The notes under the pieces are model-generated. The model saw only the letters and a list, made by a program, of their open reading frames with translations. It ran no database searches and had not been told where the DNA came from. DNA of 64,000 nt. It comes from Clytia hemisphaerica. Its lineage: Eukaryota; Cnidaria; Hydrozoa; Leptothecata; Clytiidae. Both the position numbers and the translations under genes were made by a program. Of the stretch, positions 1 to 64,000 are shown in pieces (position 1 is the first letter of the stretch; each line of letters begins with the position of its first letter). The stretch lies in contig CACVBU010000142.1 in assembly GCA_902728285.1 (NCBI GenBank), positions 434,001-498,000 on the forward strand. The letters are read 5' to 3'.

Positions 1-106
1 TCCGGTGTAACGAAAGGTTACTTTTTGCCACCAGACAAATACACCAGAAAGTCCGGTGCGTCGGCAGGGTCCTTAAGAATTTCAATCTTGCATGTTCATA
101 ACCTAC

Positions 107-524
107 CTGGCAGCTCAAAATATGGCAATAATGGGTATGTTTCTAATGGGGCATCAGAGAACGTCATAGAAACAAATAAGTGTTTCATCACATTTATAAC
201 TGGATCATTTTCAGCACTATTTTCATATTGACAAACAAACTTCAGAAAGGCATCAACTGAAATACAATGCTTGAATAACAAATTGAAAAAACACACATTT
301 CGACCAAAATTGGTAAGCCCTGTTGGACAAATTCTGTCTGGAGAAGCTGACATATTATTAAAATAATCAATTTTGCAGTACATACAGTAAACACGGCTAG
401 GAAAAATAATTAATTCAGGTTGAATGGAAAACAAAAGTTGCTTCAATATACGGTATCTTTTAAACAGAAGGGCAAGCAAGGAGGATAGAGTCATATCACC
501 AGTGCACGAACGGCCCCAGTGCAC
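107..524 (-). CDS. Possible internal exon, uncharacterised Cys-containing protein
   Basis: The minus strand is open for about 140 codons and ends at a good splice donor (CCAG|GTAGGT at 107/106). The peptide has a CMYCK motif near residue 47 and further cysteines (ICPTG, NVCFF, KHCIS) that could form a zinc-binding module, loosely like the N-terminal CRLC-type module of the DUF6589 gene at 48 kb. No catalytic motif is visible. The upstream exon boundary is uncertain; an acceptor preceded by a T-rich tract lies near 530. I do not recognise the family, and the frame could be chance. Confidence 0.3.
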
Positions 525-1188
525 GAACGAGCGGCTTTGAACTTGAAAAAATCAACCAAAAACAAACTTCTATAGAACTTCCTTTGTGCAGCAGAATCCT
601 CAAACTATTCCTTGCAATCTCTCCAAAAATGAAAATAAACGGAGCACTAGAACAACACCAAACCGATTTTGAACGAGGCCAAGTAAAAAAATCACGAAAA
701 TCTCTATACTCGAAGACCAAATGTAAAAAATGAGAAGTAATTTGTAGCACAATAAATTTCAAAATTGACTTTCCTGATCTGAAGGCCAACCAAACAATAA
801 ACAAGTACAATAACAGGCCAGTGCCTTCTTTCATGTCTTTCTTTGCTGTCGATTTGATTGAAATGAAAGTCGAAACCAAAACAGTGACCAAAAAAGAACG
901 ATGCCAATCAAGGATCAAAGCCAAGAAAAACAGGACAAATTATAGTAAATTGTAATGATGATAACAGAAAGTAATGACTCAATAAAAGTTCAAAAAGACA
1001 GCCAAGCAGTTTCTCAGAATTGCGATTCAGCCAAATTCGGAGAGAAAAAAAGAGAATAACCATTTTGATGATAAACTGAAACCATGACAACGAATCTGTA
1101 GAACCAATCAGTGTCAAGATATCTCTATCGCCGTGACGTCAAACAGGATAGGGAGCATAATGGCATCACTTTCGTTTTGCAATAAATT
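525..1188. other. No supported gene
   Basis: Long minus-strand frames here are AT-rich and hydrophobic and carry no motif. A duplicated GTGCACGAACG lies at about 503-533. Nothing else stands out. Confidence 0.4.
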
Positions 1189-1400
1189 CAAATATAACAA
1201 TTTACTATAACGGAGGTAATTTGTTTTATCATTTCCCGGGATATTCTTCACGCTTGTTATCTCCTAAATATTGACGTCACGGGGTCACGGAGGGTTGACT
1301 CGTTCTTCGTATCATTCTGACATATACGTCAAACTTGATATGACGGAGGTAATTTGAGTTACCATTTCGGTGAATACCCTTTGTATTTTATCTCCTTTAT
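1189..1400. repeat. Diverged direct duplication with TGACGTCA sites
   Basis: Two related segments of about 65 bp (around 1205-1270 and 1338-1400) share CGGAGGTAATTTG, then a TTACCATTTC-like stretch, then TTATCTCCT. CRE-like GACGTCA occurs nearby at about 1134 and 1274. This could be a decayed tandem repeat or a regulatory duplication. Confidence 0.4.
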
Positions 1401-1552
1401 ATTTTGGTATCGCGCAACTCGGAGATTCGAAACGTTTTTCCCATCTCCTGCCTTATAGATGGTTGAAAGAATCGAAAGTTAAAGGTACGCACACACGATA
1501 GCAAAACTGCTTCGCTCATGTACATTCGCTTCGCAAAAATGCTTGTGGAAAA

Positions 1553-2740
1553 ATCTACGTCTTTCACTACATTTCAAAGTTCATATATAAGTGAATAAAC
1601 AACATTTCAAAAAAAAGCCTCATTTTAATAGTAAATAAATTTAATGAATTACCGAAGCTGGCAAACCATCATTGAATTCGTCTTCTTTTTGTTTATCGTT
1701 TGATTTGTTTGATTCAACAACCATCTGGTTCTATAGAAAAAATAAGTAAAATGTGATCAATGTTCTGCTTTGACTTTTTTCCAATTCGAACCAGGGAAAA
1801 GTCTAATAGTATTTTCTTCTTAAAAATAAATCTACGTCTTTCACTACATTTCAAAATAATCTCTGAACGTAATTTTAGGGTTGATCTATAAGTGAATAAT
1901 GAATTTCCAATACAGACCAGGGTAATGTCCTCCCATCTTTTTATCGAAAAAAGCCTCATTTTAATAGTAAATAAATTTAATGAATTACCGAAGCTGGCAA
2001 ACCATCATTGAATTCGTCTTCTTTTTGTTTATCGTTTGATTTGTTTGATTCAACAACCATCTGGTTCTATAGAAAAAATAAGTAATATGTGATCAATGTT
2101 CTGCTTTGACTTTTTTCCAATTCGAACCAGGGAAAAGTCTAATAGTATTTTCTTCTTAAAAATAAATCTACGTCTTTCACTACATTTCAAAATAATCTCT
2201 GAACGTAATTTTAGGGTTGATCTATAAGTGAATAATGAATTTCCAATACAGACCAGGGTAATGTCCTCCCTTCTTTTTATCGAAAAAAGCCTCATTTTGG
2301 TAAATAAAATTAATGAATTACCGAAGCTGGTAAACCATCATTGAGTTCGTCTTCTTTCTGTTAATCGTTTGATTTGTTTGATTCAACAACCATCTGGTTC
2401 TATAGAAAAAATAAATAATCTGAATGTGATCAGAGTTCTGCTTTAACTTGTTCTCCAATACAAAGCAAGGAAAAGGTCTAATGGTATTTTCTCCTTGAGA
2501 ATAATTATATAATGACTTGCACTACATTTCAAACTAATTTGAGGGTTGATCTATAAGTGAATTATGAATTTCCAATACAGACCAGGGTAATGTCCTCCCT
2601 TCTTTTTATCGAAAAAAGCCTCATTTTGGTAAATAAAATTAATGAATTACCGAAGCTGGCAAACCATCATTGAGTTCGTTTGATTTGTTAGATTCAACAG
2701 CCATCTGGTTCTATAGAAAAAATAAGTAATCTGCCAATTG
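1553..2740. repeat. Tandem array, 329-336 bp period
   Basis: The landmark GAATTACCGAAGCTGG recurs at about 1645, 1981, 2314 and 2643, a period of 336, 333 and 329 bp. The first two units are nearly identical and later ones carry deletions. Each unit contains an 81-codon open frame on the minus strand, which is conserved only because the units are recent copies. This is a minisatellite-like array with no sign of coding function. Confidence 0.85.
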
Positions 2741-3765
2741 CAAGAGCCTTAGACTTGTCAGTTCTACCTGAATTTGAATTGAATTATCATGAAAAAGTCT
2801 TAGTTAGATAATTAATTTAGAAAAATCATCACCTTGTTATTTATGTGCTTAAGCTTAAGCTAAAAGAATTTTTGTTTTATGGATTGCATATGATTGAAAG
2901 CCTCCTTTTTATAGAAAAGGTAACTTCAAATTCTCAAGTGCTAAGGAAAAATTAAAGGATAATCATTGAATCAAACCAAGTCTACCTAGACTTTATATCC
3001 AAGTAAGGCAAAAAGTAATGATACTTTCTGTAAAGATTACCTTTTCTCTCCACCACAAGTTATCAGCATTGTAATCATACACTATCTCCTCCATGGGTTT
3101 AATATCTTTTATCGCAAACAAACAAGGAGTCAGAATGGAATTAACCAGTACACACTTCAGAATTGCATTTGGTTCTGGACTGTCGTTTGTATATCTTTAA
3201 AAAAAATAAAGAAAATATTAACATCTAAATAATAAAATGTTACAATTATTTATTGCTTCCTTAATAAAAAGTAGAAATTGACTGTATATAACTAATATTT
3301 TCTGCCTCAAATGGAAAATTGTAACAAGTTTCTCTACTGAAAATGTGATTTCAAAAATTTTGCTGTGGATTATTTCGCGAGTTAGCATTCTCACCCACTT
3401 TCACAAGTTTCAATTTTGAGAAAAGGGAAAAGATTTGACAAATCGTGAAATTTAATCTTGCGAAAGTTAAAATTCGATTAAAGTATCAGAAAAGCAGAAT
3501 TTTCATGCTTGGTGTCGAAAGGGGGATGGGTCTTCCTTTTTTCCAAAAATCAGGATTTTCATGTTTGGTTTGGATACTAATGTTGGGGGAGAGTTCCCTT
3601 TGGTTTTGGAAAAAGGGGATGTGGAAGTTGGTATCGATACCAAATTAGGGTGTGGGGTGTCTACTGCTTCAAAATCTCAAATAGTCAAGCTTTACCTTCC
3701 AAGACGATCTTTGAAGTTTGTTGCATCAAAACTAAGAGTTGTAAATAAAATTCTTAATGACAGAT
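2741..3765. other. No supported gene
   Basis: AT-rich non-coding sequence. Short open frames at 3445-3773 carry no recognisable motif. Confidence 0.4.
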
Positions 3766-4076
3766 TACAGTAAAGGAAGAAATTTTGGTGGAAAGAAAAT
3801 ATGGCGGATTTTGTCACAATCAGCCAAATTTAATTTTTTTTTGTCATCTGTCAAATTTGATTCCCTCCAAACTTAAGTTGCTCTATCTATTTCCCAAAAT
3901 GTACGCTATTTCAGGCTTTAAAACAGGCTTTCCTTTTTTAATGGCGTTTTTTGGACAAAAATGTCCTTCATCCGCCAAATTTAATTTTTCAAGTGAACTG
4001 CCAAAATTACCTCTGAAAAAGCTTTTTTGGCCATCTGCCAAATTAAATTCCAACCAAAATTTCTTCCTTTAATGTA
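3766..4076. mobile_element. MITE, 311 bp, TA-flanked
   Basis: The ends are inverted: left TACAGTAAAGGAAGAA and right TTCTTCCTTTAATGTA. Inside the ends are several copies of a short AAATTTTGGCRG-like motif in both orientations. There is no coding capacity. It belongs to a set of similar small elements in this window (39514, 53740, 59259) with TA + AAGGGA-like + TAATTTT(C/G)G termini. Confidence 0.7.
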
Positions 4077-5395
4077 CTAACAATTAAAATGATTCACTGA
4101 AGTCTATTGCAAAATAGTTTGCAGGTGAGAGAAAAAGGGCTGTACTTTTTTATATTTGAATTGAATAGTGATTTTGTGCCTGATATAAAGATTTCAATAA
4201 TCATCATTATTTTCTTTAACACAGGAAAAACTTTGTTGTCCGTGAAAGAACAAAATTCTTTCTGGTTTTTCAATGAGTCTTATTTTTTCTCAGCTTTTTG
4301 GCTTCCAGAAGTCTCGTAACCTTTATTTTATAGCTTGAACCTAGAAATAAGTCATCGTGAAATATGGCTTTTGATGCTCAAAATCAGGAATATTGATGAA
4401 CTACTTCAGGCGTACAAACTTTTCCGAGCAGAAACTTTCGCAAGGTTGAAAAATTGTAAAATATGCAACATTTACTTTCACGAATTTGAGGAAAAAATGT
4501 TTTTCGCGAGCATAAACTTTCGCGAATCGTTGGATAAAAATGACAATTTTCGAACAAAAATTGCCTCAAAAACTGAGAGTTAAAATTCTACCATCCGACC
4601 CTAAGTTAACACACTTTCAAGCTGCTTGTGGTGTTAAACTTTTGCTGGGAATACCCCTATTGTGCCAAATACTATCCTGTGATTGTAGATTGGGAGGATT
4701 AAGCCTGTCTGGAATTTTTTTCATTCAGAAATCTTTCTCTATCATAATTAACGAATGTTTCAATTCTTGGACACTTTGCAAAATACCATTTTTTTTATCT
4801 ATTTCAGGCAAGCAGAGACACTTCATTGAAAATAAAGAAAGCTCTTCTGGTGGTATTTCTTTTAACTCTTATAATTTGAAAACATCGGAATTCCCCGACT
4901 AAAATAAATCCCCACTTTTTTCCCCGATAAGTGTACTCTAGGGTACCTAATAGACGGGGGGCTTGGAATAAGCAGGGGGGGAAAGGGGTTGAAAACATTC
5001 TTTACTCGGCTATTTGTTTTGTTATCTTAAGATGTAAGGATCTAATGATGATATAAGTTTATAGCTAAGTTCTTTATTTTAAAATTTTGGTCTTAAAAGA
5101 TTTAATTTTCGTGAATTTAAACAAAAATGTTCAAAACTACTCGATCGCCAAAAGAATCAAACTTTATGGTCATTTTTCAAAATACAAACTCTTTGTCTAA
5201 AATGCACAAAATAAGGCAAATATGAGAAAATTTGCCCGGTCAAAATAAGTTGGCCAAAATAAGTTCTCGTCAAAATTAGAAACTTTCAGGTTTTTTGCTG
5301 CTGGAAAAGTTTAGTTCTAGCTAAATTAGTTTCCCTGTTGATTATAGATTTTATGCTCTTGTGAAGTTATTCTTGTAATAATTCTTTTCCATCAG
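4077..5395. other. No supported gene; CGCGAA-rich patch
   Basis: Contains a patch at 4400-4540 with repeated CTTTCGCGA/TTTCGCA motifs, and another at about 5240-5290 with AAAATAAGTT repeats. Both recall the inner repeats of the MITEs listed here, but no clear termini were found. The last 100 bp is the intron leading to the exon at 5396. Confidence 0.35.
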
Positions 5396-5524
5396 GTGGA
5401 TTCAGACATGGAGAATTCAGATGAGGACACAAACACGGACGACGATTTTGTCACCGGGTTTTCCAGTTCCAGTGAAAATGAATCTGATGATCAAAACTCA
5501 AGCGATGATGAAACACCTAAAAAG
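5396..5524 (+). CDS. Acidic internal exon
   Basis: A 129-bp exon with both splice signals: acceptor TTCCATCAG and donor AAG|GTGAGA. It encodes 43 residues made mostly of Asp, Glu, Ser and Asn (for example SSSENESDDQNSSDDE) ending in PKK. The composition matches acidic linkers of nuclear or TE-encoded proteins. The exon length is a multiple of three. No flanking exon could be tied to it with confidence. Confidence 0.5.
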
Positions 5525-6654
5525 GTGAGAACATTACCATTATGACAGTTCAGATATTTATTAAGAATACTTTCAGCCTTAACCATATCAGTAAAGTTTG
5601 TTGCTTAAAACAATTTGATAACGGGTTAACGTTTGGTTCCTGACAATTATATTCTTCGATCGCTGAAGGAAATTATAAGACAGTCAATTTAATTAGTGTG
5701 ATGAACAAAGGTTATGATGTTTTCGAGAGCTTCCGAACAGTTTTGGGCTTTTCCTTGAAATAAAAACAATTATTAATTTTCAGAAAATCAAAACAAATTA
5801 CTCAGACGTGAAGCTTAAAGTCCAAAAACTAAAAGAAAAGATATTATTTTATTTCCCCTTTTGTGTCTATGACTTGCATTGAGCAGAACGGAACCTCAAC
5901 TTCATTATCCGTATCATTATTGAAGCAAAGATTTATTATACACTGGATAAACGACTCATAAAACGATGGAGAGCGATCATTGTATTTTCATTGTTTCGGA
6001 AAACAATTGATGTCCTAGCTTTGTCCGCAAAGGACAACTGTCATGGCGGCTCGAAGATGTCTAATTTTCAAAAATGTTTATAAGTCTTATTTTTAAAAAG
6101 TTCTCTAGCTCTTTCTTTTTGTACATTTGCAGAAAAAAAGTTTGAAAGTAAGGCTAGCATTCCGAGCTGGATACATTTGTGAAATGTAATGTGAGAAAAA
6201 CATCATCAGACAAGAAATTAACGCAAAATGCTTATAGTCACACGAAATTTTCAATTGGAATAACTTTCCAAGACTGTCCCCAGAAGAGACTAAATTAACA
6301 TACATAAGACTTGAATGTCTTGGATCCACTGTGGTATGAAAATCCTTTGGAGGCACGTGGTGGCAAAGTGGTTTTTTTGAGGTTGAAGTTTGAAAATTTC
6401 CGGTGTCAACATTAAATTTCTTATACACAACACGTCTTTTGCATCTTTCTCACAGCTTGAAACGTCATAACGACTTATAATTAGCAATTAAGTGGAAAAA
6501 TCTAACTCTCACAGGAAAGTTTTAAGTCTCTTTTGGGAATTGGATGAGTGATTTTCGATAAGAAATGCAATAAAAATGCTTCGAAAAATCATTTAATGAG
6601 GGAAGGAGAGTGAACAATAATATCATTACTGCGGACATACAATCGTGGTCAAAA
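5525..6654. other. No supported gene
   Basis: AT-rich sequence. Overlapping minus-strand open frames at 6105-6487 show no motif and are probably chance. Confidence 0.4.
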
Positions 6655-6659
6655 CTGAT

Positions 6660-6800
6660 GTCCAATAACTTATTTCTACCGACAAGTCCCCCCTCTCCCC
6701 CCAAAATCAATGTTGGAGTTGAATTTTTGCACCTTCACAAGACTCAACATCAACACTGATATTGGGGGGAGGGGGGTGGACAAACAGTTCTGTCCAGGAT
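6660..6800. repeat. Imperfect long hairpin with C-run/G-run arms
   Basis: The left arm has GACAAGTCCCCCCTCTCCCCCC followed by AAAATCAATGTTGG. The right arm has CAACACTGATATTGGGGGGA followed by GGGGGGTGGACAAAC. These pair over roughly 40-45 bp with a loop near TTTTTGCACC. It could be a small foldback element or a G-rich structure. No gene is present. Confidence 0.55.
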
Positions 6801-7198
6801 TGTCTCAAAAAAAATTAAAAGTTTGAACAGAGGTCCCCCCATGCAAGAGCAAAAAAATTTTTTTGAAGAGCCATGTTGTTTCCATGCGGCCATGTGCGAA
6901 TTCAAAATATCCCAGAATGCAATTTGTGCGGGATTCGAACCCGATTTTCCCGATTTCCCGATTTTCCCGCTTTTTTTGCAAGAGGGACCTGAAGAAGGTT
7001 AATAAGAGGTCCCTGGAGGATTTTTCTGAAGACAGGAAGGAAAAAAGAGTCTGTTCTAAGCATATAAACATCTCTAAAGTATATACAAATAGAAGCTATT
7101 TACATTCCACATGCACATACATACACAGCTTAGAAAAGGTATATTTGTTTTCATATTTTTAGTTACAATATATAAAAATAAAACACAAGAGATTAAGA
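6801..7198. other. Upstream region of the Rep-like gene
   Basis: Contains a CCCGATTTTCCCGATTTCCCG microrepeat at about 6940-6970 and a GGGATTCGAACCC T-loop look-alike (rejected as a tRNA). AT-rich sequence with ATA runs precedes the ATG at 7199. No core promoter could be assigned. Confidence 0.3.
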
Positions 7199-7927
7199 AT
7201 GTCCAAAGTCAAAAGAAGTCACCAGAGATCTAACGACAAAGTATCAGAGATTAAAAGATTTAAGACTTTACCACAACAAAGGCGAGTGTTTCTCATAACG
7301 TATAGTCAGGCAGATTTAAGTATTTTCCCGTCGACTCAGAAATTTTCCGAAGAAATTGTTAAAGCGTTTGGCGAGAAAAAGATTATAGAGTGGGCTTGTT
7401 GTATGGAGGACCATGCCGATGGGGGGAAAACATTTCCACATGGCCGTAAGTTTCACTTCTTCTCTTCAGTTTAACCCTGTTAAGAAGTTGTTTTTGGAAA
7501 ACTTTGGGGTATCCATACATTTCAAAATAAAGAGTTACGGCTATGCCGTCGCCTACAAGTATATTTGCAAGGAAAAACCGATAGAAGAAGTTCTACACAG
7601 TGAAGGCCACTCTCCGTTGTCCCGCATCAAAACCCCCCAAACTTTAAAAGCCATGAAAACTTTCAGCCAGAAGTCGTCGGCAGTTAAAAAGAACGAAAGA
7701 AAGTCAACGTGAAGGAGACTTAATTCAGTGACAAGTGACAGTAGTAGTGATGGAGAGAATGAAGTGACCGTGATGGAGCCAGATGAAAAGTCGGAGTCGG
7801 ACGGAGAGGAAGAAGAGCCTCGGGAGTTTCTACCGGCAAAGTTGAAACCGCTTGAAGTGTCTGAGTTTATGGTTAGAGAGGGAATAAGAACGCGCAAACT
7901 TCTCATGTATGTTGCTAAAATCGGCAT
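7199..7927 (+). pseudogene. Fossil HUH-type Rep endonuclease gene (CRESS/transposon Rep-like)
   Basis: The reading frame shows the motif order of a rolling-circle Rep nuclease. There is a FLITYSQ-like first motif near residue 31, an HFH (H-x-H) metal-binding motif in the frame that follows the G-run at 7421-7426, and a YAVAYKYICK-type segment carrying the candidate catalytic Tyr/Lys. Family proteins nick single-stranded DNA to start replication or transposition. Breaks: the frame switches by one base at the G-run, a TGA lies in frame at 7710-7712, and after an acidic stretch (7728-7830) and a conserved-looking C-terminal helix (EVSEFMVREGIR) it stops at 7927 where the palindrome array begins. 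No helicase domain is present. It could descend from a virus, a plasmid or a Rep-encoding transposon; the sequence alone does not decide. Confidence 0.6.
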
Positions 7928-7932
7928 TTCTT

Positions 7933-8350
7933 AATCTACCGTGACTTTAGCTTTTCTATATAGCTATAGTTGTTAGGTTCACGGTAGATTGACTGCAAGT
8001 CATTTTCTAAGTGCATTATGGTCACGGTAGGCTTAGATTCACGGCAGATTGGTAATTTCTTAATCTACCGTGACTTTAGCTTTTCTATATAGCTGTTGTT
8101 AGGTTCACGGTAGATTTGTTACGTTCACAGTAGACTTAGATTCACGGCAGATTGGTCATTTTTCAATCTACCGTGACTTTAGCTGTATATAGGCATCTGG
8201 TTAAACTCATGGTAGATTGGTTTCCATTTTTTAATCTACCGTGTAATTTGGTTAAAGTACACGGTAGATTGTGAATTTTTCCAGGGAAATTTACAACCTT
8301 CCGTTGATATATCATCAGCTATATAGAACGGTTAAATACACGGTAGATTA
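7933..8350. repeat. Iteron-like palindromic 12-mer array
   Basis: AATCTACCGTGA and its reverse complement TCACGGTAGATT (or one-base variants) occur about a dozen times: at 7933, 7979, 8022, 8039, 8062, 8105, 8126, 8142, 8165, 8207, 8233, 8259 and about 8338. Opposed copies can form stem-loops, several of them enclosing the spacer CTTTAGCTTTTCTATATAGC. The array starts six bases after the Rep-like frame ends. Further diverged CCTTCCGTG copies lie at about 8295 and 8357. 8360-8675 holds nothing more that I can identify. Confidence 0.8.
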
Positions 8351-8675
8351 AAAATAACCTTCCGTGACCGTATCAACGCTGTTTTACAAACAGCTGTTTT
8401 TGAGTTTCCTCAGGGTTCTGCCGTGACATCAGTCTTTATGTCTACACCACTGTCTGTCCCAGTGACAACGGTGATAATTTGTTAGGGGATGAAAAGTTGT
8501 GATACCCAATATTGAGGATAACCAAACTTTGTTTGCTTTTTCCTGAGGGTTGCGAAATAAATTTACCTTTCCAATGGACATAAAATTTTGTTTTATTCTA
8601 TCACACTAATGATTTTTGGCTGATTTTCCATTGTATCAACGGGTCTGTTTAATGATCACTTTTCTTATTCTCCAG

Positions 8676-8839
8676 ACGATAGCGATGATTTCGATGCACA
8701 AGAATACGACAAACATTTTGCCAAAGTGGAGGAAATGCGTCAGTCAAGTATAAATCATCAAACAAACTACAATCGCAAAATGGTCGAGCGTCATGCGGCT
8801 AAACATAGTTCAAAAGTTTATTCGGTTATACCAAAAATG
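8676..8839 (+). CDS. Exon, integrase-tail-like
   Basis: A 164-bp exon between TTCTCCAG and G|GTATGG. It encodes an acidic start (DDSDDFDAQEYD), then a basic helical stretch (MRQSSINHQTNYNRKMVERH) ending VYSVIPKM. Such helices followed by a small barrel occur after the catalytic core of integrases in retroelement-derived cnidarian genes. Its end phase (0) matches the possible exon at 9231. Assignment rests on pattern memory only. The donor lies inside an inverted repeat (8830-9009), so the exon end may be altered. Confidence 0.4.
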
Positions 8840-9009
8840 GTATGGTTTGTTAACTTTCGATGTCTAGATCTCGAGATATTTTAGTTTAAATATTGAAAAT
8901 TATCGATATTTTTTGCTGAGTCAGCAGTTTTTCAGCATATTTATCCACCTTAAAAATGAATTATCTCGAGATCTATACATTGAAAGTTGACAAACCATAC
9001 CATTTTTGG
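8830..9009. repeat. Inverted repeat with 47-50 bp arms
   Basis: Left arm ATACCAAAAATGGTATGGTT... to ATCTCGAGAT (about 8830-8878). Right arm (about 8961-9010) is its near-perfect reverse complement, with about three mismatches. The loop is about 80 bp. It looks like a short foldback or MITE inserted at the end of the exon at 8676; a target duplication is not obvious. Confidence 0.75.
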
Positions 9010-9230
9010 ATACTACTAATTCAGGGCTATCCAGCTGTGGGAATGATTTTTTCTGAAAATGCTCATAGGAAAATGCTGACGTCATCGGAAAACGCCAAAA
9101 AACATCGATTTTTTCGCCTTAAAAATGCCATTTCTCAGCACCAGGTGGTCGAAACTTAACAAATAACCCCATTTTCTTTATCTACTTTTCACGCTGAATC
9201 CGTTGGTATTCTCAAATATTTGATTTTCAG

Positions 9231-9344
9231 ACATCGAAAAAACCATTAGTAAAGGGGGGGATCCTTGATAAGTTCTATCGATTAACTAAAAATCGATTCA
9301 CTCGAAAACTGCAGGAGATTCGAAGGGCAAATTTTTTTTGTTAA
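9231..9344 (+). CDS. Possible exon, small barrel after integrase tail
   Basis: Follows a good acceptor (TTTGATTTTCAG). Reads TSKKPLVKGGILDKFYRLTK and continues basic to a TAA at about 9342-9344. In related genes this spot holds a KKRxxxEG-type SH3-like segment before an ITSLTR motif, and ITSLTR does appear at the start of the next frame (about 9478). A short insertion seems to separate the two. Weak. Confidence 0.3.
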   Translation, partial: TSKKPLVKGGILDKFYRLTKNRFTRKLQEIRRANFFC

Positions 9345-9427
9345 TTCTACACCCTATTAGGAGCATAATATCAAAAATTTGCCCTGATCTAAGGGGTGCC
9401 CTACGAAAACCATTTTAAAGGCCTTTT

Positions 9428-10423
9428 TTGAATCTCGGACGCTGGTCTAAAGGCAGTGATTTGTTCGCCATTGCCAACATTACCAGTTTAACAAGAGATG
9501 AGGATAATAAAAGGTTGCGCAGTAATCCTATGTCTTCAGAAAGTGTATCAACTCGAAATACACGCCGCACTCGTAATGCTCGTCACAGCCCACAGATCAC
9601 CGTAAAAGCCAATGATGAGAACAAGGAAGATACTGAGGAAGTACGCTACCGGGAAGCTATGGAGGCACGACTTGCTTTATTTGATATGCAGCCCGTCGAG
9701 ATCTCTGGAGATGGAAATTGCTTCTTCCAGGCAGTGTCAAGAATGATGTATGCAGATGAAGAGCAGCATTTATTGATCCGTAAACAAGCTATAGAAAAGA
9801 TGAATGACTATCCAGAGGACTACGTTGAATTCATTGAAAATAACGAGTCCTTTAATTGTTACATAAACAGAATGGAAAAGAACGGAGCATGGGCAGATAT
9901 GGCAATCATTCGGGCAACTGCCAAAGCAATGAAGGTGGAAATTCATGTAGTAAGTTCAGCTATGGACCATATTGCAACATTCACACCCGATGACTATACT
10001 GAAACTATTTTCCTTGGGCAGGTTATGAATGAGCATTACGTCGCGACAACAAATAGCAGACAACCTAAAACTATATCTTATGGTGGAATAACAAGCGATG
10101 GAATTGGCCTGCAGAACACGTCAGCTGTAGATGTTAGCCTTACATGGCTCTTCAACTTCTTAAAGAATAATTCCGATTTTTGTCAAAAGATTAAGGATTC
10201 TAAAATCTCTATAGCTGGAAATGTAATCAAAAGCTTTAAACAATTTCGTGCAGGAAAATCTGCTGATGCGAAAAGGACATGGCTAGAACTTTTAAGAGGT
10301 AAAAAATACCCCTTGTCAACATCGATCATTAACGCACATAATGTACCAAACGTTACTTGTTTTCGGCCTTTTCTCAAGATCAACGGTTTTAATTCTTTCT
10401 ATTTTCGCACTTCATATGGTTGA
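9428..10423 (+). pseudogene. OTU-family cysteine protease domain, broken multidomain gene
   Basis: The frame opens with LGRWSKGSDLFAIANITSLT, resembling the end of an integrase-tail barrel, then a basic Ser/Arg linker. An OTU deubiquitinase fold follows: SGDGNCFFQAVS near residue 94 supplies the catalytic Asp-Gly-Asn-Cys box and NEHYVATT near residue 205 supplies the His. Length and spacing fit a full OTU domain of about 120 residues. After it comes a USP-like N-terminal part (GIGLQN..., CFRPFLKINGF). A TGA at 10421-10423 interrupts the frame, but the same frame continues with coding character. OTU enzymes cleave ubiquitin chains. Selfish elements use them, but the role here is unknown. The start codon is not certain because an upstream exon is likely. 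Confidence 0.65.
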
Positions 10424-11405
10424 TGTAGTACCTCGAATTGTTTATGGAGTCTTCCCGAAAGTGCAGATAAAGAACTGGATATAACTTCAATAAATGGACT
10501 TAAGAATTTTCCTATACTTGAAAGAGAGAGTTGTGCATCTTGCGCCGGTCATTTCGATGCAGAAAACAAATTGACAGTTGCCTCGCCGTTTTTAATGGTT
10601 TTTGGTGATGGTAACTCTTTGAAAGTTTTTCCTGATACTATCTCTTGAAACACACTGACAAACTTCTCGAATACAGTCTTCAACTTGTTACTCTTAAAAG
10701 TAATACGAAATAAAGACTTCATTACAGTTCCTTCATGAAGCACGGGGAAACACACTGGACATTCTTCGATGAGCTTTTATCCGGAAATCCTATCAGAAAT
10801 TTTTATACTTTGCCAAACGATACGGAACAAGATATCTCATTAGTTATATATGTATGCTTCAGCCTACTGCGATCAATTATTTCAATCAGCCAAACAAAAA
10901 GAAAACGAGCAAAAAAATCAACTCAAAACAGCCCTTCGAAACGCACCATTGCTTCAAAACCAGTAGAGGTCGAAAAAGGTCTCACAGAGCGCGAGTACGT
11001 TCAGCTTATTCGCAGAAGAATACTGGACGATTATATTGAATTCGACAGGCATGTAATGCAACTTCCAGGAAAAGGGAAACGTTACCTCAACGAACTGAAG
11101 ATCGACATAAGTGAGAATGGATTGAAGCGGCCCATTCACTTGTCCGTATGAAAAAGACCGGAAGAGCGTACTTGCACGATGGTAACCATCGTATGGCTGC
11201 ATTGAAGGATTTGGCTGTCGAATGGGTTCCTGTTCGCTGCACGTACTTTTTTATCCGCCCAGACACAGATATATAAATGCCCAACGTCCCTCAAGAGAAT
11301 GTCGCAAGCTTCCCCGACTACCCATTACCGGGAAACATGGGGTTTGAAGCAAAATCCCTACAACCATTGCCATCTTCTGACAGTGAAGACGAGAGTGAAG
11401 TTTAA
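10424..11405 (+). pseudogene. USP-like remnant plus ParB/sulfiredoxin-like domain
   Basis: This continues the OTU frame past its TGA. A CASC zinc pair and an ASPFLMVFGDG stretch suit a ubiquitin-specific-protease-like core; a second TGA lies at about 10646. After a frame change near 10733 comes GETHWTFFDELL...ISLVIYV, like the last His box of USPs. A basic linker leads to a domain with KIDISENGLKRPIHLSV, then after another frame change at about 11148 GRAYLHDGNHRMAAL and VEWVPVRCTY. This is the signature of ParB/sulfiredoxin-like folds (GxxxPI ... DGxHRxxA). An acidic tail (SSDSEDESEV) ends at 11405 after one more frame change. Several lesions, not all in homopolymers, make this a probable pseudogene. 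Confidence 0.55.
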
Positions 11406-12990
11406 AGTGCACTTATAGTTTAATTAGCTTTTTATATACTGGATTTTATTTTCATATACCAGATCTTATTTTTAGTATGTCCTATTTTTATTAGGACATA
11501 CCTTTTCATTACTTCCATTTTTACAGTATCGATTTTATGTTTTATTTGTTACAGGCGTGCTCATTCAATTCATTTTGTATATGTTTCATTTTTCTTTAGT
11601 TCGATTTCTCCAAGGCCTTCTGCTTTCTACAAAGAAATTTCCATAATCTTAATCCGACTTTAACCTGGAGGCTAGAGACTAAAAGGCTTATAGAGACAGG
11701 GGGTCGGCACTGAAATCTCAGACATATATGACTACTCAAAATTTCTCAAATGTTAGTCTGGATATCACCTTTTTGGTAGTTTTTTAAAGATTTCCTTTCT
11801 GTTTAGCCCTTTAAGTGCCAATGTTGAGTATATTTGGGCTATATAGGAGAGCGAAGCCCTAGTTTGAGTTAGAAATTCGATTTATGGTCAAGCAAAAAAA
11901 AATTTCAAAAGTGAGTCTTTTTACCAAGATTTTAAGCCAAAATAGTAAAAAAAATGTAAAAATTTGACGAAAATCCACTTTTGTGAGATTTTGACCCAGT
12001 GATCCAAGAACCTCCAAACTTGGCCCTGTTTAACTTTATTCTGTCATTTAGCAAATTGATTTAAAGTTTTACCACTGGGCACCTTTCCATCATTCAGTCA
12101 AGTCTGCGCAGACTCTAAGCTATCCAACGAGCTATGAACGAGCTTTTAGCTCCTTCGAGATCCGGAGATAAGCCTTTTAAAGTTTGAACTAACGATTTTG
12201 TTAAAAAAAATTAGAGAAAAAAAAAAGACCGTGGCACTTAAGGGGTTTTGGTTATAGATATTTTTTAGTTTATTAGATTTTATATATTTTTAGTTTATAT
12301 CCTATCGTCAGCTACATACAGGCTACCTCCAAACATACTTTCTTTTTCGTAGATTTTAATCGGGAAGGCTAGCTTTCTCTCCATAATATATAATCAAGAT
12401 GTTTGTCTTAGTTTATACTCACGTGTTTATTGTGTTACTTCATTAGGTTTAGAAGAGTTTATATTGCGCATAAAATCACTATCATTTCAAATAAAATGAA
12501 CGTTTCATTTTTTAATTTCTCGATACTTTCACCAGCCGTAAGCATGGCGTAAATTTCTTGGACCAATGAGTGGCTTGAGTTGAGTTTTTTTTTTACTTAA
12601 GAATACCTGCATCATGGAATTTGGCAACTGAACCTAAGAATGCTACAGTTTTAGAGGATTACCAATTATTCTCCAGCAATACTAAAAGCTTCCATGCACG
12701 GTATGTATTGCATGCTAGATTGGGCTCTTCCAGTGGGGGTAATTCGGATCGGTTGAGGGTTATTTTAAATGTACAGGGGGTAAACTGATGCTTATCCAGG
12801 GGGTCAGACCTGCTGTCCAGAGGGTATATTCTAAAAAATGTTATATCCTCCACCCCCCCTCCATATTCTATTTCTTTCTTGAAAAGCCATTTTCCAGAGC
12901 CTGGTTGTGATCTGCTTCAGATTTGTCTCGACTATAATATATACCTAAACCAAAATTTACCATCAAAACATCTTGCAGGTACTCATTTAG
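11406..12990. other. No supported gene; 3' flank
   Basis: AT-rich non-coding sequence. TTATTTTTAGTATGTCCTATTTTTATTAGGACATAC (11469-11503) holds a short hairpin (GTATGTCCTA/TAGGACATAC). Open frames at 12659 and 12868 are chance; the latter lies on the first satellite unit. Confidence 0.5.
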
Positions 12991-13930
12991 GGCTGCTTTA
13001 ATTTTGGTTCGACCATTACATACAGCCGAACCAAAATTAAAGCAAGGCAAAATATCGTTGGAAATTGCTCCCAGGAATTAATTATTCTTTTCAATTTCAT
13101 TTTAAAGTACTTTTTATCGTAAATTTTCCATCAAAACATCTTGCCGAGTCCCATTTTAGAGCTGCTTTAATTTTGGTTCGACCATTACATACAGCCGAAC
13201 CAAAATTAAAGCAAGGCAAAATATCGTTGCAAATTGCTTCCAGGAATTAATTATTCTTTTCAATTTTATTTTAAAGTACTCTTTATCGTAAATTTTCCAT
13301 CAAAACATCTTGCCGAGTCCCATTTAGAGCTGCTTTAATTTTGGTTCGACCATTACATACAGCCGAACCAAAATTAAAGCAAGGCAAAATATCGTTGCAA
13401 ATTGCTCCCAGGAATTAATTATTCTTTTCAATTTCATTTTAAAGTACTTTTTATCGTAAATTTTCCATCAAAACATCTTGCCGAGTCCCATTTAGAGCTG
13501 CTTTAATTTTGGTTCGACCATTACAAACAGCCGAACCAAAATTAAAGCAAGGCAAAATATCGTTGCAAATTGCTCCCAGGAATTAATTATTCTTTTCAAT
13601 TTCATTTTAAAGTACTTTTTATTGTAAATTTTCCATCAAAACATCTTGCCGAGTCCCATTTAGAGCTGCTTTAATTTTGGTTCGACAATACATACAGCCG
13701 AACCAAAATTAAAGCATGGCAAAATACCGTTGCAAATTGCTCCCAGGAATTAATTATTCTTTTCAATTTCATTTTAAAGTACTTTTTATCGTAAATTTTC
13801 CATCAAAACATCTTGCAGAATCTCATTTAGAGCTGCTTTAATTTTGGCTCGACCATTTTATACATCCGAACCAAAATTAAAGCAGGCAAAAGATCACTGC
13901 AAATTGCTTCCAGGAAATGTTCATTCATTT
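12960..13930. repeat. Hairpin satellite, 168-bp period, six units
   Basis: GCTGCTTTAATTTTGGTTCG begins units at 12992, 13161, 13329, 13497, 13665 and 13832 (spacing 169, 168, 168, 168, 167). Each unit has a perfect or near-perfect stem: CTTTAATTTTGGTTCG pairs with CGAACCAAAATTAAAG around a loop of about 14 bases. The rest of the unit (CCATCAAAACATCTTGC...) is unpaired. The middle units are almost identical and the end units are diverged, as expected for array growth by unequal exchange. Confidence 0.9.
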
Positions 13931-14046
13931 CAACGAGCAAAGATTTAATGAAGAATATCAAATTTTATCTGTTATAAAATCTTTGCGAATGTCTTCCTTC
14001 AATAAAAGAAAAAAATACTGTTAACTCGAAAGTAAATACATCCTTT

Positions 14047-17000
14047 TTATACATTACCCCCTGAATCGTTATTTGATCTTTCATAATAATTTCTCTCTTC
14101 ATGTGCGTGTAAATAACTTCTATTGTTTAAAACAAAATAATTTATTGAAGCGATTAGCCGCTTCAAGTTTGGATCTGCTTTAACTTTGGCTTCTAACAGA
14201 TGTTCATCGTTACTTTTCTGTAGCTTTCGAAAACCTTCCTTAATTGCGTCCCCAAAATTCTTCAGAAGGAGGCCATATGATAAGCTCACACATCCATAGT
14301 TGAAAACCGGATCCTCTCCTACATCCAATTTGGGTTCTGCCTTTTCGGTGTGGTCGATTTTATGAACATTCTTTTCGTGAGCCTTCAGTCCAACTAACGT
14401 TGTAAATAGGGATGAACACCCAGGCTGCTGACACGCAACCTTTTGAAACAATCTTTCCTCAATTTTTGTCAATTCGTCAATTTCTGGAAGCACGAACTTT
14501 TCAAGCATCAAACCGAACATCCAGCATCTACGTTCAGCGACAGAGCTAAGTCTTTCAGGAACTTCGATTTTGTCGTTCACCGACTTCTTTCCGAGATGTT
14601 CAGTGAAGGCAACAACGAGACCATAGCAGATGTCTGTGAAAAGGAAAATATTTCAAATGTTGTGAATTGTATAAGTATTAAATGTCAGGAATTTTGAGAA
14701 TGTGTCTCTGGCGTAATTGTTAAAGTAAAGTAGTAGTAGCCATCCAGTAATAAAAACAGATATCCGATTATCATGAAGAAAACAACCTACATGTACTTGA
14801 AAGAATTTTTTTATTTTGTTGTAGTGGCTTCCCATAACGTCAGTGGTTGCGTTACTGTTTCCTAACTTAACAGCATTACTGTAAAAAGTACCAGAGTCAC
14901 CCGCATATCTGCTGCTCGAAAGCTTGTCCAACACGCAATGAAAAGATGATTATTTCATATTAAAATAAACCATAATATTCAACAGCATATGCAATAAAGA
15001 ACTTAGTTTATCGAGAAAATAAATTAGAAAATTATGTCTACCTTGTATGCAATTCTTTCAAAGTGCCAGTCTTCGTTTTTAAACCAGAATTTTTCGAGGC
15101 GGTCTTCGAGAGATTCTTCTTCGCACCTCGCTGATTGGCAGTGCCTTGCCCGGTCTTCAGTCACCTGAAATTTTCGAAACAAAAATTCAAAAAAACTTCT
15201 TTAAATTCTTATAGGAAAATGTGGAAATTCGAATTAAACGACCTAAAATGGCATACCGGGTGTGCCAAAAAATAGGCTTAAAATTGAAACTTTGACGTAA
15301 CTTTTTTCAGTTAGAATAGAAACTTGAAATTTTACATGCGTTTTTAGCAACCTATTTCAAAGCTTTCCTCAAAGTTTCATTTGTACAGCTTTAGTAGTTT
15401 TAAAGATATGGAGATTTTCCTAAAGGATGTGAAAATGTGTTTGTTTATAGACTTGACGTCAAAACAAAAAAATTTTCAACCACAGTTCCCTAGCGTTTAG
15501 TATCCCAACCGGAGTTGCGTTTGTTTATTTCAGTTTTTGTTTTGGAATCAGAAAGATGCCATTGCAGTGTTATTTTAAAAGATGACATTCTATTGCAAAA
15601 TGGTTTCACTTACTAACGTTCAAGACAACAGGCATTTCTAACCATTACTGAAGAAAAATCGCCACAAGACAAATTGAGGAATGGCACCTCTTTCTGACGA
15701 AGACAAGGTGATTATCAGACATTATATCGAGAAAGAGTATACAGCTTGAAGATTGAAGAAGCCTTTTGAAACAGAGGAGGAAATCATTTTTAAGATCTGT
15801 TTGGAAGGAATGCGCCAGAAACCTACCTGAAATCAGAAAATCTATTGTGCAATTTGTTTGTCGTGTTCGCACTGTCGGTGAATGTAATGGTTCCTCAATT
15901 AAGATGCATTATTCGTGAACTCAAATCTCGGATTTACTCATTATATTTTTTGTCTTTAGTTTTATCATCAAAAGTACTGCATTGTAAAAAGTGAATTTAT
16001 CTTCAGAAAAAAACTGACGTCAAATCTATAAACAAGCACATTTTCACATCCTTTAGGAAAATCTCCATATCTTTAAAACTACTAAAGCTATAAGAATGAA
16101 ACTTTCAGGAAAGCTTTGAAATAGGTTGCTTAAGACGCATGTAAAATTTCAAGTTTCTATTCTAACTGAAAAAAGTTACGTCTATTTTTTTGGCACACCT
16201 GGTATAACGCACCGTGAAACATACATACCTGATCTTCACCAATGAAAATAAATTCGTCTTCATCCTCGAAGCCATAGTTTTTGCTGAGCTCCTCGATGAT
16301 TTCTATCATGCCTTCGGTTGAGTTTTCGTTGCGAGGAATTATACCCAAAGGAACCTAAAATAAATGAAGAATTTTTAACGGTCTGTAGAATAATGTTGTA
16401 TAATATTTGAGAATTCAAAATTTGTTTGAGATTACGTCACTGTGAAACAACCGTTCTCGAATTATACCTCTACAGCTTTGGCAGAAAGTTCCTTTGAATA
16501 TTTGTGGGGAATTTGCCAAAAAACGCAATCGTTAAATTCTTGTAGACTTGGAAGGTGTTTCACCAGTATCTTTGTGCAAATAAGGATCATATCTCTTTTC
16601 ATCATTGAATGATCATGAGAGGATGGTAAAAAATCTCTGATAGGGACATCCTTCAGCCTAGCGGTGTGCACATCAGGCAGATGGTCTCCAGACACTGGAT
16701 CCAAAATGGCAAAAGAATGAAACCAATGGACCGATTTATTTGGGTTGGAGAGACTCTTTTGTCTGGTGTTGACGTTCATATCACAATTGTCACCACCCAG
16801 ACTGAAAGATGGACAGGGTTTGATCTTGATTTTCTTCAGCGATTCATGGAAGGCGACGGTAGAACTACGTTCGTCGATGTATTCGGAGCAAAACTCCTCA
16901 AGTTTTGACAGTGTGATCTTTAGGGACTTCATCTGCATAATGAAGTGCGAACCCACTACCATCAGTGTCTCGTCAAATGCAGGAAGGAATCTAGATGTCA

Positions 17001-17259
17001 ACTCATCATTAATGTCATCGATTTGAACCTTCCCACATAGAAGTTTGATGAGCAGCACGGCTTGACTTGTTTCAATTGGAGTATTCTTGGTAAAGAACTT
17101 GGTTAGGAACTTCAAAACTTTTCTGCCTGTAAGAAAACGGTCCCGTTCAATCTTCCATTGGATAACTTTCTTGTCAAAATCTTTTCCCATTTCTTCTAGC
17201 TTTCTCCTAAGACTACGACCATGAACTGTTAGTCCAAAACGTGAGAGAACTGACATTGC
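14047..17259 (-). CDS. DUF6589-family transposase-like gene, copy 1 (5' end missing)
   Basis: Five exons read on the minus strand: 17259-16468, 16354-16229, 15164-15042, 14922-14787 and 14633-14047, all with GT-AG borders and compatible phases. Key blocks: GGDNCD with HWFHS (candidate first acidic residue) in the first exon; GEDQ|VTEDRARHCQSAR spanning exons 2-3, equal to GGDQLTEERA in copy 2; NEDWHFERIAYK in exon 3. The last exon holds a C2H2 finger (CQQPGC...HEKNVH) and VFNYGCVSLSYGLLLKNFGD. DUF6589 proteins look like RNase H-fold transposases; this is family inference. The canonical EGDGxR block after NFGD is altered (EGFRKL) and the C-terminus is short. No exons matching the first two of copy 2 were found up to 18.5 kb. 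It is intact over the region seen but may be degenerate. Confidence 0.75.
15256..16202. mobile_element. Mariner/Tc1-type element with about 200-bp TIRs
   Basis: Flanked by TA on both sides (15254-55, 16203-04). Ends CCGGGTGTGCCAAAAAA and GGCACACCTGG. The inverted repeats run about 200 bp, to GACGTCAA at about 15472 and TGACGTCAA at about 16014, with few mismatches. The interior (about 540 bp) has a short plus-strand frame from 15680 with SDEDKVIIRHYIEKEYTA, like the N-terminal helix-turn-helix of some mariner transposases, soon broken. It is a non-autonomous derivative inserted in an intron of the DUF6589 copy 1 gene. Confidence 0.8.
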
Positions 17260-17289
17260 CTTTAAAGAGAATAAAAAAGAAAATTTCAT

Positions 17290-18932
17290 ATTCTTTAAAC
17301 AAATTTCCTTGGTTATGGGAGCGCAAATGAAAAATTAGAAACAGCCCCCGTGTATTACAATAGAGGTAATAAAAGTTAGATGAAGTAACAACTTTTCTGT
17401 AATAGCCAAAGAAGTTATAAAACTCTTTAGAAATTTTAGCAATTTCTTTCAAATTTTGCGAATTCTTTGTTGTTTGTGGAAGTTTCTTTGCTATAAATAT
17501 CTTTAGATCTAAAATAGCAGCTGCCTCAAAATTTTGATAGAATATAGTTGAAAGATTAGTAAATATGTAAAAATTAATAAAATTTGCCGAGGATTCTCTG
17601 AGCAGTGAACATTTCAAATTCGATGTTCTGTGATTATTCTTGAAAGGTTTTCTTAAATTTTATCAATAAAAACTGTCATCACACAATGAATAAATTAAAA
17701 ATGTAGCACGATTTTATTCAAATTCTCTTCGATTAAGTATTCCTATAAGCGAAAGCAAAATTTATATGGCTTTCTCCCAAAGCAACAGTTTGCTATCAAT
17801 GATACAATACAATAGAATAGTAGGAGTGGAATCTCCATCTATATTTTTATTACCTCTACGGTAATACAGTAATGCTGTCTTAGAGTAGCCCCCAGGTTGC
17901 TTTGTACTAACAGAACCTGGCTAAATGTCAATGTGGTTGTAGTCAAAACTAATGTTTTTGACTTTTAAAGTACATTTTCACTCATAGTCCAGGCAATATG
18001 GGGCACTTACCCCCACCTTGCCGGTGACCAAGGTCTTCGAGTATTTTTGGGTTCCAACATACCTATATTTTGAGAATCACGATGGTTTTCAGGCTGACTA
18101 TGGGGCAAGAATGTTGGGTAGGGCCCTAAGTGGGGGGTGGTAGAGAAAATGTGGAACAACTTTTTTGCCTGGGGTAGGTCACTGATTTCCGTTATATTTC
18201 AAAAAGTTTAAATGATAAAGCTCTAAAATTTTGCACACAGGTTAAAAATATACTAAATAACATTCCTACAAAACTTTGGGTCATTTGGATAAAAATTGTG
18301 TATTTTACAGACCAGAATATTCATAATTGTCAAAAAAATTGAAGTTTTTCCAAAAATCTGAACAAGTTTTTTTTTGACACCCACTTAAACATCGATTTGG
18401 TAGCCAAAAATGATTTTTTCTGTAACCTTTACATATACTAAGACATCTTGGAAATTTTTTTTGCTTGACTATACCAACTTGGAATTTTACAGACCTAAGA
18501 ATTTGGACCAGAATCTCTCCGGAATTCATATTTCAAGTTCTACCATATGGGTCTTAGCTGTACTTTGCTTAATAACTTCTAAATTTAATGTGGTTTGGTG
18601 CTTACATTTAGAGCAGAGATAGTAATGAGTTTAAAAACATTCTTAGAAAATATTTTGAACAGATTTGATCATAAAACCGTGTATTTTACAGACCAGAAAC
18701 TAGCACTTTTCGGTTATATTTTTTCCTTCTTAGATTTCGCAATCGTTCTTTGTCCGATTTGGTAGCGCTTGCAGTAGTTTGTATTGTTTTTTGTTTAGCT
18801 TGTATTGGTATGTTGATAGCAAACAACTTTAAAAAGTGATAAATACTCTGAGCAGTATCGAAATGATGTATTTTAAAGACCAGAATAAATAATTTCAAAT
18901 GCCTATTTTCGTTTCAAAATATTAGTAATAAA
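17290..18932. other. No supported gene; diverged short repeats
   Basis: Expected to hold the missing 5' exons of the 14-17 kb gene, but none was recognised. The motif GTATTTTACAGACCAGAA and variants recur at about 18299, 18474, 18681 and 18868. A basic minus-strand frame at 18686-18898 shows no motif. Confidence 0.4.
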
Positions 18933-19570
18933 ATGAATTGTATAATACATTATGAGAATCAATCTAAATATTCCGCCATCAAGAAGCTCTCTCCTACGAA
19001 CGTCTCACAGATACTTGAAGCTAAAGAAAAAAGGATCGATGTTGGCGGGAAGAACGAGCACAGAGATCAAATTAAACAGATTCCCGATGAAATGAAGAAT
19101 TACATGGAATCCATCTTGAACCTTGCTATAAAAGGTAAAGATGAAATGACAACGTCCTCATTACAAGGACGATTTAACTGATTAATAACTTTGAAGGAGT
19201 TACTTTTGAAACTATTATAAAGCCTAGTTTTAAGGCTAGTTTAAACAAAATATTTTGTCTAAAATCCTTGATCTCGGTTTAATGTCTTGATAATATTTGA
19301 ATTTGGATATTCATTGATTGTGAGTGGTTCTTTCTTTTATTTGAATCTTATAGATTTACAAACATCCTTGGTAACAAGAAATTTACTGAAAACACCGATG
19401 AACCCGAACGTTTACCGCCAAGGAAACGACGTCGAACATCAAATCCAGACGCAGATCCTGCTTCGTTGTCAAAACCAAAGTTTTTTGGACCTGAATGTCA
19501 AATATGCGGTTTAGGTCGTCTTAAAAAGAAGGACATAAAACGACCTAACCCAAACAAAATCAAAGTATAG
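18933..19570 (+). pseudogene. Two-exon cysteine-rich N-terminal module, uncharacterised family
   Basis: Exon 1 (to donor AAAAG|GTAAAG at 19134) has CIIHYENQSKYSAIKKLSP, then KRIDVGGKNEHRDQIKQIPDE. In the other frame from about 19093 follows ELHGIHLEPCYKR. Exon 2 (19354-19570, acceptor TCTTATAG) continues FTNILGNKK, a basic PPRKRRRTSNP patch and FGPECQICG. The Cys/His pattern (CIIH, H..H..CYKRFT, C..C) suggests a zinc-binding N-terminal domain that I recall from lineage-expanded cnidarian proteins of unknown function. One frame change at about 19092 separates the two halves of exon 1, so it is either a pseudogene or an indel error. No downstream catalytic exon was found. Confidence 0.5.
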
Positions 19571-19867
19571 ACACAGCATAGTAGCCGGGAATTTTACAAG
19601 ATGCAAGAATCAATCGCAGAATTTGATTGGCTAATATTTTATTGTTATGATTTGATAAACAAAAGTATGACGTCAAACAGCTCTATTGTTTCAAGAAGTG
19701 GCGCGAGCTTTTGAATTGTTTTGAAAAGATAACGGTTTTTTCTTTTGTGATTTGAAGTGATTTGAATTGAGTCAATAATTCCATACTCTGTATTTCAGTG
19801 AAGTTGTTGGGATTTTGACAGGATAGAAATATTTTTGTAACAGAGTATGGTCTCCAGACTAACTGCT

Positions 19868-20215
19868 GACCGATAACTTTATAATTTTTGTCTTATCGAA
19901 AAAAATTTTTTCGCTAACCCGTAACTTTAGTTATACTTGCATTCAGTTCATGAAACTTTACTTGCAACTTCATTTTAATATGTAATAACAGCATTTGAAG
20001 TTTGAAGTTTGGGCCCAAAGCCAGCAGATAACAGGCAAAACTTAAGGATATCAATTTTTTTTTCGATAAGACAAAACTATAAAGATATCGGTCCGCAGTG
20101 TAAAAAATACTTCAACTTTTTTTATACTTGCATTCAGTTCATAAAATGGTTTAGGTACAATTTCAAAGCTATGTTCACTTTCTTTTTAAGAGCATTTGGA
20201 GGGTGGGCCAAGAGA
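19868..20215. repeat. Mixed inverted and direct repeat
   Basis: Inverted pair: GACCGATAACTTTATAATTT...CTTATCGAAAAAAA (about 19869-19910) against TTTTTTCGATAAGACAAAAC...ATCGGTCC (about 20054-20093). Direct pair: TATACTTGCATTCAGTTCAT at about 19932 and 20124, each followed by a diverged copy of about 80 bp ending near GAGCATTTGGAGGGTGGGCC. This is probably a decayed transposon end cluster. Confidence 0.55.
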
Positions 20216-20894
20216 AGGTTGTACTTCTATTATAATTCTTCTTGTAATGGCTGTTTGGTGACAAGCCCTAGATTACAAATTATATAACTTTACAGTACAC
20301 CTTCGTACTTTATGGTCGGAAAATTTAAATCATTCATTAACTCTTTGAAGTGACAAAATCTTTCTTTGATATGCATCAATGTCAGTCTTTATTCAGGTTT
20401 CTTACTTTTCTTTATTTAGAGATTTACATTATAAGAAGTTAACCATATTTTTGTCATATGAACACATTATATAAAGCTAATGTTTTGAATATCTTTGTAA
20501 TTTTATTGGGTATATAAAATCAGTCTAAAAACGGCGAGTCTGTGATGTTGGTTGATCAGCAATTAAAATTTTAAATTTTGAAAAAAAAAAAAGATTAGTT
20601 TGGTCTGTTTATAAAAAAAGTCGTGTCAATTAATTTACCTCGCCAAATTATCGAGTTAATTAGTCTGATCATTTTGCAGATTGGGTCAAACTTTATTAAG
20701 TTTAGTCAACCGCGAAGTGTAGCATTTATCATCAATAAAACAATCTCTGGTACATATGACACTCCATATGAATCGAAAGTCATCCTCCGATAAATTAAGC
20801 ACTGATTAGGATCAAAATGGGTTCTTTAACACATTTCCTCTAAAACGAGTACATTGATTTATTTCTTTAACTGTTGATGTCATCTTTTTAACAG

Positions 20895-21454
20895 ACCACT
20901 TCGCAGAAGCAAGATCTGTCTATGGTGCATTATTATCCATCGACGGATTCCTTCTCTAGAAAATTGGAAACTTCTCTTGTACCAAATCTCGAAACATTGA
21001 AATCTGATGTCGTCAAAAGACTACAACGGGAATTTGGAGAGGTGGATACAGTAACCTTCAAAGCAAATACAAAGCAGCAGAAGCTGATAACAACTTGCCC
21101 CTTTAGATCCTGTCCCACCCGTTTTCGTGGCAGAGAACTAAATGTACACCTCCATCAAGGAAAGTACCATCATTTGCCGGCAAGGACTGCTTTAATGGAG
21201 AAGCCCTACCGGAACAGAATGTTTAATTTTTTGACGCGATTTTACCCTTACGAATCGTTGAAGCCTAAACTGTGCCCGGATTGTGAAGTTTTTATCGACC
21301 GTATAGACTCCCACTTCAAAGGAAAAATTCATCGGCTAACAGGTGCAGAAATCGGTCAAAAAATGTTGGAATCAGAGAAGCTTACAAAACGCTTTCATGA
21401 GACTAGGAATTCGCACCCTGATATGAAACATTTGAACCAACTTATCTTTCTAAT
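20895..21454 (+). CDS. C2H2-like zinc-finger exon
   Basis: Starts after acceptor TTTTTAACAG, with the frame open across the border (the ATG at 20922 is internal). Two zinc-binding modules are visible: CPFRSCPTRFRGRELNVHLH...H (about residues 65-95) and CPDCEVFIDRIDSHFKGKIH (about 130-150). A charged C-terminal part (GQKMLESEKLTKRFHETR) follows. The architecture recalls the gene at 52.7 kb. After about 21450 the frame runs into low-complexity sequence and the LINE fragment, so the 3' part of the gene is probably displaced. Function unknown; a DNA-binding role is an inference. Confidence 0.5.
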
Positions 21455-21499
21455 ATCCTTCCTCCCCAGAGGGGGGAGGAGGTTGATGAAGATGAAGAT

Positions 21500-22253
21500 G
21501 AGGATGCTGGTGGAAGACGTAGGATTAGACCTCCTTTTGTGCCACCCTTTTGTCGAACCGAACGATATCGTGCTTCCTTTTTTCCTTTTTGTATCAGTGA
21601 GTGGAATAACCTGGACGAGAACATACGAAATCTCCCTTCAATCTCTCTTTTCAAAACCGCGATACTCAGATTCTTAAAACCCAATGCCAATTCGGTTTTC
21701 AGACTTGATAACAATAGAGGTGTGGTTCTACTTAACCGTTTAAGGGTCGACTTCAGTCATCTTCGGGAACATAAATTCAAACACAATTTTGCAGACACAG
21801 TTGATCCTTTTTGCAACTGTCGAAATAACTTTATCGAAACTACACAGCATTTTCTGATGCATTGCTCTGATTTCTCCGATGATAGACATGTAATGTTTGA
21901 CAGCCTTCTTCAACTTGACATATGCTCGCTACCATTAAACCCAAGAATACTTTCCAGAATACTTTTCTTTGGGGATTCGAATTTTAGTAACAACCTAAAT
22001 CATGATATAATAAGTATAACCGTAAAATTTATCCAAGATACCGGTCGATTCGAGGGTCCGTTGTTTTGATTGTTCACAATGCTAATTTAGTTTGTTTTTT
22101 GTTTAATTTTGCCTAAGTTTTTTATTCTTTTTTTTTCTTTTTATAAGGTTCCTCTCTCCTGGTTTTTTGCGGGAGGGCTGGAACCTTTTAGTGTTTGTAT
22201 TCTATGTTCGTGTCATTACTTATAAATAAAAAAAAAACAAAAAAAACAAAAAA
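21500..22253 (+). mobile_element. 5'-truncated non-LTR retrotransposon (LINE) 3' end
   Basis: The open frame 21539-22069 has the region that follows the RT domain in Jockey/CR1-type LINEs: ASFFPFCISEWNNLDENIR, a GVVLLNRLRVDFSHLREHKF block, then a CxC...H...C cluster (PFCNCRNNF, HFLMHCSDF). The stop is at 22069. A 3' UTR with a hairpin (GGTTCCTCTCTCC.../GGAGGG..GGAACC, 22148-22187) ends in an A-rich tail AAAAACAAAAAAAACAAAAAA (22226-22253). An acidic stretch (EEVDEDEDEDAGGRRR) directly upstream is in the same frame, and whether it is host or element is unclear. The RT and endonuclease domains are missing. Dead on arrival. Confidence 0.75.
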
Positions 22254-22473
22254 CATTTGAGGTAAGAATTTAATTTGAAATGATTATTACTGTTGTTATC
22301 ACTTCCTTCTTAATGTTGTTCTATCATATTTCAAACTACCTAAGCCATTAAATTTCGTTGATTTTGAAATACCTGTTCCCGCTGTACTCAGAAATCTTAC
22401 CCGAGGTCAATGTATCGAATGAACGTTAGAGGATAGGAAATAAAATGTTTGAGCTGCTTCCTTACTCGTTTAG

Positions 22474-22539
22474 CTTACCATTAACATCATCAGCCACATC
22501 AGCAACAACCCGTTTTAATGAACCATTATCTAAATCAAG
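22474..22539 (+). CDS. Small symmetric Ser/Thr-rich exon
   Basis: 66 bp between TCGTTTAG and AAG|GTAAGG. In frame it gives LPLTSSATSATTRFNEPLSK. Closely similar to the exon at 22846, which argues for exon duplication. Gene unknown. Confidence 0.4.
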
Positions 22540-22845
22540 GTAAGGGCAAATCCATAAGTTGATGATTCAAATTATTTTCTGTTATTCTAGCTAGAATATA
22601 AATATTATCCTAAGTGGAATATTATATCCAACTTAAGCTATTATATCCTTATTTACATGAATCCTTTAAAATTAGTGAGCCAAAGCAAAAAGAGATCGGA
22701 AGATGGCTTAAGAAGGAAACCACCCGCAGCGGTCGATAATATCCGGCAATAAATTCGGGAAAGAATTTGATTAATTGTTATATAATTTGATCTGGTTAAT
22801 GCCATTGTATATCTGATTACACTACTGGTATTTGTCTTCATTTAG

Positions 22846-22896
22846 TTTACCATCGACATCAGGAACCAATTTTAATCAAGCATTATCGAAATCAAG
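22846..22896 (+). CDS. Small symmetric exon, paralogue of 22474
   Basis: 51 bp between TTCATTTAG and AAG|GTAAAA, encoding LPSTSGTNFNQALSKS. The 3' ends of both exons (AATCAAG|GTAA) are identical. The exon length is a multiple of three. Confidence 0.4.
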
Positions 22897-23194
22897 GTAA
22901 AAGGACAAATCAATTAGTTGAGGATTCCCGCTCTTTAAGCAGTTTTGCTTAAGCTTATTAAAAGAACTTCAATAAAGGTCCTTAAATTGACAGTACGCAA
23001 GTTCATAAATTATTCAAAAAATATCTTCTTTACAGTTACTTAAACTCAAAACCTGGGTTGTTATCGGAAACGTTTTTCACAAAATTGACCTGTGAATAGT
23101 TTTTCTTGAAAGCAGAAAGATAGGGTTCTCTAATAATATTTCTTTGATGTTCTCTTAACGATTTGATTTATCTTTCAGTCGTGGAATTCAAATT

Positions 23195-24315
23195 CGAAGA
23201 TTTTAGAACAAATGCTTATGTGAATACCCTAGGAGATAAATAAGGTTGATTTTTTTAAATTTATTCTCGCCAAACCTTAAAATATTTCCATTGAACAAAT
23301 GACCCTGATGAAAATATTTATATTTGTATTCTAGTCTGATATAAGACCAAGCAACAACAAAGAACTCTAAGCTTTTGAGATGCCTCATTTTCTTTGGAAA
23401 AATCTTCATGTGAGATGAATATGAATGTTGAATTCCTTCGAAAATTGGGTTGAAATATCATCTATAAGATTTTTTCTTTTTCCTGTTCTGTTAGGGTTGC
23501 GGAAAAAATATATTTGTTTGCGACTCGCGGATGGCAGGGGATGCTTACTCTAGGTACTGCACCTGATCTCAGACTTCGGTCTTCATATGTCTTCTTCTTT
23601 TTCCATTTTCTTTCAGTTTAGATTTCTTTTCATTTTAAATATTGGGTTCCTATTCACTAAATTAGTTTTTTGTTGTTCTTGTAATGTGTCTCTAGTGAAA
23701 TTTGGTTTGTTTTGTCTTTTGTCTTTTAGGATTTCGGGTTGTTAAAATTCATTGGTCATATGATTGTTGTTATATGATTTTGGAAAAGTTTTAGAGGAAA
23801 TTTGCATTAATTGATTCCTCATTAATTAGTTCCGCATCAGTTAATTCCACATTATTTTATGATGTTTGGAAAGGTATGTAATGGGTTTATTCCTGCAATT
23901 TGGTTTACTTCAACCCCTCAAATTCTCTAGAGGTGACCCATAATTATATAATCATATAGTCTTATAATCACAATGACCTTAATCTTATGACCTTTAGAAC
24001 AAATACTCATGTAAAGACCTTAGGAGATAAATAAGGTTGATTTTTCTTGAATTTATTCTCGCCGCGTTTTAAAATGTTTCGACTGAACAAATAACCCTAA
24101 TTAAAATAGAAAATATTTTATTTGTATCCCAGTCTGATATAAGACCAGATAACAATAAAGAAATCTATGCTTTTGAGAGGCTTCATTTTCTTTCGAAAGA
24201 TCTTCATGTAAGATGAATGTGCATGTTGAGTTCCTTCAAAAATTGGATTGAAATATGATCGCTGAGATTTTTCTTTTGCCTGTTCTGTTAAGGTTGCGGA
24301 AAAAATATTTTAGTT
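23195..24315. repeat. Direct duplication, about 325 bp, 795 bp apart
   Basis: Segments at about 23200-23515 and 23995-24310 share GGAGATAAATAAGGTTGATT, CCTGTTCTGTTAGGGTTGCG (second copy TTAAGG) and a GATATAAGACCA stretch, at roughly 85% identity by eye. They fall in the introns between the small exons at 22846 and 24547. No coding content. Confidence 0.65.
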
Positions 24316-24546
24316 CCCGATGTTTTATAAACATGATTTTGCTTTCTGTAAAAGTAATAAAAAGATCTTGCAACTAAATCTTCTCCAGAAGGGTCTCTTA
24401 CAAATTTGTACCCTTCATTTTCCACGATCTCAAAATCGTTTCGTCATAAATTTTAACTCCAATTTGAGTGACCTTAAATGGTATTGAAGTTAAAATTTTT
24501 CTCTCAAAAGTTCCTGCTTGATTAATGGAGTCCTCTTCCTTTTCAG

Positions 24547-24588
24547 TTTGGATGAACCATCAGTTGAACCACCGGAACTCGAGATGCC
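24547..24588 (+). CDS. Small symmetric exon
   Basis: 42 bp between CCTTTTCAG and CC|GTAAGT. Encodes LDEPSVEPPELEMP. With 22474 and 22846 it may belong to one plus-strand gene built of small phase-compatible exons. The rest of that gene was not found; 24590-25060 holds nothing I recognise. Confidence 0.35.
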
Positions 24589-25126
24589 GTAAGTAACTAC
24601 GTTCTAAAAAGTCTGATCTTTAGGAAACTGCTGATTGCTTTGAATTAAAAAATGATATGGTATATCTTTTTTCTACTTTCCTTTTTTATTGTTGTCCAAT
24701 GTCCAAAAGAAGATGTGGAGTAGGTCATACAAGATGAGTTCCTGAAACCTATACAACCCAGATTTTAGAAAAACATTTGAGTATAAATAGAAACTCTTTT
24801 TCTAAAAAAAAGATGATGATAACTTTTTACTCTATATTATGCCATTACTTGATAGATTGATGGTATTTTATGATCTACAATGAGACTGGGAATCTGAAAC
24901 TGAGCTAACATACCTACATTCCAACATTTACAATATTCTTTTTTTCAAATCAGGCCCCGATGTAGAAAGCTGAAAAGAGCAAGCTCGAATCAAATAATCA
25001 GCAATGATGATACAATCACATCTTTTACATTGAAAGGAGCAATTATAATGACAGGTGACCATCACACCAATCTTAAAACGGATCCTGCCACACAAAAATA
25101 CATGTTTACGGATGGGGAGGTGTTGT

Positions 25127-25246
25127 GCGCAGAAATGTAATACTTGCGCAGAAATGTAATACCTGCGCAGAAATGTAATACCTGCGCAAATTTGTAATAC
25201 TCGAGCTGCGCAGAAATGTAATACTTGTCTGCGCAGAAATGTAATT
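25127..25246. repeat. Short tandem repeat GCGCAGAAATGTAATACYT
   Basis: Six copies of a 19-20 bp unit, some separated by CTCGAG or TTGTCT. One copy is altered to GCGCAAATTTGTAATACT. Confidence 0.85.
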
Positions 25247-25329
25247 TGGAATTCGTTCTCCTTTCAAATATCATATTCTATTCTTCGAAGAAATTAACTT
25301 CAACAAAAAGACTTAGAAATTTTTCGAAA

Positions 25330-25795
25330 AAAATTTGAATTTCTTTATAAGAATTAAATCTATAACTCTCGTTTTAGGGCAAATTTACTGTCGGTATATG
25401 GTTCTTACAAAGTAAACAAGTAACGATGCAAAAGATGGGCAAATTTGTTTTTCTTATAAGGATTTTTTTATAGGAAACAAATCTATAACTCTCGTTTTAG
25501 GGTGAATTGGCTGTCGGTTTATGGTTCTTACAAAGTAAACAAGTAACGATGCAAAAGATGGGCAAATTTATTTTTCTGATAAAGAATTTTTTTTATAAGA
25601 AACAAATCTATAACTCTCGTTTTAGGGCAAATTTACTGTCGGTATATGGTTCTTACAAAGTAAACAAGTAACGATGCAAAAAATGGGCAATTTATTTTTC
25701 TTATAAGAATTTTTTATAAGAAACAAATCTTTAACTCTCGTTTTAGGGCAAATTGATTGTCGGTAAATGGTTCTTACAAAGTGAACAATAAATGA
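25330..25795. repeat. Tandem repeat, about 122-124 bp, about four units
   Basis: AACTCTCGTTTTAGGG recurs at about 25362, 25487, 25611 and 25732, each followed by TTACTGTCGGTATATGGTTC... and GTAACGATGCAAAAGATGGG. The last unit is truncated. Non-coding. Confidence 0.85.
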
Positions 25796-27264
25796 CGTAA
25801 AATATTTTTTATAATGACTCATAACTTTTAACTACTTTTTCTGGTTTTAAATTATTCTTCAAGCTAGGAAATAGGCAGAAGATGACAGAGTTCGAGAAGT
25901 GTTTAAAAACGACTCAGTTACACGTTCTTAGTAAGAATACAAACCTTTTTGGAAGTTTTTTGGTATTCTTATTAAGTTATTGGAAATAAGCGCTTTAAAT
26001 TCAAATTTAGACCAAAAAAGGCTAAAAATAGGTCCAATTTCGCTGGTTATTGTAATTTCTAAGAGCATTTGCGTTTTAAATCTCTAATAGTTCCTGGTTT
26101 TCTACACCAAGCCTTATATGTTCTTATACTTTTTATTTGATTAAAAATACTGGCCCTATCATACTTAAAGCAGGCAGAAACTTCGCAGTAATTTTTCCAG
26201 TTGGAAGGCAGGGTTCTCACCGGGTCTGCGAGAAGGAGCGTGCTATGCCAAAATAATAATCAAAGGATTTTAGCAACCTTTCAAAAGATTTGTAAAGGAT
26301 GTGTACATAAGTATTTTTTAGCATAATTGCGCTTATTTTTAACAATAAGCGTTTCAGAAGCCCCTCAGAAGCCTATGATTTCTTATCTGCAACTTCATTT
26401 TAGGGAAGGAATTTATATTTTTTGGTGGCCACGAGATTTAACCCTAATATCAGGAGGGGGTGTTTTGCACCACATTGAAAATTTTTTAGCAAGTTCGTAT
26501 CATGTTAGGAAATATTTCTGCTAAATTTCATAAGCATTACTAGATCAAAAATAATCAAGAATGGTAGAATTCCCTCTCCTGAGAATAAGAAGCATAAAAA
26601 ATCCTGATAATAATAGGATTAAAATTAGAAAAAGACCAATTATTTGTGTCCACAAAGACAGATGACTGTAGACAACACGATGTTTAACAAAGTTAATTAT
26701 TGTAAGTAATTACATATTGTGCTAAATTTCAATAACAACATTGTTTTTCACACATATATGTAATCTCATAATATCTGTAAACTTTTACCTGTCAGCGGTT
26801 GATTAATGATAAGAAAACAATAATAATTATTTTTAAAATTATTAAAGTCACCGAGTTAAATCTATTTTGTTTGGGTATTGCGATTTTCTATATTTATGAT
26901 TTGATAGCGAGTTCGATTTCGCAAAGAGTGTTGAAAAAAAGTGGAAAATGAGAGGATCGAATCGTTTGACCGCTGACCAATATTTTCAATAATTTCAATG
27001 ATACATATACACCTGCAAATCGATTGGAAATGATACAGTTGCATTTTTCTGTTTCGACTTTGTCCTCTTTTTTACACCATCTAATTTGAGTTAAGCTGTA
27101 TAATTTACGGAAAAGTTGTGAAGCATAATTGTTTTGTTTCATTTTTCGTTCTGCATTTTACACTTATCTAGTTTTTCAACGTGGCTTGTAAAATATTTTG
27201 ATTATTCATCATTTTATTTATTTCCTTCATTCGCATCGCATCTCTTGTTAAATTTATTTTGTAA
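25796..27264. other. No supported gene
   Basis: AT-rich sequence. Open frames at 26327 (+) and 26862-27142 (-) have no motif. A splice donor-like AAAAGTG/TATTTC context is the only other content. Confidence 0.4.
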
Positions 27265-27270
27265 TTGAAA

Positions 27271-27535
27271 CGATTTTTGACTGTTGCTGGACCTGACTGT
27301 TTTTGGATTAACTACTTACCGGAATTTATTGCTTCATTAACCGATTTTTCACTGTTGCTGGACCTAACTGTTTTGGATTAACTACTTACTGGAATTTATC
27401 GCTTCATTAACCGATCTTTGACTGTTGCTGGACCTGACTGTTTTTGGATTAACTACTTACCGGAATTTATCGCTTTTTAACTGATTTATTCAATTTATGA
27501 GTGTTGTTGAACTGAGCTTTTTGGGTTAATTAATT
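27271..27535. repeat. Tandem repeat, 70-71 bp, three units plus a diverged fourth
   Basis: GACTGTTGCTGGACCTGACT and GGATTAACTACTTACCGGAA recur in units starting at about 27271, 27342 and 27412. A decayed unit starts at about 27482. Non-coding. Confidence 0.85.
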
Positions 27536-27729
27536 GGTCAGCCCCAGCTGAACATTCATTTCGGCGTTTTCCATCCGACGCTTAAGATAACAAGAAAAAT
27601 TCTTTTCACTTTCGTTTTGTCGCTAACATGTTGCCAGATTAAATTCCGCTGTATCTACCACGCGAAATTTCAAGTTTGTTACGCTCACCCATTTAGAAGC
27701 CGTAGCGTGGTTGGCGAGAACAAATTTAT

Positions 27730-28345
27730 AATCTCAGGTAAATTTTTATTTTAATGTTATGAGAAAATAGTATTTCATCATGGCGTTTGATTTTACTATT
27801 TAGGAACATCGCTTCTGATCGTAATATAAATTCTCGTAAGATAACAACCTCAGGTAAATTTTTATTTTATTATTATAAAGAATTACAGGTATAGGCACAC
27901 AAGGGCCTCTCGCTGATCTTGTTTTACAATAACTTTGGCTTAAAAATCTTTTTTAGGTAAAGTCCGTCCCGTGGACTTCCTCGTACTCTCCACACATAGT
28001 CATTATGCGACTCTGTTTGATTTCTTTCGTCTGCTTTCTTCTTCCATTCTTTTACTAGGTTTCTTTCCATTTTTGTCATATCGTCCGTAATGCTAATCTT
28101 GGAGTATTTTTGATGATTTTTTAATTCGGTCAACCTCTTTACAAATTTGTATTTTTCATGAGCGTCTGTAAATATGACTTTGATTGGTCGTGCACCTTGT
28201 GATTTTCCAATGCGAGAGACATAGGTGGGTTGCGTCATGATATGCATAACGTGATAGATGATTCATCATCACCCCATCGTGGCGTTCGATTTTATTATTT
28301 AGGAACAGCGTTTCTGATCGTAATATAAATTCTCGTAAGATAACC
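27730..28345. repeat. Direct repeats flanking an ORF1-like fragment
   Basis: TTTAGGAACATCGCTTCTGATCG...AAATTCTCGTAAGATAAC at about 27800-27846 recurs at 28301-28343 (one substitution, AACAGCG). CTCAGGTAAATTTTTATTTT occurs at 27736 and 27850. The 65-bp pair brackets the minus-strand frame at 27924, so the fragment may be an insertion or the repeats may be alternative 5' leader exons of the gene at 28429. Confidence 0.6.
27924..28247 (-). pseudogene. LINE ORF1-like C-terminal fragment
   Basis: 107 codons on the minus strand. RIGKSQGARPIKVIFTDAHE, then KISITDDMTKMERNLVKEW and DYVWRVRGSPRDG, match the order RxGK..RPxxVxF ... I..D(M/L)T..xR ... W+VRG seen at the C-terminus of ORF1 nucleic-acid-binding proteins of L1-like retrotransposons in invertebrates. 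The N-terminal coiled coil and ORF2 are absent. In full elements the protein coats element RNA. Assignment is by pattern only. Confidence 0.5.
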
Positions 28346-28428
28346 TTCGTTGTTTCTGAGAGATGATTTCATCATGGTCATCATGTCCTTTCCGAATATT
28401 GCATCATCGAAAGGACACGTAATCTGAA

Positions 28429-30344
28429 ATGGCATCTTTCTACACTCCAAGGAAAAAGTCCAAAATGGCTGATAACCCTGGTAAGCCCCAATCTTGTCTT
28501 TCGGTCTGCAGAGAAGGCATTTTGAAAAGAAAAAAGCATGATTATTCTTCTATCTATATTTTAGTATCAAAAGATCCTAGGATCCATTATCAATAATTTA
28601 CAAAACTTAAATATTAAAATAAAAATAATATGCCTAAAATGACTAACAAAGTAGCTAAAGTTTGATTTCCAAGACCAAGAGCAGATTGAGACCCCAAAAC
28701 CCTCTTACTTTGAAAAAAAAGGCCCTAAAATGTTGCAGCGTCAAAAACCAGGTCCTAAAGTGTTGCAAAACGTACATTAGGTCATTCCAGATAAAAAAGA
28801 ATCACTTTTTGTCATACTTATAAATTTTTACTGTTCAAAATTTTTCCAAAAAGTGCCAAAAAATCACGCCCATTTTGCAGCACTGAAATTATGATATTTC
28901 CCAAACTGTACTCTGCAAACTAATCCATGTTTTTATGTCAATGACGTGGATCAAACAATAAGGCGGCCATTGAAAAATTGTTCTGTTCGTGTCTCCTGCC
29001 CGCATCATATTTTTTACTGATTTTCCAGTGCGAAGATGCGGAAAAAATCTAGGAAAAATCCAGAAGAAACAGCTTAGTTCTTCAAATGTGTTACTTTTTC
29101 TTTTGGGGAGAGGGTTTTTTCCGCCCGCCCGCATCTATTTTTAAGTCCTCCTGCGACGCGAACAGAACTATTTTTCGATGGTGGCCTAAACTGGGAGTAG
29201 CCAATTGAAATTTTGTTTTATAGTTTTGGGACCGATTTCTTTCTCACTGTTTCGTCCTATTTACATTACATATATTTTATTTTCTTACAGGCGACATCGA
29301 AATCACTGGATATGTAAATTATGTTGGCCCGCGAAAGACCAGTTATTTTGAGGTTTATTTATGTGATGAAACAAAAGAAACCAGAATAGTGGTTTTCTAC
29401 CTTGATAAGCATGAACCACTCAAAGATGCGCTATCGAAAGGAGTTACGCTGACTCAGCTGAAAAAATCGTCTTCCAATGCCAATGATCTTTTGTTTTCCA
29501 AAGACACAAAAGTTATTATGACAACTCCACCCTATGAATACACAAAAACATTGAAAATAACATCACATTGATTAAAACTGCTATTGAAGAATTGCCGTTA
29601 TATAGTAGAGTAAATGTTAAAGTTGCTGTTGTTGGGATGGAACCACCCGGCATGTCGAAAGAACTTTTGCCATTTCAAGTATTACTAGTTACAGATGATT
29701 CACTTAATGGCGGTGATACACATCGATTAACCGTATATGATGATTTAGTTGGTAAATTTTCACCAAAGAAATGTTACAAATTCACATACATCACAGTAAG
29801 TATGTTTGATAACCGAAGAATTCTGAAAGGATCAGATAGAACCATTGTCACAAATTTACCAAACGGTTCCATCCAATTACCAGCTGTTCAAACTCTGAAG
29901 TTAAAGGGATACATATCTGGAATCAAGTTGTCATCGCTACAGAAAATGTCTGTTTGTCCTAACTGCCAAAGTCGAGTAGAACTGAAGAGCTCGTTTGCGT
30001 CCTGTCTGAAATGTGACGAAGCCAAATCCTTGACAGATCTGTTAACAGTGTCACTTGTACAATTTACCTTGAAAGATTTGAACAATCAATGTTATCCTTT
30101 GATATGTGATCATACTCTATTAAAGTCTCTTTGTAGTGTCAGTATTGACAACACAGAAGTATCATTGCGTGAATTAATCAATTTAAAAGTCGCAGTCGAA
30201 GTGAAGAAAAAGTCAAACGAAGTCTTGGCAATCCAAAAGATCGGTGATACTGATAGTGAACACCAGAGAAAGCTGAAAGCAGCGAGCAGTCATCAGATGA
30301 ATTTGATTCAACAACCAAATAACATTTGGATTGATCATGTGTAA
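28429..30344 (+). CDS. RPA-like OB-fold single-strand DNA-binding protein
   Basis: Exon 1 (28429-28480) starts MASFYTPRKKSKMADNP and ends at CCTG|GTAAGC. Exon 2 starts at 29291 after TTTCTTACAG, and the phases agree. The protein has several OB-fold-like blocks: DIEITGYVNYVGPRKTSYFE near the start, LYSRVNVKVAVVGMEPPG in the middle, and LKGYISGIKLSSLQK before a zinc ribbon CPNCQSRVELKSSFASCLKC, as in the C-terminal DNA-binding domain of RPA70. At about 350 residues it is half of RPA70. A one-base slip in the A-run at 29544-29548 changes frame; otherwise it is open to the stop at 30344. Stand-alone RPA-like proteins are carried by some Helitrons and are multi-copy in cnidarians. A Helentron starts 2.4 kb downstream, but membership is unproven. 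Confidence 0.7.
28481..29290 (+). other. Intron of the RPA-like gene
   Basis: About 0.8 kb between the two exons. Contains an inverted CCGCATC patch (about 29003 and 29130) and no coding signal. Confidence 0.5.
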
Positions 30345-30549
30345 AAGCATTTATGATTTATTTTTTTGAGTTTTTATTTACTTTTTAAAAAACTTTCTAA
30401 AATGATAGATATTTTTTCCTGTTATGTCACTGTTTGGTTCAGGTTTTGTTTTGACAAATATTTCGTATTAACAAAAGGCAGTAGTTTGAGAAATCCTCAA
30501 AATTTATAACAGCTAAGGACTCATGTTATCTAAAATTCTTTGTTTTACC

Positions 30550-30950
30550 ATTTCTTTTGTTTATTTTGATAAGCATAGACCAATGACTAAGACTTTGCCT
30601 GTTTTTATGTAAAAAGTCATAAGTAATATATTAGGTTGTTTGATATTTTTTTACTTTGTTATACTACTGGTTAGTTTAACATAGCGTTTTTTGATTTTGT
30701 TGCTTAACCTTTTGTTTGTTTGTGATGTTTTCAAAAAGACTTTCTAGTTCTGTTTTGTCAAGTTTTTTTTCTTGCATAATTAAAATCATAATCAGAGCCT
30801 TGAAAACAGGACAGTCAACTGGAAAAAAGAGATTTACCACCTTTCTTAGTTTTTTTTAATAAGCATGGACCAAAGCCCCTTTTTATGTAAATAGCCTTTA
30901 GTAATATATTAGGATATTTGATATTTTTTTTACTTTGTTACAATTTTTAG
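30550..30950. repeat. Direct duplication, about 100 bp
   Basis: GATAAGCATAGACCAATGAC...GTAATATATTAGGTTGTTTG (about 30570-30665) recurs as AATAAGCATGGACCAAAGCC...GTAATATATTAGGATATTTG (about 30858-30945). Non-coding 3' flank of the RPA-like gene. Confidence 0.6.
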
Positions 30951-32698
30951 TAATGTATACTTCTGAAAACTTTATAAGGCTTTTAAGCCCAAAAATGTAT
31001 GCATCTTGCTCGTTTTTTTTCCTTTCAATCAGTTGCTGTAGCTTTACCTCCCTGATAGCTCTCCTCTGTTATCGAAACCCTAAAATTCTTTCCTATCGGA
31101 AACATCTGAAAAAGCTTGTTCCTGAAAACACTGTACTTATGCTTGTCTTTACAAAAAGTTGGTCAACTTTCCAAGGGCAAAAATTTCGAAAAATATACCA
31201 CCAGACCACTTAAAAACACAGAAATCGCTAGATTCAATCCATCGAAAAAAATACCGCGCACTTGGATTTCAAAGTTTTCTTCCAACACGCTGAAAGTCGG
31301 GAAAATTTTCACCGGCGTCGCCATTCAACTACGAAATAGCGAGGTTAAGCAAAAGGCTATTTATGATGTGAAAATATGTATCTATACATAACCTGTAGAC
31401 ACCCACCTTATAAACCGGCCTGTTTTGTTGAGTCGAGAGTCGGCTTTTTTCAGGGTCCATGGCAAGGGTCAATTTGCATCAGCCATTTTACCTCCCTAGT
31501 AACTCGCCACTACTTTTTTTGCAGGTGAGGGTGGTGACGCCCCAGATTCCGCCCGGTCCAAACTGCGGGAATCTCCCTGTAGAGAAAATCTTAAGCAAAA
31601 GAATAAACGATAAAACCTGATCGACTGAGATTCCCCGAAAATGTAAACAAGAGACACAAATGGAGGAAAATGAAGAACTTGGCTGGGTCTACTTCTTTTC
31701 TTTTTTTTTTGTCATCTCTTTAATCACCAAAATTTGGTATAACAAAATAAATGTTAAATGCTAAGCATGTACATTTAAAATTTTTTCTTTTTTGATATTT
31801 CTTATAATATTTAATATAAAGTAGCTTTATCTGAAGTATGCGTATCAAAGACCTAACGAATCTTGGCGTTAATAAAGCATTCATAGATCAAAATGTCTTA
31901 TGCGAGATGAAATCCTGCAGAATACGAATACAAATTATTCAAATTACACAGACAAAATTTCAGCTTGATATCTTTGAAATGATGACGTTCAAATTGACGT
32001 CATAAATATTTTTACATATTGTATTTTATACGTTTTCATTTCATGAAGATTGGTGCTTGCACCAGAAACTCTGAGTTTGAAACAAAGATATGTACTCTTT
32101 ATTATAATATTATAGTCTCTCTGAATTCGGGCTTTGTTGAGGTGTGCAGGGATACATATATTTATATAGTTAATATATACTAATATGGGGGAGGGGGGAC
32201 ATAAGGGGGAACCAACAAAACGCCGCCCTCTATTACATGGGCGGTGTGTCGATCAAAATTATCGGTGGGAATCACTTCGAAGTCAAAAGAGAGAATTACA
32301 ATAAGCAAAACAAGTTGTGGGGGAATCCTCTGCAAAAATCAAACAAACAGACGAGAAGATCCATCCCATCCTACTGTTTGATAAAAGCGGCGGGATTTCT
32401 TTAGCTCCTTGATAAAAAGCGGCGGGATATTTCTTTAGCTCCTCAATAATTTGCTAAGTTGCTGCACAAAAGTTCATGACACAACTTTGCTGGCTGGTTT
32501 GATGAAGACACTCGACTCTTTCCTTACTTCCACCAGGGTGAGAGTTTTTTTTTGATTTTCAAATTTTATAGGTTTTATTGTTAAAAAGATAGCAGTAAGT
32601 GTAATACTTCACTTGCATCTATCAGTGAAAAGATAGCATAAGCTTGTCTGTGTTATATATCAGACAAGTAGCTACATACTCCCATCCCTTGAGGTTGC
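30951..32698. other. No supported gene; possible Helentron 5' flank
   Basis: Open frames at 30935-31391 carry no motif. A G-rich stretch (GGGGGAGGGGGGACATAAGG, about 32185) and a purine/pyrimidine tract precede the Helentron frames. No 5' terminus could be fixed. Confidence 0.4.
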
Positions 32699-32821
32699 AT
32701 GCGAGCTCCTCCTTGCATCCTCTTCCTTAACCTTCTTAACTTACTTAACCTACTTAACCAATTCAACCTACAAAACATACCACTTGATCTCAGAAACCTG
32801 CAAGCTATTAATTTAACAAAT

Positions 32822-33331
32822 ATGCCAACGTATCAAGTCTCAAAAGTTGTTTTAGGTTCATATAATCAAGCCAACGAAGAATTATTTGGCCGTACAGCTG
32901 GAACACAATGTAGCGCCAATTGTCTCTATGCTTTATTTTGGTCCCATTTCCGACGTGTTTCAATTTGGAAAGTTACAGACCTCGACAAAATTCTAATTGA
33001 AGGAGACAGGCTGTACAAACTCCTAGACACAAATACTCATTTATCTGTTGACGACATGCCGCGATTTATTGAGACAAATGGTATTATAACTCAAATTGAT
33101 TTTTTAAATTTAGAAGATGGTGAGGCTAAATTAATAGATGGCTATCCACTACTACAAATCCCATTCAGTGCATATCAAGCTCCAGAATTTAATGCGTTAA
33201 TGATTATTAATGGTTTTACTATAGCGATAATGAAGCGAAGACAAGTCTTTTTCATTTTTGACTCGCATAGCCGAAATGAACTAGGGCTACTTGATCCAGC
33301 AGGGAAATCCTGTCTGTTAAAATTTTTTTGA
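32822..33331 (+). CDS. Helentron N-terminal cysteine protease-like domain
   Basis: I prefer the ATG at 32822 because the earlier frame from 32699 is a Leu/Asn repeat. TAGTQCSANCLYALFWSHF (residues about 23-41) supplies a candidate catalytic Cys and FFIFDSHSRNELGL (about 143-156) a candidate His. The order C...H with a LSVDDMPRFIE block between fits the OTU/herpes-M48-like peptidases found at the N-terminus of animal Helitron-type proteins. The stop at 33331 follows a run of seven T (33323-33329). With one T fewer the frame would run on into the charged region. Probable deubiquitinase-like activity is an inference. Confidence 0.65.
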   Translation: MPTYQVSKVVLGSYNQANEELFGRTAGTQCSANCLYALFWSHFRRVSIWKVTDLDKILIEGDRLYKLLDTNTHLSVDDMPRFIETNGIITQIDFLNLEDGEAKLIDGYPLLQIPFSAYQAPEFNALMIINGFTIAIMKRRQVFFIFDSHSRNELGLLDPAGKSCLLKFF

Positions 33332-34832
33332 ACTTGAGAAGTATATCCAATATTTTTATCTAGAAGAAATGGAAAAAGAGAGTTCGTATTTCCAAATCTA
33401 ATTTATTCAAATCCATGAACTAAAAGAAGAGCTTAAAATTATTCTGCAACAAGACTTTTCAACATTTTCAAGGTATTGTACACGTAAGCGGAAAAACAAT
33501 TGTAATGATGGAAATGACATTACACAGCGTAAAAAGAAACGCCAGGAAAGCAACAAAAGTTATTATGAAAAGAACAAAGAAAAACTAATTGAAAACAATA
33601 AAATCTATCGTGCCCAAAACAAAGAAAAAATAAATGAAAAAGATAAAAATTACCGCACACAAAACAAAGAAAAAATAAATAATACTAATAAAAACTATCA
33701 TGCCAAAATGAAAGAAAAAATAAATAAAAAAGATACAGTCTATCATCAAAATAACAAAAGTAAGGTAGCTGATAGGAAGAAAGTTTACTATGAAAAAAAA
33801 ACTGTTAAGCATGACGATCTAGTTTCTAAATTTTTGAAAGTTATTTACGAAGGCCCTTTTTACATCTGTGTTTGTTGCAACAGATGTCTCTATCGACAAA
33901 CAGTTGTCAAATATTCACCTGAAAAGTATGATATGCCACAAGAATATTATTATTCTGAAGTTGTTTCATTTGATGGTCAATTATACATTTGCAAAACATG
34001 CCATAGCAAACTAAAAAAAAATGAGTTGCCAAGCCAATCTGTCAAAAATAAACTAAGCCTTGATGAATTACCCTCTGAATTTCATACTCTTCGCAGGCTT
34101 GAAAAAATTTTGATTTCTCGCAGAATTTTATTCAAAAAAATTGCAATCATGCCAAAAGGTCAGTTCCCCAAACTTAAAGGTTCTATTTGTAATGTACCTA
34201 TTGATGTTGAAGATATTGCTAATACTTTACCAAGAAGAGCAAATGACAATGGATTAGTTATTGTTAAACTCAAAAGGAAATTAGAATAAAAGGACATGTT
34301 GTTTTTGAGCCAATCAGACCTGATTTCATTCAGCGCATATTGAATTATCTCAAAGAGAACAACCCTCTTTATCAAGACATAGAAATTAATCTCAGTAATA
34401 TTTCAAATAATGAGACCATGATACATAATGGTGCAGATCTTAACGAGGAAGAAATTCTAATGAAATTACCCGCATGATGAAACTATTTCTAACGAGCATA
34501 GTAATGAATTTAATGGGTCACAAAATAATGCTTCAAGCTCAAATGAAGTTGAGACAACAGCTAACCCACTTGATGCTCACCGTTCAAGTGCAAATGAAAC
34601 AACTCTAATGTCAAACACTCCTACTGATGCTGAAGTTGATAATGAGATTTTAACATTAGCTCCTGGCCAAGGTAAAAAACCTGTTTCAATCTTGAATGAT
34701 GAAAATTGTGAGATGCTTGCTCATCCCCATTTATTTCCCAAAGGTAAATTTGGTTACAAAGTTGAGCGCGACATTAAACTAAGCCCGTCCAAGTACTTTA
34801 ACCAGCGTTTGTTGAACTATACACAAAACTGA
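33332..34832 (+). CDS. Helentron linker and zinc region (DUF6570-like)
   Basis: A charged repeat of four or five NKEKINxxNKxYxxxx-type units (33560-33760) leads to a Cys-rich block, YICVCCNRCLY and YICKTCHSKLKK, then LRRLEKILISRRILFKKIAIMP, which is the usual segment before the Rep domain in animal Helitrons. Breaks: TAA at 33399, a slip near 34280, a slip in CCC at 34469-34471 and a slip in the A-run at 34825-34828. The last part (from 34608) has AHPHLFPKGKFGY, a Helitron hallmark just before the Rep N-terminus. Confidence 0.65.
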
Positions 34833-36281
34833 CTACATATTTTTTGCTAACTTCGTAACTCAACAAGTCTCTTTGAGCAATCAAATAAATATTGCGATGA
34901 GAAAAGTTGCTTCCTCAAACTTAAATGCTGGTATGTTGAGTCAGAATTTTAAAGAAACAGTAAGACAATTTATTGCAAACGATAAGGCTTTTGCCTTTAT
35001 GAGCACAGTCAAAGGAACTCCAGCATATTGGAAAAAATTTCAGCAAGAAGTGTTAGCAATGGTGAAACAATTAGGACCACCAACTTTCTTTTACACTCTA
35101 AGTTGTGCAGACCTTAGATGGAATGAATTGATCTCCATAATTTACAAGCTCAAGGGTCAAAATGTGACTGATGAATTTATTGAGAATCTTTCTTACAACG
35201 AAAGATGTGAATTGTTAAATAGTAACCCTGTACTTGTAGCAAGGCATTTTCAATATAGAGTTGAATTATTTTTCAAAACAATTATTTTAAATGGTCCGCT
35301 TGGTAAAACAACTTATTATGCTATCCGAGTTGAATTTCAAGTACGTGGTAGCCCTCACATCCATTCCTTTCTATGGATTTTAAATGCACCAGTATTGACT
35401 TCAGAAACAAAAGTTGAATATATTCAATTTATTGATAAAATAATCAAGGTTTATCTACCATCTGAAGAAGAAGATCCTGATTTATTTAACCTTGTGAAGA
35501 CATATCAATTGCACCGTCATTCGAAAACCTGTCGAAAATATAAAAACACTCCTTGCAGATTTTATTTTGGTAAATTTTTCTCTGAGAAAACAATAGTTTC
35601 TGAGCCTTTGCCACAAGAATTACCACATGAGGAAAAAGAAACAATACTTGCTCTGCGAAAAGAAGTTTTGACTAAAGTAAGGACTTACATCAATGAGAAC
35701 CTTGCTCCAGATAAAAGAAACTTTTTCAACCCTGATGGAGAAAATTATAATCCAGTTCCCACTATAAATGAAGTCCTGGCTGAATTAGATATTCCAAAGG
35801 AGGATTATGAATATGCTCTCTCAGTGTCAGAAGATGATGATTTTCACATTTACTTAAAACGTAACACAAATGCATGCTTCGTGAATAATTACTTTACAGA
35901 AGGTCTTAAGGCTTGGCAGGCTAATTTAGATATCCAGCCAGTCTTCAATTATTACAAAGCTGCGACTTACATGTGTGCATATCTTTCAAAACTGAAGATG
36001 AAGTTTCTCATGCTATGACGCAAGCTGTTCAAGATGCATTTGAAAGTGGCGGTGACAAAATACGAACAAATGAAATCTGTTGCACATGCCTATGTTTCAA
36101 AACGAGAAGTGTCAGTGCAAGAAGCAGTTTATCTGAGTATGCCACAGTTATGGCTTCGAAAGCTTTATCCAGGTGTAACTTTTGCAAATACTAATGTCCC
36201 AGAAAAGAGATTTAGAATGTGTCTTAGTGAAGATGAAATTAGCCAGCTCCCTGAGGATAGTACATCGATTTTCAAAAAAAT
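34833..36281 (+). CDS. Helentron Rep (HUH endonuclease) domain
   Basis: FFYTLSCADLRWNELISIIY gives the first conserved block. VEFQVRGSPHIHSFLWI carries the HIH metal-binding pair, and YYKAATYMCAYLSK the tyrosine block, in the order of Helitron Rep proteins. The domain nicks and joins the transposing strand. The frame is open from 34873 to about 35990. Slips at the A-runs 35988-35991 and 36057-36060 then shift it through EDEVSHAMTQAVQDAF and EQMKSVAHAYVSKREVS, both typical of the Rep-helicase linker. A further slip in the A-run at 36274-36280 leads into the helicase frame. No catalytic residue is lost. Confidence 0.8.
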
Positions 36282-37967
36282 ATGTTGGACAGGTATTGTG
36301 ATAGACCAACAGATACAAATGGGCCTAACAAATCTGTTGCCAAAATGTGTTATGCTGAATTTTTGAGATTCTATAGTGTTGTCTATGAAGAATGCGATGA
36401 GAATGATTGTCAACCTAATGAACTTGAAGATGACTTGATAGAATCAAATCATCAATCAAATGACTACCCAAAGATTGTTAAACTTTGTTCAATGAAAGGT
36501 AAACTAAAGTGCCGCAAAGTTCCACTAGTCCTTCGTCTTCATCAACCCAACAGAAACAAGCACCCTGAAGATTACGCACACCACCTCCTAATGCTGTACT
36601 TACCGTTTTATGATGAAAATGAATTGCTGTCCCAAGAGCACAAGACTTACACTGCTAAGCTATTGGAACCTGGTGTTATTGAAAGGATTGAGAGGAACAG
36701 AGATTTGATCCAACCATATGCTGGCTTAGTAGATGATGCATTGGAAAGGTACAGAACTAATTTGATACTCAACATGAACGATTTTGAACAACAAGAAAAT
36801 GATGAAACAAATGCAGAACTTCAAAGAACAACAAACAATAACAATGAATCAGATGACGAAAATAACAATGACAGAGGTCATCTCAGAGCATCAATTCCAA
36901 TGGAATCAATTTTGCTGCCAGATAATGAAGTAAATGCACGTATAAGATCTCTAAACCAGCAACAAAGAGAAGTTTTTGATGTTATTCACAAATGGGGAAG
37001 AGATTATGTAAAAAACCTTTCTTCAAAAGTGCCTAGATGTATCGAGCCATTTCATATATTTTTAACCGGTGGCGGAGGCGTGGGAAAATCCCATTTACTC
37101 ACAACAATCTATCATTCTTTGTCAAAACTGCTAATGTACAGAGGAGGAGAACCAACAAAAGAAAGAATTCTAGTACTTGCACCAACTGGTGTAGCGGCAA
37201 TAAACGTGAACGGAACCACCATACACAGTGGTTTGATCATTCCTACAACAGATTTCTTTCCATTAAATGCTTCATCAAAAGAAAATTTACAAAAGAAACT
37301 TGCTTGTGTCGAAACTATTATGATTGATGAGATTTCCATGGTGCCTAGTCGTTTGTTCCTAAACATCGATGAAAGATTGCGCAGAATATTTAATGTTGAT
37401 CAACCTTTTGGTGGAAAGTCAGTCTTGCTATGTGGTGATTTATATCAACTGCCACCAGTTTTTAGAGATCTTATTTACAAATCAGATTGCTCCACAGTAC
37501 GCGGTATAGTTGGATTTGATGAATTATGGCGTAAATTCCAAATTGCTGAATTAACTGAGATAATGAGGCAACGCGATGATATAGATTTTATTGACCTCTT
37601 GAATCAAATTCGTTTAGGCGAACTAGATGAAGAAAAGGAGGAGCTTTTAAAATCTAGGTTCATTGCTAAAGACAATCCAGATTACCCTTCTGATACTACT
37701 CATATTTTTGCTGAAAACAAGCCAGTCGACGACTATAATATTTCCAAGCTCAATGAATTACCAACTGAAAAGCATTCGATTTTCGCACAAGATGAAGTTC
37801 CAAAGCACTTGACAAGCCAAGATCTGAAGTTTATTGAAAATGCTAAAGCAAGAGAAACTGGTGGCCTTGCCCGCATACTTGAAATGAAAGTAGGTGCCCG
37901 CATTTTAATCTCCAAAATATTGACATTACTGATCGACTGGTTAATGGTCAGGTTGGAACAGTCATGA
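36282..37967 (+). CDS. Helentron PIF1-like helicase, main part
   Basis: SF1 helicase motifs in order: Walker A FLTGGGGVGKSHLL (about residue 260), LVLAPTGVAAINV, Walker B TIMIDEISMV, CGDLYQLPPV, and AELTEIMRQRDD. The N-terminal part has RKVPLVLRLHQPNR and EDYAHHLLMLYLPF, typical for the region between Rep and helicase. The helicase unwinds the donor strand during rolling-circle transposition. The final 15 codons after VGARILIS are out of frame because of a slip in the A-run at 37914-37917. The real protein continues in the next frame. Confidence 0.85.
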   Translation: MLDRYCDRPTDTNGPNKSVAKMCYAEFLRFYSVVYEECDENDCQPNELEDDLIESNHQSNDYPKIVKLCSMKGKLKCRKVPLVLRLHQPNRNKHPEDYAHHLLMLYLPFYDENELLSQEHKTYTAKLLEPGVIERIERNRDLIQPYAGLVDDALERYRTNLILNMNDFEQQENDETNAELQRTTNNNNESDDENNNDRGHLRASIPMESILLPDNEVNARIRSLNQQQREVFDVIHKWGRDYVKNLSSKVPRCIEPFHIFLTGGGGVGKSHLLTTIYHSLSKLLMYRGGEPTKERILVLAPTGVAAINVNGTTIHSGLIIPTTDFFPLNASSKENLQKKLACVETIMIDEISMVPSRLFLNIDERLRRIFNVDQPFGGKSVLLCGDLYQLPPVFRDLIYKSDCSTVRGIVGFDELWRKFQIAELTEIMRQRDDIDFIDLLNQIRLGELDEEKEELLKSRFIAKDNPDYPSDTTHIFAENKPVDDYNISKLNELPTEKHSIFAQDEVPKHLTSQDLKFIENAKARETGGLARILEMKVGARILISKILTLLIDWLMVRLEQS

Positions 37968-39091
37968 GATTTAAATATGATTCCAGTAACATTTCAGGTG
38001 TCTATGTAAAACTTGATGATGTATCAGCAGGCAAAAAAGGATCCAATTTAGACCATGTGTGTAGAGAGAATGATTGGGTTTTGATTGAGAGGGCAGAAGC
38101 TACCTTTAACACAAAAAAAAAAGAAAAAAAGAAAAAGGAAAAACCTTTAATGGTTCGAAGGACTCAATTTCCACTGGTGTTATCCTATGCATGCACAAGC
38201 CATAAAGTCCAAGGACTAACACTACAATCAGCAGTAGTAAGCTTTGATTTGTTTAAACAGAGGTATTTCAATGAAGGTCAAATGTATGTAAGTTTGTCTA
38301 GAGTGACGAACATAAATGGATTATTTTTGATAGGTGAATACGATAAAAAAGCTATCCGTGCTAACAATGAGGCAGGAATCGAATATGAACGATTACGAAA
38401 AGATAATCCTTTGCATAAAGCTGAAAGATTTCCATCTGCTTTGAATTCGGGTAAACAATTACATATTTCACTTCTTAATATCCGCTCCTTGAAGAAACAT
38501 GTAACTGATCTGATGAAGTGTGAAACTCTAATGAACAGTGACTTAATATGCCTTACTGAAACACAATTGTCACCTTCAAGTGAGACAAATTATATTGATC
38601 AAACATTGGACAATTTCAATATTGAATACAATAATGATTCCATTAATCGTTTCCAAAACACTGCATGCTGTTATAATTCTTCAATTCAAATTTTAGAATG
38701 TCTTAGAGCAGCAGGCTACACATGTATTGAGTTTGTAAAGGAAACATTTAGTAGCAAACCTGTCAAGCTTCTACTATTGTACAAACCACCTGATTATTCA
38801 AGAAATACTTTTCGTGAAGAGTTGCTTGAGCTTATAACATATGATGATATAGATATTATTGTTGGAGATTTCAACATTGATGCGTTAGACCCTGCAAATG
38901 CCTATCTAGGTGAAGTACTTTCTTCATACGAAATGCTAGTAAAAGAACCAACTCATCTAGCAGGTGGTCTTCTTGATCATGTTTATTTGAAAAATAGCTT
39001 CATATATCAAAAAGAAGTCAAATGCTTTGTAAAGGACATATATTTTTCTGACCACGATGGAGTTTGTTTCACCATATCAAACGACTCTTAA
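37964..39091 (+). CDS. Helentron helicase C-terminus and EEP endonuclease
   Basis: Begins within the helicase (VGTVMRFK is in this frame) and has the last PIF1 motifs LSYACTSHKVQGLTL and GQMYVSLSRVTNINGL. From about residue 165 an endonuclease/exonuclease/phosphatase domain follows: LHISLLNIRSL, DLICLTETQL (catalytic Glu), VGDFNIDAL (Asp/Asn) and FSDHDGVCFTI (Asp/His). This domain is LINE/AP-endonuclease-like and is a marker of Helentrons. The catalytic set looks complete. A K/E-rich homopolymer tract (KKKEKKKKEK) lies at about residue 52. Confidence 0.85.
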   Translation: MRFKYDSSNISGVYVKLDDVSAGKKGSNLDHVCRENDWVLIERAEATFNTKKKEKKKKEKPLMVRRTQFPLVLSYACTSHKVQGLTLQSAVVSFDLFKQRYFNEGQMYVSLSRVTNINGLFLIGEYDKKAIRANNEAGIEYERLRKDNPLHKAERFPSALNSGKQLHISLLNIRSLKKHVTDLMKCETLMNSDLICLTETQLSPSSETNYIDQTLDNFNIEYNNDSINRFQNTACCYNSSIQILECLRAAGYTCIEFVKETFSSKPVKLLLLYKPPDYSRNTFREELLELITYDDIDIIVGDFNIDALDPANAYLGEVLSSYEMLVKEPTHLAGGLLDHVYLKNSFIYQKEVKCFVKDIYFSDHDGVCFTISNDS

Positions 39092-39288
39092 TTTTTCAAA
39101 AATTTTACTTGATCAACCTAGTTTGACCTCGTTTAGCCTACTTAACCAATATCAATTCTATGGGAATATGGGAGGGTTAGAGGTGAGAAGGGGGTTCAAA
39201 ACTCTAAAGCAATTTAATTGATTGTTTGTTATTCATCATCTGATATTTAAGCATGTACCTTGCTTTTGAAATTTGAACCTCCGTCTTA

Positions 39289-39381
39289 CACAACCATGTG
39301 CATGTAAATATATGTGTAGAGAAAGCTTCAATCTGCAGAATTAAATCTATTTCAATGCTGAAAAGTTACACACACATGGTT
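39289..39381. repeat. Hairpin downstream of the Helentron
   Basis: CAACCATGTGCATGTAA and TTACACACACATGGTTG form a 17-bp arm pair around a 60-bp loop. They are followed by a G-run at 39391-39399. Helitron-type elements often end near a hairpin, but no terminal motif was confirmed. Confidence 0.5.
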
Positions 39382-39513
39382 GCATTAGGGGGGGGGGGCA
39401 ATTACAAATGACTATTAGAAATGTGTTTTTTTGATGCGAGAAGTTGTTTTGAGAAAAATCAAGGCACTCTTTTTTTCTAGAAAACTTGAGTCAAGTATCA
39501 TTAGGTATCACTT

Positions 39514-39651
39514 TAACGTAAGTGGATTAATTTTGGCAGGGTCTAAATTTGGCGATTTTAAGCAAAGTTCGCCAAATTAAATCTCTGCCAAAAATCGTAC
39601 TCTGGTTATTCGTCAAAGTAAATCCACACCAAAATTAATCCCCTTATGGTA
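39514..39651. mobile_element. MITE, 138 bp
   Basis: Left end TAACGTAAGTGGATTAATTTTGG, right end CCAAAATTAATCCCCTTATGGTA. Inside are opposed AAATTTGGCGA/TCGCCAAATT motifs. Same plan as the elements at 3766, 53740 and 59259. Confidence 0.7.
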
Positions 39652-39704
39652 TTCTTTGATTTTTTGAGTGCAAATATTCCGAATGTCAGTCATCAAAATA
39701 CGAT

Positions 39705-39935
39705 TGTCTAACAGAAATTTGAATTATCATTTATACATTTTTATATTTTGCAATTTAGCTTTTTTGTAATTATTTTGTTATATTTTTGACACAGAAATTT
39801 CAATTGCCTTTTTTTACATTTTTATATTTTGAAATTAATTTAGCTTTTTGTAATTATTTTTATATTTCCTGACACAGAAATTTGAATTATTTTTTACTAT
39901 TATATTTTTGCATTGTTTATAAATAATTGAATTTT
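39705..39935. repeat. Tandem repeat, about 85-90 bp, three diverged units
   Basis: CAGAAATTTGAATT...TTTTTATATTTTGCAATTTAGCTTTTTTGTAATTATTTT recurs starting near 39712, 39794 and 39879, with indels between units. AT-rich and non-coding. Confidence 0.6.
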
Positions 39936-41720
39936 AGAAAGTTTATATAACTTTTCAAAAAATGAGCATTTAAATCTAATGTAATGTCTAGTAACAAAAA
40001 TAATGGACAAAAATGTATATATGCGAATAAATTTGGTGTTTTTAATGTTGGTAACCCATTGATTGTTCATTGTTGTTTTAGTGGTTGTTGTTTTAGTGGT
40101 TGGTGTTTGTTATATCGAAAAGTTCTGGCTTTGTATCGTTTGATCTTGGTATACCGTCATGTTCTTGTTTGGTAATTTCCTTTAGTAAAATATACTCATT
40201 CATTTCATTTATCATGGATTGGTCGTATAAATCATTGGTTCGTTTCTGGACACCTGCATTCAATAAAGAAAATACAATGAGTAATTGGTAAGTAAAAGTT
40301 CATTTTTGATCCATTAATTAAGATAGGATGAAAAACAGTTGTTCAAACTTTCAGATTTTAAATTCATAGAGTTTTTTACAGAGAAATCTTTTTACAAACT
40401 TTGCCATCAATCACTGTGTGGATGATGAGTTTCAAAGAACTCGAAATGATCTTGTGCATATTATTATATACTGTACCTGTATACCAACGACTTTAATTTC
40501 TACATTGTTTTTGTTGCAGATATCCTACACATCCATCAGTAACCAAGCATCGGAATTCTCCATACACGACGAAGATTGCTTCCCTCTAACATAACACCGT
40601 CAATAATTTGAAAGTCGACCCTACAAAATTCAAAACAAGGTATTTTAAGTCTCAATATAAATGACCTACACGTTTTTTTATTTATAAGCATATCCAGATT
40701 CAAATCTTGGAAAAACTTAAGCATTGCCTAATGTTGAGCCTCATTTTACAAAAAAGCATGCATAATATGCAAAATTAAGCATATTTGAGGCTCATGAAAT
40801 GCATTTTGCTAAACATAATGAGGCTCACAAAAATTTTTAAAAGAACGTGTATATTAAAAGTTTAAATAATGATTAATTTAACTTTTGATTGATGATTAAT
40901 GCGATGTCGAAAGTCTACTGCAATAAATTCAACTCTTTCATACATTAGAGAAAAAAAATACCATAAACTGGTGGTTTCCTCTTTTTTTCTACAGAAATTC
41001 TATCCAGGACAATATATTTGGAAAATTTTGGCGCTGCTGTTTCGTTAGTATGCTGTCGACTGTACTACCCACGTTAAAGTTATGCAAAGTATTCTTTATC
41101 GTAGACGTTTTACAATTAAATTGACCGATGTATCTTTCGAAGCTTCGTCGTGTTCGTTAGTGGAGAAAGGTCATATTATTCTCATATTGTTTTGCCGACC
41201 ATCCAACCTATCATGTTTAAACTAATGTAATTTGTCTCGCTATTCTAAATTTTGCTGTTGGGATTAAAATGAGATTGGTAGTAGCCAAGAAAGATAGACT
41301 AAATTTAATTAAATATTAAATAATTAACTAAATTTATATTTCAGCTAGATCTAAATTATTAATTTCTTGCAAAAATTCATTATACATCTATTGGGAATTT
41401 TATTACTATTTACTAAAGATGACCATTGTCTAAAATAACATTGATCGAACTTTTGTTAAGAATTGAAATTGTTTCACATTAATCTCCCTTTAAAGCTCGT
41501 TAATCGACCCTTGTGTTACAAAATTTTGAAATCAATTTTCACGTTCTTACGATCCTTAACATCCCAGAGAGACTACTTTTGCGAAATTTCAATTGTTTTC
41601 GTAACCCTTTGAGATCATTTCGACGGTCTACATAACCACCCATTTTGCCTACCCCCGCCTCGTTTAATGACGTTAATATTTTCATTGCATTCTCTTTAGC
41701 TACTCTTTCTTATGTCTTTA
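39936..41720. other. No supported gene between Helentron and helicase transposon
   Basis: AT-rich sequence. The frames at 39984-40291 and 40536 have no motif. Repeated GAGGCTCA/AGCAT motifs at about 40730-40840 (GAGCCTCATTTTA, TTTGAGGCTCATGAAATGCA, AATGAGGCTCAC) form short inverted pairs. Confidence 0.4.
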
Positions 41721-41729
41721 CCTTATGGG

Positions 41730-41792
41730 TAGCCAGGAAACCCTCAGCCCTCGCGAGCCAGCGAAGCTGGCGAGGGCCGGGTATCACCCAAA
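41730..41792 (+). repeat. Left TIR, 63 bp
   Basis: Starts TAGCCAGGAAACCCTC and ends GTATCACCCAAA. Contains an internal GC-rich hairpin (GCCAGC GAA GCTGGC within CCCTC...GAGGG) that is unusual in this AT-rich window. 41793-42038 is leader for the helicase, with no other feature. Confidence 0.95.
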
Positions 41793-42038
41793 GTCGGTTG
41801 CAGGCAAAAAAGTGCTGCACAAACTGATTGGCCGAAATAGAGACCGAGTTTTGACTGAAACAATAACAAACCAAAACACACTTTACAATCGGGATTTCAC
41901 GAAAGAGCGAAGCCGTGTTCTTTTTCTCTAAAGTTTTTAACTCTTTACCGTTCAGTTTTATTTTTAAAGTAAGTGCGGCCTTATATCATCGTCTAGAATT
42001 ACAAGTACTAATATATGCAGATTCAGATCAAAACAAAT

Positions 42039-43752
42039 ATGGCTGATGAACGTGAAGATGTCATTGGAAAGAGTATTAAGAAAATCTTGGGAAAGATTGA
42101 TATTTGTTTAAAGCTTCAACAATCAAGAGCTGTTCGAAATATTGTTGCAGAAAAAGATACTTTATGTGTTTTACCTTGTGGTTATGGAAAAAGTTTAATT
42201 TTTCAAATTCTGCCTGCACTTCTTACTGAACTTGGACATCGCTCAAATCCCTTAGTTATCATTGCTGTTCCTCTGAAGTCCCTCATAGAAAGTCATCTTA
42301 AATCAGCCTTAAAATTTGCGTTGCTTGGAATCAAAGCTACTTGTTTAAGCAATGAAAATTACAATGACATTGCATCTAGCAAGTACAATTTGATATTTGG
42401 CTGTCCAGAGTTATGGTTGAAGAAACAGTGGAGAGAGCTTTTGTCTACAAAGTATTTCGGAAAAATTTAGTTTGTTTTGTTCTGGATGAAGCTCACAATG
42501 TCACATGGGGTAGGGCTGACAAGAAGTCCAAAGTACCTTTTAGGAAAGCCTTTGGAGAGATTTCTGTGATACGTTCATGTTGCCGTCCAGGGACACCTAT
42601 GTTAGCTCTAAGCGCGACAGTTAACGTTGATTTGACGGAAATGATCAAAGAAAGTTGCAATCTTTCTCGCAATTTCGCAAATTCATCTGTGATGAAAATA
42701 ATGTCAGCCACCTAAAACAGTCTGTGATAAAAATTAAAGGCAAAACAATTGAACCCTTACGATGGTTGATTCAACTCCTTATTGATCAAAAGTCAAACTG
42801 TCCCAAAACAATAATTTTTTGTCGCACCATTGAGCTAGCAGGTTGGATGTACGAAAGAATGAAAAATATTTTAAAACTACATGTACCAAATTGGCAAAAC
42901 TTAATAGGGATGTACCATAGTGAAACCCTTCCGCACAAAAAGAAGAGAGTTCTGGATTCGCTGATCGATCCCCATGATGCTGTTCGAATCACAGTTGCAA
43001 CTAGCGCATTGGGATGTGGTGTAGATGCTAAGGACGTGACAAATGTTATTCATTTCGGACCAGCATACAGTCTTGTTGACTACTGTCAGCAGGTAGGAAG
43101 AGCTGGTAGAAGTCATCAAGTTCCTCCACCTCAAGCACATGCAATTTTGTATGACTACAGTGGTCAACGTCCAGACATAGGTGAAGATATGAAAGAATAT
43201 TTAAAAAGCACATCTTGTCTAAGAGTGAGACTTTACAGTGATTTTAGTGCTGTTGAAGTAAAACCTCATTCAAAATTGCATTTGTGTTGTTCATATTGTG
43301 CCAAATTGTGCCAGTGCAAGTCATGTGAGTTGTTCCTGTATGAGGAAAGTCATGAAAATGGTACTTCAGCAGAGAAGATTGCTGTGCGCGAGGTCTCGGA
43401 AATTCAAGAGGTTAATATGAGAGAAAAACTTTCATTACTTCACGAAAGCATTGTTGATAATTTTGTATCATTTTCACCAGCTAAACTTGTTTCTGGTTTA
43501 ACTGATCAAACAGTTGATGAAATTATTGACAACCTAGCATTTATCAATTCAATCGATACTCTCCAATCACTCACAACAGTTGTCGATTTTTCATTAAGCG
43601 TAAAAGTTATTTCTCTTCTGTGTGAGTTCTTCAAAGACTTTGAATTTTTAGATGCCTTATATTCGTCGGAAGAATTAGAATATAACATGGCTTTTTCTGA
43701 CTCAGAGCATGAGCTCTCTGATAATAGTGATATTGAGCCAGACTCTGACTAA
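42039..43752 (+). CDS. RecQ-like SF2 DNA helicase of the transposon
   Basis: Starts MADEREDVIGKSIKKIL (ATG 42039; an earlier in-frame ATG at 42015 is possible). Motifs in order: LKLQQSRAVRNI; VLPCGYGKSLIFQ (Walker A); FVLDEAHNVTWGR (DEAH); MLALSATV; TIIFCRTIELAGWMYERM; MYHSETLPHKKK; ITVATSALGCGVDAKDVTNV; LVDYCQQVGRAGRS. A Cys cluster after the core (HLCCSYCAKLCQCKSC) resembles the zinc site of RecQ proteins. The acidic tail (DSEHELSDNSDIEPDSD) ends at 43752. The frame changes at the A-run 42461-42465 and again near 42672 (CTCGCAATTTCGC), the latter not in a homopolymer. All catalytic motifs are present. It probably assists excision or repair of the element; that role is an inference. Confidence 0.8.
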
Positions 43753-44318
43753 TGGTCCTAATAATTTTGCACTACCAATTAACTATGTATTTACAGATTT
43801 TTAACATTTTTTAATTTGTTTTTGCTTTATAGCCTCTTAGATTTTTTTATTTTCATCAAAATATGTACATTTTCTTAATGTTTGGGAATAAGACCAGAAG
43901 TTCTTTTTTATAAAGCTTGACTCAGTCTTTAAGTACTTAATTTACTAGATAAAATTTTGCAAGAATTGAATTGAACAGTTTCTGTAGATTTAGCTATAAA
44001 TTGATGTTTGAAACTTTTCTTTTTTTAGTGGTCAGAGAGGAAAACATGTTTTTTCAATCAGTGATTCTAACATTTCTACTCTTCCCATCTCTAATAAAGG
44101 GTGTCGGAAATTATGTAACAGACTGAATTTTTGGTACATGTTATACTTTAAAATAGATGTATTTTGCTATTAGCTAATATTCTCCAAAAATTCCTCAAAA
44201 TATGAAATAAAAATTAAAAAAGGTCAAATAAAAAAGGTCAAGAAAATAAAATAATAAAATAAAATAAAAGTTGTATACAGTAAGATAGATGCAGTTAAAC
44301 ATTATGCATTTATGGAAA
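43753..44318. other. Convergent 3' regions of the two transposon genes
   Basis: 566 bp between the two stop codons. AT-rich with several AATAAA-like sites (for example 44207, 44245-44270), consistent with opposed polyadenylation. A run of AAAATAAAATAATAAAATA is at 44244-44270. Confidence 0.5.
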
Positions 44319-47300
44319 TTAATTATATAAAACCTCAAATTCTCTTTTCTTTTTTGCTAGCCATGATACAAAGTTTCCTTTGTCCATTTTGTTCAGTAAA
44401 TTTTCCTGAAATTCAGGGTAAGATTCATAACTTCTCTTGGGTATATTGCCCCAAATGTTGATATTATCATACTCAACAGCTAATCTGATAACATCCTTGC
44501 TAAAATCTCCTCTTCGAGCAGATCTGTAAATTGAGGCGATCCCATAGTTCTTTTCTAGGTTTTCGATTAAGTACTTGGTATTGTTTACTGCTTTTGATTT
44601 CCTATCAGCATTTTTCTCACTCAGATTTCCTCTTAATGACCCAAGAAGTTCTTTTAGAAAATGATTCAGGTGCTCGAGATGAAGATCGAGGGATATATTT
44701 CTTCCTTTGATACCGGTTGTATTGATAAATCTGCCCCAAATCAACCTAAAAGCATGGCTTGGTTGTAATTTCATTCTATAGATCATTTTCAAGATTGAGT
44801 AGGAATATTTGTTTCTCCCAAAACATTTATAGAATAGAAGTGCATATTTGTAACAATTCAGCAACCTTTCTCCATCGCCCTCTCTTATGCTGTCGTTTAT
44901 GTTTCGTAGCATTATGTTGTACGTCAGGAGTGCTTTATGATAACTTTGAATGCAGTCTTTGTTTCCATTATATTGTGAAGTGTAGGTTACAGTAAATCTG
45001 AAAAAAAATTGATATCTGTTCAGTTCTTCGTTTAACTAAAACTTTTTAAGGTGGAATGGAAAAGAATCTTGAACACATAAATGTTTATTTATATCTTTAC
45101 ATGTTATTGACAAAATAAGAAAGATTATTAAATTTCTTTCCACAAATAACTGAATAAATCGAACCTCCTTATTATGCATCTCACTTGGTCATAAATCCAC
45201 TCTGATTTGACGTCACCGCTGCTACTAATCGAAATATCAGCAGGTATAGGGTTATCTAGAAATATAAAATGATTTTTATAACTTTAAATTTAGTCTTTCT
45301 ATTTATAAAACCTGGGAATATTTTAAATTACAGTCTTTTTATTTATGAAACCTGAGAATATGTTTGAAATTATTTTCATTTTGTACCAGTATTTGAAATT
45401 AATCATGTACTCTGAATGGATGTGTATCTCATTTTATTTAACCTAGACCAATTAAAAAGAAACTAATTTTGATTTTTATAAGGTTTACCTTCAATTTTGG
45501 TCATATTGAAGTATTTCATTGCACACGATGTCACTTGTGCATCTAACTCAACATCAGTAAAATCTTTATAGTGATTGAATGCTTTGTCTGGGCCAGGTTT
45601 TGCGTTCGTTTTGTGTAAAAAGTTTAAAGCCCACGCCGTCGTACCAGCTTCATTTCCAGAGCCTTTATCACGAAACACACCATCCTTCACCTAGTAATAC
45701 AAGATACAAATTTCTGACATTTTTAAATACTTATTTATCATATGTCTGATTAAAATATTTCTGTTTTTAGAATTTTTTTTAGATAGTATGTATGTTAGAG
45801 AGTAGTTTTTTTACCTCGTAAAGACATTTTTTAGCATGCCAATCTTCAAACTTAGGGGACAATCCTTTCAATTTTTCCAAATCATTTTCTCCATCTAGGC
45901 GTGCTTTCTGAGAGTTGACTGCTCTCTCCTCTGTTAACTGGTCGCCTCCAAATGGGATGTCAACAAACGTGTCACATAAGCCTTTCTCGTCTTTTTCACT
46001 TTTGGGGACATAATTTTCTTGCAGATTTTCTAATATCTGGATCATTTCGGATGTCTTCGTTTCGCATTTGAATAGCAATCCAAGTGATTCCTAAAATTAA
46101 AGTTGATTATATTAGATTACATTTAAAAAAACGGCATTTTAGACCAAGTAGAACTAATTTCAGGAGATGTAATTAATAGATTTATTTTTAATTTGCTTGT
46201 CTAGATTTCAATCGGGGATAAAGAAATGTATTCTTAATTTAAAGTATCAAGTATTACTTACAACTTCAGATTTCTTTGACATCTCCTTCGTAAAAGCGTG
46301 TTCTATGTGCTTTTGGAAACACTTTTTGAAAATATCAAATGCAGGAAGGTATTTCACGATTATTCTTCCAAAGAGAATCGTGTAATCATCGAACAAGGCC
46401 TTTTGTGTTTTTGGACCTGGGAGCACGTCCATTTGCTTGTAGTAATCTGCCGTACGAAGATCTAAAATACGTAAAACAATTCCTATTATTTTGGGTATTT
46501 ATATCAATATAGCCACAATTTATTTCAGAAAATCATCCTAATATGTCTACCATCTTTATTTAACGTTTGTAACACGCCAATACCTGGCATATTTTATATT
46601 GGTAAAAATAGTATAATTACTATAGTTTCTTTACCTTGAGAAGAGTGAACTCTTTCCAAAACTGCCATTGTATGAAACCAATGTTTACTGTCATTTTTGT
46701 TTTCCTTGTCTTGGTGTCTTGAATGTTGTGAAATGTCCAAGTTGTCCCCAACGAGCTGCAAAAAGATAATCCTTTTTAAATTCAGAGAAAACATTTTTAA
46801 TAATCGAAATAACTCACAGTCATAAATAAACATTTTAAAGGATTCAAATATTTCCATTAAATCAACTAATCTTTATACACGTTAAAAAATATTTCGAACC
46901 TGAAATTCTAGCACCTTCCGAGTCTTAAGTTCTGCTAAAAGCTCTTCTTTGGTAATGCCAGGTTTCTCTTGTATTATTTGCTTACATGCGTCTTCGATCT
47001 CCTTTTTCCATTTTAAAACCTTTTCGTCATGATTTTTAGCCATTTGTTTGTGCTTTCGATTTGCTGTTGAGTACGAATTTGTCACTGCGAAACAGTTAAG
47101 CCATTTGAAAACTTTCTTTTTTGCACCTGCGAATGAACAAACAAACGGTCCCTATGTTACTAAAGTTTCCGAAAAATCGTCCTGCACTGCATATGAATTT
47201 TTATTCGAACAATTTTGTATGATGAGTGAGCCTCGAGAACACCATAAAATATAAGCAATTTGAAAAGGTAGCCATCCGACTTTATTCTTAAGTAAAATTT

Positions 47301-48354
47301 TAGGCATGAGTAGCATTGATATAGGATATTAAAGTTTAAAGTATACTCAGCAGGGTGCCAACAAAAAATTCCTTTAGTTCCTACTATCACCTTTAAAACT
47401 GAAATACCTGCAGCGACTAGGAGCTGGTCCATTCTATGAGTTATAACGCAAGCACGACTCCCAGAATATCTTGACTTGTATAAAATTCCAACTACTGTTA
47501 AGAGAGCTCCAATTAAATGTGCTTTTTTTTCTCCAACTGCTCCCTTTAAAGCCGCAACCAGAACAGGACAGCACTTCTCGATTTCACGAAATAGCTTCTT
47601 GTCATCTAAATTAATCAATGATTTCACATCTGTATTATTGATACTTGATTTTGATTCCAATGATCCGACTTCTGCTTCGCAAAAATCTGATATGTATTTG
47701 TAGTCTCCTGCACTCTTTGCACTCTGTGTAAAAAGAAAATTTTACTGCTACGTAAATTTAATTTTCATTGGGTCTGAGAGACAGGGGTGTGATACCCCTT
47801 TTTCTCAGAATAAAAAGGATATTTTTGCTGAACTTCGAAGTAATTTTTTTTTCAGCCCTTACCTTTGATTCAAACTAATTCGAGTATTACAAAAAATTGT
47901 AAAAATACATACTGTATTATCAGGATCAACATGTTTATTTGGTATCATACTGTTAGTGTCTTCACTGGACTCTTCCACTTTTTCTTTTTTCCTCTATTTC
48001 TTCACCTCTTTTATTACTTCCTCGGGCAGTGTCGTTTTCTAATTGTCGCTTTCGCTGTACAGTTTTATTTATCAACTCAACACTCAGGTCCCATTTGTCC
48101 AAAATTTCAAAAGCGGCTTTAATTCTTTTTATCCCAGAACCACAGTTCCTGCAGATACTGTCTGATTTACCGCCTTCTTTTGTGATTTCAACACCAATGT
48201 CTTTTAACAACAGTTGAGGAATCCCGTCTAGCTTTTTCTGGTAGCTAAACAAATTACATCGATTGTCGGATCGAGCCTTGTATGGCTCCTTGCACAAACG
48301 ACAGGCCATCTCAAAAGAAGAATTTAGAATCTTCGTACGCGTGCCATATATCAT
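44319..48354 (-). CDS. DUF6589-family transposase, copy 2 (near intact)
   Basis: Nine minus-strand exons with GT-AG borders and matching phases: 48354-47913, 47723-47408, 47126-46900, 46755-46635, 46461-46262, 46090-45815, 45690-45489, 45255-45165 and 44997-44319. Exon 1 has a CRLC...CNLF...ICRNCGSG zinc module. Exon 4 has LVGDNLD and HWFHTM (first acidic residue). Exon 6 has FGGDQLTEERAVN (second) and FEDWHAKK (third). Exon 9 has REGDGERLLNCYKYA and GRNISLDLHLEHLNHFLK, hallmarks of DUF6589. I infer an RNase H-fold DDE/D transposase of about 800 residues. The only lesion is one base in an A-run (47985-47990, T-run on +) near the end of exon 1. The frame after it (EKVEESSEDTNSMIPNK) leads to a donor that fits exon 2. 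Confidence 0.85.
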
Positions 48355-49346
48355 TTTGTTTTTTATCTAATTAGCCAATATTTGTCTTAAATAGCTTAAA
48401 TAGACGCCTTCTCTTTAAACATCATTTTATATTTAAGAACATTCTGAGGCATCCGTCGTCATTTTGTTTTATTTTGTTTCGACTTTTTTCTTCAGAACTT
48501 CAGGAGAATAATCAGCCTGCACTTATCAGGAATCAAAAGGGTATCATCAACACCATTTTTTTGGTCTAGAATGAGACAACTGCTTACAAAGCCACTTAAA
48601 GGTTTAGTAGGTAAAAGCCAACACCCATTAATGCTTATAAAAAGAGTTAGCTCTTCGTTATTTTTTCATGCTTGAATAACTTATCTTCATTCCTTTTTAG
48701 AACTCTCTCTTTTTATGTCCCAAACACACGGCCATATTAGATATGTCTGGTGATTTCTTCAAGAAAGGCAGGATGTTTAGTTCAGATATTTCGCTATGTG
48801 AAAAGCAAGCCTTATTTCTATCAATGGTCAAACTTAAGCAAGAGATTTTTGCTTAAGAAAGGGTAATAAACCAATGAGTGTCTTTAGATCTGCCTTCGTT
48901 GATATGAACAAGCAGTTGTAAACACAGACAAGAAAGATGGTAGAGCTTGCAGCGGGGATAGAGAGAACTTTTCTGTTAGAGGGAGCACGAACATTTTGTT
49001 ATGAAGATTACTTTTCGGTTATTTATTGGTGCTTTACATGTGAAATTTTCGATTTAGATAAAATTTAGTTCAACACTGCTTATAGGTGAAAGTTATATCT
49101 TTGAATGGAATACAATGTGTTCATTTTTATGCTATATATTGATATTTAAAAACTCAATTTATGTTTTGTGAACTGTTGTAAAAAGTTTGTATATGATTGA
49201 GCCCATTTAGTTCTATAGCTATGCCTACCATTTTTATTTACATTAATTATTCAACTAAATATGTTAAATTATGCAGCCAACCGCGAATTTTCAAAACACG
49301 AGAAGTGAAAAAAAACGTTTCAAGACTCTCGACGATTCTCGGTCCA
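48355..49346. other. Leader between transposase start and right TIR
   Basis: About 1 kb without frames of note; it must contain the transposase promoter. No recognisable core promoter. Confidence 0.4.
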
Positions 49347-49409
49347 TTTGGGTGATACCCGGCCCTCGCCAGCTTCGCTGGCTCGCGAGGGCTGAGGGTT
49401 TCCTGGCTA
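49347..49409 (-). repeat. Right TIR, 63 bp
   Basis: Exact reverse complement of 41730-41792. Followed by the duplicated target CCTTATGGG at 49410-49418. Confidence 0.95.
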
Positions 49410-49418
49410 CCTTATGGG

Positions 49419-50930
49419 CTGACCTTCCAGCGCAGCTGGTTTATTTAAAGCCTTAATATCAAATCAATCAATGGAGTTTGTTTTTCTTCTAGCACTAAGA
49501 TACCAAATAGTTCGAACCGAGCTGTCTTTCATACCACTGTAAGTCCAGTTAGTGTGATTTTTGTGTAATTCTTGTTAGAAATTTAGATGGATTCCCTAAA
49601 AAGATTTTTAGGCGAGTTTATAAAATTTGAATGTCAAAAAGACACTTCTAGACACTAAGGGCATTGGATTAATTATAGAGGAATGGAACCAATATGAACC
49701 AGGTCGGCCATAATTGCTAAAATTAGAAAAATAGAAATTAGCACTATTTTTGCTATTTTTTTTCTTTTTGCAATATGAAATATCTTTTGTTGGTATCATT
49801 TTAGTCTTTAAAACTTCGGGAATGCATGGTTGCAGATTGCAATGCAATGTTGGCTTGGAAAATGCAACGAGGATGTATATAAGGAAAGCACACCTCTAAC
49901 CTATATGTTTATTTTAAGCAGGAAGTGATCTTTAAGAGAGATAAGAGGGATACAATTTCATTAGAAGGGTGAGAAGGGTTTAAAAAATCAAGCAGAAATT
50001 GCAATTAACGGTGCATTTTGATTTTATCAAATTTTACTATTTTGACCAGCCCGGTGCACACTAGTACCAGACTCCAAAATTACCTGAATCGTGAAAAGTC
50101 ATTTCTGAGTACAATGTAGAAATGTCTATTTTAAGGCTTAATATTACATTAATTCTCAGAAAAAACAAGGCTTTTGAAAAAAAACAATGATTTTCGGAAT
50201 CAGCACCCGCAAAAAGTTTAGAATCAACCCCACTCGTCCAAGAAAAACCGTTATTACACCCCCTCCCTTCTAAACTTAGCTTTACTTCTTATTTATTTTG
50301 TAGGTAATCTAGATCTTTCTTTTGACCTTCATATTGATATGTGATTGGAAATTAAAGTCTGTCTCGTTATAATTGACAGTGGAAACAAAAGACGCTGTCA
50401 CCTTTGAAAGAATTTAAATTACATTTTGTGCTTTTGTGCTCGTGGAAAAGATATTCGTGAGAGGAGTATTATCAAATAATAATGCAAAGTTTATTGCTGG
50501 TTGACGCTAAAAAGTATCAAAAACAGCAAAAAGTAGCCTTTTTAAAAATAAACTAAAAAATTTTTCCATATCTTTTGACTGAATGAATACTTTGTTTTTC
50601 ACAATGAGACAGACTTTAAATAGTGGTCACACTAGGGCGTCAATAAAGTTTTTTTGCGGATCATTTTTAATTTATTTTTCGAGCCTCGTATTGTATTGAC
50701 GATAGATTAGAAATTAACGAGTAGTCAGCCTAGATTTAACTTTTTATTTTATTTAGATTTATCTTTTGAGCTTAGTATTGAAAATTGATTGAAAATTTAT
50801 AAGTATTACACTAGGTTTTATCTTTAATGTTTCTTGCAGAGATTATTCTTTTGAGCTTGATACCTTTAGGGAAAAAATTTCGTGGGATGAAATTCTGCTC
50901 GCGGCCTTTAACTACGCGTTTCAGACCTTA
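49419..50930. other. No supported gene
   Basis: AT-rich sequence; the frame at 49608-49847 (-) is chance. Reads as repeat-poor spacer. Confidence 0.4.
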
Positions 50931-50934
50931 AAAA

Positions 50935-51215
50935 TTAAACATTTCTTTGAATTTAGTTTCGCTTTCAAATATGTCATTTCGTTCTTTGATAGTTAGATTT
51001 AGGGTTTGAAATATGTCGTTCTTTGATAGTTACGGTTAAGGTTTGTCGTTCTTTTTGCCGCTTTTTGATAGTTATTTGTCATTCTTTTTAGATTGTCTGA
51101 GATGGTATTTATACCGTAACTACTATGTACTATAAATATAGTAGATTTACGGATTCTAATATCTACACATATGGTAGATTTACGATTTTTACATATTTAC
51201 ACATATGGTAGAAAT
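50935..51215. repeat. Short diverged repeats
   Basis: GTCGTTCTTTGATAGTTA-type units recur four times at about 50970-51085. ACATATGGTAGATTTACG-type units recur at about 51139-51210. Confidence 0.6.
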
Positions 51216-51229
51216 AAGTGCAAGATTGA

Positions 51230-52115
51230 CCGTTAAATGTGACAGATCCAGAAATGACCATTTTCACGCATAATATCATGAAAAATGTTTCAATCTTATT
51301 CAAATTTACACATGAGCTGCATTTTAGTGTCCATTAACAATTTTTTAAGAATCAGTTTACTTGGAAAAATTGTCGAGCTCTAAAAATCAAGCCACCAGCT
51401 GTTAACCATATTCGTCCTAGGGGCGGGACTGTGTCTGTTTCTTTTTTCTGTTTTTCTTTGGCATGAATTTTTCTGTAAATTCCTAACTTTTTTTTTAGCT
51501 TCAAAATTGCCACATTTCCAATACAAATTTATTTTTTATGTCAAATATATCGTTTAAACTGTAATTTATTGAATATTTATAAAATATAAATAAAATATAA
51601 AAGATAAAATAAGCATTTTAAACTCAGGCAACTTTTTTCTAAAGCTTTTTTTAGCATATCATAGCTTTTTATAAGAACAAAGGCGATTTTCGGTTTTTGC
51701 TCACTTCGAGCATGATGAGTGACGTCATCAAAAATATTTTTGTCAAAAGTTACCTTACATGACAAGGATTTTGTGTACCAAATTTCATCCAAAAAGACCC
51801 ACTAGATCAAAGGTTAATTTCACAAAATGACTGTATTCTTATCAAATTCTGTGACCTCACCTTAGAGGGTATTCTTAGGGTATACTTACAATTTTTCCAA
51901 TTTTCACCCTGATATTCTTATAGAAAATATTCTTTTATAAAAAAAGCGTGTACAGGAACATCCCCCCTAGTTCTGAACCGCCCCTAAAAGCCTAGGATTG
52001 ATAGGGTTAAATATGACAGGTCCAGAAATGACCAATTTCACACGTAGCATCATGAAAATTGTTCCTAATTTACACAAGAGCTGCATTTTAGTGCCCATTA
52101 ACAATTTTCAGAATC
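51230..52115. repeat. Direct duplication, about 110 bp, 775 bp apart
   Basis: TCCAGAAATGACCATTTTCAC...GAGCTGCATTTTAGTGTCCA (51245-51350) recurs as TCCAGAAATGACCAATTTCAC...GAGCTGCATTTTAGTGCCCA (52020-52110). The sequence between is non-coding, with a TGACGTCATC motif at 51719. Confidence 0.65.
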
Positions 52116-52257
52116 AAACTGGATTCGTTAATTTATTGCGCGCATAGCCCCTGACAAAGATAATTTTTTTGTCGGCCAATGGCTTTTTAAAGGCCCATCT
52201 CTTTTGCACGCGCTGGGCCAAAAATGTTTTACATTATCCTATTCGTCTTTTCTATAG

Positions 52258-53218
52258 ACTGAAGACAATGACAACAAATTTGATGACAATGAAAAACATG
52301 GGCAAATTGCTAAGAAGAAAAAAACTGTAAGTAATTTTCGAATAATAGCTTTTCGTTCATAAACAGGGAAATCCTTAGAGAAAATTGAACCATGTGGAGT
52401 TTCCTGGAAAAAAAGGCATTTTGGAAATGGCAATTTTAGAGGGTAGGATTTCCTTTGACGAAATGTTAAACTACAGTCTTGGGTTTTCATGACTTTTGGA
52501 TCAAAAAAGGCTTCAAATCCTGGGGTCGTCTCGAACTTTTCAAAACCAAAGTTTGAGAACTGGCCTGTAGTTGTTGTGCCCTTCCCCTAAAGCAAAATAC
52601 ATGCCTTTCTCACAGACCCGGTAGGACCCCTGTACACTGAAAAATAGGCCAAAAATCGTCCCGGTAGAAAGAAAAATTTCATTTTTCATTATTATAACTT
52701 CATTATTAAGTTAAAATGTTAATTTCAGCGGAAGTGTCTAACAACTGAATGTACGTTCTGTGGCAAGGAACAAACAAAGTCATGCCACGAGAAAACATGG
52801 CTTAACAGAGGAGAACGCTCTGGCATTGAAAAGCCAATATAACCTCTACAAAGAACGCATCATAAAGAGCGACGCTGATCGTAAATCGAAGAGGCGAATT
52901 CACAAACGAAGAACCTGCCCTATACTAGGTGGCTCGAAAACACCTAGAAGATTAAACAATCACTTGAGACAGACTCACAAAATAAAGAAGAAAGAATTAT
53001 TTGACCGCCTCATGAAAAAGAGTGAACTTGCGGAAAATTTCGAAGACAGTGAAGTTGAAAATGAGGATGAATCGGGGCCAGAGGAGGAGTCCGATTATGT
53101 GGCCTTCAAGAATATTTTTGCGAAAGAAAGAGACTCGCTGCTATTGATTCGAACTCTGACTCCGACTCAGATTGTGACTGGTTACTTGAAACCACGAGAA
53201 GATGGAATGCTAAGAAAG
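52258..53218 (+). CDS. Two-exon zinc-finger gene fragment
   Basis: Exon A (52258-52326, 69 bp; acceptor TTTCTATAG, donor ACT|GTAAGT) encodes an acidic/basic linker TEDNDNKFDDNEKHGQIAKK. Exon B (52729-53218; acceptor AATTTCAG, donor AAAG|GTAAAA) starts RKCLTTECTFCGKEQTKSCH, a CxxC/CH module. After a one-base slip in the A-run at 52792-52795 it continues HGLTEENALALKSQY, a basic patch, and CPILGG...LNNHLRQTH, a C2H2-like finger. An acidic segment (ENEDESGPEEESD) follows. The tail TLTPTQIVTGYLKPREDGML ends at the donor. Likely a nuclear DNA-binding protein of a lineage-expanded family; no catalytic exon was identified. Confidence 0.55.
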
Positions 53219-53739
53219 GTAAAAACATTTAGTGAGTGTCGTGGAGCTTTATCAAGCTAGAAAGTACGAAAGGCAAAATAGGTGACAAATTCTTCTTGAA
53301 TTCGATTGAAACCAATGTTCTTTGACTCTAATGAGTCTTTTTGGGTTTAAAATGGTCTTATCAGTAGTTTTTATTTTGATTTCCTAATTGATTACAGATT
53401 TACATTTACTTCTGCGAAAAAGGCTAAAATTTGCAAAAATTGCGAAGGTTTCTACTCGCGAAAGTTTTTACGCCCAAAGTAATTCAAACACAAAAAATAA
53501 AAAATCTTCATTTTGAATAATTCCATCCTAAACACCTTTCTCCACACCAAGAATCTAATAAGAGAGGGATTTGAAATATTCATCGAAATAGAGAGGTTTT
53601 CAATTTGCATTTAAGTAATAGTAGAGCGTTGTTTAAAAGGCTTTCTTAGACGAATTTGACAGCGACTTTCACTTTGATTGAAAACGGGAGCTTATCGAAT
53701 AATAGAAATTCGAACTAGATACGTCAGCTGCATAGTTTG

Positions 53740-53999
53740 TACCTTAAGGGAACTAATTTTCGCAGTCGAAAAAAAATATCAAAAAATGCACTATTTTGAA
53801 TTTTTCGCGGTTTTGATTTTTTTTTGGACCAATTTTTTTCATTTTCCTAGGGGTTTTCAGAAAAATCACATTTCACGGGAATTAATTTTCGCGGTTTAGA
53901 GTTCGCAAATATTTTCGCGGGTTCAAATTTTCGCAGTTTTGGCAAAAACTGTGAATAAAGCGAAAATTAGTTCCCGCGAAAATTAGTTCCCTTGAGGTA
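53740..53999. mobile_element. MITE, 260 bp
   Basis: Ends TACCTTAAGGGAACTAATTTTCGC and its inverse (right end GCGAAAATTAGTTCCCTTGAGGTA), one mismatch in 24. The interior is a string of AATTTTCGCGG motifs in both orientations. Same plan as 59259. Confidence 0.85.
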
Positions 54000-54353
54000 G
54001 GCAGTAATTGAACTCCTCTTCTCAAACAACTTTCTTGTTAAAAAGTACAAAAATCCTGTGTACATCGAGTAGTGTCGACTTAATTTTTGCATTACACCAA
54101 CGCGAAAAAAATTTCTCTTGTCCTTAAGCCATTACAACAAGAAAGTTCTTGTATATAATAGAGTATCCGTTATTTTCTCCTGATATTACGTTCGCAAACC
54201 ATATTGCCGGATATTATTCACCAATATATTGTTTAGTCTAAGTAGCCCTTAAGCCCCTTGTCTAGAGCCTGAGACCAATGAAAAAAAATGATGTAGCCGT
54301 CTTCAAAAAAAAACAAGCAGTTAATAACGTAAGGTCAATTCTTTTTGTTTTAG

Positions 54354-54416
54354 ATAAACTCGAAGAAAAACGGAGCCGGGAAGAAAATAAAGATAACAGA
54401 TCACCTGATTATTCTG
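54354..54416 (+). CDS. Small charged symmetric exon
   Basis: 63 bp between TTTTGTTTTAG and TCTG|GTAAAA, phase 1 at both ends. Encodes KLEEKRSREENKDNRSPDYS. It could be the next exon of the zinc-finger gene ending at 53218, with the MITE at 53740 in the intron. Confidence 0.4.
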
Positions 54417-54832
54417 GTAAAAATATTTCTATCGTAATTTTTCCTCTACTGCTTAGACAAGGTTTTCACACTTTCTAACAAAAAAATCAGAGCTAAATTC
54501 TTGATTGTAAATCTTAAGTTGACCCAAAAGTGACCCTATTTTTCTTATCTACTGATCGAGAGGAATCTCCCTGTCTAGTTATTTTTGACATTTGAAAATC
54601 ATTAAAAATCAGCTATCAAGGGAAAAAAGTACTCTGACCGCCATTATGGATTTTGTTCAGTGATGATATCTATACTTTATGTTAACCTTGTATATATTAC
54701 TATATTTTGTTCTTCCTTTGTTCTTTCAGTTAAAACATTTTATTGATTCAAAATTGATGAAATCGCACTTTGCTCATGTTTTAACTTGGCACATCACTAA
54801 TTTGGACGTTTATTGTGGATCATTTCGGAAAG

Positions 54833-54884
54833 ATGCCAGCCATCACTTGCCCGATTCCAGATTGCACCTATGAGATTCCAGACG
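54833..54884 (+). CDS. First exon, CPIxxC module
   Basis: ATG at 54833 gives MPAITCPIPDCTYEIPDG before donor ACG|GTAGGT. This CPI..C start is one I recall from gag-like or lineage-expanded cnidarian genes. The downstream intron is shared with 61043-61370, so it belongs to a repeated unit. Confidence 0.45.
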
Positions 54885-55231
54885 GTAGGTCGAAAACTGA
54901 GGAACAGATAATGTGTTTTCTTGAAATATTTTTTGACTCATATTGAGTTAATTCTTTCCATCTTAACTCATATTGAGTCGCTTTCTTCCTTGTAGTCACT
55001 TTAGATCACTAGTTTTGCATTGATGGATGTCTATGTCATCATTTTTTCCTTTTCAATTCCAACCTGATTGATTTTCTGTGAATGTTCATTCTAGATTTTT
55101 GTTGTATTTATATTGTCTTTTTGTTTTGTGAGTTTTGTCTTTATTGTTTCCATTTTAAGTAGTTGAAGGTTTTATACTTCTTGACTATATATATAAAACA
55201 TTTTATTTTCATACTATGGAAAGAAGCAATT

Positions 55232-56876
55232 ATGTCTAAAGTAAGAGATACAATCAACATTTGGAAACCTAAAACTAAAGTTTTCAAAACTAGTTCTGTG
55301 CTTAAAGATCAAAATGTACAGCAATATCTTGAATCCTTCCATCGTAAATACGTCATAGTGACGATAGATAAAGCTTCCAAAAACTTTGCCTTTATTTGTA
55401 AGAAGTTCTATGTCGCCAAACTCATTGCTGAGGTTTCAGGCAATAATACATACTTGCCTAGTGACATAGACTTCAATACCATCATCAATACGAATGAGGA
55501 AATGTGTAAGCGCTTTGGTTTAGGATTGATAGAAAAAATGAAAACTCTTCCCATCATGTATTGGATGCCAAAAATGCATAAAAATCCTATTGGTTTCAGA
55601 TTTATTGTAGCCTCTAAAACTTGTAGCACCAAACCGTTGACCGCAGTTGTTTCAAATGTTTTTCAAGTTCTTTACAAACATGTTGAAAGTTTTCACAGAA
55701 AATCAAGATTCTTTTCTGGGTTTAGCAAATTTTGGGTGGTTCAAAATTCTTCACTGGTTATTGAACATCTAAATCGGATAAATGCTAAGAAAAAAGCACA
55801 AAGAATTTCTACCTTCGATTTTGCTACACTTTATACCACTCTTCCTCTAGCCTGGGAATCCATGCTATGATTTCTTCTTTGATAAACTGATGTCGAAATG
55901 TATAGCATGGTATGGGTTGAGAGTTTGAATTTCACAGATCCTAATAACGGTTGAAAACATAGCCAATCAAATTTTGTTATTCTTTTACTGGTCACACTTT
56001 CTTAGAGAAAGCGCAACTTTCGAAATTTGGTTTTTATTTTAGTAAGTGAGGACAGCGCTAAATTCGAATTTCCGACTGTAAAAAATGTGAGTCCAATATT
56101 GGACTCACAGCTCGAACCCGTCTTGTGTACATCAAATTATAAAAAAACACACGACGGTTCTCCTGTCTACTCTTCCTCATGAATTACTTGTAAAAACTTC
56201 GACAGATATCATTAATTTCGGTTCGATGGGGCCTGTCGCAATAAACTTGGATTTTCTGCAAATTCAGTCTATTGGACAGCAAAAGGAAAAGATAACAGAT
56301 TTTTTACCAACATTTCCTTATCAGAGTGTGTTGAATTTTTAATCAAGAATTGCTATTTCAAAGTTGGTAATCATATACTCAGACAACAGTATCCCGATGG
56401 GAATAGATCCAGCTCCATTTTGGGCTAACCTTTTTCATTATTATTACGAATCTAAATATGTACAAAATTTGATATCTACTAGTTCTCCTAGAGCTTTCAT
56501 TCAGTTGGTACATTTATTGATGACCTTTGCGCTATTAATGATAGAGATGATTTTTTCTCAAGTTATAATGATATATATCCGGAAGAGCAACAGTTGAAAG
56601 TTGAACATCATGGAACACATGCAACGTTTTTGGATTTGGAAAATAACATCTTTCGCTACAAATTGTTTGACAAGAGAGACGCCTTTCCCTTTTTCATTGT
56701 GAGAATGCCACATAAAGATAGTAATTTACCATCAATCATCTTTTACAGTTCTATATATTCTGAGGTCCTATGCATTGCTAGATGCACTCTTCTTTTTGAA
56801 GATGTTCTGCCCAGAATTTCAGAACTTTTCAAGCGCATGCTCAATCAGGGAGCTGAAAGATCTTTCTTGTTTTGAT
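55232..56876 (+). pseudogene. Penelope-like reverse transcriptase, copy A
   Basis: The frame from 55232 has FHRKYVIVTIDKASKNFAFI, YWMPKMHKNPIGFRFIVASK (finger region) and STFDFATLYTTLP (RT motif A, catalytic Asp). It is interrupted by a 322-bp MITE and resumes at 56170 with HELLVKTS and LIKNCYFKVGN. After a frame change near 56395 comes IPMGIDPAPFWANLF (motif B), then another change and FIDDLCAIND (motif C, two Asp). KVEHHGTHATFLDLENN and TLLFEDVLPRISELFKRM follow to a stop at 56876. No GIY-YIG nuclease is seen. Motif style (FDFxTLYTxxPH, IPMGxxxxPxxANLF) fits Penelope-like elements. Inactive. Confidence 0.7.
55839..56178. mobile_element. 322-bp non-autonomous element with 9-bp TSD (Academ-like ends)
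   Basis: The RT frame is split by an insert (55848-56169) flanked by the exact 9-mer CTCTTCCTC (55839-55847 and 56170-56178). Removing one copy with the insert restores the LPHELL reading frame. Ends are TAGCCTGGGAATCC and GGTTCTCCTGTCTA, imperfect inverted repeats that resemble the TAGCCAGGAAACCC end of the 41.7-kb transposon. The interior has a perfect 22-bp palindrome at 56087-56108 (GTGAGTCCAAT/ATTGGACTCAC). No coding capacity. Confidence 0.85.
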
Positions 56877-57475
56877 AGATTTCCAGAGACTTTTATGAAA
56901 TTCGGAGAATCTTTAAATGGTTTTTTAGCGCAACTGCATTTTTGAAAAATTGAAACATTTTTTATTTTATTTTTTATTTTTTATTTTTTTTTTTTAATAT
57001 TATGTATTGTATGTTAGTTTTCTCAGTCATTTTCTTTTTCGTTCTTTCCCGTACAGACGGCTGCACGGACTTTAGGTGTCGAACCGGGTTCTGGGCCTAC
57101 TTTTTAAAAAATTTGTGTTTTTTTATACTTGTATTTTGTCGTTTGTCTTGTTCTTGTTCTTGTCTGTTGTTTACCCTTTTTTATTTCTTTGTATTTGTGT
57201 GGGAGTTTTTGTTTATTTTTCTATGTTTGTTAGTTTGTTTGGACTGCGGGTCGGTTCAGGGTTATGCAATCTGGGGGAGGCTGAGTGTTGGACGTCCATC
57301 AAACATGTTTAAAGCCGCTGCGCCGGTCGCAAGTCAGGGACTCCAGATTGCATTAGTTGGGTTTTTGAGTGGGTTTTGGTGTTTGTGTTTTTCTGCTTGG
57401 CTTTTTAAACTTTATGTCTATTGGTTTGTTGGTTCTTTTTCGCATAAAATTCTCATTTCTTGACAGGATGTTTGA
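56877..57475 (+). other. 3' region of Penelope-like copy A
   Basis: T-rich. GGCTGCACGGACTTTAGGTG...CGAACCGGG (about 57059-57090) matches CGGCCACGGGGATACGAGGC...CGAACCGGG after copy B (about 60620-60650), so it is element 3' sequence. The 153-codon hydrophobic frame at 57002 is a T-rich artefact. Confidence 0.5.
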
Positions 57476-57688
57476 TTGGTTTGATTTATATATTTAGAAA
57501 AATTCAAAAAAATGGAAAAAAACGTATAATTATAAAAATATTAGTGCCTTTTTATGTTTCATCTTTATTTTATTTAGTATTTTCAACACTTTCTCTCCTT
57601 GAGGTCAGATCTCTGATCTTCACCATATATATCTTATCGATCTTATGATAAAAAGTCATGGTGCCCTTTTCTACATACGCTAACAAAT

Positions 57689-57781
57689 GTAAGTGGGGAG
57701 AAATTTGGCCGGAACTTAACTTGGTGGATTTTTGGCCAAATCCACCAAAATTTCTAACCTCAATATTTGTTTCCCCAAGGT
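57689..57781. mobile_element. Possible small MITE
   Basis: GTAAGTGGGGAGAAATTTGG at the left and AATATTTGTTTCCCCAAGGTA at the right are weakly inverted, with GGCCAAATCCACCAAAATTT inside. Similar in style to the TAATTTTGG elements but much diverged. Confidence 0.3.
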
Positions 57782-58998
57782 AATTTCTGACATACATAAG
57801 GTAAATGTTTACCTCTCGAAACCGTGTTTGTTAATTTCATGCTTGTCTCTGCCAGTTTTGGTTTTGTAAAGTTAGAGTTTCTTGAAGTCAATGCGATCAC
57901 ACATTGAACATAAATAAAATTTTAATTTCATAATTACGTTGTCCTCTTTTTCATTTCTGTCTGCTTTGAGCTCCATCTCGTACATGACTGTGAATCTGAT
58001 TTGGTAATCAAAATTAAAATAATATTAGTAATTATGGAAACGGGGACTAGTCTTCACTGTACTCTCAAAAAAGGAAATCATGCAATATATAGTTATCCTA
58101 AAGTTTGGTTTGAAACATTTATCTAACATGTGTAATATTTTTTTACTAACCTTTTGAAAATTTCTTCCACGTTCCTTTGTAACCAGTGATATTTTATTTT
58201 GTTCGAACCATTTTTGATGTCATCTGGAATGATGTCGTCTAAAGAAGGAAAGAACAATTTCAAAAAACTATTGAAATCTTAAGTCCTCGAGTGTTTTAAT
58301 AACATAACATGAATCATCCATCAATTTTATTTGTCTTGAAATGGGTCATCGCAGCAATAACAATTAATGTGTCGGTTTCGATGTCACTGAATTCTTTAAA
58401 GGCGTTAAAGTCTTCTGTTACTCCCTTTTTGGCATTGGTGTTATGAGTTACATTCATGGACCATTCTGTCGTGCCGTGCTGTGCACCTGAATCTCGTCGG
58501 CGAAATATTGTCTCTTTAACCTATTCAAATGAATATTACTGATTGTATTCGATTATTATTTTCCAGATTTTTTAAAACGTTTTTGGGAACTTTAAACATT
58601 ATATTATGTTTTAGAGTTTTCTATTTATATAGAAGAATTTATGTTTTGGACTTTGTTATTGTAAGTAATGCACTCGATATAGGTTACCTCGTATAGCGTG
58701 CGTTTTAAATGCCAATCCTCGTATGCTGGTTTTAAACCTTGAAGCATTTCGTATGCGTTCCTGCAATCGACAAACCCCTGTTGTGCGTTGATCACCCTTT
58801 CTTCAGTCTTTCTTTCCGAACAGTAAAGGTTTGATGACTTCTTTTATAACTTCCCCATCACTTGTTTTATCCTCCGTCATTGGAATATAGCTTTCCTGGA
58901 TCTCTTTAATGATCTGAATTATTTCAGTTGTAGAGTTTTCGGCGTGGAAAGACAAACCTAGAGGAACCTGAATCGAAAAAGGAATATATATAATTTTC

Positions 58999-60617
58999 AC
59001 AAAGTCAAAATTCTTGAGTAATTACAATAAGTTTTGGGTGCTTCAAAATTGCAATCCTGTTTTGGAGTCCTTAAACCGTATCAATAAAAAGAAGAATGCT
59101 AAGTCTATTTCCACCTTTGACTTCAGTACTCTTTACACAAAGATCCCTCATGACAAACTTATTATTAAAGAATTGGCAGAGGTTATTGACTTTGTTTTTG
59201 ATGCAGGTAGTTCGAAATATATTGCCATCTCCCAGAACGACAAAGCTTACTGGTCGTCTACTTTAATGGGATAAATTTTCGCGGGGATTAAATTTCGCGG
59301 TTGAGCTCATCCGCGAAATTTTAACATTTCGCGGGGATTAATTTTTGCGGATGAGGGATTTCCTGATTTTTCGCGGGGATTTAATTTCGCGGATTGGGGT
59401 ACAAATTACAATTTTCGAAAAGGGTCAAAACATTGAAATAAAATTTTTCCAGGAAAATTAAGAATTTTTTTTTCAAGTAATAAGAGGGTGTTTTGGAATA
59501 GGGCGAGGAGACATGCCTCCTTTTCTTACATACCTTTTTAAATGTTTAATTTCAAGCCAGTTGGATTACCCTCTTGCATTGAAAAGCTTTTAACAATAAG
59601 CGATCACTTTAGATAAAATTTTTCCAATACCTCTTCCAAGTTTGTAAATTTGTGAAGAAAATTTTGAGGAAAACGATTTTTTGCTAACAAGCATATCGAG
59701 GATTTGACCTTTTTCGAGGGTTGCGTGCCCTCATGTAGAAAAAAAATAAAAAACGATAAAAATAGAAATTTCGCAAATTGCAAAAAAAATTCCAATATTT
59801 CGCGGAAACTAATTTTCGCGGATGGGCCTTTTTCAAATTTCCAATGGAACTTATTTTCGCGGATGACACCCAAATCCGCGAAATCCGCGAAAATTAATCC
59901 CCGCGAAAATTTATCCCATTAAAGTATTTCCTTTTCAAAAAGTTCTTTGAAAACCGCTGTCAAACATCTGATTAAAAATTGTTTTTTCAAAGCTGGCAAT
60001 GTTGTCATGTGTCAGGTCATAGGTATCCCAATGGGCATCGATCCAGTGCCATTTTGGGCTAACTTATTTTTATATCAATACGAACATAGATATATGACCC
60101 AGTTGATTGAACAAGATAAAGTGAAGGCTCGTCATTTTCATTCAACCAAACGATTCATTGATGATCTCTGTGCTGTAAACGATGGGAACATGTTCGAATC
60201 AGTATATAGAGAAATCTATCCAGATGAACTTGAGCTCAAAGTTGAGCACTCAGGATCTCATGCTTCGTTCCTTAACCTTGACATTTCCATCAAAGACGGG
60301 GTTTTTGTTTACAAGTTGTTTGACAATAGCGATGCCTTCCCTTTTTCTATTGTTCGTATGCATCACATTGACAGTAATATGCCAGAATCCATTTTTATTC
60401 TTCGTTTGTTGGTGAGTTTTTGAGAAAAGCTCGATCCACTCTTTTATTTGAAGACTTGAGAGACAAATCTCACATATTTATTCAAAGAATGCGTGCCCAA
60501 GGCGCTACAGTTGGTAAACACAATATTAGTCTGCGTAGAGTCATTACACGTCACAGTTCTGAATTTTCAAGGTTTCAACTCAGTTTAAATGCAGTCGTTC
60601 ACCAGCTTTTGCGGTGA
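58999..60617 (+). pseudogene. Penelope-like reverse transcriptase, copy B
   Basis: 5'-truncated. Starts within NKFWVLQNCNPVLESLNRIN (copy A KFWVVQNSSLVIEHLNRIN) and has STFDFSTLYTKIPHDKL (motif A). It is split by a 668-bp MITE, then VIGIPMGIDPVPFWANLFLY (motif B), RFIDDLCAVND (motif C), KVEHSGSHASFLNLDISI, and after one frame change at about 60415 RKARSTLLFEDLRDKSHIF to a stop at 60617. Lies inside a former intron of DUF6589 copy 3. The C-terminus is longer than in copy A. Confidence 0.7.
59259..59926. mobile_element. MITE, 668 bp, perfect TIRs
   Basis: Ends TACTTTAATGGGATAAATTT(TCGCGGGG) and the exact inverse at the right, at least 28 bp, bounded by TA. The interior carries many TTTCGCGG(GGATTAA) repeats in both orientations and overlapping minus-strand frames without motif. 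Inserted in the RT frame of Penelope-like copy B between AYWS and KTAVKHLIKN. Confidence 0.9.
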
Positions 60618-61375
60618 GCGGCCACGGGGATACGAGGCATCGAACCGGGCTATCACCCAACTTTTCAAAAAATTCTTATGTTTTTTTCCATCCTTTCAAT
60701 CTTCTTCTCCCTTGTCATAGATAGTGGCAGTCTTTTTCAACTGTTTTTTCTTTATCTTCGAATGTATTATCTGCAACGTTAGTGGCAGAACGGGTCAAAG
60801 ATGTGGCAACTTTGTCCAGTGGGTAGTACTTCTCTGGCTAGTTTTTGGTATCATCGGCAGGTCCGTAGGTTTTATGTTTGAGTTTGTTTTTGTACTTTTG
60901 CGCGCGTTTTAATAATTCAAAGAAATACATTTATTTTTACGACCTCATCTGTGGTGATGCCTGATCAACATTGCTAACCTACATTACCCTGTTTATATCA
61001 TTTGGGAGGATATTTTCGAAAATGGCCGAAATCCTATGTAGGTTGAAAACTGAAGAACATAGTTTGTGTTTTCTTTGAGTCACTTTTACTTTTTTTCACA
61101 TTGAGTTGCTTCTTTCCTTTTGGTCGATTTAGATCATGATGTGCATTTTTGCTTTTGAGACACTTCCGAAGAATACACCAATGTCCCATTTCTGTTTTTC
61201 TGCTCCATCAGAATTACGTACAAATAGTTTAGATCTTTTGTCATCATTTGATATCACATACCTGGTTTCATTTTATGAATATTCATCCTGAGCATGTTGT
61301 GTTGTTGTGTCCTCTTGTTGGTATTGTTTTGTCTCTTTTTGTTTATTACATTTTTTGAATAGTTGAAGGTCAGCC
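60618..61375 (+). repeat. Penelope-like 3' sequence and repeated 5' unit
   Basis: 60620-60900 matches the 3' region of copy A. 61030-61370 is a diverged copy of 54875-55170: GTAGGTTGAAAACTGAAGAA against GTAGGTCGAAAACTGAGGAA, then CATTGAGTTGCTTCTTTCC, and AGTTGAAGGT at the end. So an upstream segment of copy A is found downstream of copy B. This fits the tandem, pseudo-LTR organisation known for Penelope-like elements, or a larger repeated host unit. Confidence 0.55.
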
Positions 61376-61892
61376 TGTCCCAAGCCAGGATAAAGACAGA
61401 GGGACCCAGAGAAGATTTGCTACCTTCTCATTGTAACATCGTCTCTCTAAGAGGAAAAAGAATTCGGCCACTTTTTGTTGTTTGTAGGTCTGACAGGAGA
61501 AAACATTTATATTTTCATACTATATATATTTGCCTAGTACATCAGGATGTGCGAGGATGTCCCCTGCCTGGTGTCTAGTGCAGTCGGCTCCAAAGGAGTC
61601 TAAGGTGTTTACACCTTTGTTGATTCATTTTTTGTTTTCTTCTCCTGTCAGTCTACCTGGAGTTTGTTGTCATCTTGTACAGGCCGCTGGGGTAATGTCG
61701 CCTGACTGTCTTAAATGACAGTCAGCCTGTCCCAAGCCAGGATAAAGACAGAGGGACCCAGAGAAGATTTGCTACCTTCTCATTGTAACATCGTCTCTCT
61801 AAGAGGAAAAAGAATTCGGCCACTCTTTGTTGTTTGAAGGTCTGACAGGAGAAAACATTTATATTTTCATTCTATATATATATATGTTATAT
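61369..61892. repeat. Direct repeats, about 165 bp, 359 bp apart
   Basis: GTCAGCCTGTCCCAAGCCAG...GAAAACATTTATATTTTCAT begins at 61370 and again at 61729, with only a few mismatches. The 190 bp between contains GTCAGTCTACCTGGAGTTTG and ends GACTGTCTTAAATGACA. They look like recent terminal or tandem repeats of the element just upstream. Confidence 0.75.
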
Positions 61893-62297
61893 AGTAAATT
61901 ATATGCTTATAAAAAAACATGTCTTTTTAGAAAATTTACACAATTTTTAAGTGACATATTTCCTGTAAATATACATTGAAGCTTAGACAAATATATTTTT
62001 CGTAACTATTTGTCCATAACAGCCAGGTTAATCTGAGTAGCTCTAAAAGATCTTTTTAATACCTACCACTTGGGATTTTTCAGACATTTCTTTCGTGAAT
62101 GGGTGGGCAATGTGCCAGCAGACGTTCTTTCGAAATAATTTGAAGGCAGGCAAAAACGTGAGGATACTTCTTGCGATTAACACCTTATACGTTTTGGACG
62201 GCACCTCTTGTGTGTTTATACCAGGAAAAATTGGCATGTTCCGGTACTCTTCCAGTGTTCTGTTTGCTGAATTTCAATGAAAGTCTTTCATGAATAT

Positions 62298-62408
62298 TAC
62301 TCTTCTGTGCGAAATTGTAGGGGGTGTTCCCCCCATTTTTTAGATTTTTTTCAGAACATCCACCTTCCCCTGCTTATTCGACCCCCCCCAATTACGCACA
62401 GAAGAGTA
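62298..62408. mobile_element. Small MITE, 111 bp
   Basis: TACTCTTCTGTGCGAAATTG at the left and CAATTACGCACAGAAGAGTA at the right are inverted repeats of about 20 bp with one indel. GGGGGTGTTCCCCCC and CCCCCCC lie inside. Lies in an intron of DUF6589 copy 3. Confidence 0.7.
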
Positions 62409-63276
62409 GGGTAAAAAGCATACTTAAAATACAAAACAAATTCAAGTCAAATCAAATCAAATTAAAGGTTTGACAGGCTTTATCATATAAAAAAAATTAC
62501 CTTTGGAGGGATGAACTCAGTGAAGAATAGCCATGCAATGAAACCAGAGGATGCTCACGTTTCGTTTGTTCTTACCCTGATGACGTGTCCTCTTCTCAAA
62601 GTCTAAGTTACCTCCGACAATCTGGGAACGTTAAAAAAAGCCCATCAAAGAGTAGAAAAGATTACAATTCGATTCCTCAGAGACATAATATACAAGGATA
62701 TTATAATATTATAAACAAAGTACCTTAAATATATCTGGGAGAGGTTTCGTTAAGCGCCGTATCCTCGATGCCTCCTCGAATGTGATACCCCCGTCTTTTT
62801 GTATTTTCAAAATATGTTTATGGTCGTCTTCGATATTCTTTTTCCATCCCAATACTTCAGCATCAAAATCCCCGTTTCGTTTCAAAGCAGTATTGTATCC
62901 ATTTGACAGACCCATTTTGTTGAACCAACTAAACGAACGTTTGCTCGCACCAGCTGAAATCAGTAGTTGGTCATTCCGTGTGGCAACGACGTTTGTCGTA
63001 GTCTTAGGGTATCTTAATAATAGACACAGAGAGAAATAAAATAAAACAAAAACTCGCATACTTCAATAAAACTTACTTATCTAAAACATTTTTTCATTAG
63101 AACCGATAAAAAATTACGAACTAGCCTCCCTCAAAATACAAACAAAACTTACCTTGCTTTAAAAATAGCACCGTAACATAGTAGACAGGCAGCTGAGGTC
63201 ACAAAAAAATTGGACGGGGTGCGAACAATCCCAAACCACTTTTAATTGAAAATATACAACCTAAATATCTAGAAAC

Positions 63277-63907
63277 CATCAACCGGAGTTGTTGAAATTA
63301 CTTACCGGACGTGTCCGGTAATATGTCCGGTAATATTTTAGTACCTGATGACGTCATGCGTGCCCCTAGGCTAACTGAAAAAATTTTGAGAACCAACATA
63401 GAGATATTATATACCGATCGAAGCGTTTTTTAACGTAGATTAAGAAAATGGTCAGTAACCATATCTGAAAATTTTTCTATAAAAAGTTAGAACGCTTTTC
63501 CCATATGTCCGTAACGTCAATTTTACCTGTCCGAGACGAAAAAAAAATCAAAAATTCAAACTTATCAAAATTGAAATCTAAGACCGCCATTCGAAAGCTC
63601 TCAAAAATCGATATAGAAGACTTTTAAGTGGATATATATGATTTCTCAACCTAACTCGAGAAAATCGATCCTAAAGAAAGTGTAAATATGACGTCATCAA
63701 AACTTCGGAAGCTTTTAACTTTTTATCATCAAATTTTCAGACATAGTTACTAACCTTTTTCTTAATCTACGTCAAAAAACGCGTCGATTGGTATATAATA
63801 TGACTATGCTTTTTTTCATAAAAATTTTCATTTTGCTTGTGACGTCATCAAATACGAAAATATTTTCGGACGCGTCCGGTAATTATTTTCAAACTGTCCG
63901 GTTGATG
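63277..63907. mobile_element. Long foldback element, 631 bp
   Basis: Ends CATCAACCGGAGTTGTTGAA and (right) TTTTCAAACTGTCCGGTTGATG are inverted. Next come opposed ACCGGACGTGTCCGGTAAT and CGGACGCGTCCGGTAATTA blocks, GATGACGTCAT/GTGACGTCATC, and long inner arms (ACGTAGATTAAGAAAATGGT at about 63434 against the inverse ACCTTTTTCTTAATCTACGT at about 63751). Nearly the whole element can fold on itself. Several ACGTCA motifs are inside. No coding capacity. The remaining 90 bp of the window holds nothing I can identify. Confidence 0.85.
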
Positions 63908-64000
63908 ATTCTGTGTTCAGAAAGGTCGTATCTATTGAAAACAACTGTTTAAAGTTTGCTCGCAAACTTTGTAGCTACTGCACTTTTTTATGTGACCTCA

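Follow-up and report, generated by a model that had tools for sequence, protein, structure and literature searches.

The stretch of Clytia hemisphaerica DNA analysed here (hereafter the window, 64,000 nucleotides) carries at positions 41730-49409 a DNA transposon of 7,680 bp that is very probably a copy of AcademH type, in which the protein encoded by a DUF6589 gene would most likely be the DDD/E transposase and a RecQ-like helicase most likely its dedicated partner. The finding links DUF6589, a Pfam family without assigned function, to a defined mobile element that has ends, duplicated target sites and empty sites. Furthermore, the Clytia genome contains more than two dozen loci where both genes lie together, among them several families with open helicase frames, and these constitute a testing ground for the role of a helicase beside a cut-and-paste transposase.

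Ends of the element and gene content

The features of the window copy are the following (TSD, target-site duplication; TIR, terminal inverted repeat):

41721..41729, no strand: left TSD, CCTTATGGG
41730..41792, + strand: left TIR, 63 bp, beginning TAGCCAGG..., its end set by other genomic copies
42015..43752, + strand: RecQ-like SF2 helicase gene with DEAD and Helicase_C domain matches and two frameshifts
44319..44997, - strand: transposase exon 9 and stop, with EGDGER and HLEHLN (predicted catalytic Glu)
45165..45255, - strand: transposase exon 8
45489..45690, - strand: transposase exon 7
45815..46090, - strand: transposase exon 6, with GGDQLT (predicted second Asp) and EDWH
46262..46461, - strand: transposase exon 5
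46635..46755, - strand: transposase exon 4, with GDN (predicted first catalytic Asp)
46900..47126, - strand: transposase exon 3
47408..47723, - strand: transposase exon 2
47913..48354, - strand: transposase exon 1, with ZAD-like Cys pairs (weak match) and one frameshift
49347..49409, - strand: right TIR, 63 bp, identical to the left TIR
49410..49418, no strand: right TSD, the same letters as the left one

As the first-pass annotation of this DNA had claimed, the TIRs are identical over their full 63 bp and the 9 bp on either side of them form a perfect duplication. Owing to the complementarity of the bases near the ends, the window alone permits three readings of TSD and TIR length (9/63, 7/64 or 5/65), the pairing reaching 65 bp when two flanking bases per side are counted. 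It is the other copies that decide for 9/63: 19 of the 31 TIR matches in the genome start exactly at TAGCC, the 12 others, two of which are the window's own ends, starting earlier, and exact 9-bp TSDs that differ in sequence flank 8 of 10 paired copies (the window copy, L009, L010, L011, L013, L014, L015 and L024). The TSD of L012 shows one mismatch in 9 bp and that of L018, which may be mispaired, shows five; this tally takes in the window copy and nine of 20 fetched genome stretches, the other 11 standing outside it. Within the window, the 20-base terminus occurs at two places only, both of them element ends (0.00 expected). As a single strand, the left TIR folds into a hairpin (z -3.73).

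The helicase gene on the + strand had been recognized as SF2/RecQ-like from its motifs, in agreement with its DEAD and Helicase_C matches and with WRN as its best match in the PDB (E 2.7e-18). Its coding sequence is spread across three frames and therefore bears two frameshifts, near 42.45 and 42.68 kb. When the reading is joined across them, the score against TIGR00614 (recQ_fam) is 132.7 bits, below the cut-off of 219.8, so that the protein is to be regarded as RecQ-like and not as a standard RecQ helicase.

The DUF6589 gene runs on the - strand from 48354 to 44319 and matches PF20231 (E 8.1e-37). The nine exons announced for it stand, their borders being hand-chosen, with the eight introns placed at frame-keeping GT..AG sites. 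The closest full-length relative of the encoded protein is another Clytia hemisphaerica protein, P0031 (35% identity over 98%). At the N-terminus, the Pfam match to ZAD is weak and under the curated cut-off both in the window copy (E 0.055) and in P0031 (E 0.0013); in the relative P0034, a ZAD is present in the database annotation. A C..C..H..H finger separates the second Asp from the EGDG block in the six relatives of our alignment A5, and in the window copy and L009 this finger before EGDG is absent, a sensitive search finding no trace of it. The finger stretch of P0031 is matched in four of seven two-gene loci (L029, L030, L034, L035) and finds no match in the three others (L032, L033, L036), so its absence is not unique to the window family.

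Insertion as one unit and recurrence of the gene pair

The first-pass annotation had taken both genes for a single inserted unit and had pointed to an empty site in a sister haplotype and to further 7-8 kb copies as the places to look; empty paralogues of the target and one further copy of this size were found. Joined to each other, the flanks of the element align without a break to three other places in the genome along the first 96-97 of their 131 bases (40 matches listed, weaker repeat copies among them), and across the 327-328 bases spanning the junction these empty target paralogues share 98-99% identity with the joined flanks. Since they are alike through the junction and contain CCTTATGGG once each, the element entered as one unit. 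The insertion site belongs to a dispersed repeat and is 27-28 bp away from the point at which the repeat copies cease to be alike. A second full-length copy, L009 (7,544 bp), contains both genes between its own exact 9-bp TSD.

The linkage of the two genes extends to the whole genome (417 Mb, 951 contigs). The helicase search gave at least 83 matches (75 of 426 candidates scored), of which 70 were kept and 13 excluded as further pieces of loci already counted; the DUF6589 search with P0031 gave at least 90 (50 of 849 candidates scored), and 35 last-exon matches were used. Among the matches listed, at least 25 of these 35 lie no more than 6 kb from a related helicase; the 25 pairs, the window copy and L009 included, are without exception convergent, where 0.07 pairs would be expected for random places. 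Seen from the other gene, and again among the matches listed, at least 28 of the 70 helicase matches have a DUF6589 match within 6 kb (38 DUF6589 places used). No partner was found nearby among the matches listed for 10 of the 35 DUF6589 last exons and for 42 of the 70 helicases; when read as sequence, at least three of these 42 helicase loci do have DUF6589, and another, C674, carries the helicase alone.

The eight best helicase loci besides the two full copies (L029-L036) all have open frames of 574-612 aa, as is expectable for loci chosen as top-ranked matches, and their helicases are 36-40% identical to that of the window. A convergent DUF6589 gene is present by sequence in seven of the eight, four of these seven overlapping the 25 pairs. 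The DUF6589 last exon adjoining the L029 helicase is 100% identical to the Clytia protein P0032 over 222 aa, and C748 encodes a match to the last exon of P0031 (99% over 237 aa); the genome is accordingly that of C. hemisphaerica or of a very close species. Ends were sought at five related loci with both flanks (C500, C315, C75, C430, C54) and two of them are complete elements, each of a further family, with both genes within their TIRs: C500:40302-48353 (8,052 bp; TIRs TAGTTTAGG..., exact 9-bp TSD GGGTGGATG) and C315:65609-73226 (7,618 bp; TIRs TAGCCTGGG..., exact 9-bp TSD GCTCCAACC). At C75, C430 and C54, the ends were not found in the fetched flanks.

State of the copies and selection

The window copy is not intact, with two frameshifts in the helicase and one in transposase exon 1, and, both genes being affected, it is probably non-autonomous. 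Exon 1 is in frame in L009 and L019, so that, of these three, the window copy alone bears its frameshift. L009 differs from the window copy by 99 substitutions in 7,501 aligned bases (98.7% identical where aligned) and by length differences within both genes; three stop codons interrupt the 820 codons compared of its transposase, and its helicase match has four internal stops. The first impression of a copy young enough to be active is right as to its youth (1.3% substitutions over the 7,501 aligned bases) and wrong as to its genes, both of which are broken, by three frameshifts in all.

Compared over 567 codons, the helicases of the window copy and L009 differ by 6 synonymous and 9 nonsynonymous changes (dN/dS 0.40), the first 145 codons (1 synonymous, 5 nonsynonymous) giving no signal of constraint; the transposases differ by 18 and 20, respectively (dN/dS 0.28). 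These counts, which are small, are compatible with selection acting before the copies decayed. In the related families, the helicase is under purifying selection: dN/dS is 0.06 and 0.07 for the pairs L029/L034 and L035/L036, at a dS above 2 that is near saturation.

DUF6589 as the putative transposase

In alignment A5, both Asp are invariant in the six relatives, and the Glu is found in all five that reach its position. Among the helicase-linked loci, the first Asp is kept in the seven that cover it and the second Asp and the Glu in nine of nine; in the fungal protein P0041, the corresponding motifs can be read by eye as YDN, GGDQL and QEHNN. The first Asp stands at 317 in P0031, 305 in P0033 and 176 in P0035, and the Pfam match starts at 371, 359 and 230, respectively, that is, the residue lies 54 positions ahead of the match and therefore outside the Pfam model. 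Two further DUF6589 loci lie in the repeat-rich window, at 57-63 kb and 14-17 kb; both are decayed, having lost the first or the second Asp, and the Glu could not be located in either.

After the second Asp stands the motif EDWH. PMC10045372 describes a C/DxxH signature that lies between the second D and the last E in hAT, Kolobok, P, MuDR and Dada, and the likeness to it is suggestive only. AlphaFold models reached a mean pLDDT of 67.0 and 68.7, the stretches near the predicted acids being mostly below 50, and fold searches with them gave no match; nor did any Pfam transposase family match at E up to 10. The earlier proposal of a DDE/D transposase is upheld by elimination and by the conserved D, D and E, whose predicted RNase H fold finds no echo in the fold searches. 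Altogether, the DUF6589 protein is most likely a DDD/E transposase, and the case for its being the transposase of Academ appears sound, if not certain.

Proposed mechanism and alternative readings

The DUF6589 protein would bind the TIRs, perhaps via its N-terminal ZAD-like zinc domain, excise the element and join it to the target DNA with a 9-bp stagger, which would give rise to the duplicated 9 bp. The helicase gene stands tail to tail with that of the transposase, and its product would work on a DNA intermediate as a dedicated partner, its candidate steps being the opening of the ends or of the target, or the resolution of the gap or of the donor site.

Conversely, it could be the helicase that mobilises the element, in a Helitron-like or other helicase-driven way, with DUF6589 as an accessory or captured gene. 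The argument for this is the locus C674 (L031), a helicase-only element (2,240 bp) whose TIRs are those of the C500 family, with an exact 9-bp TSD (CCCTCTTAC) and a helicase frame open over 587 aa, which differs from that of L030 by 9.5 synonymous and 13.5 nonsynonymous changes (dN/dS 0.37). However, L031 and one end of the two-gene C500 element share 98.8% identity over 2,125 bp, and so L031 looks like an internal deletion moved by a transposase supplied in trans; moreover, gene-less small copies such as L013, L014 and L015 also bear exact 9-bp TSDs. DDD/E enzymes, and not rolling-circle elements, typically go with TIRs and staggered TSDs, which also counts against a helicase-driven movement, and we consider it improbable.

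Kolobok duplications are TTAA, and those found here are 9 bp long and varied in sequence; hence an element of KolobokH type, a helicase-bearing Kolobok, is still harder to sustain and must be held very improbable. It owes its place in the discussion to PMC10799480, where DEAD and Helicase_C are named among the domains of AcademH, KolobokH or Helitron, with KolobokH and AcademH given side by side as sources of these helicase domains. That the two genes are chance neighbours or nested insertions which do not move as one unit might be imagined in a repeat-rich window with two other decayed DUF6589 loci, but with a second full copy, empty sites and 25 of 25 convergent pairs the idea is scarcely credible.

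Returning to a DUF6589 transposase assisted by a helicase, a broader proposal can be put forward, which we hold tentatively and with a little less than even conviction: the whole PF20231 family would be a truncated view of a DDD/E core, its first Asp falling ahead of the Pfam boundary, many eukaryotic DUF6589 “genes” would be transposases, and the helicase, since a helicase-only derivative has moved and its frame is still open, would be preferred in cis or be under selection for its own sake.

Comparison with known systems

The AcademH lineage of the Academ superfamily was reportedly described by Kojima in 2020 (in Mob DNA 11:15) and, having been in print since then, it deprives the pairing of a helicase with a transposase of novelty. 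Academ itself is counted as one of 17 DDE/D superfamilies (PMC10294476). Concerning the helicase, the core is shared with the RecQ helicases WRN, RECQ5 and BLM, the window protein remaining under the TIGR00614 cut-off. The first-pass annotation had named a helicase-bearing AcademH, rightly so: according to PMC10045372, AcademH, which has a helicase, makes TSDs of 9 or 10 bp and AcademX, tied to a nuclease, TSDs of 3 or 4 bp, and the difference in length is linked to the two enzymes. AcademX, although of the same superfamily by name, thus differs from the window element in its shorter TSD, and a scan of ten reading frames of the element matched no family of nucleases, the trait of AcademX.

With AcademH, the element has in common an SF2 helicase with DEAD and Helicase_C (in both full copies), a 9-bp TSD, as seen in 8 of 10 paired copies and at the empty sites, and an animal host, here Clytia hemisphaerica. 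Against the published descriptions of AcademH, the window family would be set apart as a family of its own by its nine-exon DUF6589 transposase gene, its ZAD-like start and the lack of a zinc finger before the last catalytic block. We therefore regard the window element, with good confidence, as a new AcademH family, matched to the published descriptions of that lineage by its helicase and its 9-bp TSD.

The host repeat and its neighbours

The AcademH-type transposon is flanked by a dispersed repeat (window 41430-41729 and 49419-49446), and its insertion point lies 27-28 bp short of the shared end of that repeat, of which at least three close copies exist, namely the empty target paralogues L046-L048.

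Two further DUF6589 loci are present in the window, together with other features:

9419-10423, + strand: 334-aa frame in which an OTU cysteine protease domain is matched at E 1.3e-15
12953-13891: six tandem copies, each of ~168 bp
14047-17334, - strand: second DUF6589 locus, decayed, with a zinc finger
32693-39091, + strand: Helitron-type element with a Herpes_teg_N match, DUF6570, Helitron_like_N and PIF1 helicase; its endonuclease match is sub-threshold
57812-63014, - strand: third DUF6589 locus, in pieces 48-82% identical to the Clytia DUF6589 protein P0031

The best match of the second locus is the Porites protein P0033; a 175-bp inverted repeat (15287-15461/16015-16189) lies inside it, and no helicase was found near it within the window. 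The third locus contains stops and is split by an interruption of ~3 kb. Within it, a + frame (59923-60423) looks by eye like a reverse transcriptase; a Pfam scan of this frame gave no match.

Relatives elsewhere in the genome

At locus C674, an element carrying the helicase alone between its TIRs (L031:312-2551), with an open helicase frame of 587 aa and an exact flanking 9-bp TSD, is a derivative of the C500 family of two-gene (helicase and DUF6589) elements. At C315:65312-73511 (stretches L032, L042 and L043), an outer inverted-repeat pair, TGTTTCAGTCG, with AAAAATTTT on either side, surrounds another two-gene element, which is perhaps a nested insertion.
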